Part shown: piece by piece, positions 1 through 64,000 of the stretch
Layout of the letters: every line of letters begins with the position of its first letter
Numbering within the stretch: position 1 is the first letter of the stretch
Program-made: the position numbers and the translations under genes
Notes under the pieces: model-generated
Seen by the model: the letters and a program-made list of their open reading frames with translations, nothing else
What the model was told of the DNA's origin: nothing
Databases searched by the model: none
NCBI RefSeq assembly: GCF_000482385.1
Contig: NZ_AXVD01000001.1
Span: forward strand, 1-64,000
DNA length: 64,000 nucleotides
Source of the DNA: Nocardia sp. CNY236
GTDB taxonomy: Bacteria > Actinomycetota > Actinomycetes > Mycobacteriales > Mycobacteriaceae
Direction of reading: 5' to 3'

Positions 1-35
1 GGTCGATTACGAGCCACAATGTCGAAATTGCAGGC

Positions 36-263
36 TCAGCAGTCCGGGCGACCGATGCAACCACGCAAGATGTCCAGCAGGTCTCCGTTGAGCAATAGCT
101 CGGCACTACCAGTGCCGCTACTCCCACTCCCGGACTCTTGAATCTGCGTCGCCGGGGCAGCTGGTTCCAGCGACAACGGAGCTGCTACAGCCGTTCCACT
201 GGCTACAGCGGCACCCATTGTGAGCGCAGCAAAGCCGGCGGACACGATACGAAGAGTACGCAT
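36..263 (-). CDS. Small secreted protein, unknown function
   Basis: A 75-residue protein with a clear Sec signal peptide: Arg/Lys-poor start MRTLRIVSAG, a hydrophobic Ala-rich stretch to about residue 27, and an AVAAP cleavage region. The mature part is about 47 residues, Ser/Gly-rich in the middle, and ends in a short segment with two cysteines (CIGRPDC) that could form a disulfide loop. The ATG at 263 has a good GAGGTGA ribosome binding site about 5 nt upstream. I do not recognise a family. It probably acts outside the cytoplasm; its role is unknown. Confidence 0.7.
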   Translation of the reverse strand: MRTLRIVSAGFAALTMGAAVASGTAVAAPLSLEPAAPATQIQESGSGSSGTGSAELLLNGDLLDILRGCIGRPDC

Positions 264-594
264 ACGATCACCTCATCTGAAAATAACTCTGGTCAGATTT
301 GACGAAGTCATTAGAACAACTCCGAACTCGTTTGGCAACCCTATTCAGAACGACCAGCGGTATTCGGCCAGCGGTATTCGGTCGACTTCGGCTGCGCGCG
401 GCCTCGATCATGGTCGAACAACACATCGCTCTTTCAATTGTTTTGGAGCACAGCTCGATACGTCGCGCAGGGCTTCGAATCGACCGGAAAGTAGATCTGT
501 ATGCCGCGATCGCACGGATCATTCGAATTCCGCTGCTCAGGCGTTTCTTCTACTTCCTTCGGTAGCTTCGGTTTCGGGCCGTGACGCATAACGA
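264..594. other. Gene-free stretch between small secreted gene and IS element
   Basis: No convincing gene is seen on either strand. The part nearest 263 must hold the promoter of the small secreted gene. A 14-bp unit CCAGCGGTATTCGG is present twice in tandem (354-367 and 368-381). Local base composition is less GC-rich than the genes. The right edge is the CTAG target of the IS insertion. Confidence 0.5.
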
Positions 595-613
595 CTAGGT
601 TGCGTCTCCTAAT
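595..613 (+). repeat. Left terminal inverted repeat of the IS
   Basis: Nineteen bases identical to the reverse complement of 2181-2199. The TAG stop codon of the transposase (complement of 595-597) lies inside the CTAG end, so the last residues (GDAT) and the stop are encoded by the repeat and the target sequence. Confidence 0.9.
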
Positions 614-1542
614 AGCTTGAGCCATTCGACGATCAGGGCCAGGACGAGTCCGGCCCGGTAGGTCAGGGCCAACTTGTCGTAGCGGGTGGCGATGGCGCGC
701 CACCGTTTCGCCTTGTTGAAAGCGCGTTCCACGACGTTGCGGCGCCTGTAAGTCTCGGTGTCGAAGTCCGGTGCCCGTCCGCCTGCACGTCCTTTGCGTT
801 TGCGGTTGGCGATCTGATCGGCCCGCTCCGGGATCACCGCTTTGATCCGCCTACGGCGCAGTAGTTTCCGGTTCGATCTTGCTGAGTACGCCTTGTCACC
901 GATCAACTGGTCGGGAGTCGTGCGTGGTGCTCCGCTGTCGAGCCGGGGCACCGCAACACCGTCGAGCACGTTCGGCAGCATCGGGCTGTCTGCGGCCTGA
1001 CCGGGTGTGATGAGCACCGCCAAGCCGCGTCCGTTGCCGTCGGTGACCAGATGGGCTTTGGTGGTGAGCCCGCCGCGGGAGCGGCCGATAGCATGGTCGG
1101 CCGGTTCGTCGTGCAGATTCTTGTAATTCGATGGGGCCCCTGTGTGGCGGGCGAGGCTCGCGCCGTGCTGGTGTACCCGCACGATCGTGGCGTCGATCGA
1201 GATCACCCAGTCGAAGTTGCCGGTGGCATCGGCGAGAGTCAGCAGCGCGGTCAGCACCTTGTCCCACGTGCCGTCGCCTGCATAGCGGCGGTGCCGCTTC
1301 CACACCGTCTGCCATGGCCCGAATATCTCGGGCAGGTCCCGCCATGGGATTCCGGTCCGCAGCCGGAACAGCATGCCTTCGATTACGCGGCGACTGTTGG
1401 CGAAGTTGCGGCCCACGCGGCCCTGGGATTTCGGCAGCAACAACTCCAACAGTTCCCACTGCTCATCGGTCAACCCCTGATATCGATCACCAACCGCCAC
1501 AACCACGCTGATATTGGAGTACACGCGGGGGCTCCGTTCCAT
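595..1542 (-). CDS. IS5-family DDE transposase
   Basis: Cut-and-paste transposase of about 315 residues. The N-terminal DUF4096-like domain is visible (LTDEQWELLELLLP, then GMLFRLRTGIPWRDLPE). The DDE catalytic residues are in ISIDATIV (first Asp), LIGDKAYSA (second Asp) and the YRRRNVVERAFNKAKRWR block, which is the family's Y-R-E-K signature with the Glu. The reading frame is unbroken. I chose the ATG at 1542 because it leaves 84 bp to the divergent acetyltransferase start. An ATG at 1599 or a GTG closer to GDRYQGL are alternatives. The stop codon sits in the terminal repeat. Confidence 0.88.
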   Translation of the reverse strand: MERSPRVYSNISVVVAVGDRYQGLTDEQWELLELLLPKSQGRVGRNFANSRRVIEGMLFRLRTGIPWRDLPEIFGPWQTVWKRHRRYAGDGTWDKVLTALLTLADATGNFDWVISIDATIVRVHQHGASLARHTGAPSNYKNLHDEPADHAIGRSRGGLTTKAHLVTDGNGRGLAVLITPGQAADSPMLPNVLDGVAVPRLDSGAPRTTPDQLIGDKAYSARSNRKLLRRRRIKAVIPERADQIANRKRKGRAGGRAPDFDTETYRRRNVVERAFNKAKRWRAIATRYDKLALTYRAGLVLALIVEWLKLLGDAT

Positions 1543-1626
1543 GGCCGGGGTTGCCGAAAAGCGTTGGACGGTTTGATCAATACGCGACAGGATGACCATT
1601 GACCGTGGCAGCGGGAGGGGCTTGGG

Positions 1627-2175
1627 GTGGATGTCTTTTTGCTGACAGACCGTCTCGTCCTGCGTCGGTTCACCGACGCCGACATCGAGAATTTGGTTTG
1701 GCTGGATAGCGAGCCCGCGGTGATGAGGTTCCTGACCGGTGAGCCCACACCGCGCGGCGAGATCGAGCACGAGGTGCTGCCCGGGATCCTGCGCGACTAC
1801 CAGCTGAGTCCGGCCGGACGCTTTGCCGTCATCGAGCGATCCACCACGGCGTTCGTGGGCTGGCTGGCCTTACAGCCGCCGTGGGACGGCAGCGTCACAG
1901 ACGTAGAACTCGGATACCGGCTCACGCCGTCCGTCTGGGGCCTCGGATACGCTACCGAGGGCGCGCGGGCGTTGATCCGGAAGGGCTTTACCGAACTCGG
2001 CGTAGGGCGGGTCTGGGCCCAGACCATGGTGGTCAACATCGCGTCTCGCCGCGTCATGGAGAAGGCCGGTCTCACCTACGTTCGAACTTTCCACCAGCAC
2101 TTCGACGACCCACTACCCGGCACCGAACACGGCGAGGTCGAGTACGAACTCCACCGAGCCGACTGGGCAGAGTAG
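1627..2175 (+). CDS. GNAT (RimJ/RimL-type) N-acetyltransferase, IS passenger
   Basis: A 182-residue acetyltransferase that would transfer acetyl from acetyl-CoA to an amine; the substrate is unknown. It begins TDRLVLRRFTDADIENLV, the usual opening of RimJ/RimL-like GNATs. It has the ELGYRLTPSVWGLGYATEGARALI block (acetyl-CoA binding, with the Q/RxxGxG/A-type loop as VWGLGYA) and the late NIASRRVMEKAGLTY motif. Start is GTG at 1627. It is divergent to the transposase and lies wholly between the IS repeats, so it should move with the element. RimJ/RimL-like GNATs acetylate ribosomal proteins, antibiotics or small amines; nothing here decides which. Confidence 0.85.
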   Translation: MDVFLLTDRLVLRRFTDADIENLVWLDSEPAVMRFLTGEPTPRGEIEHEVLPGILRDYQLSPAGRFAVIERSTTAFVGWLALQPPWDGSVTDVELGYRLTPSVWGLGYATEGARALIRKGFTELGVGRVWAQTMVVNIASRRVMEKAGLTYVRTFHQHFDDPLPGTEHGEVEYELHRADWAE

Positions 2176-2180
2176 GAATC

Positions 2181-2199
2181 ATTAGGAGACGCAACCTAG
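2181..2199 (+). repeat. Right terminal inverted repeat of the IS
   Basis: ATTAGGAGACGCAACCTAG, exact reverse complement of the left end. Its outer CTAG supplies part of the TAG stop codon of the neighbouring metallohydrolase gene. Confidence 0.9.
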
Positions 2200-2708
2200 C
2201 CGAGTCGCACACCACAGCCGAGCATGGTGGTACGCAACAGCAACCCGGCCTCGGGGCCGACGATGCCGTCGACCAGATCGATATAGCGACAGCAGAATTC
2301 GGATCCGTGGGGCGCTACGGTAGCTGGCGCCGGCTCCAGATGGTGTGCCAACTCGTGCAACACGACCAATTCACGCAGCGCCCACACGCTGGCGCCGGTA
2401 TGCGTCGGTACTGCGATCACTGCGCGCTCGCCCTCGTAATGTGCGGCAGTGGTGCCGTTCCGAGCCCGAACGCGGACCGGTACGGCTGCCCGGTGCCACC
2501 GCAACCTGATCCAGTGCAGGGCAAGCACCTTGCAAACGTAGTCCTGCACCGACTCCACCGAGGCAAACCGACGCTCGATCGGCAAAGTCACCTGCGATCC
2601 GTACAGTTCGATCGTGCGCGTGCGGTGTTGGTCTGCACGGTCGAATACCCCGCGTACCAGGTGCTCGGCGTCGTACACCTGCGCACGCTGCGTATCACGC
2701 ACACTCAT
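2196..2708 (-). CDS. HEXXH putative metallohydrolase (TIGR04338-like)
   Basis: A 170-residue predicted zinc metallohydrolase. The motif HELAHH (zinc-binding HEXXH) is at about residue 118, followed by APHGSEFCCRYIDL, where a further ligand is likely. I recognise the overall pattern as the actinobacterial TIGR04338 family, of unknown function. It overlaps the upstream DUF2786 gene by 4 bases (ATGA), so the two are translationally coupled; the same pairing is usual in mycobacteria. The IS sits exactly at its end: the TAG stop is formed from the CTAG target, so the protein appears complete although the insertion touches the gene. Confidence 0.8.
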   Translation of the reverse strand: MSVRDTQRAQVYDAEHLVRGVFDRADQHRTRTIELYGSQVTLPIERRFASVESVQDYVCKVLALHWIRLRWHRAAVPVRVRARNGTTAAHYEGERAVIAVPTHTGASVWALRELVVLHELAHHLEPAPATVAPHGSEFCCRYIDLVDGIVGPEAGLLLRTTMLGCGVRLG

Positions 2709-3577
2709 CCCGCCCAGCTGCCCTTGGGTTCCAATTGTCCACGTGCGGAATGCAGTTCGGGTGAGGTTGCGATACGTGCCGCACGGCCCGCACGGTCTCC
2801 TGCCGCCCGCGATGCCGCCGCATACCCGGTCGATGCTTGCGGACCGCGCCAGGTGCCGCGCGCCTGGGATGCTCGCGCATAGAAGTCGCGCAGCTCGATC
2901 TCCTTGTCACGCAAAGCGACCGCGACGCTGGGGAAGGCGTTCGTGCCACGCGCCGCACCGTCCGCCTCGGCCCGCGCCTGCGCTTCAGTGTCTGCCTTCA
3001 CCGCAGCCAGGCGCCGTCCGACGCGGTCGGCAAAGGCCATGTGAAAATTCAGGCGCGCGGTCACGCCGGCCACAGGTACCCGCGCTCGATGCCGGACCCG
3101 TCGACCCCCGCGCTGCGCCACCACGATCTTCTCCATGGTCGCCGACCGGTAGGCGCCCGACTTGATGTACAGATCCGATGCCCGCACCATCTGCACCAAC
3201 AGACTCGCATACAACGCCGCGCAGGCGTCGATATCGGCGGGAAAGCCGTAGGCGTAGACCTGTGTGGAGGTTCGGGCTACGTCGCAGTGCACGTCATTGG
3301 CCGACGCAATCGCAACGAACAGGTGGACGTAGGTGCGCAACCCGCGCTTGCCCGGCTCACCGATGGTGATCACTCGCTGCACCGGCGTGGGCTTGCGCTC
3401 ACGTCCGGAGATATGGGCACGCGCCACAGCGAGGTCGATGGACGATTTGGTGGCCAGCCGCTGGGCGGCGGCGAGGAACGCGTCGGCTTCGTGCTCGTTG
3501 TCGGTGGACTCGGCCTTGCGCAGCAGTCCCCCGATGCGGGTGAGCATCCGGTCCGGAACTGCATTCGGCGACGTCAT
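2705..3577 (-). CDS. DUF2786 domain-containing protein
   Basis: A 290-residue protein. The N-terminal DUF2786 domain is recognisable from RMLTRIGGLLRKAESTDNEHEADAFLAAAQRLATK (residues about 10-45), a helical segment of unknown function. The remainder resembles the usual actinobacterial extension, with an Ala/Arg-rich tail. It is the first gene of a two-gene unit with the HEXXH protein, joined by an ATGA overlap at 2705-2708. Function is unknown; the pairing suggests the two act together. Confidence 0.8.
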   Translation of the reverse strand: MTSPNAVPDRMLTRIGGLLRKAESTDNEHEADAFLAAAQRLATKSSIDLAVARAHISGRERKPTPVQRVITIGEPGKRGLRTYVHLFVAIASANDVHCDVARTSTQVYAYGFPADIDACAALYASLLVQMVRASDLYIKSGAYRSATMEKIVVAQRGGRRVRHRARVPVAGVTARLNFHMAFADRVGRRLAAVKADTEAQARAEADGAARGTNAFPSVAVALRDKEIELRDFYARASQARGTWRGPQASTGYAAASRAAGDRAGRAARIATSPELHSARGQLEPKGSWAG

Positions 3578-3697
3578 CGCCGGCCAGCCTAGCGCGCGGT
3601 CGCGGCGGTATCGCGCATACCAGCGCAGACCATGTATCTTGCCTTGTGCACCGGCAGGGTGTGCTGCCGCTCACGATTGATCTTGGAGTGTTTGCCG

Positions 3698-5008
3698 ATG
3701 GCCGTGATGAAAGTGTCGTCCCTACGACTGGCGCGTGGGCCGCGGGCGGCGCTGGCAGGCGCCGCAGTGGCGCTCCTGGTCACCGCATTCACCAGCGCCT
3801 GTTCCAGCGACAGCGGGAGCAACGCCATCGACCAGAACCTCACCGGCCGCGGTCCGATCACCTACGTCGAAGGCAAGGACATCACCCAGACCGGCGCGGT
3901 CAAACAGCTGATCGCACGCTGGAACGCCGCGCACCCGGACGAGCAGGTGACCTTCAAGGAACAGTCGAACGACGCCACCCAGCAATACGACGACCTGGTG
4001 GAGCACATGCGCTCCGAACAGTCGGGCTACGACGTGGTCGCCCTGGACGTTCCATGGACCGCCCAGTTCGCCGCGAACGGCTGGATCCAGCCGCTGAAGG
4101 ACACCTTCGCCATCGACACCAGCGGTCTACTGTCGCCGACGGTAGCCAGCGCCACCTACAACGACACCCTCTACGCGGCACCACGCAACACCAATGGCGG
4201 CCTGCTGTACTACCGCACGGACCTGGTGTCCGAGCCACCGAAGACCTGGAACGAGATGTTGGCGCAGTGCGATATCGCACGCGAACAGAACATCGGCTGC
4301 TATGCAGGCCAGTTCGCGGCCTACGAGGGGTTGACCGTGAACGCGGCCGAGGTGATCAATGCCTACGGTGGCAGCTTCGTCGGCTCCGACGGCTCCACCC
4401 CGACGGTCGACAGTCCGCAATCACGCGCAGGGCTGCAAGTCCTGGTCGACGCCTACCGCGACGGCGACATTCCGAAGGAAGCGATCACCTTCAAGGAGGC
4501 CGAGTCCGGCAACGCCTTCGAACAGGGCAAGCTGATGTTCCTGCGCTCCTGGCCGCACACCTTCGCCGACCTCAGCCGCGAGACCTCCGCGGTGAAGGAC
4601 GACTTCGCGGTCGCGCCACTGCCCGGGGAGGACGGGATCGGCGCCTCCACTCTGGGGGGCTACAACGCCGCGATCAGCGCCTTCTCCGAACACAAGGCCA
4701 CCGCGCTGGACTTCCTGCGCTTCTTGATCAGCAATGACGCACAGCACATCGTCGCCGCCGGCGCGCTGCCCCCGGTACGCGCCTCGGTGTACGACGATCC
4801 GGCGCTGATCGCCAAGATGCCGTATCTGCCCGCGCTGAAGGATTCCATCGCCAATGCGGTACCGCGCCCGGTGACGCCGTTCTACTCCGCGGTGTCCAAG
4901 GCCATCCAGGACAACGCTTACGCCGCGTTGGAGGGAGTCAAGTCCGTCGACGACGCGATCGGCGACATGCAGACAGGCATCGAAACCGCCGGATCGGGAA
5001 CGCGCTGA
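3698..5008 (+). CDS. Extracellular solute-binding lipoprotein, LpqY/ThuE-like sugar ABC importer
   Basis: A 436-residue lipoprotein that would capture a sugar, probably trehalose or a related glycoside, for the two permeases encoded next. The signal peptide is followed by the lipobox TSAC near residue 35, so Cys would be lipidated. The mature protein has the family 1 solute-binding pattern (YDVVALDVPWTAQFAANGWIQPL, LYAAPRNTNGGLLYYRTDLV, FEQGKLMFLRSWPH, TLGGYNAAIS). I chose ATG 3698 because it opens the signal peptide and has GGAG 10 nt upstream. Gene order and sequence resemble lpqY-sugA-sugB of mycobacteria, but the substrate is inferred. Confidence 0.85.
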   Translation: MAVMKVSSLRLARGPRAALAGAAVALLVTAFTSACSSDSGSNAIDQNLTGRGPITYVEGKDITQTGAVKQLIARWNAAHPDEQVTFKEQSNDATQQYDDLVEHMRSEQSGYDVVALDVPWTAQFAANGWIQPLKDTFAIDTSGLLSPTVASATYNDTLYAAPRNTNGGLLYYRTDLVSEPPKTWNEMLAQCDIAREQNIGCYAGQFAAYEGLTVNAAEVINAYGGSFVGSDGSTPTVDSPQSRAGLQVLVDAYRDGDIPKEAITFKEAESGNAFEQGKLMFLRSWPHTFADLSRETSAVKDDFAVAPLPGEDGIGASTLGGYNAAISAFSEHKATALDFLRFLISNDAQHIVAAGALPPVRASVYDDPALIAKMPYLPALKDSIANAVPRPVTPFYSAVSKAIQDNAYAALEGVKSVDDAIGDMQTGIETAGSGTR

Positions 5009-5079
5009 CAGGCTCCAGGAGACATGGTGTCGGATCCTTCGGGAACGGCGACGAACGTGCCCAATGACGAGTTCCTCCG

Positions 5080-6117
5080 GTGAAGGGTGGATTCGGCGCG
5101 CCGACCGCCCAGAAGCCGCGCAGATACAGCGCACAGACGCTCCAGAAGTTGCGCGAATACTCCGCGGCGAGCGTCCAGGAGTTGCGCAGATCCAGGAGAG
5201 CCTGGCTGTTCGTCACGCCCGTGCTGCTGGCACTCGCGATCGTCATCGGGTATCCGGTCGCTCGGGCAGTGTGGATGTCCTTCCACCAGGACCCCGGGCT
5301 CGACCCGGCGACGGGAATGTTCGTCGACGGCGGCAGCGCCGGTATCTCGAACTACACCCACTGGCTGTTGCAGCAGTGCCATACCGCGACCGGTGAGACG
5401 GTCGCGTGCCCGACCGGCACGCTCGGCTCGCAGTTCTGGGCCGCCGTCGGGGTCACCCTGTTCTTCACAGTCGTCACCGTTGCTCTCGAGCTGGCGCTCG
5501 GTCTCGGTATGGCCGTGGTCATGGGCAAGACCTTCCGTGGTCGGGCGCTGCTGCGCGCGGCCGTCCTGATCCCATGGGCCATCCCGACCGCGGTCACCGC
5601 ACGGTTGTGGGAGTTCATGTTCCAGTTCGACGGCGTGATCAACCGCGTCCTGGGCACAGAGTTGCTCTGGACCGCCGACCCGTGGTCGGCGCGCTTCGCG
5701 GTGATCGTGGCCGACGTGTGGAAGACCACCCCGTTCATGGCGTTGCTGCTGCTCGCCGGTCTGCAGATGATCCCGGCCGACGTGTACGAGGCAGCTCGCG
5801 TGGACGGCGCATCGGCGTGGCAGCGGTTCACGCAGATCACCCTGCCCCTGCTGAAGCCCGCGCTCCTGGTCGCAGTGCTGTTTCGAACCATGGACGCCCT
5901 GCGCATGTACGACCTGCCCGCGATCCTTACCTCGGGCAACCCTTCGACGCAGACGGTGTCGATCCTCGTCGTGGAGCAGGTTCGACAAGGCCCCTACAGC
6001 GCCGCGGCATTGTCCACGATCACCTTCGTGCTGATCTTCGCGGTGGCTTTCATGCTGGTGAAGGTGCTGGGTGCCAATGCGGTCCGTACCCAGGAAGAAC
6101 AGCGGAGGGCCGGATGA
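5080..6117 (+). CDS. Sugar ABC transporter permease (SugA-like)
   Basis: A 345-residue inner-membrane permease, MalF/SugA class, with about six membrane segments. The first is WLFVTPVLLALAIVIGYPVA, and a long periplasmic loop with two cysteines follows. The EAA loop that contacts the ATPase is seen as VYEAARVDGASAWQRFTQITLPLL. The GTG start at 5080 is 71 bp after the binding-protein gene. The first 40 residues are basic and unusual, with a repeated QTLQKLREYS/SVQELRRS pattern; a later start near the first membrane helix is possible. Its stop overlaps the SugB-like start by four bases (ATGA). Confidence 0.88.
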   Translation: MKGGFGAPTAQKPRRYSAQTLQKLREYSAASVQELRRSRRAWLFVTPVLLALAIVIGYPVARAVWMSFHQDPGLDPATGMFVDGGSAGISNYTHWLLQQCHTATGETVACPTGTLGSQFWAAVGVTLFFTVVTVALELALGLGMAVVMGKTFRGRALLRAAVLIPWAIPTAVTARLWEFMFQFDGVINRVLGTELLWTADPWSARFAVIVADVWKTTPFMALLLLAGLQMIPADVYEAARVDGASAWQRFTQITLPLLKPALLVAVLFRTMDALRMYDLPAILTSGNPSTQTVSILVVEQVRQGPYSAAALSTITFVLIFAVAFMLVKVLGANAVRTQEEQRRAG

Positions 6118-6983
6118 ATCCACACACCCCTGCCGCGCAATCGGTTCCGTGGACCAAGCGGCTCGGCTCGGTCCGGTTGTATCTCGGCGCCGCGATCGTG
6201 CTCGTCTGGGGGATGGCGCCGTTCTATTGGATGGCGGTCACCGCATTCCGCGACCCCGAGCACACCTTCGACAACACACCGTGGCCCACGCACCTCACGC
6301 TGGAGAACTTCCGAAACGCGTTCGATACCAGCCGCGGCAACGATTTCGGCCGAGCACTGGTGAACAGTGTGTTCATCGGTAGCGCCACGACCGTCATCGC
6401 ATTGCTGATCGGGGTGCTCGCCGCCTACGCGCTGGCCCGACTCACCTTCCGTGGCAAGTACCTGGTGTCCGGCCTGATTCTCGCCGCCTCGATGTTTCCG
6501 GTCGTGGTTTTGGTGACGCCATTGTTCCAGCTGTTCACCGATCTCGGCTGGATCGGCGAATACCAGGCGATGATCATCCCGAACATCTCCTTCGTTCTGC
6601 CGCTGACGGTCTACATCCTCGCGTCGTTCTTCGCCGATCTACCGTGGGAACTCGAGGAGGCCGCGCGGATAGACGGCGCCACCAAGATGCAGGCGTTCCG
6701 TCTGATCATGCTGCCGCTGGCCGCGCCGGCGGTCTTCACCACGGCGATCCTCGCGTTCATCGCGGCGGTCAACGAATACCTGCTGGCTCGTTTGCTTTCC
6801 AGCGACGAAACCGAACCGATCACGGTCGCGGTCGCCCGTTTCTCCGGCAACAACCCTCTGGTCGAGCCCTACGCCGCGATCATGGCAGCCGGGACCCTGG
6901 TCACCGTGCCGTTGGTCATCATGGTTCTGCTCTTCCAGCGTCGCATCATCTCCGGTCTCACCGCCGGTGGCGTGAAGAACTGA
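6114..6983 (+). CDS. Sugar ABC transporter permease (SugB-like)
   Basis: A 289-residue MalG/SugB-class permease. Membrane segments include YLGAAIVLVWGMAPFYWMAV and LIGVLAAYALARL. The EAA loop is WELEEAARIDGATKMQAFRLIMLPLAAPA. It is translationally coupled to the preceding permease by an ATGA overlap. In mycobacteria a sugC ATPase gene follows sugB; here the operon ends and a minisatellite follows. The energising ATPase must therefore be encoded elsewhere, perhaps shared between importers. Confidence 0.88.
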   Translation: MNPHTPAAQSVPWTKRLGSVRLYLGAAIVLVWGMAPFYWMAVTAFRDPEHTFDNTPWPTHLTLENFRNAFDTSRGNDFGRALVNSVFIGSATTVIALLIGVLAAYALARLTFRGKYLVSGLILAASMFPVVVLVTPLFQLFTDLGWIGEYQAMIIPNISFVLPLTVYILASFFADLPWELEEAARIDGATKMQAFRLIMLPLAAPAVFTTAILAFIAAVNEYLLARLLSSDETEPITVAVARFSGNNPLVEPYAAIMAAGTLVTVPLVIMVLLFQRRIISGLTAGGVKN

Positions 6984-7002
6984 TTCCCAGCCACCGACCA
7001 TC

Positions 7003-7093
7003 GTCTCGAACCCAGGCTGTCTCGAACCCCGGCCGTCTCGAACCCAGGCTGTCTCGAACCCCGGCCGTCTCCGAACCCCGGCCGTCTCGAACT
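7003..7093. repeat. 16-bp minisatellite, about 5.5 copies
   Basis: Units alternate between GTCTCGAACCCAGGCT and GTCTCGAACCCCGGCC (starts 7003, 7019, 7035, 7051), then a 17-bp variant at 7067 and a partial unit at 7084. It lies between the permease stop and the PBP gene, where a sugC-like ATPase gene would be expected. Confidence 0.9.
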
Positions 7094-7248
7094 CGACCCG
7101 CAGCCGAAGCCCACGCGGTGAACAATCGGCCCGCCAGAGGACGCCAACACGCGGTGCTGTGGGCGCCATCCCGCTAAGGTGCGAGTCATAGCTTCTTTCC
7201 GATCGTGTTCGTGCAGGTGAGTGTCCGACGCTACGGGAGGAGATAGTC

Positions 7249-9627
7249 GTGAGCTCGGTCCGCAAACCGCCAGGGCACAGGCGTCGTGCCCGGAAGGCTC
7301 CGCGAACCGCGCCGTACGCTTCGATCGCGGGCTGGAAGCAGCGACCGCGCACGGCGACACGGAACGAGCGAGCCGGCCGTGAGCGGACATCGGGCCGGCA
7401 TGCCTCGAAGCATCTCGCCGCGCAGCCGGCGCCGAACCCGAATCGGCGACCATCCAGTCGGGGCCAGCGCATTCGCCGCCTGGTGCTGGCCTTGTTCGTC
7501 TTGTTCGGGGTCATGCCCGCGCTGCTGGCCGTCCTTGCGTATTGGAGCGTCGAACTGCCCGATGCCACCACGATGCAGACCGACAAGATCTCCACCATTC
7601 TGGCCGCGGACGGCAACACAGTGCTCGCGAAAGTCGTTCCACCGGAAAGCAGTCGGGTGCAGGTTCCCTTGTCGGCGATACCGCAGCCGGTGCGGGAGGC
7701 GGTCTTGTCCGCGGAGGACCGGGACTTCTACAGCAACCCGGGATATTCGGCTTCGGGCTTTCTGCGCGCCGCCCGGGACAACCTGCTCGGTCGAGACAAC
7801 GCCGGCGGCGGCTCGACCATCACCCAACAGTATGTGAAGAACGCTTTCCTCGGCTCCGACCGCACCATCACGCGCAAGATGCGCGAACTGGTGATCTCGG
7901 CAAAGATGGGCCGCCAGTGGAGCAAGGACGATATCCTCGCCGCCTACCTCAACACCATCTACTACGGCCGCGGGTCCTACGGAATCGCCGCGGCCGCCGC
8001 AGCATATTTCGACAAACCCGTCGCCCAGCTGACCCGCTCCGAAGGCGCCGTGCTCGCCGCGCTGATCAGAACGCCGTCGCTACTGGACCCCGAAACCCAT
8101 CTCGCAGACCTGAAAGCTCGCTGGCGCTACGTGCTCGACGGCATGGTCGACATGGGCGTGCTGACCCCGCAGGAGCGCGACGCGACGACGTTTCCGCAGA
8201 TCATCCCGGTCACCGAGGTCGCCGACGACACCGTGGCGCGTGGGCCGGAAGGTTTGATTCGCAGCCGGGTCCTACGCGAGCTGCGCGCTTCGGGCATCAG
8301 CGACGCCGAATTGAACGCCGGTGCGCTACAGATCACCACCACCATCGATATACAGACCCAGAATGCAGTGGTGGACACGGTGCACGATCGACTCGGATCC
8401 CAACCGCCAGAACTGCGCGCGGCGGTGGTATCGATCGATCCGCGTTCCGGTGCGGTGCGCGGCTACTTCGGCGGTCACAACGGCTTGGGCTTCGACTTCG
8501 CTCAGGCCCCGCTCCAACCCGGGTCCGCGTTCAAGGTCTTCGCGGTGATTGCCGCACAGCGGCAGGGCATTCCGCTGTCACGAGTGTTGGACAGTTCCCC
8601 GGTCACTCACCGTGGCACACGGATCACCAATGTGAACGGTGAATCCTGCGGCAGGTGCACGGTGACCGAGGCGCTGACCCGGTCGCTGAACACCAACTTC
8701 TACCGACTGACCATGTCGATGTTCGATGGGCCGCAGGCCATCGCCGACGCGGCGCACGATATGGGCATCCCGGAGCGGATTCCCGGCGTCGCCGGCGAAA
8801 CCCTGTCCGAGAACGGCGGAAAGCCGCTACCGGGAATCGTCCTCGGCCAGTATGTGGTGCGCCCGATCGATATGGCCTCCGCCTACGCCACGCTCGCCGC
8901 GTCGGGCGTCTACCACGAGCCGTACTTCGTGCAACGCGTCGTGACCAGCAGTGGGCAGGTACTCCTGGATCGCGGCTTGGACCAGCAGGTGGGCCATCAG
9001 ATGGCGCAGGGTCGACAACGGATCGCCAAATCGATTGCGGACAAGACCGTGCGGGCGATGACCCCGATCGCGGCGTACTCCAACGGGCACGCACTGCGCG
9101 GCGGGCGACCCTCGGCAGCCAAGACCGGCACCACGCAACTCGGCGAGAGCGACCGCAACAAGGATGCGTGGATGATCGGCTTCACGCCCTCGCTGTCCAC
9201 GGCAGTATGGGTCGGCACCGAGCAGTCGCAGCCGATTCGCACCGCGCGCGGCAGCGATATCTACGGCTCCGGCCTACCCGCCGATATGTGGAAACAGATC
9301 ATGGACACCGCGCTCGACGGAACCCCGGTCGAGCAATTCCCCGATACACCCGGGCAGATGTGGACCGGTCGGAGCGAGCCCACTGGCGGGACCTACGACA
9401 TCCTGAATCCATCACGCCCATCACCGCAACGCGCCACGCCACCCACCACGCAGCGACAGGCGGCCCCCCGCGCACCGGTCACCACCGACCCACCCACCGC
9501 TGCACCAGAACCCCCGCAGGACACACCGGAACGCGAACCCCTGGTGGTCATTCCGCCGCCGCCGCCGACAGCACCACCACGAGACGTGGAGATCTTCCCC
9601 GGGCTGAGCATCCCACTGCCCGGATAG
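7249..9627 (+). CDS. Class A penicillin-binding protein (transglycosylase/transpeptidase), copy 1
   Basis: A 792-residue bifunctional peptidoglycan synthase. A basic cytoplasmic tail of about 75 residues precedes one membrane helix (LVLALFVLFGVMPALLAVLAYW). The GT51 glycosyltransferase follows, with the catalytic Glu motif EDRDFYSNPG and GGGSTITQQYVKN. The transpeptidase has S426-A-F-K429, S479-L-N481 and K625-T-G-T. The C-terminal tail is Pro/Thr-rich. It is a close paralogue of the PBP at 13506-16331, 4 kb downstream, but has a shorter N-terminal extension. Both copies keep all catalytic motifs. Start GTG 7249 follows GGGAGGAGAT. Confidence 0.92.
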   Translation: MSSVRKPPGHRRRARKAPRTAPYASIAGWKQRPRTATRNERAGRERTSGRHASKHLAAQPAPNPNRRPSSRGQRIRRLVLALFVLFGVMPALLAVLAYWSVELPDATTMQTDKISTILAADGNTVLAKVVPPESSRVQVPLSAIPQPVREAVLSAEDRDFYSNPGYSASGFLRAARDNLLGRDNAGGGSTITQQYVKNAFLGSDRTITRKMRELVISAKMGRQWSKDDILAAYLNTIYYGRGSYGIAAAAAAYFDKPVAQLTRSEGAVLAALIRTPSLLDPETHLADLKARWRYVLDGMVDMGVLTPQERDATTFPQIIPVTEVADDTVARGPEGLIRSRVLRELRASGISDAELNAGALQITTTIDIQTQNAVVDTVHDRLGSQPPELRAAVVSIDPRSGAVRGYFGGHNGLGFDFAQAPLQPGSAFKVFAVIAAQRQGIPLSRVLDSSPVTHRGTRITNVNGESCGRCTVTEALTRSLNTNFYRLTMSMFDGPQAIADAAHDMGIPERIPGVAGETLSENGGKPLPGIVLGQYVVRPIDMASAYATLAASGVYHEPYFVQRVVTSSGQVLLDRGLDQQVGHQMAQGRQRIAKSIADKTVRAMTPIAAYSNGHALRGGRPSAAKTGTTQLGESDRNKDAWMIGFTPSLSTAVWVGTEQSQPIRTARGSDIYGSGLPADMWKQIMDTALDGTPVEQFPDTPGQMWTGRSEPTGGTYDILNPSRPSPQRATPPTTQRQAAPRAPVTTDPPTAAPEPPQDTPEREPLVVIPPPPPTAPPRDVEIFPGLSIPLPG

Positions 9628-9981
9628 CGATGGCAGCGACCGCATGACGTCGACCCGCGGGTGCACGAAACCAACGCCGGCCGGTGTGCGCTGGGCGTCG
9701 TCGTTGGTTTCGACTGTGACATACTCCGTGAAGCTCTTGGCAGTAGCGGTCGTCCCGGTGTGCCAACCGCCCGGCCCGGCGACGTTGGAATCGGGTTTCT
9801 TGCTGAAAGCGATAATGCTGTGACCTTCCGTGGCCCGGCGGAACGCGTGACATGGCAGCATCGTTTGCCAGAGTGAGAGCGAACAGCGAGACCTCGCGAT
9901 GAGCAGACACCGCAACCGCGGCAACGATGCGGAGGGTCCGCGCTCGAGCGACGACGAAGACGAGACATAGGGGCTACGCCG
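9628..9981. other. Gap between PBP and GyrI-like genes; possible decayed minus-strand coding
   Basis: No intact gene is visible. On the minus strand, 9640-9860 reads as a fairly protein-like stretch (SFTEYVTVETNDDAQ, GVGFVHPRVDVM), and a different frame at about 9850-9910 offers MSAHREVSLFALTLANDAAM. This could be the remnant of a small frameshifted gene, but I do not recognise a family. On the plus strand only a 23-codon reading frame (9901-9969) is present. Confidence 0.3.
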
Positions 9982-10440
9982 GTGGATTTCAATGTCGTTG
10001 ACCAACCCGAGACGCTGGTGGCGGGAACTGTGCTGCGCAGCCCCGCGCTCGCGGTCGAAGGGCCACGACGGGCGAAAGTCGAGCAGGCGTGGCGGCGCAA
10101 CCGGGCGCGCACGCTGCCCGGACCACCCACCACGGCCTATGTCGACCACGCAGTCGAGATCAACTCGTATTTGACCCACATCACCGGCTATCTCTGCCAC
10201 AGCGTCGCCGACCTGTTGCCCGGCGATGTGCTCGCCCGGGTACCCGGGGGACGATTCGCTCGGTTCATCGCCAATGGCGACAACCTCGGCGACACGGTCG
10301 TCCGCATCTGGCGCGCGGTCTGGGACGCGGAAGCCTCGGGCCGGCTCGTGCGTGCCTATACCGGTGATTGGGAACGCTATCCCGAGACGAACACAGTGGA
10401 AGTCTTCGTCTCGTTGGCAGACGACCAGGCGACCGAGTAG
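9982..10440 (+). CDS. GyrI-like/effector-binding domain protein, copy 1
   Basis: A 152-residue single-domain protein with the GyrI-like (AraC effector-binding) pattern: GRFARFIANGDNLGDTVVRIWRAVW near residue 95, then DWERYP and the closing strand TVEVFVSL. Such domains bind small molecules; free-standing members can be hydrolases or binding proteins. GTG start at 9982. The next gene, 11 bp downstream, is a diverged tandem copy starting with the same VDF motif (VDFNVV versus VDFEIV). The ligand is unknown. Confidence 0.7.
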   Translation: MDFNVVDQPETLVAGTVLRSPALAVEGPRRAKVEQAWRRNRARTLPGPPTTAYVDHAVEINSYLTHITGYLCHSVADLLPGDVLARVPGGRFARFIANGDNLGDTVVRIWRAVWDAEASGRLVRAYTGDWERYPETNTVEVFVSLADDQATE

Positions 10441-10451
10441 GAACACAAACC

Positions 10452-10877
10452 GTGGATTTCGAGATCGTCACACTGAAGCAGAGCATGGTCGCGGGCCTCA
10501 CCGTGCCACTGGCCGGCCGCGAAGTGACCGCGCGCGACCTCGACCTGGTGAACTTCACCTGGGACCGGTACCTGGCGCGCGAAAAGAACGTTCCCCGAGC
10601 AGCCGCCTACGTCGGCCAGAACGATCACGCTGTCGCGGTACTCGGCTACGAGATCGCCTCGATCGAGGACATGGACCCCGGCGACGTGCTCACCATCGTT
10701 CCGCCGGGTCGCTATGCCAAGTTCGTCGTCACCGACAAGCCCTACGACCTACTACGCACAGCATGGGCCCACGTCGCCAAGGCGGAACACTCCGGAACCA
10801 TCACCCGCTCGCATACCGCCGAGGTCGAGCGCTATGTCGGTCCGACCTCGGTCGAGGTCTACGTCTCACTGGATTAG
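10452..10877 (+). CDS. GyrI-like/effector-binding domain protein, copy 2
   Basis: A 141-residue paralogue of the gene just upstream. Recognisable parts are VDFEIVTLKQSMVAGLTVPL at the start, PGRYAKFVVTDKPYDLLRTAWAHV in the middle, and VERYVGPTSVEVYVSLD at the end. GTG start at 10452, 11 bp after the preceding stop, so the two are probably co-transcribed and may form a heterodimer. A strong perfect hairpin follows 23 bp after its stop. Confidence 0.7.
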   Translation: MDFEIVTLKQSMVAGLTVPLAGREVTARDLDLVNFTWDRYLAREKNVPRAAAYVGQNDHAVAVLGYEIASIEDMDPGDVLTIVPPGRYAKFVVTDKPYDLLRTAWAHVAKAEHSGTITRSHTAEVERYVGPTSVEVYVSLD

Positions 10878-10900
10878 GTCGCGTCCACGCCGGCACATAC

Positions 10901-10945
10901 CGACCTCGATCGGCCGGAACATGCTGTTCCGGCCGATCGAGGTCG
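10901..10945. terminator. Perfect 21-bp hairpin, likely bidirectional terminator
   Basis: 10901-10921 and 10925-10945 are exact reverse complements (starting CGACCTCGATCGGCCGG), separated by only three bases. It lies between the convergent ends of the GyrI-like pair (plus) and ino1 (minus). No long T tract follows, which is common for actinobacterial terminators. Short direct repeats of TCCACGACGCAGGTCG lie just beyond (10967 and 10986). Confidence 0.75.
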
Positions 10946-11068
10946 ATTGCCGCTGGGCGATCGATGTCCACGACGCAGGTCGAGATCCACGACGCAGGTC
11001 GTTCGAGATCCACGCCGGACGTCGAACAGAATCCAGGACGCGCGTCCTTCGACAACCTCGACCCGGAG

Positions 11069-12169
11069 TTATTCGGCACCGATGATGAACGCTTCGAGCT
11101 GTGTACGAGCGACGTCGTCGGCGAGTTGCTGCGGCGGGGACTTCATCAGGTAGGCCGAGGCCGGAATCACGGGGCCACCGATACCCCGGTCTTTGGCGAT
11201 CTTCGCCGCCCGCACGGCATCGATGATGATGCCTGCCGAGTTCGGTGAATCCCATACCTCGAGCTTGTATTCCAGATTCAGCGGCACATCACCGAAGGCG
11301 CGACCTTCCAGGCGGACATAGGCCCACTTGCGGTCATCGAGCCACCCGACATGGTCCGACGGCCCGATGTGCACCTCGTTGCTGCCGAGTTCCTTCGTGA
11401 GGTTGCTGGTGACGGCCTGAGTCTTGGAGATCTTCTTCGACTCGAGGCGCTCGCGTTCGAGCATGTTCTTGAAGTCCATGTTGCCGCCGACATTGAGCTG
11501 CATGGTCCGATCGAGCTGCACACCGCGGTCCTCGAACAGCTTGGCCAATACGCGATGGGTGATGGTCGCGCCGACCTGACTCTTGATGTCGTCACCGACG
11601 ATCGGGACACCGGCGGCGGTGAACTTCTGCGCCCACACCGGATCCGAAGCGATGAACACCGGCAAGGCGTTCACGAACGCGACGCCGGCGTCGATGGCGC
11701 ACTGCGCGTAGAACTTATCGGCTTCTTCCGAGCCTACGGGCAGGTAGGACACCAGAACATCGACCTGGTTGTCCTTCAGCACCTGCACCACGTCCACCGG
11801 CTGGACCTCGGACAACTCGATGGTCTCGGCGTAGTACTTGCCGATACCGTCGAGGGTCGGGCCACGCTGGACGACGACGTCGGTGGGCGGTACATCGGAG
11901 ATCTTGATCGTGTTGTTCTCACTGGCGAAGATGGCCTCGGTCAGATCGAAACCGACCTTCTTCGCATCCACGTCGAACGCGGCCACGAACTTGATGTCGC
12001 GGACGTGGTATGCGCCGAACTTCACATGCATCAGACCGGGAACAGTGGCGGACTCGTCCGCGTCCTGGTAGTAATGCACGCCCTGGACCAGCGACGAGGC
12101 GCAGTTACCCACGCCCACGATGGCGACGCGAACTTCGGTGGCGTTGTCAACCTTGATGACGTCACTCAT
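11069..12169 (-). CDS. ino1: Inositol-1-phosphate synthase
   Basis: A 366-residue NAD-dependent myo-inositol-1-phosphate synthase, converting glucose 6-phosphate to inositol 1-phosphate. It supplies inositol for phosphatidylinositol, PIMs and mycothiol. The NAD-binding Gly motif is [16 protein letters not shown] near the N-terminus. The lyase part includes [27 protein letters not shown] and the catalytic Lys region. Length matches the actinobacterial enzyme. Start ATG 12169 with GAGGGA upstream. The padR-like gene upstream overlaps the start by 8 bases, so the two are one transcription unit, as in Rv0047c-Rv0046c of M. tuberculosis. Confidence 0.95.
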
Positions 12170-12719
12170 GGCCGATATTTCCCTCTTTCTGTGGTGCCGT
12201 CTTCGTCGATTGCTCCGCGGCAATCAACTCGTTGAGCCAGCGCACTTCGCGCTCGCTTGATTCGAGCCCGAGCTGATGGAGCTGCCGGGTGTAGCGATCC
12301 AGCGATCCGCTGGCTCGTTTGATCGCCTCCCGAAGCCCCTCTCGGCGCTCCTCGACCTGGCGCCGCCTGCCCTCCAAGATCCGCATCCGCGCCTCGGCGG
12401 GAGTGCGGCTGAAAAAGGCGAGGTGGACGCCGAAGCCGTCGTCGGTGTAGTTCTGCGGTCCGGTGTCGGCGAGCAGCTCGTTGAACCGCTCACGACCGGA
12501 CGGAGTCAGTTGATAGACCCGCCGCGCACGGCGTGTCGCCACACGCACCGGGGTCTCCTCGGCGATCAACCCGTTCGCCTGCATGCGACGCAGAGTCGGG
12601 TAGAGCGAACCGTAGGAGAAGGCACGAAACGGCCCCAGCAAACCGGTCAGCCGCTTGCGCAGCTCATAACCGTGCATCGGCGCTTCGAGGAGCAGCCCGA
12701 GGATTGCCAGTTCGAGCAC
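12162..12719 (-). CDS. PadR-family transcriptional regulator
   Basis: A 185-residue PadR regulator. The winged helix is [23 protein letters not shown], then [18 protein letters not shown] and [12 protein letters not shown]. The C-terminal half is a PadR helical dimerisation region with coiled-coil character ([30 protein letters not shown]). Its end overlaps the ino1 start, so it is probably co-transcribed with ino1 and may control it and itself. A candidate operator lies just upstream. Start is GTG at 12719. Confidence 0.88.
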
Positions 12720-12753
12720 CGGGCTTCACCCCCTGACTGTGTACCGACCTAAC

Positions 12754-12799
12754 CAATAGATGCAATCGCTACTATATCGGAGCGATACATCAATAGATG
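12754..12799. promoter_or_regulatory. Candidate PadR operator/promoter region
   Basis: Between the divergent padR and DUF5318 genes. It holds an inverted repeat ATCGCT (12765-12770)/AGCGAT (12781-12786), flanked outside by ATG and CAT, and a direct repeat CAATAGATG at 12754 and 12791. The ATG...CAT spacing and AT-rich centre (ACTATATCGG) fit a PadR box overlapping a promoter. Binding by the adjacent PadR is inferred. Confidence 0.5.
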
Positions 12800-12974
12800 G
12801 GTGACCACCGATTGCCACGATGAGACCGTCTCCGAGCGCGCCGTAACGACCTGGGCGCGCCGCACCCGCCGGACACGTCACAGCCGGGCACGACACGCTG
12901 ATGCACCACGCAACCGCCTGGTCGATCCGTATAGCCCGGGGCAACCTGATTCCGACACCGCTACTCTGGTTCTC

Positions 12975-13394
12975 GTGCGAATTCAGCGGCAAGTGGTCGA
13001 CTACGCCCTCCGGCGACGGTCCCTGCTGGCCGACGTCTATGCAGGCCGTGTCGATGTCGCCGAGGTGTGTGATGCGAATCCCTATCTCCTACGCGCGGCG
13101 AAGTTTCACGGCCGGGGGAGCGAGGTCACATGCCCAATATGCCGGAAAGAGCAGTTGACCCTCGTATCCTGGGTCTTCGGCGAAGGTCTCGGGCCGATCG
13201 CCGGGTCGGCTCGTACGCCCGAGGAACTCGGGCGCCTCGCCGAGACCCGCGAAGAGTTCTCGGTTCATGTCGTCGAGGTATGCCGGACCTGCAGTTGGAA
13301 TCATCTGGTGCAGTCCTATGTACTCGGCTCGACCCCGGGGCCGCGACGCCGCCGTACCGGAGCACGCCCCAACCGGCGCACCGCCGCCGAATGA
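12975..13394 (+). CDS. DUF5318 family protein
   Basis: A 139-residue conserved actinobacterial protein, orthologous in sequence and position to the gene between padR and ponA1 in mycobacteria. It starts VRIQRQVVDYALRRRSLLADV. It carries CPIC and a later CRTC pair (CPICRKEQL, VEVCRTCSWNHL), which suggest a small zinc-binding domain. The tail is basic. I chose GTG 12975 because family members begin at this Arg-Val/Ile-Gln-Arg-Gln motif; an upstream start at 12801 would add an unlikely Arg-rich extension. Function is unknown. Confidence 0.82.
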   Translation: MRIQRQVVDYALRRRSLLADVYAGRVDVAEVCDANPYLLRAAKFHGRGSEVTCPICRKEQLTLVSWVFGEGLGPIAGSARTPEELGRLAETREEFSVHVVEVCRTCSWNHLVQSYVLGSTPGPRRRRTGARPNRRTAAE

Positions 13395-13505
13395 ACTACC
13401 CGGTCACCCGCCCATCGGGGACTCGCGGAGCTGGTATGCGTGCACCGCGGTGACCACCACTGCCGACAGCCACCTGGAACGCGACAAGTTATGGAGATCT
13501 AGTCC

Positions 13506-16331
13506 GTGAATTCCCCTTACGGCGATGAACCACATGGCGACCGTCCTCCACGGAGTTCACATCCAGTTCCCGACCCGCTACGCCGGAATCGACGTCCCGA
13601 CCCACCGCCCGGCAACCGACCTGGTCCACCGCCAGGCGCTCGTCCCGGCCCACCACCCGGCAACCGACCCGGCGGCCCACCACCCGGCGCTCAGCCGGGC
13701 CCACCACCCGGCGCTCGTCCCGGCCCACCGCCCCGTGGGCCGTTCGCAGCGCAGCCGCGCGGCGACCAACGATGGCGCGCTCCCGAATCCATACCGCAGG
13801 ACGGGTCCGCCGCGCCTGGTCGTGAGACGTCGCCCGACCGCGGTGTCCCCGGCTCCCGGGCACCGCAAAAGTCCCGGCGACCCGGCTCGTTGACCGAGGC
13901 TGTCGCCGAACGCAACCGACGCGGAGCCACCGCCGAGCGCCCAGCTGTGGACCGCGACGAACCCACCACTGCCGATGCACGCACGCGAACCGCCAGCGCT
14001 TCGCCATCGGGCCCACCACCACGGCGACGCAGCGGCGGCGGTGACGGCTCGGACGGACCGGGCAAGCGGCGACCTGCGAAGAAGAAGAGAAGGTCGCGGT
14101 GGCGCTTCGTGCGCCGCACCGTGTACGTCCTCGTTGCCGTGGCCGTTCTGGTGCCCTCGGGCGTCTTTGCGTTCGCCTACTCCACGACGACCGTGCCACA
14201 GCCGGGCGATCTGAAGACCAACCAAGTGGCAACCATCATGGCCGCCGACGGCAGCACGGTGCTCAGCAAAATCATTCCGCCAGAAGGCAACCGAACCGAC
14301 GTCACCATCGACCAGGTCCCCCCGCATGTGCGTAACGCAGTGATCGCAGCCGAGGATCGAGACTTCTATACCAACCCCGGCTTCTCCTTCCGTGGCTTCA
14401 CACGTGCGGCCCGGGACAACATTCTCGGCAAGGCGAGCGCGGGCGGCGGCTCGACGATCACCCAGCAGTATGTGAAGAACGCTGTGGTCGGTGACGAATA
14501 CTCCTTGGTGCGCAAGTGGCGCGAGCTGGTCATCTCGGTGAAGATGGCCCGCCAGTGGAGCAAGGACGACATCCTCGCTGCCTACTTGAACACCATCTAC
14601 TTCGGTCGCGGTGCGTACGGCATCGACGCCGCGGCCACGTCGTATTTCGGCAAGTCGGTGGAAGAGTTGAACGTCTCCGAGGGCGCGATGCTCGCAGCCA
14701 CGATTCAACAACCCTCGCTGTTGGACCCGGAGAGCAACCCCGAGGGCGCAACCAACAGGTGGAACTATGTCCTCGACGGCATGGTCGCTGGCGGCAATCT
14801 GAGCGATGCCGAGCGCCAGGGCCTGCAATACCCCCCCGTGATCCCGCTGGCGTCGACCACGGACAAGGAGTTGGATTCCGGACCAGAAGGGCTGATCAAG
14901 ACACAGGTGTTGAAGGAGATCAGCGCGGCCGGCATCAGCGAGCAACAGGTCAACACCGCAGGCCTGCAGATCATCACTACGATCGACCCCACGGCCCAGC
15001 AAGCAGCCGTCGACGCGGCGATCGGCAAGATGGAAGGTGAACCCGAACAGCTGCGCACCGCCGTGGTATCGGTGGATCCACGCTCGGGCGCGGTGCGCGC
15101 ATACTTCGGCGGCACCAACGGCCAAGGCTATGATTTCGCCAATGCTGCCCTGCAGACCGGGTCCTCGTTCAAGTCGATCGGCTTGGCAGCGAATCTGGAG
15201 CAGGGAATCCCGTTGTCCCAGTTGTACGACAGCTCGCCACTGCGTGTGCACGGGGTCGAGATCACCAATGTCGAGGGTGAGCAATGCGGCATGTGTACCA
15301 TTGCCGAAGCCCTGAAGCGCTCGCTGAACACCAGCTTCTATCGGATGCAGATCGATATGCAGAACGGTCCACAGAAGATCGCGGACATGGGGCACCGCCT
15401 CGGCATCCCGGAAGAACTTCCAGGAGTGGGCAAAACATTGACCGAGCCGAACGGCGCCGGCCCGAACAATGGCATCGTGCTGGGCCAATACCAGTCTCGA
15501 CCACTCGACATGGCCTCCGCCTACGCAACATTGGCGGCCTCCGGGACCTACTATGAACCGCATTTCGTATCGAAGGTGCTCACTGCCGACGGTCAGGTCC
15601 TGTTCGACCGAGGTGAGGTGTCCGGCGAACAACGCGTATCGGCCGCGGTGGCCGACAACGTCACCGCCGCGATGAAACCGATCGCGGCGTGGTCGCGCAA
15701 CCATGGATTGGCCGGCGGACGCGAATCCGCGGCGAAGACCGGTACTGCACAGTTGGGCGACACCGGCGAGAACAAGGACGCGTGGATGGTCGGCTACACC
15801 CCCTCGCTGTCGACCGCGGTGTGGGTGGGCAGCATCGACAATTCACCGCTGCGCAACTACAACGGCAGCATGATCTATGGCTCGGGCTTGCCCTCCGATA
15901 TCTGGAAGGCAACCATGGACGGCGCGCTGCGGGGGACCTCCAAGGAAACCTTCCCCAAGCCTGCGGCGATCGCGGGCCAGGCCGGCGTCCCCCCGTGGTC
16001 GGCCCCCTACACCCCGCCGCCCACCACGGACGATGCCCGATTCCTGCCACCGGTTGTGATCAATCCGACGCAGGCGGAGATCATCCTGCCAGGGGGACTC
16101 AGGATTCCCGTTCCCGGCATTCAGCCGCGTCCACAGCAGCAGCGCCCTCCGCAGCGTACGCAACAGAACCAGCCCGACGACCCCGGCCCGCTACCCGGCC
16201 AACCGGTCGCCCCGTCGGACAATGCGTACTCCGCGCCAGGCAACGGTGACTCGGACTATGACGGGTCGGATTACGGCGAGAGCGGCTATCGCGCCGAAAC
16301 AACCGAAATCCCGGCTCCTCAGGGCCGGTAG
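13506..16331 (+). CDS. ponA: Class A penicillin-binding protein (PonA1-like), copy 2
   Basis: A 941-residue bifunctional peptidoglycan synthase in the conserved position of mycobacterial ponA1. The long cytoplasmic N-terminus contains repeats of PPPGARPG/PPPGNRPG (residues about 30-75) and a Lys/Arg patch before the membrane helix (VYVLVAVAVLVPSGVFAFAY). GT51 motifs are EDRDFYTNPG and GGGSTITQQYVKNA. The transpeptidase has S553-S-F-K556, SLNTS and K744-T-G-T. The C-terminus is Pro/Gln-rich and periplasmic. GTG start. It is the longer of two paralogues in this window; the Pro-rich cytoplasmic tail may recruit divisome partners. Confidence 0.94.
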   Translation: MNSPYGDEPHGDRPPRSSHPVPDPLRRNRRPDPPPGNRPGPPPGARPGPPPGNRPGGPPPGAQPGPPPGARPGPPPRGPFAAQPRGDQRWRAPESIPQDGSAAPGRETSPDRGVPGSRAPQKSRRPGSLTEAVAERNRRGATAERPAVDRDEPTTADARTRTASASPSGPPPRRRSGGGDGSDGPGKRRPAKKKRRSRWRFVRRTVYVLVAVAVLVPSGVFAFAYSTTTVPQPGDLKTNQVATIMAADGSTVLSKIIPPEGNRTDVTIDQVPPHVRNAVIAAEDRDFYTNPGFSFRGFTRAARDNILGKASAGGGSTITQQYVKNAVVGDEYSLVRKWRELVISVKMARQWSKDDILAAYLNTIYFGRGAYGIDAAATSYFGKSVEELNVSEGAMLAATIQQPSLLDPESNPEGATNRWNYVLDGMVAGGNLSDAERQGLQYPPVIPLASTTDKELDSGPEGLIKTQVLKEISAAGISEQQVNTAGLQIITTIDPTAQQAAVDAAIGKMEGEPEQLRTAVVSVDPRSGAVRAYFGGTNGQGYDFANAALQTGSSFKSIGLAANLEQGIPLSQLYDSSPLRVHGVEITNVEGEQCGMCTIAEALKRSLNTSFYRMQIDMQNGPQKIADMGHRLGIPEELPGVGKTLTEPNGAGPNNGIVLGQYQSRPLDMASAYATLAASGTYYEPHFVSKVLTADGQVLFDRGEVSGEQRVSAAVADNVTAAMKPIAAWSRNHGLAGGRESAAKTGTAQLGDTGENKDAWMVGYTPSLSTAVWVGSIDNSPLRNYNGSMIYGSGLPSDIWKATMDGALRGTSKETFPKPAAIAGQAGVPPWSAPYTPPPTTDDARFLPPVVINPTQAEIILPGGLRIPVPGIQPRPQQQRPPQRTQQNQPDDPGPLPGQPVAPSDNAYSAPGNGDSDYDGSDYGESGYRAETTEIPAPQGR

Positions 16332-16342
16332 CCTCGACTGCT

Positions 16343-18082
16343 GTGACCGATCAGCAGGTGGCGGAGCCACGAACGCAACGGTCGCCGGACACCGGCGCAG
16401 CCGAAGCACGGGCGGCGAGGGCGTATTACACCGCCCCCGCCGCACTCGCCCCGGATCTGCGTTCGGCAGACGCCCGAGATCGGCCCAGCCGCAACGATTC
16501 CTTGGCCGCTCAATTGTCCACGGTCATCGGCGGACCAGTTGGCAACCATGCCCTGATCGGGAGATCGCGGTTCTGGACGCCGATACGGGTCCTCCTGGCG
16601 TTCTCGGTCGTGTTTCTCGCGCTGGGTTGGTTCGGCAAAGCGGGCTGCATCCAGCAGACCACGAATGCCGACGGCGCCCTCACCCTCGATTGGAGCAACG
16701 GTCGCCAGTATGTGGCGCTGTGCTATTCGGACACCGTGCCGCTCTATGGCGCGGAACGGCTCGACGAGGGCGCTTTCCCGTACAAGAAACAGTGGACCCA
16801 GCCGACTCCGGACGGCGGCCAAGAGACACGGTATATGGAGTATCCCGTGCTCTCGGGTCTGTACCAGTACCTGGCGATGCGAATCGCCAAGAGCTGGGAC
16901 GCATCGGGGCTGCCCGGCGCACTACAAGTGGTCATCTACTTCAATGTCGTTGCGCTCGGCCTGAGCGTTGCCTGGCTGATCACCGTGTGGGCCTCGGCGT
17001 TGCTGGCAGGGCGCCGCGTCTGGGACGCAGCGCTGATCGCTTGCTCGCCCCTGGTGATCGTGCACGCGTTCACGAATTTCGACACACTCGCAACGGCATT
17101 CGCCGCCGCTGGGCTGCTCGCCTGGGCTCGGCGTCGGCCTGTCCTTGCCGGAGTTCTGCTCGGCCTCGGCGGCGCGGCAAAACTCTATCCTCTGCTGCTA
17201 CTGGGACCCATCATCGTGCTGTGCCTACGCGCCGAAGCACCCCCGGTGGGTCGCTACCACGGGCTACGAATGCGCGACATCGACTGCTGGTCGGCCGCGT
17301 CGACATGGGTGCGTGAGACACCCGCCCGCATCCGGTTCCGCAATGCCCGCCCGCTCGGCGCCGCGACCGTGAGCGTTGCCGCTGCGCTGACGACCTGGGT
17401 GGCGGTGAACCTGCCCATCGCAGTGCTGTATCCGCAGGGATGGCACGAGTTCTTCCGCCTCAATACCACCCGGCCTGCGGACCCGGACTCGCTCTACAAT
17501 GTGATCTCCTCGTTCACCGGCTGGTCCGGCTTCGATGGCGTGCTCGGCCACGGGCAATCACCGGTGATCTTGAACGCCATCTCACTGGCAGTGTTCGCCG
17601 CGGCGTGCGTGCTCATCGGCGGCATCGGCCTCACCGCACCGCGACGACCCCGCCTCGCCCAGTTGTGCTTTCTCGTAGTCGCGGTCTTCCTGCTCACGAA
17701 CAAGGTGTGGAGCCCACAGTATTCACTGTGGCTGGTACCGCTCGCGGTGCTCGCGCTGCCGCACCGTCGCCTGCTGCTGGCCTGGATGACGATCGACGCG
17801 CTGGTCTGGGTGCCACGGATGTTCTACTACCGTGAGTTGCAGGACAGCGGTCAAGGCCTACCCGAGCAATGGTTCACCGCCACGGTGATCCTGCGTGATC
17901 TGGCGGTGGTGGGGCTGTGCGCCCTGGTGGTGCGCCAGATCTATCGACCCGAGCACGACCTGGTGCGTCGCAACCACGTGGACGACCCGAGCGGCGGCAT
18001 CATCGATCATCTGCCGGATCGAACGCCTGCCTGGCTGCCGCCGCTCGTGCGGCCACGCAGAGTGGACGTGCGCAGAACATGA
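16343..18082 (+). CDS. GT87-like membrane mannosyltransferase, copy 1
   Basis: A 579-residue polytopic membrane protein of the GT-C/DUF2029 (GT87) family, which uses polyprenyl-phosphate-mannose as donor. About ten membrane segments are visible from FWTPIRVLLAFSVVFLALGW onward. Typical features are AEP/GAA-type loop KLYPLLLLGPIIVL and VWSPQYSLWLVPLAVLALPHR near the end. The GTG start lies 11 bp after ponA, so they are probably co-transcribed; the order matches Rv0050-Rv0051. It likely modifies cell-envelope glycans; the acceptor is unknown. A paralogue lies at 31477-32865. Confidence 0.85.
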   Translation: MTDQQVAEPRTQRSPDTGAAEARAARAYYTAPAALAPDLRSADARDRPSRNDSLAAQLSTVIGGPVGNHALIGRSRFWTPIRVLLAFSVVFLALGWFGKAGCIQQTTNADGALTLDWSNGRQYVALCYSDTVPLYGAERLDEGAFPYKKQWTQPTPDGGQETRYMEYPVLSGLYQYLAMRIAKSWDASGLPGALQVVIYFNVVALGLSVAWLITVWASALLAGRRVWDAALIACSPLVIVHAFTNFDTLATAFAAAGLLAWARRRPVLAGVLLGLGGAAKLYPLLLLGPIIVLCLRAEAPPVGRYHGLRMRDIDCWSAASTWVRETPARIRFRNARPLGAATVSVAAALTTWVAVNLPIAVLYPQGWHEFFRLNTTRPADPDSLYNVISSFTGWSGFDGVLGHGQSPVILNAISLAVFAAACVLIGGIGLTAPRRPRLAQLCFLVVAVFLLTNKVWSPQYSLWLVPLAVLALPHRRLLLAWMTIDALVWVPRMFYYRELQDSGQGLPEQWFTATVILRDLAVVGLCALVVRQIYRPEHDLVRRNHVDDPSGGIIDHLPDRTPAWLPPLVRPRRVDVRRT

Positions 18083-18118
18083 GCCGAACAGCGGAGTCTG
18101 CCTGCTGTTCGCCGCCGA

Positions 18119-19528
18119 TCAACCGTTGCCGAGGAATCGGCCCAGTTGCGGGACTGCCTCACCGGGATGCTTGGCCTGGAAACCCTCGCCGAGCGCCTGC
18201 AGCTTCCAGGCGCCGCCCACCCGATAGATCTTCGACATCGCCATCGCGGTGAACGGCATACCACCGGCCAATGTGTAGCGGGCCAATTCGCCATTGTTGG
18301 CGCCATCGACCAAGCGGCAGAACGCATTCTGCACCTGTTCGAAGGTGTGCCCCTTGTAGGAGGTCACGATGAACAGCAACGTGGTCACCTGCGGGGGAAC
18401 CCGGGTCAGGTCGACCAGAATCACCTCGTCGTCTCCCTCACCCTCGCCGGTGAGGTTGTCGCCCTGGTGGCGAATGGAACCGTCTTTCGAGGTCAGTTGG
18501 CCGTAGTAGGCGAAATCCACTGGATTCGCCTCGGCGAACATGATGACCGATGCATCGAGGTCGATGTCGACCGTACGACTGCCGAAGAAGCCACGATTGG
18601 CCACCGGGTCCCACCCCAGGCCCATTTTGACGAAGGTCAGGGCGGACCCTTCTTTCTGGAGCGTCACTCGCTGGCCCTTGCTCAGGCTGACCGGGCGGTC
18701 CTTGCTCAGGCTGACCTCGGCCGCGGGCTGCTGCCCGGGTGAGGGCTGACCAGGTGTCGCCTGGCCTGGTCCAGGTGGCGGCGCGAAACCCTGGGCAGGC
18801 GGAGGCGGCGCGAAACCCTGGGCAGGCGGAGGCGGCGCAAAGCCCTGGGCAGGCGGAGGCGGCGCAAAGCCCTGGGCAGGCGGAGGCGGCGCAAAGCCCT
18901 GGGCGGGCGGAGGCGGCGCGAAACCCTGGGCAGGCGGAGGCGGTGGATAGCCCGCGCCGGGAGGCGCGTATTGCGGCGCCTGCTGCTGCGGCGGGGAGGT
19001 CGGTTGCGCCGCCGATGCCGGGGTGTCGTCGACAGTGACCCCATGATCGGTGACCAGCGCAGCGAAACCACCCGCATAGCCCTGACCCACCGCACGCACC
19101 TTCCATGCACCTTGGCGCCGGTACAGTTCCAGTGCAATGACGATGGACTCGGTATCCAGTCCGTCGATCCGGTACTGGTACAGCTGATTACCCGCCGCGT
19201 CCGACACCAGCGCGGTCGGGGACGGGAACCGACCGAAAGAGCTGGTCGAATCATCCAACGTGATCACTGCACGGATCTGGTCGATTTCGGCGGGCACTGC
19301 AGGCAACGACACCGCCAGCACCGCGGGCTGTCCGGCCGGGGCGGGTTGTAGACTCACACCGGGTCCGGATGGCTGGTTGAAGAACACGAAGTCCGCATCG
19401 GAACGGACCTTGCCCCGCTCGGTGACCAATAGCGCCGACAGATCCGCCGGTGCCGTGAGCTGGACGGAAATCACCACGTCGTTGGCGGCCAGCGGACCGT
19501 TCTGGCCTTTGGCAAGTGTTGCGGACAA
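18119..19528 (-). CDS. Two-domain TerD protein with proline-rich linker
   Basis: A 469-residue protein with two TerD domains. The first (residues about 1-170) has the TerD fold signals RSDADFVFFNQPSGPGVSL and GAWKVRAVGQGYAGGFAAL but lacks the acidic GDNLTGEGEGDDE loop. A linker follows with about six copies of the nonapeptide PPPPAQGFA (18780-18945). The second domain (about 285-469) opens VSLSKGQRVTLQKEG and has both calcium-binding segments, DIDLDASVIMF and GDNLTGEGEGDDE. TTG start with AAGGG upstream. Divergent from the AIM24 genes. TerD proteins are linked to tellurite and other stress resistance; the tethered pair suggests a bivalent calcium-responsive scaffold. Confidence 0.85.
   Translation of the reverse strand: MSATLAKGQNGPLAANDVVISVQLTAPADLSALLVTERGKVRSDADFVFFNQPSGPGVSLQPAPAGQPAVLAVSLPAVPAEIDQIRAVITLDDSTSSFGRFPSPTALVSDAAGNQLYQYRIDGLDTESIVIALELYRRQGAWKVRAVGQGYAGGFAALVTDHGVTVDDTPASAAQPTSPPQQQAPQYAPPGAGYPPPPPAQGFAPPPPAQGFAPPPPAQGFAPPPPAQGFAPPPPAQGFAPPPPAQGFAPPPGPGQATPGQPSPGQQPAAEVSLSKDRPVSLSKGQRVTLQKEGSALTFVKMGLGWDPVANRGFFGSRTVDIDLDASVIMFAEANPVDFAYYGQLTSKDGSIRHQGDNLTGEGEGDDEVILVDLTRVPPQVTTLLFIVTSYKGHTFEQVQNAFCRLVDGANNGELARYTLAGGMPFTAMAMSKIYRVGGAWKLQALGEGFQAKHPGEAVPQLGRFLGNG
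18780..18945 (-). repeat. 27-bp in-frame repeat encoding PPPPAQGFA
   Basis: Six near-identical 27-bp units inside the two-domain TerD gene give a Pro-rich flexible linker. Units differ by single synonymous changes, so the array has probably expanded recently and may vary in copy number between strains. Confidence 0.85.
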
Positions 19529-19706
19529 GTTCGGACCCTTCGCTTGTCGGTGCGTTCACCTGACACTCTACGAGAAATGCACTGCGCACGGCTTGCACCG
19601 AGCAACCGCGACACACCGACACCCACGCGCGGATCGGCTAGGGTGGCCGGACACCTTCGGAACATGCGATCCCCTCACGTCCGTCGAACCGGTAGGCACA
19701 TACCCC

Positions 19707-20330
19707 ATGGCGCAATTGTTCGAGCAATCCAAGAAAGTGGTCGAGGCTCGTCTATCCGGAACCAGCCTGCGCGCACTCGCGGGCTCGATGATCGCCTACG
19801 AAGGGGACGTGCAGTTCAAAGCAGCTGGGTTCGGCGCGGGCGACGGCGTTCTGGCTGGACTGAAACGGCGGGCTACCGGGGAGAAGCTGTCGCTGATGGA
19901 GTGCTCCGGACATGGTCGGGTCTTCTTCGCCGTCGACGGCCAGCATGTCACGGTGATCGACATCGACGATCGAACACTGCAGGTGGAGTCGCGCCAACTA
20001 CTCGCCATTGCCGGAAATCTGCGCACCGACGTGCGTTTCGCCGGTTTGCGCGGTGCATCCACCGGTCAGGGGCTGTTCACCACGACCGTCTCCGGGCACG
20101 GTCGAGTCGCGTTGCTCTCCGCGGGTGGACCGCTCATCCATCTGGCAGTTTCCCCGCAGTGTCCCCTGGTGGTCGACCCGGACGCATTCGTCGCCGCACA
20201 AGGGGATCTGCGCCAATCGTTCGTCACCGATGTCTCGTGGCGCACTGTCGTCGGCCAGGGCGCGGAGGAGGCGTTCTCCCTGCGCTGGGAAGGTCAGGGT
20301 GTGGTGTCGATTCAGCCGGCGGAACGGTAG
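19707..20330 (+). CDS. AIM24/TIGR00266-family protein, copy 1
   Basis: A 207-residue beta-rich AIM24 domain protein: LRALAGSMIAYEGDVQFKAAG near the start, GHGRVFFAVDGQHVTVIDI, and VDPDAFVAAQGDLRQSFVTDVSWRTVVGQGAEEAFSLRWEGQGVVSIQ at the end. These proteins are frequent partners of TerD in ter operons, where they have been proposed to form membrane-associated complexes. First of three consecutive AIM24 genes, 6 bp before the second. ATG 19707 was chosen because it opens the family's conserved N-terminus. Confidence 0.85.
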   Translation: MAQLFEQSKKVVEARLSGTSLRALAGSMIAYEGDVQFKAAGFGAGDGVLAGLKRRATGEKLSLMECSGHGRVFFAVDGQHVTVIDIDDRTLQVESRQLLAIAGNLRTDVRFAGLRGASTGQGLFTTTVSGHGRVALLSAGGPLIHLAVSPQCPLVVDPDAFVAAQGDLRQSFVTDVSWRTVVGQGAEEAFSLRWEGQGVVSIQPAER

Positions 20331-20336
20331 GACCCG

Positions 20337-21026
20337 ATGTTCGAGGCAGTCAACGACAAGGTCGTCACCATAGACGTCGGAGCGGCTGGCGGCGTCGTGG
20401 CCCGCGCGGGCGCCATGTTGTTCTACACCGGCGACGTTTCCTTTGCACCACACGAGATTCCGGGCGCCCCGACGGGCGCCACGAGCGGACTGCTGCGACA
20501 AGCCGGGCGCGCGATGGCAGGAGAGTACGAGCGCACCATGCTCGCGCATGGTAGCGGGCAGGTGCACTACGGGTTCGCCGGATTGGACGTGCACGTGGTG
20601 CACATGGAACCCGAAGCCACACTGCGTGTAGAGGCGTCGCGTCTGCTGGCGCGCACCGCAGGATTGCAGAGTGCGGTGACCTCGGTGACGAGTTCACCGG
20701 CCCGAGGCGGCGGACTGATGGGCACACTGCGCGGAGCCGCCTCCGGTGCATTGACCGGCCAGGGTATGTTCACCACCCAATTGTCGGGCTCGGGCGCGGC
20801 GGTGCTGCTCGGCCACGGGGGATTTCTGGAGCTTCCGGTCGGCGGACCGAACCCGGTCGTGGTGGACCCACAAGCCTTCGTCGCTGCCTACGGCGACGTA
20901 CGGACCGAAGTGAAGGCCGCGCTGAGCTGGCGAGATGCCGTCGGCCGCGGGTCCGGCGAGGCATTGCAGTTGCACTGTGTCGGACAAGGTGTCGTCTATG
21001 TCCAGGCCTCCGAAGAGAAGTTGTGA
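20337..21026 (+). CDS. AIM24/TIGR00266-family protein, copy 2
   Basis: A 229-residue AIM24 paralogue. It has VVARAGAMLFYTGDVSF, GLLRQAGRAMAGEYERTMLAHGSGQVHYGFAG, a Gly-rich loop (GGGLMGTLRGAASGALTGQGMFTTQLSG) and VDPQAFVAAYGDVRTEV. Its stop overlaps the GTG of the third copy (GTGA, 21023-21026). Three different AIM24 proteins in a row suggest a heteromeric assembly rather than redundancy. Confidence 0.85.
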   Translation: MFEAVNDKVVTIDVGAAGGVVARAGAMLFYTGDVSFAPHEIPGAPTGATSGLLRQAGRAMAGEYERTMLAHGSGQVHYGFAGLDVHVVHMEPEATLRVEASRLLARTAGLQSAVTSVTSSPARGGGLMGTLRGAASGALTGQGMFTTQLSGSGAAVLLGHGGFLELPVGGPNPVVVDPQAFVAAYGDVRTEVKAALSWRDAVGRGSGEALQLHCVGQGVVYVQASEEKL

Positions 21027-21793
21027 ACATGTCCCAGATCATCGACCCCAACACTTTCGGCTCCAGCGACCACGTCCCGGGAAACAGCTACGCTTACTGT
21101 GTCGACCTGAACAAGCCCTGGTTCATGCGCAAAGGCGCGATGATCGCCTACTACGGCGACATGAGCTTCCGAACACTCACCCACGGGTTGCACGACAGCC
21201 TGCTGCACATGGTGTCACAGCAATTCTCCGCGCCGCTGTTCACCGGTGACTATGTCGTCGCGGAGGGCAGCGGCATGCTGATCATCGGCGACCGCGGTTA
21301 CGAGGTCAATTCCTTCGAACTCGAAGACAACGGAAACCTCACCATCCGCGCGGCGAACCTGCTGGCCTTCGAGCCGGAACTGTCGCTGAATCAGTCGATC
21401 GTGCCCGGGTTCCTCACTCTGATCGGGACCGGTACATTCCTCGCCTCGTCCAACGGGCCGGTCATGTTCGCCGAGCCTCCCCTGCGGGTCGATCCGGAAT
21501 CGTTGGTCGGCTGGGCGGACTGTCCGTCGCCGAGCCATCACTACGATCACAGGTGGATCTCCGGGTTCCTGGCCGCGGGCGCGGCGCAGATGGGGGTCGG
21601 CTCGGGTGAAGAACGTCAGTTCGACTTCACCGGCAAAGGAACCGTATTGATTCAGTCGAGCGAGAAGATTCTCGACGACTCGGTGCTGGTGCGGACCATC
21701 GAGGCCCAGGTCCACAGCGGCATGACCACCGGCGGCCTCCAACGATTGCAGGAGGCGATTGCGCAGCAGTTGGGCGCGCAACAAAACCAGTGA
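21023..21793 (+). CDS. AIM24/TIGR00266-family protein, copy 3
   Basis: A 256-residue AIM24 paralogue, the most diverged of the three. Visible features are WFMRKGAMIAYYGDMSF, SGMLIIGDRGYEVNSFELEDNG, and a C-terminal helix (TTGGLQRLQEAIAQQLGAQQNQ) that the other two copies lack. GTG 21023 overlaps the preceding stop; an ATG two codons later (21029) is an alternative. Translationally coupled to copy 2. Confidence 0.85.
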   Translation: MNMSQIIDPNTFGSSDHVPGNSYAYCVDLNKPWFMRKGAMIAYYGDMSFRTLTHGLHDSLLHMVSQQFSAPLFTGDYVVAEGSGMLIIGDRGYEVNSFELEDNGNLTIRAANLLAFEPELSLNQSIVPGFLTLIGTGTFLASSNGPVMFAEPPLRVDPESLVGWADCPSPSHHYDHRWISGFLAAGAAQMGVGSGEERQFDFTGKGTVLIQSSEKILDDSVLVRTIEAQVHSGMTTGGLQRLQEAIAQQLGAQQNQ

Positions 21794-21951
21794 CAGCAGT
21801 ACTCGACGAGGAGGTGGCGAAGATCGCCTGGCATGCGGATCGATGTGGACTGTCTTCCTTACCCGCCGCGGCGCCGAATCGGCGCGCCCGGGCACGTGTA
21901 ATCACTCGTATGGGGGATTCGGGCCGCGCTGCCGATGGATACCCTGCCCGT

Positions 21952-23451
21952 GTGCTACATGTCCTCCGATCCCGATTCCTTCGCCTACCGCTGTTGGCGG
22001 CGGCGCTGGCCGTGGCGGCGGCGCCCGTCCAGGCGGCGCCGATCGACCAGGGTCCTGCTGGGCCCGACGTTCCGCAGTTCATCGGTACACCTGCGACCGC
22101 CAACCCGATCACGGGTGTTCCGCCGATCCCGCAGCACCCGTATCTGGCTCCGAACGGTAACTCGGGCATTCACGGCGACGGGTGGATGAGCGACACCTAC
22201 ACCCGCCCCGGCCCGCTCGGACACTCACCGCAAACCAACTCGCTGCGGTTGCTCAGCGAGTGTGCGTCGATCGCGTTCGACAGCGCCGGCCGTATCGTCG
22301 CCACCTGCCCCGGGCTCAATCCAGGCCTGTATCTGATCGACCCGGAAACCATGACGGTCCTCGGCAAACACGAGCTGGAGGGCCTGAACGCGATCGACCT
22401 GATCAAGCCCGGTGCGTTGACCGACTTCGGCGGCGGTGCGTACTTCTACCTCGACAACGAGGATCGCGCAGTGATCGGCACCAACACCGGCCATATCCAG
22501 GTGTTCGCGCAGACCCCCGCCGCCGACGGATTCGTGCTCGAGCGCGACTACGATCTGAGCGGCGTGCTGCAGCCGGGGGAGGCGTTGAACTCCGCGCTGC
22601 CGGACTCCAACGGCCTCATCTGGTTCGTCGGTAGGACCAATGGCCTGATAGGCACCCTGAATCCCGAAACCGGTGCGGTGCAGGTCACCCGACTCGGCGC
22701 CGGCTCGGAAAACCAGATCGAGAACTCGTTCGCGGTCGGCGTGGAAGGCGACGTCTACATCGCCACCAACCGGCAGTTGGTCCGGTTCGATGCCGGTCCC
22801 GAGGGTGAGCCGCAGATCACGTGGCAAGCCACCTACGCCAACAGCGGCCAGCACAAGCCCGGCCAGGTGGATGACGGCACCGGCACCACACCCACCATCC
22901 TGCCCAACGGCTATGTCGCCATCACCGACAATGCCGACCCGATGAACGTCGTCGTCTACCGCACTGCACCCGATGCCGCCGAGCGGCAGGTGTGCTCGGT
23001 GCCGGTGTTCGAGCCCGGCCGCAGCGGCACCGAGAATTCGCTGATCGGCGCGGGACGCTCGCTCATCGTGGAAAACAACTACGGCTACGCCAACCCCGCT
23101 TCGACGACACTGGGCCAGACCACCACGCCGGGCTTCGCTCGCGTCGATATCGACGACGACGGCAACGGATGCCATCTGGTGTGGACCAACACGGTGGAGG
23201 CCGGACCGACCGTGGTGCCGAAACTGTCGTTGGCGACCGGATTGATCTACACCTACACCAAGGGCACCCAGATCAGTGACCCCTGGTACTGGACCGCCCT
23301 CGATTTCCGCACCGGCGAGATGGTGTGGAAGCAGCTGTCCGGCACCGGCTTCGGCTTCAACAACAACTACGCGGGCATCGCCCTCGGCCCCGACGGAACG
23401 GCCTACCTCGGCGCGACCGGCGGGTTGATATCGCTGCGTGACGGCAGCTGA
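21952..23451 (+). CDS. Secreted beta-propeller-like protein
   Basis: About 499 residues. A Sec signal peptide (VLHVLRSRFLRLPLLAAALAVAAAPVQAAP) is followed by repeated beta-blade-like segments with Asp/Gly turns (SIAFDSAGRIVATCPGLNPGLYLIDPETMTVLGKHEL, GLIWFVGRTNGLIGTLNPETGAVQVTRL, GEPQITWQATY). This pattern suggests a PQQ/YVTN-like propeller. The cysteines are few and may pair. GTG 21952 was chosen as the signal peptide start; ATG 21910 is possible. It lies between the AIM24 genes and the convergent HAD gene, but being exported it may not belong to the ter pathway. Substrate unknown. Confidence 0.75.
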   Translation: MLHVLRSRFLRLPLLAAALAVAAAPVQAAPIDQGPAGPDVPQFIGTPATANPITGVPPIPQHPYLAPNGNSGIHGDGWMSDTYTRPGPLGHSPQTNSLRLLSECASIAFDSAGRIVATCPGLNPGLYLIDPETMTVLGKHELEGLNAIDLIKPGALTDFGGGAYFYLDNEDRAVIGTNTGHIQVFAQTPAADGFVLERDYDLSGVLQPGEALNSALPDSNGLIWFVGRTNGLIGTLNPETGAVQVTRLGAGSENQIENSFAVGVEGDVYIATNRQLVRFDAGPEGEPQITWQATYANSGQHKPGQVDDGTGTTPTILPNGYVAITDNADPMNVVVYRTAPDAAERQVCSVPVFEPGRSGTENSLIGAGRSLIVENNYGYANPASTTLGQTTTPGFARVDIDDDGNGCHLVWTNTVEAGPTVVPKLSLATGLIYTYTKGTQISDPWYWTALDFRTGEMVWKQLSGTGFGFNNNYAGIALGPDGTAYLGATGGLISLRDGS

Positions 23452-23479
23452 GCGGAGGACACCGGGCATACGGTGAACT

Positions 23480-23520
23480 GCCAGCGCGCCGACGGTCCGA
23501 CGTCGGTGCGCTGGCGTTTT
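23480..23520 (+). terminator. Rho-independent terminator
   Basis: GCCAGCGCGCCGAC (23480-23493) pairs with GTCGGTGCGCTGGC (23502-23515) with one mismatch and an 8-nt loop, followed by GTTTT. It ends the beta-propeller transcript. Confidence 0.85.
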
Positions 23521-23531
23521 CATTACTGCGT

Positions 23532-23637
23532 GTTGGCTCGTCACTGCCGTTGGCTCGTCACTGCCGTTGGCTCGTCACTGCCGTTGGCTCGTCACTGCCG
23601 TTGGCTCGTCACTGCCGTTGGCTCGTCACTGCCGTTG
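23532..23637. repeat. 17-bp minisatellite, six copies plus a partial
   Basis: GTTGGCTCGTCACTGCC repeats exactly at 23532, 23549, 23566, 23583, 23600 and 23617, with a 4-bp partial at 23634. It fills the gap between two convergent genes and ends 2 bp before the HAD stop codon. Perfect identity suggests recent slippage. Confidence 0.92.
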
Positions 23638-23638
23638 A

Positions 23639-24478
23639 CTACTGCGCCGCCGCTGCGTGGAACCAGTCGAGGATTTCTTCGCCCGCGAGGATGCCGGCGG
23701 CACGGGTGACCGTGACAGTGGGGTGTCTCCAGGCAAGGTGTTCGAGTTCGCCGTGACGCGGGCGGATGGCGGAATCGGCGGCACACAGCATCTCGGCGTC
23801 GAGAGCACCATCGCCTGCAGCCAGTGTTCGTGCCTGCGCGCCGAGTTCACCGCTGCTGCGCAGACGCGCACGGACCTCCGCGACGGCTCGACTCTTACAG
23901 ACCGCGTCCGGCATGGTGTAGATCTTGCGTCCCTGCTGGGACGCCGACCAGCCACGGGACCGACACCACGCGTCCCATTCGACAAGAAATCCTTCCGGAA
24001 CGGACTGCGGCTCCACTACCAGGTAGCAGAACAAATGGTCGGCCGTCCGGAATTTCTTCACCCACGAGTCGTCGATGCGGGCACGCAGTCGCCTGCTCAC
24101 TTCCGCCAGCGTGGCGCCGCCGACGCGCACTGCTGCGTCGATTGCGATGCGCCACCTGGAGTCGGGAACTCCGTCGACCAGGATGTTTCCCCCGTTGCTG
24201 GTGATAGCGTAGCGCCACGGCGCACCGGGCAGTCGAATGCGGCCGAACTGTTGGATCGTGCGGGTGGTCGTGGGAACGATCGCCGCCTGTTCGGCCAGGG
24301 CACGCATCCGCTGCGCCGCGGTGGTCGTCATGAACGACAAGGGCGCCCCATCGAGGTTCTCGACACAGACTGTCGATACCGACTCGCTACCAGCAGCGTC
24401 GTGCGAATAGATCATGGTCCGGTCCAGATCGGTCGCGATCAGGGCGTGTCTTCGTCGCACCGTCCGAAGCGAATTCAC
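23639..24478 (-). CDS. HAD-superfamily phosphatase of the ter operon
   Basis: A 279-residue HAD hydrolase with a Cof-type cap. Motif I is ALIATDLDRTMIYS with nucleophile D17 and D19. A TSNGGN segment and AGDGALDAEML (motif IV) follow. GTG start at 24478 overlaps the StiP stop by four bases (GTGA), so it is the last gene of the coupled minus-strand operon. In ter systems a HAD phosphatase accompanies PRTases and a lyase and is proposed to act on a phosphorylated nucleoside-like intermediate. Confidence 0.85.
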   Translation of the reverse strand: MNSLRTVRRRHALIATDLDRTMIYSHDAAGSESVSTVCVENLDGAPLSFMTTTAAQRMRALAEQAAIVPTTTRTIQQFGRIRLPGAPWRYAITSNGGNILVDGVPDSRWRIAIDAAVRVGGATLAEVSRRLRARIDDSWVKKFRTADHLFCYLVVEPQSVPEGFLVEWDAWCRSRGWSASQQGRKIYTMPDAVCKSRAVAEVRARLRSSGELGAQARTLAAGDGALDAEMLCAADSAIRPRHGELEHLAWRHPTVTVTRAAGILAGEEILDWFHAAAAQ

Positions 24479-25614
24479 CGGTGCACGTCCTTGATCAGGC
24501 CCATACACGAGTAGGCCAGGTCGCCGACGACCTCCAGCGGAACTCCTCGCGCAGCGGCAAGCATGCGGATATGGGCGTGCTCGGGTGCGTCGGCCTCGCG
24601 CAGCAGCACCCGCCACGGCACCCGCCGCAGCAGCACGCGAGTGGTCTCCCCGACTCCGGGTTTCACGAAGTTGACGCTGCTGATGCCGTACTGGCGCCGT
24701 ACTTCCTCCACCGACGCCCACCCGGTCCACGTCGGCGTACGATCACTCGCCCGAACTGCCGCGACCTGGGCGTCGACCCGTTCGCGCACCGCGCCGAACG
24801 CCTCGCTCACGGTGTCGAGAAAGTGCTTGGACACATCGTCGTCGGCCAGCTCACGATAGAACTTGGCCCCGTGGAAGTCCTCGATGCCGATCAACGCCTC
24901 GTTCAGCACAGTGCGCGAAATCAAACCGGATACGGTCGAATTGAGACAGGCCGAGGCGATCAGGAAGTCGTCTCGTGTTCCATAGGTTCGCACGCAGTGC
25001 CCTGGATCGGCCAGCACCGCCAAATCGCTGTCGAATCGTGGACCACCCGCTGCGCGATAGTCGTCCAACGCTGCGGCCAACTCCCGGGCTATCGCGCCCT
25101 TGCCGGTCCATCCGTCCACGAAAACGATGGTGTCCGGATCGTGGTGTTGGGCCAGGTATTCCAGAGCAACCCCGTCGATGCCACGATCTCGCACGATGGA
25201 CACCGCATAGTGCGGCACCATGAGGCTCGGTCGCCGCGCCTGCAGCCAGCGGCGCATCAGGATGCCGATCGGCGTGCCCGCCCGCGCGAGCGATACCAGG
25301 ACGATGTCCTCGCCCCGTTCGGCGACGACGAGTTCCGACACCGTCGCCACCGCGAGCGCAAGACGCTCGGCGCTGGCCACGAGCACGTCGTCGAACAACG
25401 CCCGGTACGACGCGTCGGGCTGGTACTCGATCGGCAGGGACTCCGCATAGTGCGCGGCACCGGCCTGGATCTTCCGCTCCCGCTCGGCGACGTCGGCTTC
25501 GAGCGCGACGTCCGACAGGTTCTTCAACAGCCAGGAAACGTCGTCGGCTGCATACGATCCGAACTCCGGACCGTGCAACGGCGCCGGTAGCACCCGCACT
25601 GTCGCACCCGTCAC
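24475..25614 (-). CDS. StiP-like protein with C-terminal PELOTA-type domain
   Basis: A 379-residue protein resembling the StiP family of ter operons (PRTase_1/DUF2983-like): GSYAADDVSWLLKNLSDVALEADVAERERKIQAG at the start, EDIVLVSLARAGTPIGILMRRWLQ, and IVFVDGWTGKGAIARELAAAL, which resembles a PRPP-binding loop (VDGWTGKG). The C-terminal part (VNFVKPGVGETTRVLLRRVPWRVL onward) looks like the PELOTA RNA-binding-like domain. It is called a cysteine protease in some databases, but I see mainly PRTase-like signals. GTG 25614 overlaps the PRTase-TRSP stop (GTGA). The HAD gene follows with the same overlap. Confidence 0.8.
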   Translation of the reverse strand: MTGATVRVLPAPLHGPEFGSYAADDVSWLLKNLSDVALEADVAERERKIQAGAAHYAESLPIEYQPDASYRALFDDVLVASAERLALAVATVSELVVAERGEDIVLVSLARAGTPIGILMRRWLQARRPSLMVPHYAVSIVRDRGIDGVALEYLAQHHDPDTIVFVDGWTGKGAIARELAAALDDYRAAGGPRFDSDLAVLADPGHCVRTYGTRDDFLIASACLNSTVSGLISRTVLNEALIGIEDFHGAKFYRELADDDVSKHFLDTVSEAFGAVRERVDAQVAAVRASDRTPTWTGWASVEEVRRQYGISSVNFVKPGVGETTRVLLRRVPWRVLLREADAPEHAHIRMLAAARGVPLEVVGDLAYSCMGLIKDVHR

Positions 25615-27014
25615 CGTCGACTCCCGACCCCGGCATCCGGCGCCGAGATTCGGTGGTCGTGCAACCGGCGTGGGTCGGCCTCCCGCAGCACTGCGAGCAA
25701 GACGTCGGCACCGGAGGAGGTCAACACGTCGATCAACCCACCCTCGGCCATCAGCTCCGTGGTGTCGGCAGGCGAGTCGACCACGACGACGAGCACCGGA
25801 TCGGCCGTCGGCCGCGCGGCTGCCGCACCCGTGGCACGGCAGACCGCATCGGGCATCTCGTCGGGCCACCGCGCGTTGTACAAGAACCGCGGCGCCACGT
25901 CGCCCGGCTCCGGAGCAACGAAACGGAACCCACGTCGCAGCGGATACCCGGGCTCGTCCAGCACGTACGCGGGCGAGCGCGTAGTGGTTTGGAAGCGGGT
26001 CGCCGTTCCGGTGTCGGCGAGCAATGCCGCCAACCTCAAGGGGAGGTACATCAACTCTTCGTGCCCGAGCACGATTACGGGACGGTCCGTGAAACCGGCG
26101 TCCAATCGCGTGGTCAATGCGGCGGCCGCAGCCGCCAACGCCGCTTCGAACGCAGTGGCATCGGATGCGAGCATCCCATGCCGGCCGCCTTCCGGCACCG
26201 CGGCCGGCCAGGGTAGTTCCATACGATCGAACCCACCGGGATGCCCGGCAACCGGATTGAGCCGGGGCGCAGGCAAGGCGCTGACCGCGTCGATCAACCC
26301 ATCGGGCAACGACGCCCGACCGGTAGCCAGACACACCGTGTCGATACGAACGTCGAGCGCTGCCGCGGCGGCGGCGAAACGCCTACGGTCGGCTGCGTCA
26401 CGCAAGTCGACCAACGATGCCAGGATGTAGTGAGCGCGCGGCGAGAAGGCGTGCAGCGCCCGAATCGCGTCGATCATCGTCGCACCGGTGGAGATTTCAT
26501 CGTCGACCAGCACCAACGGCAGATCGTTGACGAAGATGTCGGCCGGTGTCGGCTGTAACAGGTGCGAGGTGGCGTGCGAGTGCCCCTCCTCGAACCCGGC
26601 AAGCGTCTGCGCGTGTGGCACCTCACGTCGGGTCGAATGCAGGTAGCAGCTCGCGCCGATCCGCTCCGCGACGCAGTGGCCCAATCCGGTCGCGGTTTCC
26701 GCGAATCCGAGCACCACCGCATCCCGCCGACCGAGCGTTTCCCGCACGAGATCGCCGAGGCGTTCTCCCGCGCCGAGTACCAGGCGCGGATCGGTGGGCA
26801 GGTGCTTGCCCAGCACGGTGGACACCAACAGATGAGCTCGACGCGGATTGTTGTGCCGAATCCCCGGCTGCACGAGGGTCCGCACCGAGAAGCGATCCGA
26901 GTGCGATTCGGTCGCATCGTGGAGCGCTTCCGGGTCATGACACAGATCTATGCCAAGATTTCTTGTTGCCCAGGGTTTTTCACTGTGTTCACGCTCGGTT
27001 GCACGCTGCTTCAT
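25611..27014 (-). CDS. Phosphoribosyltransferase with TRSP domain
   Basis: A 467-residue two-part protein. The N-terminal half is a type I phosphoribosyltransferase (PRTase_2) with the PRPP loop LVLVDDEISTGAT at residues about 167-179 and the upstream VLGFAETATGLGH. The C-terminal half is the TRSP domain found after this PRTase in ter operons (FTDRPVIVLGHEELMYLPLRLAALL, PVLVVVVDSP). It would attach a ribose phosphate from PRPP to a base-like acceptor. The ATG at 27014 overlaps the stop of the lyase gene (ATGA), so expression is coupled. Confidence 0.85.
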   Translation of the reverse strand: MKQRATEREHSEKPWATRNLGIDLCHDPEALHDATESHSDRFSVRTLVQPGIRHNNPRRAHLLVSTVLGKHLPTDPRLVLGAGERLGDLVRETLGRRDAVVLGFAETATGLGHCVAERIGASCYLHSTRREVPHAQTLAGFEEGHSHATSHLLQPTPADIFVNDLPLVLVDDEISTGATMIDAIRALHAFSPRAHYILASLVDLRDAADRRRFAAAAAALDVRIDTVCLATGRASLPDGLIDAVSALPAPRLNPVAGHPGGFDRMELPWPAAVPEGGRHGMLASDATAFEAALAAAAAALTTRLDAGFTDRPVIVLGHEELMYLPLRLAALLADTGTATRFQTTTRSPAYVLDEPGYPLRRGFRFVAPEPGDVAPRFLYNARWPDEMPDAVCRATGAAAARPTADPVLVVVVDSPADTTELMAEGGLIDVLTSSGADVLLAVLREADPRRLHDHRISAPDAGVGSRR

Positions 27015-28225
27015 TCGGTAACCAATGCGGTCAGCAGATCCACGAAAGACACTCCCTTGTTCGCCACACCGAAGACACGGGCGCGCAGCAGAGTCTGCCG
27101 CGCCCAGCTGCGATGCGGCCGCATCTCGTTCATCTTGTTCCGGTAACCGGAGGCTGCTACGCCCCCGACGTCGGCCCGCAGGATATCCAATGCGTCCGAG
27201 TACTCTTCATGCGTCACGACCGACAGTGCGTGCACCGCGGCCACGTGCGATGGATGAATCACCGTCTTGCCTTGGATGCCATTGGCCCGATCCAGGGAGA
27301 TCTCGCGCAACAACCCATCCAGATCTCGACTGACGAGATACTGCCGGAACGGGACGGCGTCGGACTCGGCGAAGGGCGCGGTGCGCAACAGCGGACGGAA
27401 CATCCGCTCGTGATCGGCGAAGTACTCCCACACCGGCCCGGTGATGACGAAGCCCGTACCATCGGCGCGGCCCAGGTAGTTCACGATATCGGCGATCACG
27501 TCGGCAACCACGCGCACGTCGTAGATCGTGAGATCGCGATCACGGCGAATACCGAAGGTCGAGCACATATCGGTCGCGCCCACGCGTACCGCGAGAACCC
27601 GTTCTCGATGCGCGGCCAGCAATGCCGCGATCCGCGTCAGCTCGTGGTCCCGGGTTTCCCGGTGTACCAGCACAGGCGACTCCAGCACCGGCATCCCGTA
27701 CAACGGTCGGTTCACCCGCTGCGCGGCCGCACGCAGGGCATGCAGATACCGCGGTCCGGACACGCTGTCGAACTTCGGGAAGACGAACCCGGTCAACGCC
27801 TCGATGCCCGGGCCGACCTGGTCGAGGAGCTCGGTGATCGTATCCGCATCACGCACCCGCACGAACAACAGCGGATTGGCGTCGGGGCTCATCGCGAGCA
27901 TGTCCAACGCAGCGACGGTCTGCTGTTTGGCATACGCAACCTCGTGGTCGGCGACCGCATCCTCGAGGTCGATCACCATCGAACACACGCCGTGCAGAGC
28001 GCGCTTGCGGATCGTCGATGCGAGGTCGGTTCTGGTGGCGGGCGCGTACAACGTCGCTCCCAGTCCGATCGCGAGCGACTCTCGGTCGGAGTGGTCGTCG
28101 CCGAACGGTTCCGGCTGCTGGTGGAACAAGCGCCGCACCTCGGGACCGTGTAGCTGCCGGAAGTGGCGTAGCGGCAGTTGCTTCCGCAGGGATACCTCCT
28201 GCTGGACGGCGATGCCCGCGGTCAT
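27011..28225 (-). CDS. HpcH/HpaI aldolase/citrate lyase (CitE-like) of the ter operon
   Basis: A 404-residue TIM-barrel C-C lyase. Typical segments are LYAPATRTDLASTI, CSMVIDLEDAVADHEV (acid motif binding the metal), FVFPKFDSV, and VRVGATDMCSTFGIRRDRDLTIYDVRVVADV, with NGIQGKTVIHPSHVAAVHAL near the end. The fold cleaves or forms C-C bonds using acyl-CoA or keto-acid substrates. It sits at the start of the coupled lyase-PRTase-StiP-HAD series, 13 bp after the helical protein gene. This gene set matches the biosynthetic module described for ter stress systems. Confidence 0.88.
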   Translation of the reverse strand: MTAGIAVQQEVSLRKQLPLRHFRQLHGPEVRRLFHQQPEPFGDDHSDRESLAIGLGATLYAPATRTDLASTIRKRALHGVCSMVIDLEDAVADHEVAYAKQQTVAALDMLAMSPDANPLLFVRVRDADTITELLDQVGPGIEALTGFVFPKFDSVSGPRYLHALRAAAQRVNRPLYGMPVLESPVLVHRETRDHELTRIAALLAAHRERVLAVRVGATDMCSTFGIRRDRDLTIYDVRVVADVIADIVNYLGRADGTGFVITGPVWEYFADHERMFRPLLRTAPFAESDAVPFRQYLVSRDLDGLLREISLDRANGIQGKTVIHPSHVAAVHALSVVTHEEYSDALDILRADVGGVAASGYRNKMNEMRPHRSWARQTLLRARVFGVANKGVSFVDLLTALVTE

Positions 28226-28238
28226 CGTTGCCCCATTC

Positions 28239-29456
28239 TCATTCTCGTCGTGGTCCTGGTTGTTTTCTCATTCGATCCACTACGCCGCCGATGAACTCGG
28301 TGATCGCTTCCAGCTCCCGTACATAGGCCCAGTAGTCGGGATGTCGACCCGACAATGTCTCTCCGATCCGGTCGATGCGGGCAGCCTGTGCGTCGAGCAC
28401 CGAACCCCATTCGCCGACCAGCCCACGGCTCACGGCGAGCATTTGCGCATGCCGCAGCCGGAATCGTACGTCCTCGGCCGGTTCTTGCGAGCCGGACTCG
28501 ATCTCACGAAGTAGCGTGAGCCGCTTGGTGACAGCGACGATCTTCTGTTCGGCCTCGGTGAGGGACCGACGCGCGGATGTGGTCAGCTCGAGTGCACGCT
28601 CCGGGTTGTTCTCCGCGGCTGCCGCCAACGCCCTGTCGAGGTCCGCGTTCGCAGACTCGATGGCCTGCTGGCTTTCCCGCTCATTGTCGACCAGATCAGC
28701 CGAACTCGCAGCATTGAACTCACGCAGCAACGCGGAGAAGGCCGGCGCGATCTCGGCGGCCTTGTTCCGAACGGCGGTAATTCGAATCGTCACCGAACCG
28801 ATGGCCACGTTCGCCTCGCTGGCCCGAGATGGAGCCTGCTCCAACGCATCCCTCAATGCTGTGGTCGCCGTCTGGAGGCCACGCACCGCCGCGTGCACGC
28901 TGTCCGCCCCGGCGTCGGAACCCACCGATTCCAGCGTGACCATCGCCGCATCCACCGCGGCTGCAGCATCGTGAACCGAAGGATAGTTTACGAATGGCGA
29001 TTCGGCGGCTGGGCCGCGGACCTGCGCAGCAGCAACCTTCGCTTCCAGCATGAGCCGTGGTAGCGCACCGTGCACGGCTGCCGCCTCGTCGAGTCGAGTC
29101 CGGTGGTCACGATAGAACTCGTCCACCGCGCGGGCCGCGTCGGTCAGCTGCGCGATCGTGTCGGCGACGCGGCGCTGCCCGTGCGGAATCGAGGTGCCCT
29201 CGCGCTGTCCGGTCTCCAGTTCCTCGCTCAGTGCAAGGTAGACGCCCGCCGCGCTGTAACATCTGTCACGTATGGGTTCCCACTGCGCGCCCGTTCCCCA
29301 CTGCGGATATACCTGGTCGGCGGCATTCACCGCTGCCTCGGCCGCGCTCTGGCGTCTGTCCAGGTCGAGGAAGGCTGCAGCCAGCGCCGTGCGAGCTTGC
29401 TCGATCCACCTGCCGTTTCCCCGAGGTCGGAACCATCCACGTCTTCCACGCGCCAC
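28239..29456 (-). CDS. Alanine-rich alpha-helical protein heading the ter biosynthetic operon
   Basis: About 405 residues, almost wholly helical and rich in Ala, Glu and Arg. Coiled-coil-like stretches include ADLDRALAAAAENNPERALELTTSARRSLTEAEQKIVAV. No catalytic motif or membrane segment is visible and I do not recognise the family; it superficially resembles TelA-like or chaperone-like helical proteins. I chose GTG 29456; a TTG at 29513 is an alternative. It is the promoter-proximal gene of the minus-strand operon and is divergent from the TerD gene at 29603, so their control region (29457-29602) is shared. A structural or scaffolding role is inferred. Confidence 0.7.
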   Translation of the reverse strand: MARGRRGWFRPRGNGRWIEQARTALAAAFLDLDRRQSAAEAAVNAADQVYPQWGTGAQWEPIRDRCYSAAGVYLALSEELETGQREGTSIPHGQRRVADTIAQLTDAARAVDEFYRDHRTRLDEAAAVHGALPRLMLEAKVAAAQVRGPAAESPFVNYPSVHDAAAAVDAAMVTLESVGSDAGADSVHAAVRGLQTATTALRDALEQAPSRASEANVAIGSVTIRITAVRNKAAEIAPAFSALLREFNAASSADLVDNERESQQAIESANADLDRALAAAAENNPERALELTTSARRSLTEAEQKIVAVTKRLTLLREIESGSQEPAEDVRFRLRHAQMLAVSRGLVGEWGSVLDAQAARIDRIGETLSGRHPDYWAYVRELEAITEFIGGVVDRMRKQPGPRRE

Positions 29457-29602
29457 GCCCCGATGGTAGGAGATCCATCCTGTTCGGCGACCGCTGCGCC
29501 AGTTCCTACGCAAGTCAGCGGAAACCTACTACTGTCGTATGGCGTACCCGGCGATTCGGACATGCTGGGGACCAACAACGGACTATCGAAAGGGAACCCC
29601 GC

Positions 29603-30178
29603 ATGGGTGTCAGTTTGTCCAAAGGCGGCAATGTCTCGCTGACCAAGGCGGCGCCTAACCTGACCGCAGTTTCGGTCGGTCTCGGATGGGATGTGCGGAC
29701 GACCACCGGCACCGATTTCGACCTCGATGCCAGTGCCATCGCGACCGGCGCGGACAAGAAAGTCGTGTCCGATCAGCACTTCGTGTTCTTCAACAACCTC
29801 CGTTCACCCGAAGGAACGATCGAACACGCCGGTGACAATCTCACCGGTGAAGGTGAAGGCGACGACGAAGTGATCAATGTCGACCTGGCCAACACTCCGC
29901 CGACGATCGAGAGTGTCTTCTTCCCGGTCTCGATCTATGAGGCCGACTCTCGCTCGCAGTCGTTCGGCCAGGTCCGCAATGCGTACATTCGCGTCGTGGA
30001 CCGCAGCAGTGGCGAAGAACTGGCTCGCTACGACCTCAGCGAGGACGCATCGACCGAGACCGCCATGGTCTTCGGCGAGTTGTATCGCAACGGCCAGGAG
30101 TGGAAGTTCCGCGCGGTCGGCCAGGGGTACGCCTCCGGTTTGGCTGGCATCGCGCGTGACTACGGCGTGAACGTCTGA
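29603..30178 (+). CDS. TerD-family stress protein
   Basis: A 191-residue classical TerD protein: MGVSLSKGGNVSLTKAAPNL at the start, TDFDLDASAIATG and GDNLTGEGEGDDE calcium-binding segments, and EWKFRAVGQGYASGLAGIARDYGV at the end. TerD proteins bind Ca2+ and are associated with resistance to tellurite, phage and other stresses. ATG preceded by AAAGGGAA. Divergent from the biosynthetic operon and followed by a hairpin, then the DUF475 membrane gene. Its C-terminal domain is close to the second domain of the fusion at 18119-19528. Confidence 0.92.
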   Translation: MGVSLSKGGNVSLTKAAPNLTAVSVGLGWDVRTTTGTDFDLDASAIATGADKKVVSDQHFVFFNNLRSPEGTIEHAGDNLTGEGEGDDEVINVDLANTPPTIESVFFPVSIYEADSRSQSFGQVRNAYIRVVDRSSGEELARYDLSEDASTETAMVFGELYRNGQEWKFRAVGQGYASGLAGIARDYGVNV

Positions 30179-30200
30179 CGATCACACCGCTGTGCGCGGG

Positions 30201-30218
30201 GAGCCCGGCAGCGGGCTC
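30201..30218 (+). terminator. Short GC hairpin after terD
   Basis: GAGCCCG (30201-30207) pairs with CGGGCTC (30212-30218) across GCAG, 22 bp after the TerD stop and without a T tract. It may terminate the terD message or attenuate read-through into the DUF475 gene. Confidence 0.5.
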
Positions 30219-30337
30219 TCGGCGTATATGCTCCGGCGATCGGGCGAGTCCGGAACGTGTTGGACATCCGGCTGTTCAGCAGCCACGCTGGTGTGGAAAC
30301 CCTTGCCGACTCATTTCACTTCAGGAAAGGCCCCAGC

Positions 30338-31435
30338 GTGGTCCTGCGCATATTCGGCATGTCCCTCCTCGTCACGGCCGCCTCACTGGTCATCGCGACC
30401 CTGTACGGTGGAGCGACTGCACTCGCGCTCGTTGCGATCCTCGGCATCCTCGAGGTATCGCTCTCGTTCGACAACGCTGTGATCAACGCCACTGTCTTGG
30501 AACGAATGAGTGCGTTCTGGCAGCGGATATTCCTCACCATCGGCGTCCTGATCGCCGTTTTCGGCATGCGCCTGGTCTTCCCACTCGCCATCGTGTGGAT
30601 CACCGCCGGGTTGGACCCGGTACGAGCGTTCGATCTCGCGCTCAACCCACCCCCGAACGATGCGCTGACCTTCCCGGACGGCAGCCCGAGCTATGAGAAG
30701 CTGCTGACCGACGCGCACCCGCAGATCGCTTCGTTCGGCGGTATGTTCTTGGCGCTGTTGTTCCTCAACTTCGTCTTCGAAGACCGTGAAATCACCTGGT
30801 TGAGTTGGCTGGAGCGGCCACTGGCCAAGGCCGGCAAGCTCGACATGCTCTCGGTGGTGGTCGGTGGTACCGGCCTGATCCTCACGGCGGAATTCGTCGC
30901 CGATGACGCCCACCGTGCAACCGTTCTCGTCGGCGGACTGCTGGGCATGATCACCTATATCGCGGTCGATGGCCTCGGTTCGATGTTCCACACCGAAGCC
31001 GACACCGATGGTCCATCCGAATTGGCGAAAGCGACCGGGAAAGCAGGTTTCTTCCTGTTCCTCTACCTGGAAGTACTCGACGCGTCGTTCTCGTTCGACG
31101 GCGTGATCGGCGCATTCGCCATCACCTCCGATCCGATCATCATCGCGCTGGGTCTCGGGTTGATCGGCGCCATGTTCGTCCGGTCGATCACGGTGTACCT
31201 GGTGCGCAGGGGCACACTGTCGGAGTACATCTATCTGGAGCACGGCGCGCACTGGGCGATCGGCGCACTGGCGGTGATTCTGCTCATGTCGATCGGTGTA
31301 CACGTCGACGAGATCATCACCGGCCTGGTCGGGGTCGCCTTCATCGGGGCGGCGTTCATCACCAGCGTCCTGCGCAACCGCCGGATGGACGACAAGGAAC
31401 TCGACGACGAACGGGAACCGGCGCCGGTCGGCTGA
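30338..31435 (+). CDS. DUF475/TerC-like integral membrane protein
   Basis: A 365-residue polytopic membrane protein. Key TerC-type motifs are EVSLSFDNAVINATVL and LEVLDASFSFDGVIGAFAIT, each with an acidic residue near the SFD motif that could bind a metal. Also visible are FLNFVFEDREITWLSW and the C-terminal SIGVHVDEIITGLVGVAFIGAAFITS. TerC/Alx relatives export Mn2+ or other metals and act in the membrane with TerD proteins. GTG 30338 was chosen because AGGAAAGG lies 8 nt upstream; an upstream start at 30257 would add a non-membrane tail. Confidence 0.85.
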   Translation: MVLRIFGMSLLVTAASLVIATLYGGATALALVAILGILEVSLSFDNAVINATVLERMSAFWQRIFLTIGVLIAVFGMRLVFPLAIVWITAGLDPVRAFDLALNPPPNDALTFPDGSPSYEKLLTDAHPQIASFGGMFLALLFLNFVFEDREITWLSWLERPLAKAGKLDMLSVVVGGTGLILTAEFVADDAHRATVLVGGLLGMITYIAVDGLGSMFHTEADTDGPSELAKATGKAGFFLFLYLEVLDASFSFDGVIGAFAITSDPIIIALGLGLIGAMFVRSITVYLVRRGTLSEYIYLEHGAHWAIGALAVILLMSIGVHVDEIITGLVGVAFIGAAFITSVLRNRRMDDKELDDEREPAPVG

Positions 31436-31476
31436 CTGCAGCGAGCACGTCCTGCGATCCGGCTACGGAGGCGGTG

Positions 31477-32865
31477 TCAGGACACGGCGACCAGTTCGCG
31501 ACCGACGGACCGCGGCGGGGGAGATCTCCATGCTCGGCGCATGCGCGATGGCGCCCACAAGAACACGAAGAACAGCACGATGAGCAGAATCACCCGACCC
31601 CAGACTCCGAATTGGACGATGCTCTCCATCACATCCACCGAGACGCCGGTGCCAATGGAATAGAAGTAACGAAACACCCCGATCCCCACCGTCGCATCGG
31701 CGGCGAAATAGCTGCCGACCAGCCACCATGGCACCTCCAGCACAACGAGGAACGGCACCAACCACAAGGTGTACTGAGGGGAGTGCACCTTGTGGAACAA
31801 CAAGAATCCACACAGCATCGCACCGCTCACGCCGACCCAGGGGAAGACACCGGTCGTCGAGTATCGCCGCCAGCCCAGCCACATCGCCAGTGCGAACGCG
31901 GCGAATACCAACAGCGGCGAGGCGACCGAAACCATCTGCTGAAATGCCGGCTCGCTGTACGCTTCCGGTCCGAATATCGGCCGAACCCCCCAATACCACA
32001 GGGAATTCGTGGTGATATCGGCCTGCCGTAGCTGCTGAAAGGTGATCGACGCGCGCCAACCCGGATAGCCGATCACCGCGAACGGCAGATTCACCGCGAG
32101 CACGGTGCCCATGGCCGCGAACGCGGTCCACGCTGCGCCGGCGACGTCCATCCGGCGACCACCGTCCGGGTCACGGACGCCACCCCTGGTCAGCACGTAT
32201 ACCACCAATGGCAGTACGAAGATCCCGGGGTACAGCTTCAGACAGAACCCCAGCCCGAGCAGCACACCAGCGGCGATCGCACTGCCACGAAACGAGTGTC
32301 GAGGCGCCGCCGCCATGATGTAGATCGCGGCCACCGCCATGGCGACCACCGGGAGTTCCCAGTTGTGAAAGGCGTACAGCACCAACGGAGGACCGGCAGC
32401 CCACAGCAGGGCCGCTGTCCCGCAGAGCCGAGCCAACATCCACGCAACCATCAGCGCGAACGGCGCCAGCAACAACGCCGAGTGTCGCAGGAATTGCGCG
32501 TCGTTGTCCGCCCCGAGCGCGCCCATCCACATCAGCACCCCACTGAGCACCGGATATTCGACTGCGCCCCCGACCAGCGCGCCGTCGGTGGTGATTCCGC
32601 CAGCCACATAGGGAAAGACGTGCTCGTTGATATCCCTACCGAGCCACAGGAATTGGATGTCCGAATAGCAGACATCCGAATCCTTGACGGCATCGAACAC
32701 GGCACTACGGCCGTCCTCGCCGAACGGCGCCCCCGCGCAACGCGCCTTGTTCACATACGCCCCGGCGAGAGTGAGACCACACAGCAGCACCACCACCACG
32801 GGCAACGTCAGACGATGTCGTACCGGGCATGCGGACAGTGCGCGTGCGACGAGTCCGGTCGGCAT
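31477..32865 (-). CDS. GT87-like membrane glycosyltransferase, copy 2
   Basis: A 462-residue GT-C/GT87 mannosyltransferase-like membrane protein. It starts with a membrane helix (LPVVVVLLCGLTLAGAYV) and has AVEYPVLSGVLMWMGAL, GLGFCLKLYPGIFVLPLVVYVL and HSPQYTLWLVPFLVVLEVPW near the end. These are the same landmarks as the copy at 16343-18082. It is convergent with the DUF475 gene and lies just before rpsF. GT87 enzymes use lipid-linked mannose; the acceptor is unknown. The two copies sit on opposite strands at the two borders of the ter region. Confidence 0.85.
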   Translation of the reverse strand: MPTGLVARALSACPVRHRLTLPVVVVLLCGLTLAGAYVNKARCAGAPFGEDGRSAVFDAVKDSDVCYSDIQFLWLGRDINEHVFPYVAGGITTDGALVGGAVEYPVLSGVLMWMGALGADNDAQFLRHSALLLAPFALMVAWMLARLCGTAALLWAAGPPLVLYAFHNWELPVVAMAVAAIYIMAAAPRHSFRGSAIAAGVLLGLGFCLKLYPGIFVLPLVVYVLTRGGVRDPDGGRRMDVAGAAWTAFAAMGTVLAVNLPFAVIGYPGWRASITFQQLRQADITTNSLWYWGVRPIFGPEAYSEPAFQQMVSVASPLLVFAAFALAMWLGWRRYSTTGVFPWVGVSGAMLCGFLLFHKVHSPQYTLWLVPFLVVLEVPWWLVGSYFAADATVGIGVFRYFYSIGTGVSVDVMESIVQFGVWGRVILLIVLFFVFLWAPSRMRRAWRSPPPRSVGRELVAVS

Positions 32866-33063
32866 GCAACAACCCTAAGCGCACCGCACGGGCCGTGACG
32901 CACATCCGCGCCGATGCGCGCCGACCGTCTCGGCGACGCGGAGCGCACCGGGGGGTTTCGCCGCTCATCGCCCGTTCGGGTACTCTTGCCAGGTTGCTGA
33001 CGCAACGACCTCCTGCCACGGACCGTCCGTGGCCGTTTCCAGTCCACAGGAGGTGATTGGTCT

Positions 33064-33351
33064 ATGCGTCATTACGAAGTAATGGTCATCCTCGATCCCA
33101 GCCTGGACGAGCGCACTGTCGGTCCGTCATTGGACACCATGCTCAGCGTCGTCCGTACCGACGGCGGCAAGATCGACAAGGTCGACATCTGGGGCCGTCG
33201 CAGGCTTGCCTACGAGATCGCCAAGCGTGCCGAAGGCATCTACGCAGTGGTCGATCTGACCGCCGAGCCCGCGACCGTCAGCGAGCTCGATCGCCAGCTC
33301 GGTCTCAACGAATCGGTGCTGCGCACCAAGGTTCTGCGCCACGACAAGTAG
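33064..33351 (+). CDS. rpsF: 30S ribosomal protein S6
   Basis: A 95-residue S6 protein of the central domain of the 30S subunit: [52 protein letters not shown]. The ribosome binding site AGGAGGTGATTG is nearly fully complementary to the 16S 3' end. It opens the conserved rpsF-ssb-rpsR-rplI cluster. Confidence 0.97.
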
Positions 33352-33439
33352 TCCGGCAACGCTCGTTCACGTCGGAGCCCGTGCCTAGGCTCTAGCACGA
33401 CAGCGAGACCCGAACTGCAGACCGAGCAGGAGGAATCAC

Positions 33440-33961
33440 ATGGCAGGCGACACCGTCATCACCGTCATCGGAAATCTGACGGCCGATCCGGAGCTTCGAT
33501 TCACGCCCGCGGGACAGGCGGTAGCGAATTTCACCGTAGCTTCGACCCCGCGCGTGTTCGATCGCAATGCGAACGAATGGCGCGACGGCGATGCGCTGTT
33601 CCTGCGATGCAACATCTGGCGGGAAGCGGCGGAAAACGTGGCCGAAAGCCTGACCAGAGGTTCCCGAGTCATCGTGAGCGGACGGCTCAAGCAACGCTCC
33701 TTCGAAACGCGCGAGGGCGAGAAACGCACGGTCTTCGAACTCGAGGTCGACGAAATCGGCCCGTCCCTGCGCTATGCCACGGCGAAGATCAACAAGATCA
33801 ACCGCAGCGGCGGCGGAGGTTTCGGGTCCGGCGGCTCAGGCGGCTACACCTCCTCGGGCAGCGCGGGCGCTCGGTCCGGCGCCAACGAAGATCCATGGAA
33901 CAGCGCTCCCAAGGCGGGTTCCTTCGGCGGCGGCCACATGGATGACGAACCGCCGTTCTGA
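33440..33961 (+). CDS. ssb: Single-stranded DNA-binding protein
   Basis: A 173-residue SSB. The OB-fold covers residues about 4-115 ([46 protein letters not shown]). A Gly/Ser-rich linker follows, ending in the acidic tip MDDEPPF that recruits replication and repair partners. GGAGG precedes the ATG. It is in its usual place between rpsF and rpsR. Confidence 0.97.
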
Positions 33962-34018
33962 GAACGGCCACAATGGCCCGCTCCATCCGGGCCACCGATA
34001 CCTATGGAGTAGATGACC

Positions 34019-34270
34019 ATGCCCAAAGCGCCTGCGCGCGAAAAGGTGCTCAAAAAGAAGGCTTGCTCGTTCTGCAAGGAGAGCAAGTCCGGAAATGTCA
34101 CGATCGACTACAAAGACACCGCACTACTGCGCAAGTACGTCAGCGACCGCGGAAAGATCCGCGCCCGCCGGGTCACCGGAAACTGCGTGCAGCATCAGCG
34201 CGATATCGCAGTTGCGGTCAAGAACTCGCGTGAGGTTGCCCTGCTGCCCTACGTGTCGACGGCTCGCTGA
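34019..34270 (+). CDS. rpsR: 30S ribosomal protein S18
   Basis: An 83-residue S18 with [48 protein letters not shown]. It keeps the CSFC pair and the later Cys, so it looks like the zinc-replete C+ form rather than the zinc-independent paralogue. Two ATGs occur (34013 and 34019). The second is better spaced from GGAG at 34006-34009; the first would be only 3 nt away. Confidence 0.94.
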
Positions 34271-34287
34271 GAAAAGGAGACACGCGA

Positions 34288-34740
34288 ATGAAGCTGATTC
34301 TGACCGCTGATGTGGACAACCTCGGCGCTCCGGGCGACACCGTCGAAGTGAAGGACGGCTACGGTCGCAATTACCTACTGCCGCGGGGCTTGGCGATCGT
34401 GGCCAGCCGGGGCGCACAGAAGCAGGTCGAGGGCATTCGCAGGGCGCAGGAAGCTCGCCGAGTTCGTGACCTGGATCATGCCAACGAACTGAAGCAGGCC
34501 ATCGAGGGCCTGGAGTCGGTCGGGCTCGCGGTGAAGACCGCTGGTACGGGCAAACTGTTCGGCTCGGTGACCCAGTCGGATGTGGCAGCGGCCCTCAAGG
34601 CGGCAGGTGGCCCCATCATCGACAAGCGCAGCATCGAACTGCCGAAAGCGCATATCAAGACCACCGGCAAGCACACTGTCGCGGTGTACCTGCACCCGGA
34701 TGTGGTGGCGAAGTTCGATCTGACCGTCACGGCTGCCTGA
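34288..34740 (+). CDS. rplI: 50S ribosomal protein L9
   Basis: A 150-residue L9: the N-terminal RNA-binding domain [34 protein letters not shown], the long central helix, and the C-terminal domain ending [22 protein letters not shown] precedes the ATG. It is the last gene of the ribosomal cluster; the gap to dnaB is 666 bp. Confidence 0.97.
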
Positions 34741-34835
34741 GTTCGACCCGACGCCTCGGGGCGGATCGCCGCCTCGAGTGGGCCGGCTCGTAGGTATTGC
34801 ATCGAGGACGATTCCTGGCGCCGGACAGTGTTCCC

Positions 34836-34871
34836 CGATCTATTAGTAGCTAATTGTTTGCTAATAGATCG
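34836..34871. promoter_or_regulatory. AT-rich inverted repeat, operator-like
   Basis: CGATCTATTAG (34836-34846) and CTAATAGATCG (34861-34871) are perfect 11-bp arms. The spacer contains another CTAAT, so ATTAG/CTAAT half-sites occur three times. The AT content is unusual for this genome. It could be an operator or a hairpin after rplI. Confidence 0.5.
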
Positions 34872-35160
34872 AGGCGGATTGGTGGACCTGCTACGCGGCA
34901 CATCGAAAGCGCCTATCGCCCCGCCTGTGGATTACTTGCGCATCGACCTGTCCGAAATGTGAGCTGCGTCATTATCGAGACGGGAGTTGTTCACCCGACA
35001 CGCCCGGCCGTTCAACTGAACGACACGCCGAATCGGTATTAATCCACAGTTGGAGAAATCCAAAATATCGCCTCTATCTGCGTATTCAATCAATACCACT
35101 GCCATTTTCCCCAAGTTGTACACAAGGGGTGCACACGTTCGGCGGGGTTCTCTACCCAGG

Positions 35161-35169
35161 TTATCCACA
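35161..35169 (+). promoter_or_regulatory. Perfect DnaA box
   Basis: TTATCCACA matches the consensus DnaA box exactly. It lies 238 bp upstream of the dnaB start, with near-consensus boxes TTGTACACA (35116), TAATCCACA (35040) and the reverse TGTGGATTA (34926). Confidence 0.65.
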
Positions 35170-35406
35170 GCTGTGTGCACAGCGGGCTTTGCGTGCTGCT
35201 GTCCGGTCGCCTAGGTTCGTCGCATCCCCGCACGCGCAGCACCGCGATCTGCATGTCGGCCGGCTCCTTCAGCGATAACTACCGGCCGCGCCGGACGTGG
35301 TGAAACCCGTGCGGGGCACCCGTGTCGAACTACCGGTGTCGACACCGAACAACAGAACGAGCCGACAGGGCGGAACCGGTCGAGGTAGAGAGGACGGTCG
35401 AGTCTG

Positions 35407-37227
35407 GTGACAACCACCGATGACCGCGGGCATCCGGACATCCCGCCCGAACCTCCCGGCGAGGACTTCGGCCGCCAGCCGCCGCACGACATGGCCGCCG
35501 AGCAATCGGTGCTCGGCGGCATGTTGTTGAGCAAAGACGCCATCGCCGATGTCGTCGAAGTGATCCATCCCGGCGATTTCTACCGTCCCGCCCACCAGGC
35601 GGTCTACGACACGATCCTGGATCTCTACGCGCGAGGGGAACCCGCCGACCCGGTGACCGTCGCCGCCGGGCTCGAGCGCCGTGGCGAACTCAAGCGCATC
35701 GGCGGCGCGCCGTATCTGGTCACACTCACCCAGACCGTCCCTACTGCAGCGAACGCCAGCTACTACGCCGAGATCGTTGCGGAGAAGGCTGTTCTGCGGC
35801 GCTTGGTCGAAGCCGGCACCCGCATCGTCCAATACGGCTACGCCGGCGCGGACGGTCAAGACGTCGCCGAAGTGGTCGACCGGGCCCAGGCCGAGGTCTA
35901 CGATGTCACCGAGCGGCGCACCAGCGAAGACTTCCTTCCCTTGGAAGATCTGCTGCAGCCGACGATGGACGAGATCGACTCCATCGCCAGCCGCGGCGGC
36001 ATTTCCCTGGGCGTCCCCACTGGCTTCACCGAACTCGATGAAGTAACCAATGGACTCCACCCCGGTCAGATGATCATCGTCGCGGCACGACCCGGCGTCG
36101 GCAAGGCCTTGGCGTTGGACACGCCACTGCCCACACCCACCGGCTGGACGACGATGGGCGATGTCCGCGCCGGCGACGACCTGCTGAGCCTCGACGGCCG
36201 ACCCGCCCGCGTGGCGGCAGCCACCGAGGTGATGGTCGACCGCCCTTGTTACGAGGTCGAATTCTCCGATGGCACCGTGATCGTCGCCGACCGCGAACAC
36301 CAGTGGGTCACGATCACCGGGTCGGAGAATCCGGCGCCGTCGGTGCGAACGACCGGCGCCATTGCCGGCAGTATTCGCGCGGCGGACGGCAGTCCGTATC
36401 ATGCGGTGCCACCCACCGTGTATTCCGAATCGCGCCATATCGTCGACGTCCGCAGAATCGACACGCGCCCGGTTCGGTGTGTCGAAGTCGCCACCGCCGA
36501 CCACTTATACCTTGCCGGTAAGTCCAAAGTGCCCACGCACAACTCCACATTGGGTATGGACTTCATGCGCAGTTGCTCGATCAAACACGGACTCGCCAGC
36601 GTCATCTTCTCCTTGGAGATGAGTCGTACGGAGATCGTCATGCGGCTGTTGTCGGCCGAGGCCAAGATCAAGCTCGCAGATATGCGATCGGGCCGGATGA
36701 GTGACGACGACTGGACCAAGCTCGCTCGGCGCATGAGTGAGATCAGCGAGGCGCCGCTGTTCGTGGATGATTCGCCGAACCTGACCATGATGGAGATTCG
36801 GGCGAAGGCGCGGCGACTCAAGCAGCGTCACGATCTCAGACTCGTCGTGGTGGACTACCTGCAGTTGATGACCTCCGGTAAGAAGGTCGAGTCCCGCCAG
36901 CAGGAAGTCTCGGAATTCTCCCGAAACCTGAAGCTACTGGCCAAGGAACTCGAAGTCCCGGTGGTCGCGATCAGTCAGCTCAATCGGGGTCCAGAACAAC
37001 GCACCGACAAGCGACCCATGGTCGCCGACCTGCGCGAAAGTGGCAGTTTGGAGCAGGATGCCGACATGGTCGTCCTGCTCCACCGACCCGATGCCATCGA
37101 GCGAGACGACCCACGCGGGGGTGAAGCCGATCTGATACTCGGCAAGCACCGCAATGGCCCGACCGCGACCATCACCGTGGCCCATCAACTGCATCTGTCG
37201 CGCTTCGTGGACATGGCTCGCGGCTGA
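35407..37227 (+). CDS. dnaB: Replicative DNA helicase DnaB with intein
   Basis: The 606-residue precursor of the hexameric replicative helicase. The N-terminal DnaB domain starts PPHDMAAEQSVLGGMLLSKDAIADVVEV. The RecA-like domain is interrupted inside Walker A: ARPGVGK (to residue 233), then a 146-residue intein, then STLGMDF. Walker B is LRLVVVDYLQLM, followed by ISQLNRGPEQR and LRESGSLEQDADMVVLLHRP. After splicing the helicase would be 460 residues, a normal length. Helicase activity requires splicing because the P-loop is split. GTG start. Confidence 0.96.
   Translation: MTTTDDRGHPDIPPEPPGEDFGRQPPHDMAAEQSVLGGMLLSKDAIADVVEVIHPGDFYRPAHQAVYDTILDLYARGEPADPVTVAAGLERRGELKRIGGAPYLVTLTQTVPTAANASYYAEIVAEKAVLRRLVEAGTRIVQYGYAGADGQDVAEVVDRAQAEVYDVTERRTSEDFLPLEDLLQPTMDEIDSIASRGGISLGVPTGFTELDEVTNGLHPGQMIIVAARPGVGKALALDTPLPTPTGWTTMGDVRAGDDLLSLDGRPARVAAATEVMVDRPCYEVEFSDGTVIVADREHQWVTITGSENPAPSVRTTGAIAGSIRAADGSPYHAVPPTVYSESRHIVDVRRIDTRPVRCVEVATADHLYLAGKSKVPTHNSTLGMDFMRSCSIKHGLASVIFSLEMSRTEIVMRLLSAEAKIKLADMRSGRMSDDDWTKLARRMSEISEAPLFVDDSPNLTMMEIRAKARRLKQRHDLRLVVVDYLQLMTSGKKVESRQQEVSEFSRNLKLLAKELEVPVVAISQLNRGPEQRTDKRPMVADLRESGSLEQDADMVVLLHRPDAIERDDPRGGEADLILGKHRNGPTATITVAHQLHLSRFVDMARG
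36106..36543 (+). other. Class 3 mini-intein in DnaB
   Basis: A 146-residue insert between Walker A Lys233 and Ser, starting with Ala and ending THN before Ser+1. The N-terminal nucleophile Cys/Ser is absent. Instead it has the class 3 W-C-T triad: Trp67 (block B, DREHQW), Cys125 (block F, RPVRCVEV) and Thr144 (block G, PTHN). Asn146 would cyclise. The segment between blocks B and F is too short for a homing endonuclease, so it is a mini-intein. Class 3 inteins use the block F Cys to start splicing, as shown for mycobacteriophage DnaB inteins. Confidence 0.9.
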
Positions 37228-37288
37228 CATCCATCGCGTAGACTCTCGAATCGCGTGCCATATTCTCAGTCGCGATGTCATGCCCATG

Positions 37289-38773
37289 TCATTTGTGATA
37301 TGAGATCGAGAATCCAGGCGCTCCGTCAGAACCCTCGACAGGCCGATCCGCCCGTAGCAGCCTTGTCTGCGGTGCGGATGAACTGGCAACAGCCGAGCGC
37401 GGAGTAGGTTCGGCCAATTCGTCGCCGACCCGGCTTCTGTTCCACAGGGCCAATACGGCAATCAGTCCAAGCCCGGTCACTGCACTGGCTATCGCGCCGA
37501 TACCACGCGGACTGTCGACAGTGGCCATAGCTGCAATTCCCAAGACGACACCGGTCTGGCGAGCGGCGCCTTGTGCGCCTTGAGCCGTTGCAGCGACAGC
37601 TTTCGGAGCGGACATCGAAATATCCGCGGTGGTCGCCGGAATTGTCAGTGTTCCACCGATCGCAAGGAATGTTCCGAGAGCAACAGCGATCGCATACGAC
37701 GTGCTTGCATCTGCAAAAATCAAGCCGACGGAACCAAGGATGCTTATCACTATGCCACCGAATATGACCCGTTGCGTGCCATAGCGTGCGATCAATCGCC
37801 CCGTGATAAACGGCAGTATGCACATTGGCAAAGTCATTGGCAAGAATGCGAGCCCCGTGTGAAGAGGAGACATCCCCTTCTCGGTGACCATCCAGATGGT
37901 CAGCCCGAAGAGGCATCCGTAGAAGGCGAAGGCAGCTACCGCTACTGCGGCCATGTCGGCGATCACCCGGGGTGATGCGAGAAGCTGTGGTGGCACTGCG
38001 GGTACCTCGGCCCTTCGCTCAACAACTACGAGCACTGTGAGCAACGTGAGCCCCAAGGCGAAAGCCGATACCGAACCCACGCTGGTCCACCCGGCCACTC
38101 CTGCGTGGATGATGGCGAAAGTGACCGAGGCCAGGCAGCACATCGACAAGACCAATCCGGCGATGTCCAGCTGCCGAAAGTCAGACGGGCGTGCGCGGCT
38201 GAGGCTCCGACCAAGGAGTACGACGATGGCTGTGACGATCGGGTTGATGAGGAAGATCAAGCGCCACCCTGACAGTTCGATCAATGCGCCGCCAGCGACC
38301 GGACCTAGCGCGAATCCGACGCTACTCATGGCTGCCCACACACCGATCACACGGGATCGTTCCGCTGTATCGGGGAAGTGGGATGCCAGCAGTGCAAGCG
38401 AAGCGGGAACAAGCCCGGCTGCGGCCGCGCCCTGTAGTGCTCGTCCTCCGATGAGCACCGCAGGCGTCGTCGCTGCAGCGCATATGATCGAGAAAGCCGC
38501 AAACAGGATGATGGACGTCAGGTATACCCGGCGGGGTCCATACCTGTCGGCCAGCGATCCCGCAGCGAGCAGCATTCCGGCGAATACCACCGTGTACGCG
38601 TCTACCACCCACGGCAACACCGCCGCCGATGCGTGCAGATCATCTCGGATGTCGGGCAAGGCGATGTTCAGTATGGATACGTCCAGAACAACGAGGAAGT
38701 TGCCCCCGACTAGGCCCGCAAGCAGCAGCCAACGCGGCATCGTCCTCACAGGCTCCCCGTCTCCGGCCCTCAT
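37289..38773 (-). CDS. MFS drug exporter (DHA2/EmrB-QacA type)
   Basis: About 494 residues with 14 predicted membrane segments. The motif A-like SLADRYGPRRVYL and the N-terminal helix motif FLVVLDVSILNIALPDI (motif D1 of DHA2 pumps) are present, as is the antiporter-type motif GFALGPVAGGAL. It would export drugs or metabolites using the proton gradient. I place the start at ATG 38773. The ATG at 38806 overlaps a strong -10 box and cannot be used by that promoter, and ATG 38797 would be at the transcription start. Divergent from the TetR gene. Confidence 0.85.
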   Translation of the reverse strand: MRAGDGEPVRTMPRWLLLAGLVGGNFLVVLDVSILNIALPDIRDDLHASAAVLPWVVDAYTVVFAGMLLAAGSLADRYGPRRVYLTSIILFAAFSIICAAATTPAVLIGGRALQGAAAAGLVPASLALLASHFPDTAERSRVIGVWAAMSSVGFALGPVAGGALIELSGWRLIFLINPIVTAIVVLLGRSLSRARPSDFRQLDIAGLVLSMCCLASVTFAIIHAGVAGWTSVGSVSAFALGLTLLTVLVVVERRAEVPAVPPQLLASPRVIADMAAVAVAAFAFYGCLFGLTIWMVTEKGMSPLHTGLAFLPMTLPMCILPFITGRLIARYGTQRVIFGGIVISILGSVGLIFADASTSYAIAVALGTFLAIGGTLTIPATTADISMSAPKAVAATAQGAQGAARQTGVVLGIAAMATVDSPRGIGAIASAVTGLGLIAVLALWNRSRVGDELAEPTPRSAVASSSAPQTRLLRADRPVEGSDGAPGFSISYHK

Positions 38774-38790
38774 TAGTGAAGCGTTCACTA
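38774..38790. promoter_or_regulatory. TetR operator for the MFS/TetR pair
   Basis: TAGTGAA (38774-38780) and TTCACTA (38784-38790) form a perfect 7-bp palindrome with spacer GCG, directly before the MFS ATG at 38773 and just downstream of its promoter. The spacing is typical of TetR operators. Regulation by the divergent TetR protein is inferred. Confidence 0.7.
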
Positions 38791-38805
38791 CGTCCATGGC
38801 GAGCA

Positions 38806-38834
38806 TTTATACCCGAAGCGACTGCTACATTCAA
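38806..38834 (-). promoter_or_regulatory. Sigma-70-type promoter of the MFS gene
   Basis: On the minus strand TTGAAT (complement of 38829-38834), a 17-bp spacer and TATAAA (complement of 38806-38811) make a good housekeeping promoter. Transcription should start near 38797, so the operator at 38774-38790 would lie in the first bases of the message. Confidence 0.65.
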
Positions 38835-38838
38835 TGGC

Positions 38839-39432
38839 GTGCCGAGACCACCGGACCATCAGAAGCGCGAGAAACTCCTGCGGGCTATCCGGGCCTACAT
38901 CAGTGAAAATGGCCTTGCCGACCTATCGCTCCGGCCGCTAGCCGCCGCATTGGGCACCAGTGACCGCATGCTGATCCACTACTTCGGCACCAAAGACAAT
39001 CTCCTGGTGCAGGCACTCGCCGCCCAGAATCCCGGCTTTCATCGGGCGTTCGATGATGTGCACGATCTGCCCTCGTTACACGCGAGCCTGAGGAGGCTGT
39101 GGCAGTCGATGACGGCCGGTGCCGATGTTCAATCGACACGCATTCTCCTGCAGGCGATGGGAATTGCGTGCGTACAACCCGGCCCGTTCACCGAATACGT
39201 CACTACCATGTTCGATACCCTCACGGACTCACTGACGAACGCCCTTCGGGAGTGCGGAGCCCCCGGCGATGACGCTCGCCTGCGAGCAACCGTTCTGGCG
39301 GCAGGGTTTCGCGGCCTTCTCTTCGACCGGCTGATCACCGACGACAAGGACCGCACCGACGCCGCCGCCGAGAAGCTCATCTGTGCAAGCACCCTCGACG
39401 ATGGGCTGTGGCACGCGGGTGACCAACCCTGA
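38839..39432 (+). CDS. TetR/AcrR-family regulator
   Basis: A 197-residue TetR regulator. The helix-turn-helix is LLRAIRAYISENGLADLSLRPLAAALGTSDRMLIHYFGTKDNLLVQAL (residues about 13-60). The ligand-binding half follows. GTG 38839 was chosen as the start near the HTH. It is divergent from the MFS exporter and probably represses it through the palindrome between them. Confidence 0.85.
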   Translation: MPRPPDHQKREKLLRAIRAYISENGLADLSLRPLAAALGTSDRMLIHYFGTKDNLLVQALAAQNPGFHRAFDDVHDLPSLHASLRRLWQSMTAGADVQSTRILLQAMGIACVQPGPFTEYVTTMFDTLTDSLTNALRECGAPGDDARLRATVLAAGFRGLLFDRLITDDKDRTDAAAEKLICASTLDDGLWHAGDQP

Positions 39433-39513
39433 AGCGCGGGTAGTTCCGTAAGACGATCCCCCACCGGAACATCGCTTCGCGGCTCACCCTTGCCGGACCC
39501 GGTCGCTTCGAGG

Positions 39514-40071
39514 TCACAGGTCGCGAATGATCCGACACGGATTCCCCGCCGCGAAGACCCTGGGCGGCAGCGGCTTCGTGACCACACTGCCCGCCCCGAC
39601 CACAGTGTTCTCTCCGATCACGACCCCGGGGCAGACGATGACACCGCCACCCAACCAGACGTTGTCGCCTATGGTGATCGGAGCCGCGGTCTCCCAACGT
39701 TGCCGCCGCGATTCGTGGTCGTCCATCGGATGCAGGGCGGTCAACAACTGAGCACGCGGGCCGATCGACACATCGTCGCCGATGACCACGGGCGCACAGT
39801 CCATCACGATCGCGTCGTAGTTCAGAAAACTATTGCGGCCCAAACGGATCGAGTATCCGTAGTCGCATTGGAACCGCGGCATGACCCATGATCCCGCACC
39901 GATGGCGCCGAGCAACCGCTCGAGAATATCCCGGCGGCGCGTGTCCTCGTGCGCGCGTGTGGCGTTGAAAGTGTCCAGAAGCTCCTGGCAGAACCGGCGT
40001 TCGGCGACCAGTTCCGGATCGCTGTCGTGATAGGCCTCGCCGCGCAACATGCGTTCCTTGTGCGTCCCCAT
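39514..40071 (-). CDS. Maltose/galactoside O-acetyltransferase-like hexapeptide protein
   Basis: A 185-residue left-handed beta-helix acetyltransferase (Maa/LacA type): MGTHKERMLRGEAYHDSDPELVAERRFCQELLDTFNAT, then PRFQCDYGYSIRLGRNSFLNYDAIVMD and VWLGGGVIVCPGVVIGENTVVGAGSVVTKPLPPRVFAAGNPCRIIR. The catalytic His lies in LTALHPMDD. It transfers acetyl from acetyl-CoA to a sugar hydroxyl. ATG 40071 matches the family start; a further 39 codons upstream are open but do not look conserved. Convergent with the TetR gene. Confidence 0.88.
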   Translation of the reverse strand: MGTHKERMLRGEAYHDSDPELVAERRFCQELLDTFNATRAHEDTRRRDILERLLGAIGAGSWVMPRFQCDYGYSIRLGRNSFLNYDAIVMDCAPVVIGDDVSIGPRAQLLTALHPMDDHESRRQRWETAAPITIGDNVWLGGGVIVCPGVVIGENTVVGAGSVVTKPLPPRVFAAGNPCRIIRDL

Positions 40072-40357
40072 ATCGACGATAGTGCCCGAGCCATCGCCGC
40101 TCACCACGACTGCCCACCACGATGTGTCGGGCACGCGTTCACCGAATGTCGCCACCAGCATCGGATTTCGCCGCGGCCCGTCACGCATTCACCGATTCGG
40201 GCGACGAGCACGGTTTCGTGATTCGCTGCATGCGGTCGGTTCACCCGGGGTACGTTGGTCGGGTCGCGACAGTTTCATCGGGTGCGCTGACCCGCCGACA
40301 CCGTAGTCGATCGGCGCTCGCCACACAGTCACCACGGTCGTCAGGGGGCGACTCACC

Positions 40358-41704
40358 ATGCAATTCATCGCGCCGTTCGATGCCGTCTTCCTTCTCGCCG
40401 AGTCTCGCGACCAGCCCATGCACGTCGGATCGCTACAGCTGTTCGAGCCGCCCGAACACGCTGGGGCGGATTTCGCCGCGCAGATCTACGACCGACTTCT
40501 GCATTACACCGATGTCGACCCCACGTTTCGCAAGAGACCCGCGACCATGCTCGGTAGGCCACAGTTGGCGTGGACGTATGCCGAGGAGGTCGATCTCGCC
40601 TATCACGTGCGGCGGCTGGCGGTTCCCCGCCCTGGACGGATCGACCAACTCGTCGAACTGGCGTCGACTCTGCACAGCCACCTACTCGACCGACATCGCC
40701 CGCTGTGGGAGTTCCATGTGATCGAAGGGTTGGCCGACGGCCGACTGGCGCTGTATTCGAAGATGCACCATGCATTGATCGACGGTGTATCGGCACAACG
40801 GCTGGTACGGCGCACCTTGACCGACGACCCGTCCTCGACCAGTCCCCGTGTGCCGTGGCAGGCGGCACGACCCCATCGGCACGCGAAGCCGGGCGGCGGG
40901 CGCTCCACAGCACGCAGGCTCGTCTCGGCAGCGGCATCCGCCGCATCACTGCTCGATACCGCGCGCACGGCTCTGCTACGCCACCAACTCACCCTTCCGT
41001 GCGCAGCTCCGCACACCATGTTCAATGTGCCCATCGGCGGCGCACGCCGGTCGGTGGTCGGGTCGTGGCCACTGGAGCGGCTGCGACACGTGCAGAAGGC
41101 AACCGGCTCGACGGTCAACGATGTAGCCCTTGCGATGTCGGCCGGGGCGCTACGCCGATATCTGCTCGACCGAAATGCGCTACCCGACAAGCCATTGATC
41201 GCCATGGTTCCGGTGTCGCTGCGCTGCGCTGGAGACCAGGAGACCAACGGGGTGAAGGTCGGCGCGACGCTGTGCAACCTGGCCACCGATATTGCTGATC
41301 CACTGGACCGACTACGCGTGGTCAGCGCCTCGATGCGCGATAGCAAAGCGGTCTATCGCACACTGTCTCACCACCAGACGATGGCATTGTCGGCGGTATT
41401 GCTCAGCCCACTGGCTCTCACGCTCGTACCTGCGCTCATGTCCTGGACATCTCCGACCTTCAACCTCGTCATCTCGAACGTGCCGGGCTCCGACGAACCC
41501 CTCTATTGGAACGGCGCGCGCCTGGACGCCAGTTATCCGCTGTCGATTCCGTTCGATGGTCAGGCAGTGAACATTACGCTCGCCTCGACCGCACAGAACC
41601 TGGACTTCGGCCTGGTCGGCTGCCGCCGCAGCGTGCCGCAGTTGCCTCGTCTGCTCGAACATCTCGAGGACGCACTCACCGAACTGGAATCTGCCGCACC
41701 GTGA
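40358..41704 (+). CDS. Wax ester synthase/diacylglycerol acyltransferase (WS/DGAT)
   Basis: A 448-residue bifunctional acyltransferase that makes triacylglycerol or wax esters from acyl-CoA and diacylglycerol or fatty alcohol at the membrane. The catalytic motif HHxxxDG is MHHALIDG at about residue 136. The family end motif NLVISNVPGSDEPLYWNGARL is present, and PLWEFHVIEGL precedes the active site. Length is usual. Such genes are numerous in Nocardia, Rhodococcus and Mycobacterium and support lipid storage. Confidence 0.93.
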   Translation: MQFIAPFDAVFLLAESRDQPMHVGSLQLFEPPEHAGADFAAQIYDRLLHYTDVDPTFRKRPATMLGRPQLAWTYAEEVDLAYHVRRLAVPRPGRIDQLVELASTLHSHLLDRHRPLWEFHVIEGLADGRLALYSKMHHALIDGVSAQRLVRRTLTDDPSSTSPRVPWQAARPHRHAKPGGGRSTARRLVSAAASAASLLDTARTALLRHQLTLPCAAPHTMFNVPIGGARRSVVGSWPLERLRHVQKATGSTVNDVALAMSAGALRRYLLDRNALPDKPLIAMVPVSLRCAGDQETNGVKVGATLCNLATDIADPLDRLRVVSASMRDSKAVYRTLSHHQTMALSAVLLSPLALTLVPALMSWTSPTFNLVISNVPGSDEPLYWNGARLDASYPLSIPFDGQAVNITLASTAQNLDFGLVGCRRSVPQLPRLLEHLEDALTELESAAP

Positions 41705-41728
41705 CCTCGGCACCCTCCCCGACGAAAC

Positions 41729-41742
41729 TAGAACGTGTTACT
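41729..41742. promoter_or_regulatory. KstR-like operator, distal
   Basis: TAGAACGTGTTACT fits the KstR consensus TNNAACNNGTTNNA at all fixed positions but the last. It lies 176 bp upstream of the nitronate monooxygenase-family gene. Confidence 0.5.
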
Positions 41743-41850
41743 GTTGCACTGTGCGGGAGCGGGCGGTCGGAGTCGCAGCCTTGTCGCGGAGAGCTCAGCA
41801 GATTGCGGACGAACGAACGCCCGGACGCCCGCATCACCGAGCGATAGTTA

Positions 41851-41864
41851 TGTAACTCGTTCTA
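41851..41864. promoter_or_regulatory. KstR operator, proximal
   Basis: TGTAACTCGTTCTA matches the KstR consensus TNNAACNNGTTNNA exactly, 54 bp before the ATG at 41918, in a typical promoter position. KstR represses sterol catabolism genes in Mycobacteriales and is released by sterol-derived CoA esters. Confidence 0.7.
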
Positions 41865-41917
41865 CAACATCCGCGCCGGGCAGCTCGGAGCGGCGCCGTG
41901 AGGGAGACCAGCACGCC

Positions 41918-43042
41918 ATGCGTACCGAAATCTGCGAACGACTCGGGATCGAATTCCCCATCTTCGCCTTCACCCACTGCCGCGACGTCGCGGCGGCGGT
42001 CAGCAATGCCGGCGGGTTCGGCGTGCTCGGTGCGGTCGGCTTCACCGCGGAGCAACTCGAAGTCGAGCTGAGCTGGCTCGATGAACACGTACACGGCGGC
42101 TACGGCGTAGACCTGGTCATTCCGTCCAAGTACGAGGGCAAGGGCGTCGATGATCTGACCCCTGAACAGTTGGAAGCCAAACTCGCCCACATGGTTCCAC
42201 AGGGTCACCGCGACTTCGCCGAGAAGATACTCGCCGACCATGGCGTTCCGAAGTTGCCGGACGGAGAACACCACAACGAACTTCTCGGCTGGACCGCGAC
42301 GACCGCAGGCCCCCAAGTAGAGGTGATCCTGCGGCATCCGAAGGCCAAGATGGTCGCCAATGCTCTCGGCACCCCGCCCGAGGATGTGATCGCGCGGGTG
42401 CAGGACTCCGGCAGACTGATCGGCGCGCTGTGCGGTTCGGTCAAGCATGCGCTCAACCACAAGAAGGCAGGTTTGGATTTCGTCGTTTGTCAGGGCACCG
42501 AAGGTGGCGGCCATTGCGGTGAAGTCTCGTCACTGGTGCTGTGGCCCCAAGTGATCGACGCGGTCGGCGACCTGCCGGTTCTGGCCGCCGGCGGCATCGG
42601 CAACGGCCGCCAGATCGCCGCCGCCATGGCGATGGGCGCCGCGGGCGCGTGGACCGGCTCGCTGTGGCTGACGGTGGAGGAAGCCAACGTTCCGCCCGCA
42701 CAGATGCAGACCTATCTCGATGCCACGAGCCACGACACCGTACGCTCACGCGCGTGGACCGGGAAACCCGCCCGCATGCTGCGCAATGATTGGACCGAGG
42801 CGTGGGAGCGATCCGACACCCCCGACCCGCTGCCCATGCCCTTGCAGATGATGGTCGCGCTGGACGGCGTGAAGCGTGGCCATCAGTACCCGGAAGCCGC
42901 CAAGGACGTCAACTTCAACCCCGTGGGCCAGATCGTCGGCATGATGACCAAGGTGGAGCGCACCGCCGACACAGTGAACCGGCTGGTCGAAGAGTACATC
43001 GCCGCGTGCGAGCACCTCAACAAGATCAACGGCGGACTCTGA
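41918..43042 (+). CDS. Nitronate monooxygenase-family flavoprotein, likely KstR-regulated
   Basis: A 374-residue FMN-dependent TIM-barrel protein of the 2-nitropropane dioxygenase family: ICERLGIEFPIFAFTHCRDVAAAVSNAGGFGVLGAVGF at the start, FVVCQGTEGGGHCGEVSSLVLWPQVIDAV, and PVLAAGGIGNGRQIAAAMAMGAAGAWTGSLWL (phosphate-binding loop). The family includes nitronate oxidases and also enoyl-reductase-like and steroid-pathway enzymes. ATG 41918 with AGGGAG upstream. Two KstR-type operators precede it. I recall a homologue (Rv1894c) in the M. tuberculosis KstR regulon, so a role in sterol or steroid side-chain catabolism is likelier than nitronate detoxification. Confidence 0.85.
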   Translation: MRTEICERLGIEFPIFAFTHCRDVAAAVSNAGGFGVLGAVGFTAEQLEVELSWLDEHVHGGYGVDLVIPSKYEGKGVDDLTPEQLEAKLAHMVPQGHRDFAEKILADHGVPKLPDGEHHNELLGWTATTAGPQVEVILRHPKAKMVANALGTPPEDVIARVQDSGRLIGALCGSVKHALNHKKAGLDFVVCQGTEGGGHCGEVSSLVLWPQVIDAVGDLPVLAAGGIGNGRQIAAAMAMGAAGAWTGSLWLTVEEANVPPAQMQTYLDATSHDTVRSRAWTGKPARMLRNDWTEAWERSDTPDPLPMPLQMMVALDGVKRGHQYPEAAKDVNFNPVGQIVGMMTKVERTADTVNRLVEEYIAACEHLNKINGGL

Positions 43043-43054
43043 GCAGCTACCGAC

Positions 43055-43831
43055 TCAGGCCGGGACGTCGCGCGCCTCACCGACGACTTTCGGGGTCATG
43101 TGCACCAGTTCGACGAACCGCGCGACGACCTTCTCGTGGTAGACGTCGAACATATCTTCGAACAGGGCCAGTTGCGCGTCGGACGGGCCGCAACCAGAGA
43201 CCCACACCGCGGCGAGCGCTCGCCAGACCAAGGCGTGCAGATCCGGCGCACCCGCGAAGAACGCCTCGACCGCTTGCGGCACCTCGAGCACCATTTCGCC
43301 GATCGAGTTCAGGATTGCCCGCTGCAACGGAAGGCCGAGTGTGGTCAGCAGTCTGCGCACCAACATCACTTCGACGGACAGGATCCGATGCAGATCCGGG
43401 ACATCCTGGCGGGCAGCGGTTTCCAGTTCGTCGATATCCGCTTTCAGTTCGGCAATATCGATGTCCGACGCACTGCTGCTGTACAACAACAGCGCCTCGA
43501 GCACGAGCGTGCGCTCGACAGCGACAATGTCGCGAAACATGTCGATCGCCGTCTCCGGCATCGACATCGAAAAGCGGAACAGCTGACGGTACACATCCAC
43601 ACCGCCCGCTTCCCGGACATCGCGAATCGTGAACCCTCGACCACGTCGAGCTTCGACGAAGCCGTATGATTCCAGCCGCCCCAAGGTCAGCTGCGCGGTC
43701 GCACGATTCATGTCGAACTCTTCGGCGACCTGGCGGACCGATGGCATGAGATCCCCCGGCTGATACTCGTCTGCAGCAACCCGGCGGGCCAACTCGTCGG
43801 CAACGTCGGCGACTACCGTCTGGGATCTCAT
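43055..43831 (-). CDS. GntR-family (FadR-like) regulator
   Basis: A 258-residue GntR regulator. The winged helix is ELARRVAADEYQPGDLMPSVRQVAEEFDMNRATAQLTLGRLESYGFVEARRGRGFTI (residues about 13-70). A helical FCD/VanR-like ligand domain follows (FRDIVAVERTLVLEALLLYS). ATG 43831 has AGAGGTAG upstream. It is convergent with the nitronate monooxygenase-family gene and ends 12 bp from it. A perfect palindrome about 56 bp upstream of its start is a likely autoregulatory site. Confidence 0.85.
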   Translation of the reverse strand: MRSQTVVADVADELARRVAADEYQPGDLMPSVRQVAEEFDMNRATAQLTLGRLESYGFVEARRGRGFTIRDVREAGGVDVYRQLFRFSMSMPETAIDMFRDIVAVERTLVLEALLLYSSSASDIDIAELKADIDELETAARQDVPDLHRILSVEVMLVRRLLTTLGLPLQRAILNSIGEMVLEVPQAVEAFFAGAPDLHALVWRALAAVWVSGCGPSDAQLALFEDMFDVYHEKVVARFVELVHMTPKVVGEARDVPA

Positions 43832-44363
43832 CGAAGCTACCTCTCGACCACATCTCACATACGTCCCAGACAGGCTAAGCCTTACTATGCAGTACTGCAT
43901 CCCGAGTCTCGCCTGTCCGCGCGAGCCGAAGCGCACCATGACCACCCAGTTCGGCGGCGCCCGTCCGAGAAGGCGCCGCGAGCGAGCGGTTGGCGCACTC
44001 GACCTCGCGGCATCATGGTAAACCATTGATTCGCAATACAATTCACAGCGCCGACAGGTCACTGTATCCAGCGGGTCACGCCGACACGAACCGGCATCGG
44101 CGCCGAACGACAACAGCCACAACCACCGGTTCCGTGCAGATTCGGACCCGGTGTCACGACGACGAGACCGGGTCGGTACCGTGCGGCCGAGAAGCACCTC
44201 GGTGCTACCGAACAGTCAGTTGTACAACTACATTCGGCTCGCCGGCGCCCGCACGCCTCGCTACTGCTGTCTCAGACAGAGAGGAGTGCAGGCGCCGGGC
44301 CGGCACCACCACGCACACCGCACGCCGGCAATATGATTGCCAGGGTTCCAACGGGAGGAAGTG
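43832..44363. promoter_or_regulatory. Divergent control region with four palindromes
   Basis: A 532-bp gap between the GntR gene and the 2OG oxygenase gene. No gene is visible. It holds AGGCTAAGCCT (43872-43882), the perfect 14-bp palindrome ATGCAGTACTGCAT (43887-43900), the perfect 12-bp palindrome AGTTGTACAACT (44218-44229) and CTGTCTCAGACAG (44267-44279). The first two are near the GntR start, the last two near the oxygenase start. Confidence 0.55.
43887..43900. promoter_or_regulatory. Perfect 14-bp palindrome, likely GntR operator
   Basis: ATGCAGTACTGCAT is fully self-complementary and lies 56 bp upstream of the GntR ATG. Position and symmetry fit an operator for that dimeric regulator; binding is inferred. 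Confidence 0.55.
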
Positions 44364-45149
44364 ATGTCGACAACCGGGACCGTCCGTGCAACGGCGGCGG
44401 CTCCGCGATGGTTCGCGGACCTGTTCGCCCACCGGCGCTGGGTTCGCCGCAGCCGGCCGTTCCCACACGTGTACGCTCGCGACGTCTTTGTTCCCACGTT
44501 CTATCACCGGTTGACCGCCGAATGGGAACGGGTTCGCCGCGACCGTTCCGACTCGGCCGTCGGGGGCATCGCCGGCGTCGACCGAGTCCCGCTGTCCGCA
44601 CTTCGCGACGGCCCGCTCGCCATCTTCAGCGCCCGAGAATGGCACGACCTGATCGCCGGACTCGGTGGCGTCGAAGCGACCGGCGATATCGAGGGCTCGG
44701 TGTGCCGTCACGGGCCAGAAACTCCTCCCGAGCCGACGCACAACGACCTCGCACCGGCGTGGTTCCCCGGCCCGTCGCCGGGCCCTGGCGACATTCGGCT
44801 GCCGGACGACTCGGTCGACACGCGGACGGGGGAACGCGCTCCCGGCATCGACGCACGGCAGTCCGTGCGCGCCGTCGCGGTCGAGTTCTATCTCGGAAAT
44901 TCCGAATGGGAACCCGGCGACGGAGGCGAAACCGGGCTCTACGACCACCGCGCAGACGCGACATCGCAATCCGCGGCAATCCACATCCCTCCGGTGAACA
45001 ATTCGCTGGTGGTCTTCGAAGTCACTCCACGCAGCTGGCATGCCTTTGCGGGCGCCAACACCAAAGAACGCACCTGCGTGACACTGTGGGTGCATCGCTC
45101 CAGGACGGATGCCGCACAGCGATGGGGAGGAGACACGATTGGCCGGTGA
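44364..45149 (+). CDS. 2-oxoglutarate/Fe(II)-dependent oxygenase-like protein
   Basis: A 261-residue protein with a prolyl-hydroxylase-type double-stranded beta-helix. PFPHVYARDVFVPTFYHRL is at the start. The iron triad is His-Asn-Asp in PTHNDLAPAW and the distal His in VTPRSWHAFAG, with a basic residue in KERTCVTLWV for 2-oxoglutarate. The hallmark AVEFYLGNSEWEPGDGGETGLYD lies between them. It would hydroxylate an unknown substrate. ATG 44364 follows GGGAGGAAG. It overlaps the SDR gene, so the two form an operon. Confidence 0.8.
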   Translation: MSTTGTVRATAAAPRWFADLFAHRRWVRRSRPFPHVYARDVFVPTFYHRLTAEWERVRRDRSDSAVGGIAGVDRVPLSALRDGPLAIFSAREWHDLIAGLGGVEATGDIEGSVCRHGPETPPEPTHNDLAPAWFPGPSPGPGDIRLPDDSVDTRTGERAPGIDARQSVRAVAVEFYLGNSEWEPGDGGETGLYDHRADATSQSAAIHIPPVNNSLVVFEVTPRSWHAFAGANTKERTCVTLWVHRSRTDAAQRWGGDTIGR

Positions 45150-45897
45150 CGATCGCCGCGTCTGTTTGCTCACTGGTGCGAGCGGAACACTCGGCAATAC
45201 CTTCTGCCGTACCTATTACCACACCTATGACATTGTCGCGGTGTGCCATACACGCACGCCCGCCGCACCGTCACAGTTGGAGTGGTTCGTGGACCCGCTG
45301 GCGCCGCAGGAATCGTTACCGGAGAACGATTCGCGGCTGTTCGTGATTCGATCCGATCTGACGCGACCCGGCGAGGTGGAGCGCGTCGTCGACCTCGCAC
45401 TCACCCGATTCGGCCAGGTGGACCTACTGGTGAACAATGCGGCACGGATGCCGCTCCACGACGGTGGAATCGTCGACGGTTCCACCGCACTGGATGACCT
45501 GAATTCCACCTTTGCCCTGAATGTGGAGGTCCCGCTGCGCCTTTCGGCCAGTCTGGCACAGCAATGCTGGCTACACTCCGACGTGGACAATCGTGCACGC
45601 AATCGCAATATCGTCAATGTCTCCTGCATCGCTGCCACGCAGACCCTTCCCGGTCGAACCGTATATTCCGCATCGAAGGCCGCGCTCAACCAGCTGACCC
45701 GTAGCGTCGCGGCAGAGTTCGCCGAATTCGGAATACGCGCAAACGCCATCGCACCCACGATATTTCCCGCAATGGTTTCCACCGAGCAGGTCGCACGCGC
45801 GATCGTCGAGCTCGACACGGGCAGTCGGTCCGGTGCAGTGTTCGGTGTCGGTGTGGATCCGGATCGGGCGCCGACCGGTGCACCCCTGCACTCGTAG
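45139..45897 (+). CDS. Short-chain dehydrogenase/reductase paired with the 2OG oxygenase
   Basis: A 252-residue SDR. The NAD(P)-binding TGASGTLG is near residue 14, LLVNNAAR follows, then the catalytic Ser in NVSCIAATQ and the YSASK pair, with GIRANAIAPTIFP after it. I chose the TTG at 45139 because GGGGAGGAG lies 6 nt upstream and it overlaps the oxygenase stop by 11 bases. An ATG at 45109 deeper inside the oxygenase gene is possible. It may oxidise or reduce the product of the oxygenase. The pair is not one I recognise from a named pathway. Confidence 0.8.
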   Translation: MAGDDRRVCLLTGASGTLGNTFCRTYYHTYDIVAVCHTRTPAAPSQLEWFVDPLAPQESLPENDSRLFVIRSDLTRPGEVERVVDLALTRFGQVDLLVNNAARMPLHDGGIVDGSTALDDLNSTFALNVEVPLRLSASLAQQCWLHSDVDNRARNRNIVNVSCIAATQTLPGRTVYSASKAALNQLTRSVAAEFAEFGIRANAIAPTIFPAMVSTEQVARAIVELDTGSRSGAVFGVGVDPDRAPTGAPLHS

Positions 45898-45977
45898 CCC
45901 TTGCGCCCCGGCCCAGGCGCCTGTGCCCCTTCCACTCGAGCCAGGCGATTCCATGGCCACAACACAGCGCCGCCCGG

Positions 45978-46793
45978 TTACGCCGGTTCGACCCCGGTGG
46001 CGTGCTCGGACAACCGCCACAGTCGCTGCGCGAGATCGGGGTCGGCGGCCTGCGTGTTTCGCAGTCGCTCCAGGTCGAAGCGGTTGAAGTACCGGCCGTT
46101 GATCGTCGAGCCGTCCGCGGTGGTAGCCAGATACACCAACGGCGCGGCCCCCTTGGCGGGACCGGCGAACACCGGACGCGCTATCGGGGAGTTGATGAAT
46201 CTGCCCAGGCCGAGCGGGACATCGTCGTAGAGCCGGCTCGCGGTCGCACCAGGATGAAACGCCGCGGTGACGAGGCCCGTACCTTCGGTACGGCGGGCCA
46301 ACTCTCGCGTGAACAGGATATCGGCCAGCTTGGACGCGGCATAGGCGCGAAAGATCGAATACGGACCGGTGTGTGTGTCGACCGTGTCCAGGTTCAGGTC
46401 GGCCAGGCGATACGCAATGCTCGCGGTATTGATCACCCGCGCCTGTGAGCGTGTCGAGCGTTCGCGCAACAGGTTGGTCAACAGAAACGTCGCCAGGTCG
46501 TTGACCTGGAACGTCAGTTCATTGCCATCGTCGGTGACGATGCGTTCCCACCAGGCGCCGGCGGCGTTGTTGGCCAGCACGTCGACGCGAATATCGATGC
46601 GACCTGACAACCGCCGCCTACCGGACCGTTCCGAAAACGCCCTCGGCCACCTGGCTGGCAGGGTCACGAGCCGGGTGTGTTCTTCGGTTGGCCGTGTCGC
46701 ACCCTCCCTACTGTGTCGTAGCACACAGTAGCGGGGGGTGCAGCAGCGTCGGTCAGCGCTCGGGCAGTGTGTTGGTGTGTATGGTCCACCCAA
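45978..46793 (-). pseudogene. SDR oxidoreductase lacking its N-terminal nucleotide-binding motif
   Basis: From about 46610 down to 45978 the frame encodes the C-terminal two thirds of a retinol dehydrogenase-like SDR: VDVLANNAAG, FQVNDLATFLLTNLL, VINTASIAY and YAASKLADILFTREL with the Tyr/Lys pair. Upstream the frame stays open to 46793, but the sequence is low-complexity and Arg-rich, and the TGxxxGxG coenzyme loop with about 70 residues is missing. It looks like a 5'-truncated gene. A strong palindrome (46708-46731) lies upstream. Not expected to be an active dehydrogenase. Confidence 0.7.
46708..46731. promoter_or_regulatory. Operator-like 9-bp inverted repeat
   Basis: CTACTGTGT (46708-46716) and ACACAGTAG (46723-46731) are perfect arms with a 6-nt spacer, typical for TetR/MarR-type operators. 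It sits upstream of the truncated SDR and of the membrane protein gene on the other strand. No regulator gene is adjacent. Confidence 0.55.
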
Positions 46794-46868
46794 GTCTCCT
46801 GCATACTCCGGAAGGTGAGCGAGGCTGGCCGACGAAGCTCAAACTCGATCCGAAAGTACCTGAACGCC

Positions 46869-49241
46869 ATGCGAGTCGACGGGCGGGAAATCCCGATCAC
46901 GGGAAGTCTGCTACAGCCGCGGATCCGGCGAACCAGTGACATCGTCCGAGTCGTCCTCGCCGCACTGTGGGTCGCGGTCGTGGTTGCGGCGTCCCTGGTC
47001 ACCCGCCCCGAATGGCTCGCTCTGGAACGTTCGGTCTCCAATATCGTCGGTTTTCTGAACCCCGAGCAATCGAACCTGGTGTACTTGGTCTACGGCATGG
47101 CGATTCTGGCGCTGCCGTTCGCGATCTTGATCGAGCTGGTCATCGGCAGACAATGGAAGCTGCTCGCCGGATACGCCGCGGCAGGCATGGTGGCCGGACT
47201 ATTGCTGTCCATCACCGGCACCGGCGTGTCGGCGCCGAAATGGCACCTGCAGGTACCGGACCGGCTGGACACATTTCTGTCCCAGTTCCTGGACGATCCA
47301 CGGTGGATCGCCATGATCGCGGCAATGCTCACCGTATCCAGTCCGTGGCTGCCCACCCGGCCGCGCCGCTGGCTGTGGTTTCTGCTGTTGGCGTTCGCCC
47401 CCATGCACCTGGTGGTCAGCACAGTGGTGCCCGCGCGGGCAATGTTCGGCTTGGCGGTCGGCTGGCTGGTGGGCGCCGTGATCGTGCTCGCGGTCGGCAC
47501 GCCCGCGTTGGAAGTACCGCTCGATGTCGCCGCGCGCGTGCTGGCCCGGCGTGGCCACACGGTCACCGCGTTCACAGTGGTGCACCCCGCTGGACGTGGG
47601 CCGCTACGGCTTGCCGCCGCCATCGACGGTCCACAACCCGAGTTGGTCGTCGAGATGTTCGGGATGAACCAGCGCTCGTTCAACGCTCTGCGGCAACTAT
47701 GGCGCTGGCTCACATTTCGCACCAGTGAGAACGCGGCCATCCACGGGTCCATGCATCGGGCTGTGGAGCATCGTGCGCTGATGGCGATCGCCGTCGGCGA
47801 CCTCGGCCTCGCCAACTGCACCCCGGTCGCAGTCGCCGCACTCTCCCGCGGCTGGACACTGTTTGCATACACCCGACCACACGGCACACCGATCACCGAG
47901 CACACCGACGAGATTCTGCCCGGCGTGTGGCAGGCGCTGGACATGCTGCACCAGAAGCGAATCTCGCACGGGGACCTGCATCCGAGCGACATCCGCATCG
48001 ACGACGGCGATACCGCTTTCGGCGGTTTCGGTAGCGCCGAGTTCGGAGCGTCGGATGCGCAACTGCAGTCGGACATCGCCCAACTGCTCGTGACCACCAC
48101 AGCTGTTTTCGGCAGGGAAGCCGCGGTGCGCGCAGCCATCGACAGTCTCGGCCCATCACAAGTGCTCACTGCTGCGGGGCGACTCACCACCTCCGCCATA
48201 CCCACCGGAATCCGCACGTCGATCCCGAAATGGAAAGCGGCGTTGACCGAGGCCCGCGATGAGGTTCGCACCCAGACCGGAGAAGACCGAATCCCCGCCG
48301 AGCAGATCACCCGATTCTCTCGCAATCGGATCGTCCAACTGGTACTGCTGATCGGACTGGTGTACGTCGCCTACCCGTTCATCAGTGCGGTCCCCACCTT
48401 CTTCACCCAGCTCAGAACCGCGAACTGGTGGTGGGCGCTGCTCGGACTGGCGGTCTCGGCACTGACCTACATCGGTGCGGCGGCCGCATTGTGGGCATGT
48501 GCGTCCGGTGCGGTGAGCTTCCGGAATCTGGTGATCATGCAGGTCGCCAATACTTTCGCCGCGACCACCACCCCGGCGAGGGTCGGTGGGCTCGCACTGA
48601 GTGTGCGCTTTCTCCAGAAAGGAGGACTCGGCACCGTGCGCGCCACCGCGGCAGTGGCGCTGCAACAAGCAGTGCAGGTGATCACGCATATCAGCCTGCT
48701 GCTCGCGTTCAGCGTCGTCGCCGGCACCTCCACCGATCTGTCGCGCTTCGTCCCGGACGCCACGGTTGTCTATCTGCTGGTCGGCGTCGGCGTCGGCATC
48801 ATCGGCACCTTCATGTTCGTACCGAAACTCCGTCGCTGGCTCAACACCGCGGTTCGTCCACAGTTGCAGGAAGTTCTCGGGGAGCTCGCCGATCTGGCGC
48901 GCGATCCCAGACGGTCGGCGGTGATCGTTCTCGGCTGTGCCGCGATCACCCTGGGGTTCGCCGGTGCGCTGTGGGCCAGCGTCGAGGCGTTCGGCGGCGG
49001 CGCCACTTTCGTCACCGTCACCATCGTCACCATGATCGGCGGCACCCTGGCTTCGGCGGCGCCGACCCCCGGGGGTGTCGGTGCAGTCGAAGCCGCGCTG
49101 ATCGGCGGGCTGGCCGCCTTCGGACTACCCGCCGATATCGCCGTGCCGTCGGTGTTGTTGTATCGCGTGCTCACCTGCTGGCTGCCCGTGTTCTGCGGCT
49201 GGGCCACCATGCGTTGGCTGGCCGCGAGAGGTTTGATCTAG
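46869..49241 (+). CDS. Lysylphosphatidylglycerol-synthase-type membrane protein fused to a pseudokinase
   Basis: About 790 residues. The N-terminal part has around six membrane segments (VVLAALWVAVVVAASLV, LPFAILIELVIG and others). A cytoplasmic kinase-like region follows with HGDLHPSDIRIDDG near residue 366; the usual Asn of the HGDxHxxN motif is Asp and the DFG motif is GGFG, so it is probably inactive. The C-terminal half is the YbhN/UPF0104 (LPG synthase transmembrane) fold: TTTPARVGGLALSVRFLQKGG and SAAPTPGGVGAVEAALIGGLAAFG. A role in lipid flipping or envelope sensing is inferred. ATG 46869 is my best guess; a GTG near 46816 is possible. Confidence 0.8.
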   Translation: MRVDGREIPITGSLLQPRIRRTSDIVRVVLAALWVAVVVAASLVTRPEWLALERSVSNIVGFLNPEQSNLVYLVYGMAILALPFAILIELVIGRQWKLLAGYAAAGMVAGLLLSITGTGVSAPKWHLQVPDRLDTFLSQFLDDPRWIAMIAAMLTVSSPWLPTRPRRWLWFLLLAFAPMHLVVSTVVPARAMFGLAVGWLVGAVIVLAVGTPALEVPLDVAARVLARRGHTVTAFTVVHPAGRGPLRLAAAIDGPQPELVVEMFGMNQRSFNALRQLWRWLTFRTSENAAIHGSMHRAVEHRALMAIAVGDLGLANCTPVAVAALSRGWTLFAYTRPHGTPITEHTDEILPGVWQALDMLHQKRISHGDLHPSDIRIDDGDTAFGGFGSAEFGASDAQLQSDIAQLLVTTTAVFGREAAVRAAIDSLGPSQVLTAAGRLTTSAIPTGIRTSIPKWKAALTEARDEVRTQTGEDRIPAEQITRFSRNRIVQLVLLIGLVYVAYPFISAVPTFFTQLRTANWWWALLGLAVSALTYIGAAAALWACASGAVSFRNLVIMQVANTFAATTTPARVGGLALSVRFLQKGGLGTVRATAAVALQQAVQVITHISLLLAFSVVAGTSTDLSRFVPDATVVYLLVGVGVGIIGTFMFVPKLRRWLNTAVRPQLQEVLGELADLARDPRRSAVIVLGCAAITLGFAGALWASVEAFGGGATFVTVTIVTMIGGTLASAAPTPGGVGAVEAALIGGLAAFGLPADIAVPSVLLYRVLTCWLPVFCGWATMRWLAARGLI

Positions 49242-49250
49242 CCCAACGAC

Positions 49251-50234
49251 CTAGGCGGCCGCACGTGCAGCGAGGGCCTCGTAGTCGTGGCCGGCAATGA
49301 GTTCGATGCCTTCGGGTAGTGCGTGCAAGCGATGAATGGTGGCGAAGGCCGCGTCGCGATCGGCGTCGAACAGCTTGCCCGGCATCGGTGCCTTCTCGCG
49401 CAGCAGATCGACCTGCAGCTTGGTCCAGACGGCGTCGCCCACCAGCAGCACCCGACTGCCGTCGTCCACCGCGAGCAGCACCCCGAGGCTGCCCGGTGTG
49501 TGTCCCGCCAGATCCACCAGCACCACCGATCCATCATCGAACAGGTCTTTGCTGCGGGGAAAGGTCAATACCGGTGGGCCGTCCAGCTCGAAGCGGTCGT
49601 ACGCACGGCCACGCAACGGTCCACGAGCCACGCCGACCGGGGCGTGGGTGCCGCCCATCGCCCAGTCGTATTCGACTGCGGGTAGTCGCAGCTCCACCGA
49701 GGACGGCAACTCCACCAAGCCCGAGACGTGATCCCAGTGCAGGTGAGTGGGCACGGCAAAGTCGATCTGCTCACCCGCGAGACCGTACTCGGCGAGCGCT
49801 TCGGCCAACCCGCGTACCGGTTTGTTCGGCGCGACGAGGTACGACACCGGAAATGGCAGCTCGGGCAGTACACGGTCGTGTACTCCGGCGCACAGGGCAG
49901 GATCCACCAGGAAACGCGCCTTCGGGTGCTCGACCACGAACGCGGCCATCATCAGCGGTGTTGCTCCCAGGCTGCGCACCCCCTCGGCTACGAGAGTGGT
50001 CGGCATCGAGATCGTCGCCTGTGCCAGGACGGTGAGCCCGACCGCGACACTCGCAGTGGGGACCGGACGCACATCGAGGTTGGCCAACAGCGTGGTATCG
50101 GCGCGGCGCGGCCGTAGCAAACGGCCCGGCGTTGCCGCCAGGGCGGTGCAGCAGTGGAGCACCGTGGGCAGGATCGGACTGCGCTCGGCGCTGGTGTCCG
50201 GCTTGGTCACCCTGTCACGGTAACCGATGGCCAT
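49251..50234 (-). CDS. Metallo-beta-lactamase-fold hydrolase
   Basis: A 327-residue MBL-fold protein, probably with an N-terminal hydrophobic segment (residues about 60-80). The zinc-binding THLHWDH motif is followed by further ligands in VLVDLAGHTPGSLGVLL (His), LLVGDAVW (Asp) and IAGHDYEAL (His). AHL-lactonase-like and other hydrolases share this arrangement. Substrate unknown. It ends just after the convergent membrane protein gene. Confidence 0.85.
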   Translation of the reverse strand: MAIGYRDRVTKPDTSAERSPILPTVLHCCTALAATPGRLLRPRRADTTLLANLDVRPVPTASVAVGLTVLAQATISMPTTLVAEGVRSLGATPLMMAAFVVEHPKARFLVDPALCAGVHDRVLPELPFPVSYLVAPNKPVRGLAEALAEYGLAGEQIDFAVPTHLHWDHVSGLVELPSSVELRLPAVEYDWAMGGTHAPVGVARGPLRGRAYDRFELDGPPVLTFPRSKDLFDDGSVVLVDLAGHTPGSLGVLLAVDDGSRVLLVGDAVWTKLQVDLLREKAPMPGKLFDADRDAAFATIHRLHALPEGIELIAGHDYEALAARAAA

Positions 50235-50350
50235 GGTTCGCGAAAGAGCTGGCAGGCTGCGGAAATGTGCCTTGCTCCGGGCGGATTCTCGGGCATAATC
50301 GCGGAGGTACCGTGGGTGACGACAGCCGGGCGACGGGGAGGGAGGATGCG

Positions 50351-50521
50351 ATGCGGCCCAGTCTTCGGCGCAGTCGCAAGGAACGCAACAGTCGCAGGGG
50401 AGTGCAGGGCGACGACACGGCGATCGGTCCCCGAGCCCACCCCGCCGAGCACCGTGACGATCCTCGCGCGAGAGCCGCTACACACACCGTGTTCGACGTC
50501 CGCAGTCTCGCGATGCGATGA
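50351..50521 (+). CDS. Possible short leader ORF coupled to the PKS-like gene
   Basis: A 56-codon frame starting with ATG 50351 after a strong GGGAGGGAGG. It ends in TGA overlapping the ATG of the PKS-like gene (ATGA at 50518-50521). The product is very basic at first (RPSLRRSRKERNSRR) and resembles no family. It may serve translational coupling. It could also be only an upstream untranslated region. Confidence 0.35.
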   Translation: MRPSLRRSRKERNSRRGVQGDDTAIGPRAHPAEHRDDPRARAATHTVFDVRSLAMR

Positions 50522-53500
50522 GCGGCGCCCTCACCGACGCCAGCGGCTCGCATCCACCCATTGCCATCATCGGGATCGGCTGCCGACTGCCCGGAGCGGC
50601 GAACACCCACGAATTCTGGCAGCTACTGCTCGCCGGCCGCGACGCCACATCGACGCCACCGCCGGGCCGTCCGGGTACGCGACGTGGTGGCTACCTCGAC
50701 GATGTCGAGTGGTTCGACAACGAGTATTTCGCGATCTCCGATCGCGAAGCTGCCGCCATGGATCCCCGACAGCGTCTAGCGCTCGAGGTCACGATGGACG
50801 CGCTCGACGACGCCGGCATCGGTTATCGCGCAGGCGGATCGAATGCGGCGGTCGTATTCGGTGCGTCCGGGGCCGACCGCGGCACTGCGATGCCGCGGCG
50901 CGTCGGACACGACGCCGCGGACGCGGTCGCCGGTCCCGCACTCGGACTCATCGCCAGCCGAGTGTCCTCGGCACTGGATGTGCGCGGACCCAGTCTGGCG
51001 ATCGATACCACGGGCTCGTCCTCGCTCACCGCAGTGGACCTCGCGGTGCGACTACTTGCCGACGGTACTGCACCCTTCGCCATCGTCGGCGGCGTCGAAC
51101 TGGTTGCGCCGGAAATCATTTCGAACGGCCCCGCCCACCGCGAATTTCCGTCGCCTCGCGGGCGATCGACGCCGTTCGACATCACCGCAGACGGCTGTGC
51201 CCGCAGCGACGGCTGTTCGGTGGTGGTCCTGCAGCCGATCACCGACGCACTCCGCGAGGGCAACCGCGTGTACGCACAGATCATCGCATCGGCTCTCGGA
51301 TCGAACGGACAGCACACCGACGCATCGGTGTCCGATGCCCGGTCGGTGAGTACCGATCCCTCGACGCGCAACGAACGCGCACAGCGCGACATCCTGCGCA
51401 CAGCGTGGTCGCGCGCCGGATTGTCGCCCCGTGCGGCCGGCTACATCGAATGTCATGCCGCCGGTGTGACTGTCGATGATGCAGTGGAGATCGACGCACT
51501 GGCCACTGTCGCGGGTGACGGTAGGGCAGATCCGCTGTGGATCGGGTCGCTGAAGTCCAACATCGGACACTGCGAAGCCGCTGCCGGAATCACCGGCTTG
51601 GTGAAGACCGCGCTGTCCATCCAGCACGGCGTCATCGCGCCGACGATCAACGTGCATCCCGAGCACCCGCTGTTGCGTTCGGGTGCGCGGGGGCTGCGCG
51701 TGCCGACCGAGCGGGTGGATTGGCGTGATGTGCCCGCGTCCGAACGGGTGGCCGGTGTCAGCTCGTTCGGATTCGGTGGCGCCACCGGACACGTCGTACT
51801 GCGCGGAGTAGATCCGTCGCCGCGCGAGCGAACTGCGCGAATTCCGGTACTGCTTGCGTTGACGGCACGCGATGCCCCGCAGGTGCGCGAGCACGCCCAG
51901 CGGGCGGCCGACACGCTGGCTGCCACACGCCTGCCGCTGCACGCATTCGCGGCTGGCGCCGCACGACGGCGGCCCGAGCGCATCCGGGCCGCCGTCTTGG
52001 CACACGATCACGACGACGCGGTACATCTGCTGCGCGAACTCGCCGGTAGTGATAACGAAAGCAGGTGCTCCGAAAGGGTATTCGGCCCACGGTCCGTCCA
52101 CCGCCACGGCGGACTGATGTTTCTGTTCTCCGGTGAGGGCGGCGAGCACGCAACGATGGGGCAGGCGCTGGCGGCCCAGTATCCGGCGTTCGCCGACGGG
52201 CTCGCCGAAGCAACCGAAGCGCTGGTCGCAGCCGGGGGACCGCAGATCTGGGCTCCTGGGCACGGCTTCGTTGCCTCCACGGACGCGCGTACCGGCGAAT
52301 GGGTGCAGCCGGCCCTGTTCGCCTTCCATGTGGCGATGGTGAAGCTGTTGGCCACGTGGGGTATTCGTCCCGATGCCGTTGCCGGGTACGGCGCCGGCGA
52401 GGTCGCCGCGGCAGTCGCCGGCGGCGCGCTGACCATGAGGGACGCGGCACGGGTAGCCGTATCGCGCGACGCAACCCTTGCACACGTGGATGGTCGCGCA
52501 GCGATGGCCGTGCTGGAGGCTGCCCGAGACGACGTCGCGAGACTGGTGGAGCCCATGCACAGGGAGGTGGGCATCGCCGCAGTTCATAGTCCTCGGTCGG
52601 TGGTCGTGTCCGGCACGCCACGCTACGTGGCCGCCCTACTGCGCCGTGCCACCCGCCGCGGGTTGCTCGCTCGCCGATCGGCGAGCGACTTCGCTGCACC
52701 CCACCCGCAGGTCGCGGGGATGCTCCCGGCGTTTGTCGCGGCACTGAGTGAGATCACCCCGCTGGCGCCGCGTGTGCCGGTGTATTCGATGATCCGGCAG
52801 GGCGCCGAGCTCACCACCGCGGCGATGAACCATGACTATTGGGCAGACAACATCACGGCCACCGCGGATTTGGCCGCCACGATCGAGCGCGCCAGCGACG
52901 ACGGTGTCGCCACCGTGCTCGAGATCTCCCCTCGTCCTCAGTTGGTCTCCGCGGTGCGCGAACACCCGAACCTGCGTGAGAGCACGCATTCGGTGACGGT
53001 GCCCGACGACGAGACGGGCGGGTTCCTCACCTGCGTGGCCCAGCTGTACCTGGCCGGGCGGGCGGTCGACTGGTCGGCGCTCGGCCCGTTCCACCCGCCG
53101 TCGCCGCGGCAGTGGCGCAGGCGGAAATTTCCGCTACCGACACCGGGTCTTCCCAGCACGCACGCGGCGGAATCCGCCTTCACCGCAGAGGATTTCACCG
53201 ATCATGTCGTACGCGGCGAGCACACGGTACCCACCGTGTTCTGGTTGCGTAGGCTCCTTCGTCTGGCGCACGAGGCCGCCGCTGCGGCCACACTCGTCGA
53301 CTTCGTCGTCCACGAAAGGACCGGCCCGGACACACTGCCGGAGGTGGTGTATCACCTGGCCGGAGCCGAGAAAAGCGTGCGGGTGGAGGTCACGGGTACC
53401 AGGACGCTGGCTTCGGCCCAGCTCGCCGCTGACCCCACACCCGCGGATATCGTCGCATGGATGCGGGTGGTCGATGCAAACCGGGCCGCCCGACATCACA

Positions 53501-55323
53501 TGCGCATCATCGCCACCAGCGTGTTCTACGAAGAACTCCGCCATCGGCGGCTCGAGTACGGCCCGCGCTTTCGCACATTGCGGGGCATCGCTGCCGGAAC
53601 GGGACGGGCCCTCGGCCTGCTCGACTCCACCGAATTGCACCGCGACGCAACACTGGACGGATGCCTGCAGGTGCTTGCTGCGGCGGTATTCGACGAGCTG
53701 CCCGCGAGATCGATTCCGGTGCCGCTCGGCGTGGACTCCGTATGGTTGTCCAAGGAACCCGACCGCCACGTATTCGAAGTACACGCCTCGATCCGCGAGC
53801 GGGCCGACACCGAACTGGTCGGCGATGTCATCGCGACCGACCAGCACGGAGTGCCCTGCGTCGCCTTTTCCGGGGTACACATTCGTTGTGTCGAGGCCGA
53901 TTTCGCACCCGGAATCGGCGAACGACGTGTGCCCGATACGCCGGCCACACCGATACACCAGGAGACGTGGCAAGCTCGCGAACTCGACTCGGTCGGACTC
54001 GGTGACGCGTTCGAGGACCTGCTGGGACACGCGCTGGTGGTCGGCGCCACCGATCTGGCCGGGCAGCTGGAGCGGGCGCTGGGCGCTACCATTCCGACCG
54101 AGCGAATCGCGCACGACCCCCACGAGGCAGGTGAACTCGTCACCACCATGCTGGCCGGCCGCACGGACGCGGCATTCGCCGTGGTGGTCTGCCCGGGTAG
54201 CACGATCGAGGGCGAGCAGCTGACGACATCCACGGGTCATGTCCTGGCGCTGCTCCAGCAAATATGCGCCATCGAGGCTGTCGCGTCCATGACCCTCGTA
54301 TTGCCGTGGCCCGCTGCCACCACGCAAGCGACACACCTGAAGGGAACAAGTTCCGCGGTCGGCTGGGCGGCGCTCGCGGGTCTGGTGCGCTCGCTACAAC
54401 TCGAGTCGAGCCGGACGATACGTCTGGCCTGGACCGACACCGACCCGGCGAGCGTTCCGCTGCTACGTCGGGTGGTGACCGCTGCGCACGGCACGGTTCC
54501 CGACGAGCTACGCCTGTCCGCCGGCTCGGTCGCCACCCGACGATTCGTGCTCGCTCGGCAACAGGCCCTACCCGGCACGAGCATCGACGAGAACGGCACG
54601 TATGTCGTCACCGGCGGTCTGGGCAGGCTCGGCTCGGTCGCTGTGCGCTGGTTGCTCGACGCCGGCGCCCGAGATGTGATCGTGCTGACGCGTGCGCCCC
54701 GCCCGGTGCCCGCACTACTGGACGGCGTCGAGGACCGCCTCGTCGTGATGCGCTGCGATGCCTCCGATCGGGACGAGTTGACCGCTGCACTCGATGACGT
54801 CCGAGCCTACGGTTGCACCATTCGCGGCGTGGTGCATGCCGCGGACGCACTGGAGGACGGTGCGTTCGATACGGTCACAGCACGCCAGCTCGCCCGGATG
54901 TTCTCGCCCAAACCCATTGCGGCGAGCAACCTGATCGAGCTCACGGCACCCGACGAAACCGACTTCGTCCTGTTGTTCTCCTCGATGAGCGGTACCCTCG
55001 GAGCCCCGGGGCACAGCGCCTACGCGGCGGCCGACGCTGCTGTGGACGCAGTGGCCGGGTGCGATCCCGACAGGCGGATCATCAGCATCGGCTGGGGTCT
55101 GTGGAATCGGGCCGCGGTGGCAACCCATTCCGAACGAGCCGGCGACCAGGCAAACGAACTCACCCGAGGCAAAGCCGTGCTGTCCCGGGCCCTGCACTGC
55201 GAGCAGTCGCGACTGCTGGCGCTGGACCCCGCCCACGCCGCCATGTCGTCGCCGATGGCAACGCGTCTGGCGTCCATGCTGGCGTCCGATGACCACCACG
55301 CGCCGATGCGCGAAGCATCCTGA
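50518..55323 (+). CDS. PKS-like protein: degenerate KS and AT, intact DH and KR, no ACP
   Basis: 1601 residues with type I PKS domain order. KS (about 14-430): IAIIGIGCRLPGA, but the catalytic Cys in DTACSSSL is Gly166 (DTTGSSSL), while H313 (ECHAAG), K346 and H351 (KSNIGH) remain. AT (about 530-860): the GHSxGE serine is Gly625 (GYGAGE) and GQG is GEG. DH (about 885-1130): His896 in HVVRGEHTVP, YGPRF, Asp1047/Gln1051 in LDGCLQ. KR (about 1358-1545): TGGLGRLG, K1465, SSMSG and Tyr1502. The protein ends soon after the KR with no ACP GxDSL motif. It cannot extend a chain alone; it could ketoreduce and dehydrate a substrate carried by another ACP or CoA. Confidence 0.9.
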   Translation: MSGALTDASGSHPPIAIIGIGCRLPGAANTHEFWQLLLAGRDATSTPPPGRPGTRRGGYLDDVEWFDNEYFAISDREAAAMDPRQRLALEVTMDALDDAGIGYRAGGSNAAVVFGASGADRGTAMPRRVGHDAADAVAGPALGLIASRVSSALDVRGPSLAIDTTGSSSLTAVDLAVRLLADGTAPFAIVGGVELVAPEIISNGPAHREFPSPRGRSTPFDITADGCARSDGCSVVVLQPITDALREGNRVYAQIIASALGSNGQHTDASVSDARSVSTDPSTRNERAQRDILRTAWSRAGLSPRAAGYIECHAAGVTVDDAVEIDALATVAGDGRADPLWIGSLKSNIGHCEAAAGITGLVKTALSIQHGVIAPTINVHPEHPLLRSGARGLRVPTERVDWRDVPASERVAGVSSFGFGGATGHVVLRGVDPSPRERTARIPVLLALTARDAPQVREHAQRAADTLAATRLPLHAFAAGAARRRPERIRAAVLAHDHDDAVHLLRELAGSDNESRCSERVFGPRSVHRHGGLMFLFSGEGGEHATMGQALAAQYPAFADGLAEATEALVAAGGPQIWAPGHGFVASTDARTGEWVQPALFAFHVAMVKLLATWGIRPDAVAGYGAGEVAAAVAGGALTMRDAARVAVSRDATLAHVDGRAAMAVLEAARDDVARLVEPMHREVGIAAVHSPRSVVVSGTPRYVAALLRRATRRGLLARRSASDFAAPHPQVAGMLPAFVAALSEITPLAPRVPVYSMIRQGAELTTAAMNHDYWADNITATADLAATIERASDDGVATVLEISPRPQLVSAVREHPNLRESTHSVTVPDDETGGFLTCVAQLYLAGRAVDWSALGPFHPPSPRQWRRRKFPLPTPGLPSTHAAESAFTAEDFTDHVVRGEHTVPTVFWLRRLLRLAHEAAAAATLVDFVVHERTGPDTLPEVVYHLAGAEKSVRVEVTGTRTLASAQLAADPTPADIVAWMRVVDANRAARHHMRIIATSVFYEELRHRRLEYGPRFRTLRGIAAGTGRALGLLDSTELHRDATLDGCLQVLAAAVFDELPARSIPVPLGVDSVWLSKEPDRHVFEVHASIRERADTELVGDVIATDQHGVPCVAFSGVHIRCVEADFAPGIGERRVPDTPATPIHQETWQARELDSVGLGDAFEDLLGHALVVGATDLAGQLERALGATIPTERIAHDPHEAGELVTTMLAGRTDAAFAVVVCPGSTIEGEQLTTSTGHVLALLQQICAIEAVASMTLVLPWPAATTQATHLKGTSSAVGWAALAGLVRSLQLESSRTIRLAWTDTDPASVPLLRRVVTAAHGTVPDELRLSAGSVATRRFVLARQQALPGTSIDENGTYVVTGGLGRLGSVAVRWLLDAGARDVIVLTRAPRPVPALLDGVEDRLVVMRCDASDRDELTAALDDVRAYGCTIRGVVHAADALEDGAFDTVTARQLARMFSPKPIAASNLIELTAPDETDFVLLFSSMSGTLGAPGHSAYAAADAAVDAVAGCDPDRRIISIGWGLWNRAAVATHSERAGDQANELTRGKAVLSRALHCEQSRLLALDPAHAAMSSPMATRLASMLASDDHHAPMREAS

Positions 55324-55343
55324 CCCCACGCCCTACGGGCAGC

Positions 55344-55748
55344 TCAGTGCTCGGTGCGGCCCAAGAGGCGATCGATGTCGCGGCGCTCACGCTTGGTGGG
55401 CCGCCCCGCTCCCCGATCTCGGCGCGGCATGCTCGCCTGGATTTCTTGTGAGGGAGGCGGCGGACTGCGATCGATCATGCATTGTGCAGCGATCGGGGCA
55501 CCGACACGTTTGGTGATGATTCGTTCCACTATGACGATGCGCTCGACGCCGCCTGCACGAATACGCACCTCGTCACCGGGACGCACGGCCTGAGCGGGCT
55601 TGGCTGTCGAGCCGTTGACTCGAACGTGCCCCCCGCGGCAGGCTTCGGCAGCAGCGGATCGCGTCTTGAACAGCCGCACCGCCCACGTCCATGAATCGAC
55701 ACGGGCCTGGTTGTCGGTGCTGCGAACAGGGGATCCAGCGCGAGCCAC
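55344..55748 (-). CDS. S4-domain RNA-binding protein (Hsp15-like)
   Basis: A 134-residue protein with an S4 domain at residues about 18-65: VDSWTWAVRLFKTRSAAAEACRGGHVRVNGSTAKPAQAVRPGDEVRIRAG. A basic tail follows (GRPTKRERRDIDRLLGR). Hsp15 relatives bind stalled 50S-nascent chain complexes. GTG 55748 gives the full domain and lies 2 bp after the stop of the NlpC/P60 gene, so they may be co-transcribed. Confidence 0.85.
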   Translation of the reverse strand: MARAGSPVRSTDNQARVDSWTWAVRLFKTRSAAAEACRGGHVRVNGSTAKPAQAVRPGDEVRIRAGGVERIVIVERIITKRVGAPIAAQCMIDRSPPPPSQEIQASMPRRDRGAGRPTKRERRDIDRLLGRTEH

Positions 55749-55750
55749 CC

Positions 55751-56404
55751 CTAGAGAATACGGCGTGCGGTGACCACCATGTCGGGACGCAGGGACGTGT
55801 AGGTCACCGGCTGCCCCGCCTGGACCGCGTTCAGCAAGAGGTTGTCGCCCGCATAGATGCCCACATGGCCGCCGCCGTTGGTGATGACGATGTCCCCGGG
55901 CGCCATGTCGCGGTATGCCACCGGCGCACCGACGTGGGACTGCTCGAAGCTGGTGCGAGGCAGTTCGATGCCTGCCTGTCGGAAAGCCCATTGGACCAGT
56001 CCGGAACAATCGAACGAGACGGGACCGGCTGCACCCCAGGAATACTGGGCACCGATCTTGGTCCTGGCCGCCTCCAGAGCAACGTCACCGGCGGTGCTGG
56101 GTTCGCCGAACAGCCCCGGTAGAAGCCCGAGAGCCTGTGGCGCCTCCGGCAACCCGAGGTCCTGTGGTACCGCCGGCGGGGGCGCACCGAGCGCTTGCTG
56201 GATCTGGTCGTTGAGTTGCTCGACCGCGGGTTCGAATTCTTCGGGGACCGGGACTTCGAAGTCGCCGATGCCCGGGACGCTGATGGTCGCGGCCATAGCC
56301 GGGATCGCAGGCATCGCGCCGGTCGCGGCCACCGCACCCATGACGAGCGCGCCCTTGACGGAATTCGGAACCCGAGAATCCCGCTGCAAGCTGTGTTTAC
56401 CCAC
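55751..56404 (-). CDS. Secreted NlpC/P60 peptidoglycan endopeptidase
   Basis: A 217-residue exported cell-wall hydrolase. The signal peptide is VKGALVMGAVAATGAMPAIPAMA. The NlpC/P60 domain covers the last 110 residues, with catalytic Cys in SFDCSGLVQWAF, His in GGGHVGIYAGDN and the third polar residue nearby. It would cleave peptide stems, like RipA/RipB-type enzymes. GTG 56404 opens the signal peptide and has GGAG upstream. An ATG at 56569 would put about 55 extra residues before the signal, which is unlikely. Confidence 0.88.
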   Translation of the reverse strand: MGKHSLQRDSRVPNSVKGALVMGAVAATGAMPAIPAMAATISVPGIGDFEVPVPEEFEPAVEQLNDQIQQALGAPPPAVPQDLGLPEAPQALGLLPGLFGEPSTAGDVALEAARTKIGAQYSWGAAGPVSFDCSGLVQWAFRQAGIELPRTSFEQSHVGAPVAYRDMAPGDIVITNGGGHVGIYAGDNLLLNAVQAGQPVTYTSLRPDMVVTARRIL

Positions 56405-56799
56405 CGAGCTGTGTCTCCGATCTTGCTGTTTCCCACCGACCGGGTCGACTGGACCGATTGGACCGGCCCTGCCGCGCACGCTCCCAGACGACCTCCGGGT
56501 CCCCGGCGCGACCGCCGAAACCGATTGGCCCCGAATGCCGCTGAGGCGGTAACCAGTGGCGTCGCTCATCTGCCCGAGCAACTTGTTCCACGAAGTCACG
56601 AAGAGATTACGATGCCCACGCGTGGTTGTCCAGCGGACGGAAGCAATAGCCGACCCACATGGTTCGGACCCGCCGGTTCGAGCCCTCACCGTTCGAGCCC
56701 TCACCGTTCGGGTAGGACGCTGGTGATCGGACGGGCCGTCTGGGCCACGCCCCGGACAAGGGCAGATTCTTCGGAGTCGACGCGCTACGGTCTCGGGGC
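56405..56799. other. Gap between NlpC/P60 and AAA genes with a 15-bp tandem repeat
   Basis: No convincing gene. It must hold the divergent promoters. GTTCGAGCCCTCACC occurs twice in tandem (56677-56691, 56692-56706) with a partial third copy. This resembles the other small minisatellites in the window. Confidence 0.6.
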
Positions 56800-57981
56800 A
56801 TGGACCCTGTACGTAATCCGTACGCACCCGGCGCGGGCCAGCGTCCACCCGAATTGGCCGGGCGCAACGGGCAGCTCGCAGCATTCGACATCGTGCTCGA
56901 GCGCATTGCGCGCGGCCGCCCAGAACGCAGCGTCATGCTCACCGGACTTCGTGGCGTCGGAAAGACGGTGTTGCTCAACCAGCTTCGATCGGCTGCGATT
57001 TCGCGCGGGTGGGGGACCGGAAAGATCGAGGCGCGACCGGACCGAGACGTGCGTCGTCCGCTGGCCTCGGCGTTGCACATGGCGGTGCGAGCGATTGCCA
57101 TGGCGCACCGCAATCCGGAACGAGTGGATGACTTTCTCGGCATCCTGAAGGCGTTCGCGCTCCGGGCCACCGCGGACAAAGGGATGCGGGAGCGGTGGCA
57201 GCCCGGCATCGACGTCCCGGCGGTACGCGGCCGGGCAGATTCCGGTGACATCGAGATCGATCTGGTGGAACTTCTGGTCGAGGCGGCAGCTCTGGCCCAG
57301 GACATCGGCGTCGGCATCGCGATCTTCATCGATGAGATGCAGGACCTCGGCTCCGCGGATGTCTCCGCGATCTGCGGCGCGTGTCACGAGCTCGGCCAGG
57401 ACGCCGCGCCACTGATCGTGGTGGGTGCGGGCCTGCCGCACCTACCTGCTGTGCTGTCCGCCTCGAAGAGCTACTCGGAACGACTGTTCAGCTACCATCG
57501 GATCGACCGGTTGGACCGAGAATCCGCCGATCGGGCATTGATCGCGCCCGCCCAGCGCGAAGACGTGAAGTTCACCGACGCGGCACTGGACGCGCTGTAT
57601 CGCAAGGCCGATGGCTACCCATATTTCGTGCAGGCCTATGGCAAGGCGACCTGGGACCAAGCCCCGGACAGCCCCATCACCGCCGAAGACGTCGCCGTGG
57701 CCGGCCCCACCGCGGAGGAGGAGCTGGCGGTGGGATTCTTCGGCTCTCGCTTCGAGCGGGCAACGCCCGCCGAGCGCGAATACATGCGCGCGATGGCCGA
57801 TCTGTCCGGCGACGACGGCCCCGTGAGCACCTCTGCGGTAGCCAACGAACTGGGCCGGAAACCGGCGTCGTTGTCACCCGCCCGCGACGGCCTGATCAAG
57901 AAGGGGCTGATCTACTCGGCCGAACGAGGCACGATCGGCTTCACCGTGCCGCACTTCGGTCGCTATCTGCGCTCGGCGTGA
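56800..57981 (+). CDS. AAA/STAND-like ATPase with C-terminal winged helix
   Basis: A 393-residue ATPase. AGRNGQLAAFDIVLERI is followed by Walker A GLRGVGKT (about residue 50) and Walker B IGVGIAIFIDEMQDL (about 168-182). The archaeal-type sensor region PLIVVGAGLPHLP follows. The C-terminal 100 residues look like a winged helix (FERATPAEREYMRAMADLSGDDGPVSTSAVANELGRKPASLSPARDGLIKKGLIY). Such proteins act as signalling or DNA-linked NTPases. Function unknown. It stands alone between divergent and co-directional neighbours. Confidence 0.82.
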   Translation: MDPVRNPYAPGAGQRPPELAGRNGQLAAFDIVLERIARGRPERSVMLTGLRGVGKTVLLNQLRSAAISRGWGTGKIEARPDRDVRRPLASALHMAVRAIAMAHRNPERVDDFLGILKAFALRATADKGMRERWQPGIDVPAVRGRADSGDIEIDLVELLVEAAALAQDIGVGIAIFIDEMQDLGSADVSAICGACHELGQDAAPLIVVGAGLPHLPAVLSASKSYSERLFSYHRIDRLDRESADRALIAPAQREDVKFTDAALDALYRKADGYPYFVQAYGKATWDQAPDSPITAEDVAVAGPTAEEELAVGFFGSRFERATPAEREYMRAMADLSGDDGPVSTSAVANELGRKPASLSPARDGLIKKGLIYSAERGTIGFTVPHFGRYLRSA

Positions 57982-58080
57982 GCACTCGTTCGGCCGTCCC
58001 ACGGCCGACGAACGGATCGCCCGCTATTCACTATTCTTTCAAGATCAATAGAATTCCATAGATTCTCTTGGTCTTGGATC

Positions 58081-58092
58081 TACCGACCGGTA
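58081..58092. promoter_or_regulatory. Operator-like TACCGACCGGTA upstream of the acyl-CoA dehydrogenase
   Basis: TACC/GGTA arms with a GACC centre, 53 bp upstream of the ATG. ACCGACCGGT-type palindromes are common TetR-family sites near fatty-acid genes in actinobacteria. Upstream (58051-58067) lies GAATTCCATAGATTCTC, similar to a motif near the next operon (60279-60294). Confidence 0.45.
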
Positions 58093-58145
58093 ACTATTCC
58101 TCCTACACTCGAATGTGATTCTGATCACCTCCGAGGGAGGACATC

Positions 58146-60107
58146 ATGGCGACAGCCGCGAAAGTCGACGCCACCGAAGAACAGGCCCGTGCTCTGGTCG
58201 AAGAATCCCGCGAAACGAGTTGGGCCAAGCCATCGTTCGCCAAAGAAATGTTCCTCGGACGGTTCCGACTCGATCTGATCCACCCGTACCCACAGCCCAG
58301 CCGCGACGATGCCGCCCGCACCGAGGCATTTCTGGCACAACTGCGCGCAGTGTGCGAGTCCCTCGACGGGGCGGTGATCGAAGAAGAGGACCGGATTCCG
58401 GACGAGTACGTCGGTCGTCTCGCCGAAATCGGCTGCTTCGGCTTGAAGATCCCCCAGTCGTACGGCGGCCAGGGGCTGTCCCAGTTCGGCTACAACCGGG
58501 CATTGATGCTGGCCGGCTCGACGCACCCGAGCCTGGGAGTTCTCCTCTCGGCGCACCAGTCGATCGGGGTCCCGGAACCGCTGAAGCTGGCAGGCACCCC
58601 AGAACAGAAGGCGCAGTTCCTGCCGCGCTGCGCGGCTGGCGCCGTCAGCGCGTTCCTGCTCACCGAGCCCGACGTGGGCTCCGACCCCGCCAGGATGGCC
58701 AGTACCGCAACACCGACCGACGACGGTGAAGCCTACGAACTCGACGGCGTCAAACTGTGGACCACCAATGGCGTGGTCGCCGAGCTGCTGGTAGTGATGG
58801 CTCGAGTGCCCAAGAGCGCCGGACACCGCGGGGGCATTTCGGCGTTCGTGGTCGAAGCCGATTCTCCGGGGATCACGGTGGAAAGGCGCAACGCGTTCAT
58901 GGGACTGCGTGGCATCGAGAACGGGCTCACGCGAATGCACAATGTGCGAGTACCCAAGCGCAACCTGATCGGCCGCGAGGGCGACGGCCTCAAAATCGCA
59001 CTCACCACGCTGAACGCGGGCCGCTTGGCGATTCCAGCGATGTGCACTGCGGCTGCGAAATGGTCGTTGAAGATCGCTCGGGAGTGGAGTGCGCAGCGGG
59101 TGCAGTGGGGCAGGCCGGTCGGCGAGCATGCCGCCGTCGGCGAGAAGATCTCCTTCATCGCGGCCACCGCCTTCGCGCTCGAGGCGACGCTCGATCTCTC
59201 GGCCACCATGTGCGACGAGGGACGAAACGACATCCGTATCGAGGCGGCCCTGGCCAAGCTGTGGGCCAGCGAGATGAGCTGTCGGATCGCCGACGAACTC
59301 GTACAGATCCGCGGCGGTCGCGGTTACGAAACGGCCGCCTCACTGGCCGCGCGCGGCGAACGCGCCGTGTCTGCCGAGCAGTTGGTGCGTGACCTGCGGA
59401 TCAACCGCATCTTCGAGGGTTCCAGCGAGATCATGCGCTTGCTGATCGCCCGAGAGATGGCCGATGCGCACATGGCCGCGGCGGGTGCGCTGGTCGACCG
59501 GCACGCCGAGTTGAAAGACAAGGCGAAGGCGGCCGTCGGCGCGACCGGGTTCTATGCCAAGTGGTTTCCTCAGTTGGCCGTGGGGGCAGGCACCGTACCG
59601 GCCGCCTACGCCGAGTTCGGGATGCTGGCACGTCACCTACGGTTCGTCGAGCGCAATGCGCGCAAGCAGGCGAGGTCGCTGATGTATGCGATGGGTCGCT
59701 GGCAAGCCGGCCTGGAATACCGACAGAACTTCCTGGGTCGGATCGTGGACATCGGCGCGGAACTGTTCGCCATGTCGGCGGTCTGCGTGCGGGCGCAGGC
59801 CTTGCGCACCGCGGGCGCGCCGGAAGGCAGGGCGGCCGAAGAGTTGGCCGATACCTTCTGTCGGCAGTCGCGGCTGCGCGTTCGCGCACTGTTCGATGCG
59901 CTGTGGGAAAACACCGACGACGAAGACAGCAGCCTGACACGCGGGGTGCTCGACGGCCGATACGAGTGGCTGGAACAGGGAGTGCTCGATCCGAGCGAGG
60001 GAACCGGACCGTGGATCGCGCAGTGGCGGATAGGCGCGTCGACCGAACCGAACCTCTTGCGCCCGTTCCTCCCCTCGACCCGCAACCACACACACGTGCA
60101 GGCCTGA
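58146..60107 (+). CDS. Acyl-CoA dehydrogenase (FadE, long form)
   Basis: A 653-residue FAD-dependent acyl-CoA dehydrogenase of the long VLCAD/ACAD9-like class, doing the first step of beta-oxidation. The N-terminal helical domain has GCFGLKIPQSYGGQGLS. The FAD motif is AFLLTEPDVGSDPARM, and WTTNG and FMGLRGIENG follow. RDLRINRIFEGSSEIMRLLIAREM holds the catalytic-region Glu. The C-terminal 200 residues are the extra helical domain typical of the long form. GGGAGG lies 5 nt upstream of the ATG. Confidence 0.92.
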   Translation: MATAAKVDATEEQARALVEESRETSWAKPSFAKEMFLGRFRLDLIHPYPQPSRDDAARTEAFLAQLRAVCESLDGAVIEEEDRIPDEYVGRLAEIGCFGLKIPQSYGGQGLSQFGYNRALMLAGSTHPSLGVLLSAHQSIGVPEPLKLAGTPEQKAQFLPRCAAGAVSAFLLTEPDVGSDPARMASTATPTDDGEAYELDGVKLWTTNGVVAELLVVMARVPKSAGHRGGISAFVVEADSPGITVERRNAFMGLRGIENGLTRMHNVRVPKRNLIGREGDGLKIALTTLNAGRLAIPAMCTAAAKWSLKIAREWSAQRVQWGRPVGEHAAVGEKISFIAATAFALEATLDLSATMCDEGRNDIRIEAALAKLWASEMSCRIADELVQIRGGRGYETAASLAARGERAVSAEQLVRDLRINRIFEGSSEIMRLLIAREMADAHMAAAGALVDRHAELKDKAKAAVGATGFYAKWFPQLAVGAGTVPAAYAEFGMLARHLRFVERNARKQARSLMYAMGRWQAGLEYRQNFLGRIVDIGAELFAMSAVCVRAQALRTAGAPEGRAAEELADTFCRQSRLRVRALFDALWENTDDEDSSLTRGVLDGRYEWLEQGVLDPSEGTGPWIAQWRIGASTEPNLLRPFLPSTRNHTHVQA

Positions 60108-60119
60108 ACCGACCATCGC

Positions 60120-60147
60120 CGTCACGGTCGACAGCACGACCGTGACG
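60120..60147 (+). terminator. Hairpin after acyl-CoA dehydrogenase
   Basis: CGTCACGGTCG (60120-60130) and CGACCGTGACG (60137-60147) pair perfectly around a 6-nt loop, 12 bp after the FadE stop. No T tract; probably an intrinsic terminator of the actinobacterial type. Confidence 0.65.
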
Positions 60148-60297
60148 AGCGGCGACGCTGCCACACTATCCGGCGCTATCGCGTCATCCGTAGAAGGCAC
60201 TAGATCGGCCGATACGCGCACGATCCGACCGGACTACCTTCGACACCGATTTCTACATCAATCTAGTGAAAGAGCTAGGAATTCGTAGATTCTCTCC

Positions 60298-60422
60298 TTC
60301 GACCCAGGCAGTAGTCCCTGCGTTCGACCCAGGCAGCAGTCCCTGCGTTCGACCCAGGCAGCAGTCCCTGCGTTCGACCCAGGCAGCAGTCCCTGCGTTC
60401 GACCCAGGCAGCAGTCCCTGCG
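60298..60422. repeat. 25-bp minisatellite, five copies
   Basis: TTCGACCCAGGCAGCAGTCCCTGCG (positions 60298, 60323, 60348, 60373, 60398; the first copy has one T for C) in head-to-tail order without spacers. Each unit contains GCAG...CTGC and could fold. It lies upstream of the alpha/beta hydrolase gene. Confidence 0.93.
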
Positions 60423-60548
60423 TTCTCCGATGGCATCAGTTGAGCAACTGATGGGTAACACCGAGTGTCGACTGTTAACGCGCGGGAAATCTGGCTCGAC
60501 TACTGGGTGAGACGCGCCGAACAGACGCCTCGCCTATAGGAGAGCGCC

Positions 60549-61511
60549 ATGTCCACGACCCTTCCCCGCCGTGCTGCCGACCACGACGGTCATCGCGTCA
60601 CGGTCTCGGCGGAAGACGGTGTTCCGCTCGCGGTCCGGGTGTTCGGCGCCGACAGCGCCTCGGCCACGATCGTCTTCGTGCACGGGCATTGCCTGCACAC
60701 AGAATCATGGTCTTACCTGCGAGAACATCTGCTCAGACGATGGGGAGACACCCCCAGGATGGTGTTCTACGATCACCGCGGCCATGGCGAATCCGGGCAC
60801 GGGCACCCCTCGACCTACACCATCGACCAACTCGGACACGACCTGGACGCCATACTGCGAGCGCTCACACCGTCCGGCCCGGTGATCTTGGTCGGACATT
60901 CCATGGGCGCGATGGTCATCCTCGCCTATGCGCGGTTGCACCCCGAGGCCATCGGCAGCCGAATCATCGGAATAGGGCTACTCGCGGGCATAGCGACCGG
61001 ACTCACCGAGGTGGGCCTCGCACGCTTGCTGAACCGGCGCGCGGTGCGTTCCCTGCAGGCCGCCGTCACACGAGCGCCGGCCGTAGCACAGGCGTCTCGA
61101 CACCTCACTCGACGCCTGATTCAACCGGTCGTGCGCGAAGCCGTGCTAGGCACGAAGAAGGTGAACTCGCGGGTGGCAGCGCTGGCTGCGGCGATGTTGA
61201 GCGAGACCCCGTTGCTGACGATGTCCAGCTTCCTGCATTCCCTGATCACCTTCGACGAGACCGCTACATTGCACCGCCTGGGCACGATCCCAGCGCTGGT
61301 GCTGGCCGGTTCGGCGGACATCATGGTTCCCTTCACACACTCGGTGGTCTTGGCCTCTCACCTGGCCGGCTCCGAGCTGGTCTGCCTGGAAGGAGCCGGG
61401 CACAGTGTGATACTCGAGCGCGCCGAAGAGGTCGCGCTGTCCATCGCCGAACTCGTCGAACGAGCGTGCATCGCGGTGCGTGTGCCCGTGGAGGACGCCA
61501 CCGTCTGCTGA
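60549..61511 (+). CDS. Alpha/beta hydrolase
   Basis: A 320-residue alpha/beta-hydrolase-fold enzyme. The oxyanion loop is VFVHGHCLHTESW. The nucleophile elbow is GHSMGAM with the catalytic Ser at about residue 119. Asp is in LAGSADIMVPF and His in LEGAGHSVILER. Substrate unknown; the family includes esterases, lipases and epoxide hydrolases. ATG follows TAGGAGAG. The small gene downstream (61692) is co-directional but 180 bp away. Confidence 0.85.
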   Translation: MSTTLPRRAADHDGHRVTVSAEDGVPLAVRVFGADSASATIVFVHGHCLHTESWSYLREHLLRRWGDTPRMVFYDHRGHGESGHGHPSTYTIDQLGHDLDAILRALTPSGPVILVGHSMGAMVILAYARLHPEAIGSRIIGIGLLAGIATGLTEVGLARLLNRRAVRSLQAAVTRAPAVAQASRHLTRRLIQPVVREAVLGTKKVNSRVAALAAAMLSETPLLTMSSFLHSLITFDETATLHRLGTIPALVLAGSADIMVPFTHSVVLASHLAGSELVCLEGAGHSVILERAEEVALSIAELVERACIAVRVPVEDATVC

Positions 61512-61691
61512 GTGTGGCAATACTTCGGCAACTACGAGTTGCGGTCACCCACCCACCGATATCTGTTTTATTCGGTACTGTGTTGTAGATCACGTTTCTC
61601 GGTGGGTCACATCGTTCCGTGGCGTGAGGATCGCGACCGACGATCCGATCGCCGGCTTCGCGTGTCCGCCGGCGAGTACCAGGAGGTCCCG

Positions 61692-61979
61692 ATGACACGC
61701 AGCGAATTCGCGGAACTACGCTATGCGGTCGGCCAGCTGCGGGGGTGCATCGGCGCATTACGCACCCAGTACGGCGACGCGGGCAGCGTGCGTCGACTGG
61801 AGAACGACCTGGAGCGGCTGCTCATCGACACCGACGAAATCGAGCAATCGCCTCCTCCGGAGGTTCCCCGGCGGGCGCGAGACGTCATCTACGTCCCGGA
61901 CAGCAAGTCCGATGAGGCCGCCTGGATGGGGGCACAAGACGAAGGGCTGGGCTTCCACTCCCGCCCGAGGACCACCTGA
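61692..61979 (+). CDS. Small conserved actinobacterial protein
   Basis: A 95-residue protein. The first 50 residues look helical (MTRSEFAELRYAVGQLRGCIGALRTQYGDAGSVRRLENDLERLLIDTDEIE). A flexible acidic/polar tail follows with RDVIYVPDSKSDEAAWMGAQDEGLGFHS. ATG 61692 is fixed by a perfect AGGAGG 6 nt upstream. I recognise the general type from other actinobacteria but not a function. Confidence 0.75.
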   Translation: MTRSEFAELRYAVGQLRGCIGALRTQYGDAGSVRRLENDLERLLIDTDEIEQSPPPEVPRRARDVIYVPDSKSDEAAWMGAQDEGLGFHSRPRTT

Positions 61980-62317
61980 AGGCCTGCCCGCATATCACGA
62001 GCGCAGCGGTAGGCAGGCGAGCGAGTGCCCATCGACATCGGCGGCCGATGGGCACAGAGCCCAAGGGGCACAGAATCGGATAGGCCCGGAGTCCGATGGG
62101 TCCGCAGCACGATGGGCACCGCCGCGTGACCGACCCCATGCGAAACCGGAGGCCACGAGCCCCTCGAATGTGTCGCAAATCACTGCTATGGCGTCATAGT
62201 CGGACGCCAGCACTGTTCGCACGATAGCCCTCGTGTCGTAAGGTGCACAGCATCACATTCGATTGGGGAGGTAATGACGATGGCCACCCGCATACCAGAC
62301 CACCGAGGCATCGACCG
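61980..62317. other. Gap before the succinate dehydrogenase operon
   Basis: No convincing gene. The sequence has several GATGGGCAC-like short repeats (about 62045 and 62112) but no clear hairpin or operator. The promoter of the sdh operon should lie in its right part. Confidence 0.4.
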
Positions 62318-63148
62318 GTGAGTGCCGCGCCGACTGCTGCACCGGATACGGGCGCCGGCGTATTCGGCGCGACCCGAGCCCGAATCGCCGAACGCACGCT
62401 GCGCACCGATCGTTGGTGGCTCCCCCCGCTGCTCACCACGCTGGGCTTGGCAGCATTCGTGATCTACGCGACGATCAGATCGTACGTACGCACGGCATAC
62501 TGGGTCTCGGAGTACCACTACCTGACGCCGTTCTACTCGCCGTGCCTGAGCACCTCGTGCGTCGAAGGATCGAGTCACTTCGGCACCCCGTTCGGTGAGG
62601 TGCCCGCCTTCCTGCCGCTCGGCTTCGTGGCGCTGCCATTTCTTCTGGGTTTCCGGCTGACCTGCTACTACTACCGCAAGGCGTACTACCGGTCCGTGTG
62701 GTTGTCCCCGCCCGCCTGCGCCGTCGCGGAGCCGCACGCCGGATACAGCGGCGAGACCCGGCTTCCCTTGCTCATCCAGAACGTGCACCGCTACTTCTTC
62801 TATGTGGCCGTCGTGATTTCGGTGATCAACACCTACGACGCCGTTCTGGCATTCCACGGACGGACCGGAGGCTTCGGCTTCGGCCTCGGAAATGTCGTAC
62901 TCGTGGTCAATGTGACCTTGTTGTGGGCCTACACCGTGTCGTGCCACTCCTGCAGGCACATCACCGGCGGCCGACTGAAACATTTCTCCGCCCATCCGGT
63001 GCGCTACTGGTTCTGGACTCAGGTCTCCAAGCTGAACACCCGGCACATGCAGCTGGCCTGGATCACTCTCGGAACGCTCGTGCTGACCGACTTCTACGTC
63101 ATGTTGGTCGCCAGCGACACGATTTCCGACCTGCGGTTCATCGACTGA
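62318..63148 (+). CDS. Succinate dehydrogenase membrane-anchor subunit (Sdh1-type)
   Basis: A 276-residue membrane subunit with about five transmembrane helices, beginning WWLPPLLTTLGLAAFVIYATIRSYV. Conserved His and Cys residues lie in YFTP/LTPFYSPCLSTSC and VSCHSCRHITGG, with NTRHMQLAWITLGTLVLTDFYVML near the end. It matches the mycobacterial Sdh1 anchor (Rv0249c type), which carries electrons from succinate oxidation to menaquinone. GTG 62318 was chosen to give the family length. The flavoprotein gene follows after 25 bp. Confidence 0.85.
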   Translation: MSAAPTAAPDTGAGVFGATRARIAERTLRTDRWWLPPLLTTLGLAAFVIYATIRSYVRTAYWVSEYHYLTPFYSPCLSTSCVEGSSHFGTPFGEVPAFLPLGFVALPFLLGFRLTCYYYRKAYYRSVWLSPPACAVAEPHAGYSGETRLPLLIQNVHRYFFYVAVVISVINTYDAVLAFHGRTGGFGFGLGNVVLVVNVTLLWAYTVSCHSCRHITGGRLKHFSAHPVRYWFWTQVSKLNTRHMQLAWITLGTLVLTDFYVMLVASDTISDLRFID

Positions 63149-63173
63149 CCGCCTCACCGAGGAGTTTTTCTGC

Positions 63174-64000
63174 ATGGCAGAAGTGGAACGGCACAACTAC
63201 GACGTGGTCGTGATCGGCGCGGGCGGCGCAGGACTGCGCGCAGTGATCGAGGCCAGGGAACACGGATTGTCCGTCGCTGTGGTGTGCAAGTCGCTGTTCG
63301 GCAAAGCACACACCGTGATGGCCGAAGGCGGCTGTGCCGCAGCGATGGGCAACGCCAACGACAAAGACAGCTGGCAGGTGCATTTCAGGGATACGATGCG
63401 CGGCGGCAAGTTCCTGAACAACTGGCGCATGGCCGAATTGCACGCCCAAGAGGCGCCGGACCGGGTATGGGAACTGGAAACCTATGGGGCGCTGTTCGAT
63501 CGGACACCCGACGGCCGCATCAGTCAGCGCAACTTCGGCGGGCACACCTATCCACGCCTGGCGCATGTCGGTGACCGAACCGGGCTCGAAATCATTCGCA
63601 CGATGCAGCAGAAGATCGTCTCGCTGCAGCAGGCCGATTTCGCGGAAACCGGTGACTACGAATCTCGCATCAAGGTATTCGCCGAATGCACCGTCACCGA
63701 ACTGCTCAAGGACGGTGACCGCATTGCCGGCGCCTTCGGCTACTGGCGAGAATCCGGCCGTTTCATCCTGTTCGAGACGCCCGCGGTGGTGATGGCGACC
63801 GGCGGCATCGGCAAGTCGTACAAGGTGACCTCGAACTCCTGGGAGTACACCGGCGATGGGCACGCGCTCGCACTGCGGGCCGGCGCCACGCTGATCAATA
63901 TGGAGTTCCTGCAATTCCACCCGACAGGCATGGTCTGGCCCCCGAGCGTCAAGGGCATCCTGGTCACCGAAGGTGTGCGCGGCGACGGCGGAGTACTGAA
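63174..64000 (+). CDS. sdhA: Succinate dehydrogenase flavoprotein subunit (partial, runs off window)
   Basis: The first 275 residues of the flavoprotein are present. The FAD-binding motif VVVIGAGGAGLRAVIEA is at residue about 10. HTVMAEGGCAAAMGN holds the FAD-linking His, RNFGGHTYPRLAHVGDRTG follows, and MEFLQFHPTGMVWPPSVKGILVTEGVRGDGG is at the window edge. It oxidises succinate to fumarate with the anchor encoded upstream. The iron-sulfur subunit gene is expected beyond the window. GAGGAG precedes the ATG. The remaining C-terminal half lies outside. Confidence 0.95.
   Translation, partial: MAEVERHNYDVVVIGAGGAGLRAVIEAREHGLSVAVVCKSLFGKAHTVMAEGGCAAAMGNANDKDSWQVHFRDTMRGGKFLNNWRMAELHAQEAPDRVWELETYGALFDRTPDGRISQRNFGGHTYPRLAHVGDRTGLEIIRTMQQKIVSLQQADFAETGDYESRIKVFAECTVTELLKDGDRIAGAFGYWRESGRFILFETPAVVMATGGIGKSYKVTSNSWEYTGDGHALALRAGATLINMEFLQFHPTGMVWPPSVKGILVTEGVRGDGGVL

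Follow-up and report, generated by a model that had tools for sequence, protein, structure and literature searches.

The window analysed here, a 64,000-nucleotide stretch of Nocardia sp. CNY236 (contig NZ_AXVD01000001.1), carries one PKS-like gene, an open frame beginning with ATG and encoding 1601 amino acids (Table 1). Pfam matches were to ketosynthase (KS; PF00109/PF02801), acyltransferase (AT; PF00698), PS-DH (PF14765) and ketoreductase (KR; PF08659) families, and no PP-binding domain was matched anywhere in the 1601 residues. Together with the motif positions, this confirms the KS–AT–DH–KR protein without a carrier protein (ACP) that a sequence-only reading of the window had described. 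That reading had also noted that the window holds no other PKS; the gene is indeed the sole match to the KS N-terminal family within the 64 kb, and 35 matches to that family genome-wide, among which are FAS-type enzymes and fragments, indicate that other PKS genes exist outside it.

Table 1. Features of the PKS locus (positions in the window)
Feature	Position	Strand	Evidence
PKS, synthase-dead as judged by residue, KS0-AT0-DH-psiKR-KR without ACP, 1601 aa	50518..55323	+	ORF list, Pfam, motifs, codons
Ketosynthase domain, aa 13-430 (domain limits are our own)	50554..51807	+	Pfam, motifs, codons
Acyltransferase domain, aa 531-830	52108..53007	+	Pfam, motifs, codons
Dehydratase domain, aa 880-1130	53155..53907	+	Pfam, motifs, branch dN/dS
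psiKR, structural half of ketoreductase, aa 1140-1350	53935..54567	+	branch dN/dS; predicted-fold match
Catalytic half of ketoreductase, aa 1355-1535	54580..55122	+	Pfam, motifs, codons
Remnant of free-standing ACP gene (ACP1), directly upstream of PKS	50323..50521	+	DNA alignment, Pfam, profile search
Site where orthologues have C-terminal ACP and FAAL gene	55324..55343		comparison with orthologues
Metallo-beta-lactamase-fold gene, divergent PKS neighbour in many relatives	49251..50234	-	Pfam, synteny

The residues discussed below are those we take to be catalytic in the KS, AT, dehydratase (DH) and KR motifs. The KS motif reads DTTGSSSL at residue 163, with Gly166 (GGC, 51013–51015) in place of Cys; both KS histidines are present (CHAAGV, GHCEAAAG), leaving the Cys as the sole KS catalytic loss. 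In the AT, GYGAGE at 623 replaces the GHSLGE of orthologues, giving Tyr624 (TAC) and Gly625 (GGC; codons 52387–52392). The AT also has its second catalytic His out of place, the window protein having Pro728 and His729 where all 52 complete copies surveyed below have His728, while Gln597 and Arg650 are retained. Judged by these residues, both KS and AT are dead, as had been proposed, and the KS is not of the KSQ type, its residue being Gly and not Gln. The DH, read earlier as complete, does have its catalytic His and Asp (HVVRGEHTVP at 896, DGCLQ at 1047; codons H896 CAT, D1047 GAC and Q1051 CAG) and a YGP motif. The KR had likewise been called complete, which held for TGGLGRLG at 1365, K1465 (AAA) and Y1502 (TAC; SAYAAAD at 1500), and also for S1489 (TCG), but not for the tetrad Asn: position 1506 is Asp (GAC) in the window, and Asn in 51 of the 52 complete syntenic synthases. 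The predicted psiKR–KR part resembles DEBS KR1 (2fr1; Z 34.7, rmsd 3.0, 421 residues aligned). This makes the predicted fold plausible and is no sign of activity, because 12 of the 20 rows of the alignment behind the model are complete orthologues.

Further losses, beyond those in the sequence-only reading, were found on either side of the gene. Upstream, the 5' part of the ACP1 remnant nearly equals that of orthologues and its final bases, CTCGCGATGCGATGAGC, are identical to theirs (matched by direct reading; MAFFT placed them elsewhere), but the ACP core is gone. Positions 50348–50518 of the remnant gave no Pfam match, and its TGA overlaps the PKS ATG. Downstream, the C-terminal ACP and the adjacent fatty-acyl-AMP ligase (FAAL) gene of orthologues are missing, with 20 bases between the PKS stop and the next frame. 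ACP1 and C-terminal-ACP profiles run against all six frames of the window gave no convincing match to a standalone partner ACP, the best being at E 0.023 (on the strand opposite the NlpC/P60 gene) and then 0.28 (the ACP1 remnant itself). Relocation of the FAAL gene elsewhere in the genome was considered and rejected, as the best matches are 38–47% identical, the level of paralogues, and two are pieces at contig edges.

We identified 142 Nocardia loci by synteny, including that of the window: 52 with a complete synthase, 20 with an ACP-less near-full-length copy, 44 with a reduced copy, 23 with none and 3 unclassified. ‘Reduced’ follows our own rule, the absence of a DH match above 150 bits, under which L164 was placed there with a weak ACP match; four of 147 AAA matches (G102, G125, G161 and G035) were left out, because the locus is split or the gene lies close to the end of its contig. 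The stop-to-stop frames of reduced copies span 647 to 1828 amino acids, with 33 of the 44 at most 992. Five queries found no PKS fragments at E 1e-4 in the 23 ‘none’ loci, five of which are weak assignments (L119 and L147 on short contigs; L167, L170 and L178 with a FAAL at the margin of the stretch, beyond which a PKS may lie). A single N. brasiliensis copy is broken into two frames (L054; L103). When the reduced copy L161 was searched against 121 genomes of the order, matches at E ≤ 1e-45 came from three genomes, the window's own among them, and thus from a single one of the 49 genera covered, that of the window.

Most relatives also have an acyl-CoA ligase gene and a nitronate-monooxygenase-like gene beside the PKS, and the window has neither; with these two neighbours absent, the window copy may stand closer to being lost. 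Relocation was rejected for both, the best genome match being 40% for the ligase and 31% for the other neighbour (frame L036:7541-8479, minus strand), although that query is antisense and says little on the real gene; the plus-strand frame opposite it matches nitronate monooxygenase. Across the survey, most complete, dead and reduced loci have the two genes (an antisense frame standing in for the second), and of the 18 ‘none’ loci whose stretch covers the flanking LPGTM gene, 15 lack them. We nevertheless claim no functional link between them and the PKS: the rows lacking them come mainly from one clade, three ‘none’ rows keep both and the window is without either.

Close orthologues of the window gene are complete synthases, with KS Cys, AT Ser, a PP-binding C-terminal ACP and an adjacent FAAL gene, the nearest being only 64–66% identical to the window protein. 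In the protein tree, which left out L037, L054 and L066 (partial or frameshifted) and in which L057, also without a C-terminal ACP, was not counted in the dead set, 13 sister copies have both Cys and Ser. In the tree of flanking genes (without L064, L066 and L070, two of which have no neighbouring AAA gene in the stretch and one of which was taken to duplicate the complete L035), the smallest well-supported set around the window holds 15 other rows, all complete synthases. The window gene is therefore no distinct ACP-less family.

The same change in the AT recurs across the genus. The AT Ser is present in 52 of 52 complete copies and in 2 of 20 near-full-length ones; Gly stands in its place in the remaining 18 and in all 44 reduced copies, 62 of the 64 non-complete copies overall. 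Mapped on a tree that a short search built from three flanking genes, Ser→Gly counts as nine changes, seven of them forced by starred branches, and a single origin was rejected in AU tests both for ten dead copies (p 6.5e-75) and for the window with L055, L058 and L069 (p 4.7e-6), groups chosen after inspection of the tree and tested under a simple model. The KS Cys has been replaced variously (R, Q, G, D, S, A, Y or P), as has the KR Tyr (D, E, S, I, T and others). Seven Gly in seven changes would arise with probability 4e-6 to 1e-3 under simple mutation, but Gly may be just what fits the nucleophile elbow, in which case its uniformity would reflect selection for folding and not necessarily for a new ligand. 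Reduced copies retain the AT fold, with its Arg in 41, Gln in 32 and His in 31 of 44 (Arg in merely 13 of 20 near-full-length copies), and KR GGLG in 42 of 44; the KR Lys is found in none of the 44, and the KR Tyr in 9 of 20 near-full-length and 1 of 44 reduced copies. Independently stripped relatives lose the KR Tyr and Lys, and then the DH.

Branch dN/dS was estimated for the window copy with three outgroups: L043, itself ACP-less, and the complete copies L056 and L035. The ratio was below 1 in all five domains, and ω = 1 was rejected with each outgroup (2ΔlnL 10.4 to 45.3). Constraint was clearly relaxed in KS and AT (2ΔlnL 12.3 to 22.6, three outgroups) and unchanged in the DH (ω 0.13–0.14 against a background of 0.13–0.17 with each of the three), and KR was moderately relaxed (0.14–0.16 against 0.05–0.07; 2ΔlnL 4.1, 6.3 and 7.1). 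The KS, AT and DH results hold with the two complete outgroups, with which the KR relaxation is clearer (6.3 and 7.1 versus 4.1). Domain rate ratios taken without a baseline (KS 5.1×, AT 3.6×, KR 2.8×, DH 1.9×, linker 1.3×) overstate the change, because the window branch is long (0.21, flank tree), and branch dN/dS was relied on instead. Among relatives, core dN/dS was 0.09–0.34 in every one of the 27 pairs of reduced or dead copies compared (22 pairs of reduced and 5 of near-full-length copies) versus 0.08–0.15 for complete copies, so that converted copies are less constrained; these values are rough, several pairwise dS exceeding 2 (saturated) and the pairs not being independent. KS ω between L039 and L042 was 0.53, with weak support. 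Read from residues and selection together, KS and AT alone combine the loss of catalytic residues with retained purifying selection, as in a pseudoenzyme, while DH and KR may be active.

What is observed, then, is that residues and domains were lost, that this happened repeatedly and that purifying selection acts on the protein; as the parts needed for building have been lost and the protein is still kept under selection, it has probably acquired a new job. The explanation that we find somewhat better than even is that a formerly complete synthase has been converted several times across Nocardia and kept as a folded protein for a non-catalytic role. The ancestor would have been a one-module type I PKS, comprising FAAL, a free-standing ACP1 and KS–AT–DH–KR–ACP2. 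With the carrier-protein sites, the loading ligase and the KS and AT nucleophiles gone, there would be no chain building at the window locus. Several independent conversions of this one orthologous gene would have led through ACP-less near-full-length copies to reduced ones, ending mainly in an AT with Ser→Gly and the NADP-binding half of the KR. We infer that an AT still active without an ACP would merely hydrolyse malonyl-CoA, a futile reaction that could favour Ser→Gly each time, and that the non-catalytic role would use the AT pocket and the NADP-binding fold, for ligand binding or scaffolding. The window copy would stand near the start of this path, and its KR and DH could still be active.

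The proposal of the sequence-only reading was a trans-acting ketoreductase–dehydratase in which KS–AT serves only as a scaffold; its KR and DH would act on beta-ketoacyl groups carried by the ACP or CoA of another system in this genome. The DH His, Asp and Gln and the KR Lys, Ser and Tyr are all there, DH constraint equals background with every outgroup while KS and AT are relaxed, the predicted psiKR–KR resembles that of DEBS, and the genome has further PKS and FAS genes (some of the KS-family matches being fragments). For the window copy taken singly, the unchanged DH constraint and the presence of most DH and KR catalytic residues fit an enzyme equally well. We nonetheless regard this account as rather doubtful, since the tetrad Asn is Asp1506, the locus retains no partner ACP and the KR is itself relaxed, more clearly so with complete outgroups, for which we rated the account lower. 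Converted copies also lose the KR Tyr and a recognisable DH while their pairs remain under selection, so that KR/DH catalysis is not what is generally preserved. The pattern across the genus, as far as sequence can tell, favours a non-catalytic, ligand-binding protein.

A slowly decaying pseudogene, its frame open by chance, is improbable. Orthologues with Cys and Ser, such as the sister copies, had been named beforehand as a possible sign of decay. In its favour are the combined loss of the FAAL, the carrier sites and both nucleophiles (KS Cys, AT Ser), the relaxation of KS and AT and, less strongly, of KR along the window branch, the 23 of 142 loci that lack a copy and yielded no fragments in the search above, and the N. 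brasiliensis copy in two frames. Against this, ω = 1 is rejected in each window domain and in all 27 pairs of reduced or dead copies tested, the frame is open where the other five frames of the PKS stretch have 10–30 stops each, and the AT Gly is uniform and the NADP motif retained; neutral decay is therefore disfavoured. A mistake in sequencing or assembly that altered the active-site codons, suggested by Cys and Ser in close orthologues, has practically no chance and is refuted by the overall pattern, given how distant even the nearest orthologues are, the coincidence of several catalytic changes with two ACP losses, and the AT Gly at 61 other loci.

Complete Nocardia orthologues such as L036 (N. 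abscessus) share with the window copy the locus, the gene order, about 64% identity and the domains up to KR, but carry the KS Cys, AT Ser, C-terminal ACP, ACP1 and FAAL, none of which the window has. The best family-level relatives are mycobacterial PKSs, matched at 692 bits (NF045894), 469 (Pks13, NF040607) and 464 (Pks2, NF041183), far below the curated cut-offs of 1740, 2100 and 2400 bits; the window protein differs from them in its dead KS and AT and its lack of an ACP. MAS (9d2y) is matched in sequence at 436 bits, and the predicted modifying region aligns with 5bp4 at Z 33.8 but with an rmsd of 14.8 over 653 residues; MAS has an ER (title of entry 5bp4), whereas no ER family was matched in the window protein. 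In KSQ loading-module ketosynthases the KS Cys is replaced by Gln and the fold is kept; the window KS has also lost its Cys, but to Gly, with a dead AT and no ACP. Chain-length factor and the pseudo-KR and pseudo-methyltransferase of animal FAS are dead domains kept for structure or regulation, each a single domain inside a working complex, whereas here a whole synthase has been converted, repeatedly in a genus, with no working partner at the window locus.

Single dead domains in PKSs are familiar. In the portions of the open-licence literature consulted, including PMC12153302, PMC11837247 and PMC4035055, we found no description of a whole synthase converted repeatedly with the same AT change and selected in much of a genus. 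More tentatively, and with rather less confidence than in a non-catalytic role as such, these PKSs may have been converted into putative binders, holding (methyl)malonyl-CoA in an AT pocket that Ser→Gly has rendered non-reactive and NADP(H) in the KR's Rossmann half. If so, the protein would be a metabolite binder that reports on two inputs of fatty-acid synthesis, or a scaffold that responds to them, and the window copy, in which DH and KR remain, would have joined the series recently. In these loci nature has replicated the passage from a complete enzyme to a reduced shell, so that one can ask directly what a dead megasynthase is good for; and where such loci are catalogued as PKS clusters, they may yield no product.

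Pfam matched KS, AT, PS-DH and KR domains in the product of the window's PKS-like gene, whose frame is uninterrupted; a carrier domain was not among the matches. Motif and codon reading bore out the residues named by the sequence-only reading: the KS Cys is replaced by Gly166, the AT His-Ser by Tyr624-Gly625, and DH residues H896, D1047 and Q1051 are in place. The KR motifs, taken there as complete, are so for K1465, S1489, Y1502 and TGGLGRLG, but not for the fourth KR residue, which is Asp1506 rather than the Asn of 51 of 52 complete copies. Gln597 and Arg650 of the AT are retained, and its second His is shifted by one position (Pro728, His729). Of the KS-family matches (35 genome-wide, some FAS-type or fragments), only this ORF lies inside the window, in keeping with the claim that it has no other PKS gene. 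The KS Cys, AT Ser and ACP that characterise a functional PKS module are all absent from the window copy, which works like a pseudoenzyme.

Homology searches yielded 31 Nocardia loci; of 60 relative genomes, 18 gave matches at E <= 1e-150, and these belonged to a single genus out of 22, on which basis the window was assigned to Nocardia. The nearest orthologues (64-66% identity) are complete synthases, with KS DSACSSSL, AT GHSLGE or GHSSGE, and about 100 further residues that form an ACP. Directly upstream of the PKS, orthologues carry a free-standing ACP gene (ACP1, ~90-100 residues) whose TGA overlaps the PKS ATG, and in the complete N. abscessus locus the start of a fatty-acyl-AMP ligase (FAAL) gene overlaps the PKS stop. 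The complete Nocardia locus looks like a putative lipid pathway. Mycobacterial PKSs are also sequence relatives of the window protein, with scores far below family cut-offs.

Gene order around the locus is conserved among relatives, and the window's flanking genes are mostly 76-93% identical to those of the nearest clade (63-87% for an NlpC/P60 gene). The C-terminal ACP and FAAL are absent from the window locus; the rest of its genome offers FAAL-like matches of 38-47% identity at best. DNA alignment revealed an ACP1 remnant without a Pfam match, its 5' part near-identical to orthologues and its last bases the same, from which the ACP core is gone. The ACPs, FAAL and ligase may have been lost through genome reduction.

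Features in the window and at compared Nocardia loci
Location	Coordinates	Feature
Window	44337-45894	2OG-Fe(II) oxygenase and SDR, frames overlapping; adjoining pair in several relatives
Window	46767-49241	Large protein, lysylphosphatidylglycerol-synthase-like transmembrane region, weak protein-kinase match; near locus in many relatives
Window	50518-55323 (+)	PKS-like ORF, 1601 codons
Window	55344-56009	Gene 'S4' (informal label only)
L036 (N. abscessus)	9645-15064; 15064-16923	Complete locus (free-standing ACP, KS-AT-DH-KR-ACP, FAAL); acyl-CoA ligase and nitronate-monooxygenase-like gene nearby
L064 (another Nocardia genome, other locus)	6936-17803	PKS, open frame of 3561 aa; free-standing ACP frame directly upstream, overlapping it
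L100	3540-8984	Apparently transitional; no ACP1 or FAAL within stretch
L104	6299-11371	Apparently transitional; ACP1 kept, no FAAL within stretch
L054 (N. brasiliensis IFM 10847)	9866-13969; 12798-14207	ACP-less copy broken into two frames
L103 (same N. brasiliensis IFM 10847 copy as L054)		ACP-less copy broken into two frames

With a neighbouring AAA gene as marker, for which 147 of 150 Nocardia genomes gave a match, we assembled 142 loci (132 stretches located by this gene, the window and nine earlier loci). Fifty-two were complete, 20 ACP-less near full length (window included), 44 reduced (no DH match above 150 bits), 3 unclassified and 23 without the gene, 5 of these on weak ground. Frames span 647-992 aa in 33 of the 44 reduced copies; several retain the AT but just the N-terminal half of the KR (KR positions 1-104 of 180 in L161, 1-96 in L163, 2-93 in L174), while others, such as L184 (1-178), retain the whole KR. 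The split frame in N. brasiliensis IFM 10847 reflects either a genuine frameshift or an error in sequencing; its relatives in N. brasiliensis and N. vulneris have open frames.

Conversion happened several times. In an AT-DH-KR protein tree with catalytic columns removed, the window groups with 13 complete copies (support 100/100), while ACP-less copies form three further groups elsewhere in the tree. Forcing together the window, N. panacis L055, N. higoensis L058 and L069, which lack ACP1, the C-terminal ACP and FAAL, cost 168 log units (AU p 4.7e-6), and forcing together all ten dead copies of the tree cost 179 (AU p 6.5e-75), for groups chosen after the tree was seen and with some branches long. 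On a tree of three flanking genes, the split between complete and not complete takes 11 changes, at least 7 of them forced by starred branches. The window's genome has a long branch in this tree and is small for the genus (5.3 Mb; most sampled Nocardia 6-10 Mb).

All seven sites compared were kept in every complete copy. Among the 20 near-full-length and 44 reduced copies, respectively, the AT Ser persists in 2 and 0, KS Cys in 4 and 1, DH His in 19 and 0, KR Lys in 18 and 0, KR Tyr in 9 and 1, KR GGLG in 19 and 42, and AT Arg650 in 13 and 41. The AT nucleophile became Gly exclusively (the other 18 and 44), while other lost sites became many different residues. The flank tree implies nine AT changes, seven forced; from the AGC or AGT Ser codons, the chance of 7/7 changes to Gly is 4e-6 to 1e-3 under a simple mutation model (kappa 1 to 4). 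Gly suits the nucleophile elbow, which implies selection for a folded AT and is the likely reason for this uniformity.

Core dN/dS was 0.09-0.34 in 27 pairs (22 reduced, 5 near-full-length dead copies), with omega=1 fitting all 27 less well (by 15 to 270 log units), against 0.08-0.15 in seven complete pairs; converted copies are thus somewhat less constrained. The KR was more constrained than the AT in 23 of 27 pairs; single values include AT omega 0.031 (dead pair L046/L052) and KS omega 0.53 (L039/L042). On the window branch, estimated per domain with L043, L056 or L035 in turn as the fourth row, constraint is relaxed in KS and AT (omega 0.19-0.20 versus background 0.06-0.08, and 0.25-0.26 versus 0.05-0.07), moderately so in KR (0.14-0.16 versus 0.05-0.07; 2dlnL 4.1, 6.3, 7.1) and not in DH (0.13-0.14 versus 0.13-0.17); psiKR gave 0.11-0.18 versus 0.13-0.19. 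Omega=1 was rejected in all five domains with each fourth row (2dlnL 10.4 to 45.3). On these values the window copy evolves neither neutrally nor as an ordinary synthase would.

In a predicted model of residues 871-1601 (pLDDT 79.5, pTM 0.61), the KR part matched DEBS KR1 (2fr1; Z 34.7, rmsd 3.0, 421 aligned) and the match to the modifying region of an MAS-like PKS (5bp4) was loose (rmsd 14.8); complete orthologues supplied 12 of the 20 alignment rows, so the model is uninformative on activity. Searches of open-licence literature for Nocardia PKS pseudogenes yielded no description of such a converted synthase, and those for PKS pseudoenzymes only unrelated work; a survey of PKS clusters in Nocardia (PMC4035055; abstract, sections 15, 16, 19 and 21) does not bring it up, and neither do passages of PMC12153302 and PMC11837247.

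The window locus, then, has neither carriers nor a loading ligase, and its PKS protein, though stripped of both the KS and the AT nucleophile, is maintained by purifying selection. The sequence-only reading had proposed a ketoreductase-dehydratase acting in trans, and for the window copy, with its DH residues in place and DH unrelaxed, this is a serious rival; because reduced copies lose both activities, KR/DH catalysis would not generally be the useful part. In the conversion we propose, carrier loss can be the first step, as suggested by L100 and L104, where the C-terminal ACP is missing although KS Cys and AT Ser persist. Left with no carrier, an AT would hydrolyse malonyl-CoA to no purpose, and replacement of Ser by Gly would then be favoured. 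The role that is still useful would depend on a folded AT and on the half of the KR that binds NADP.
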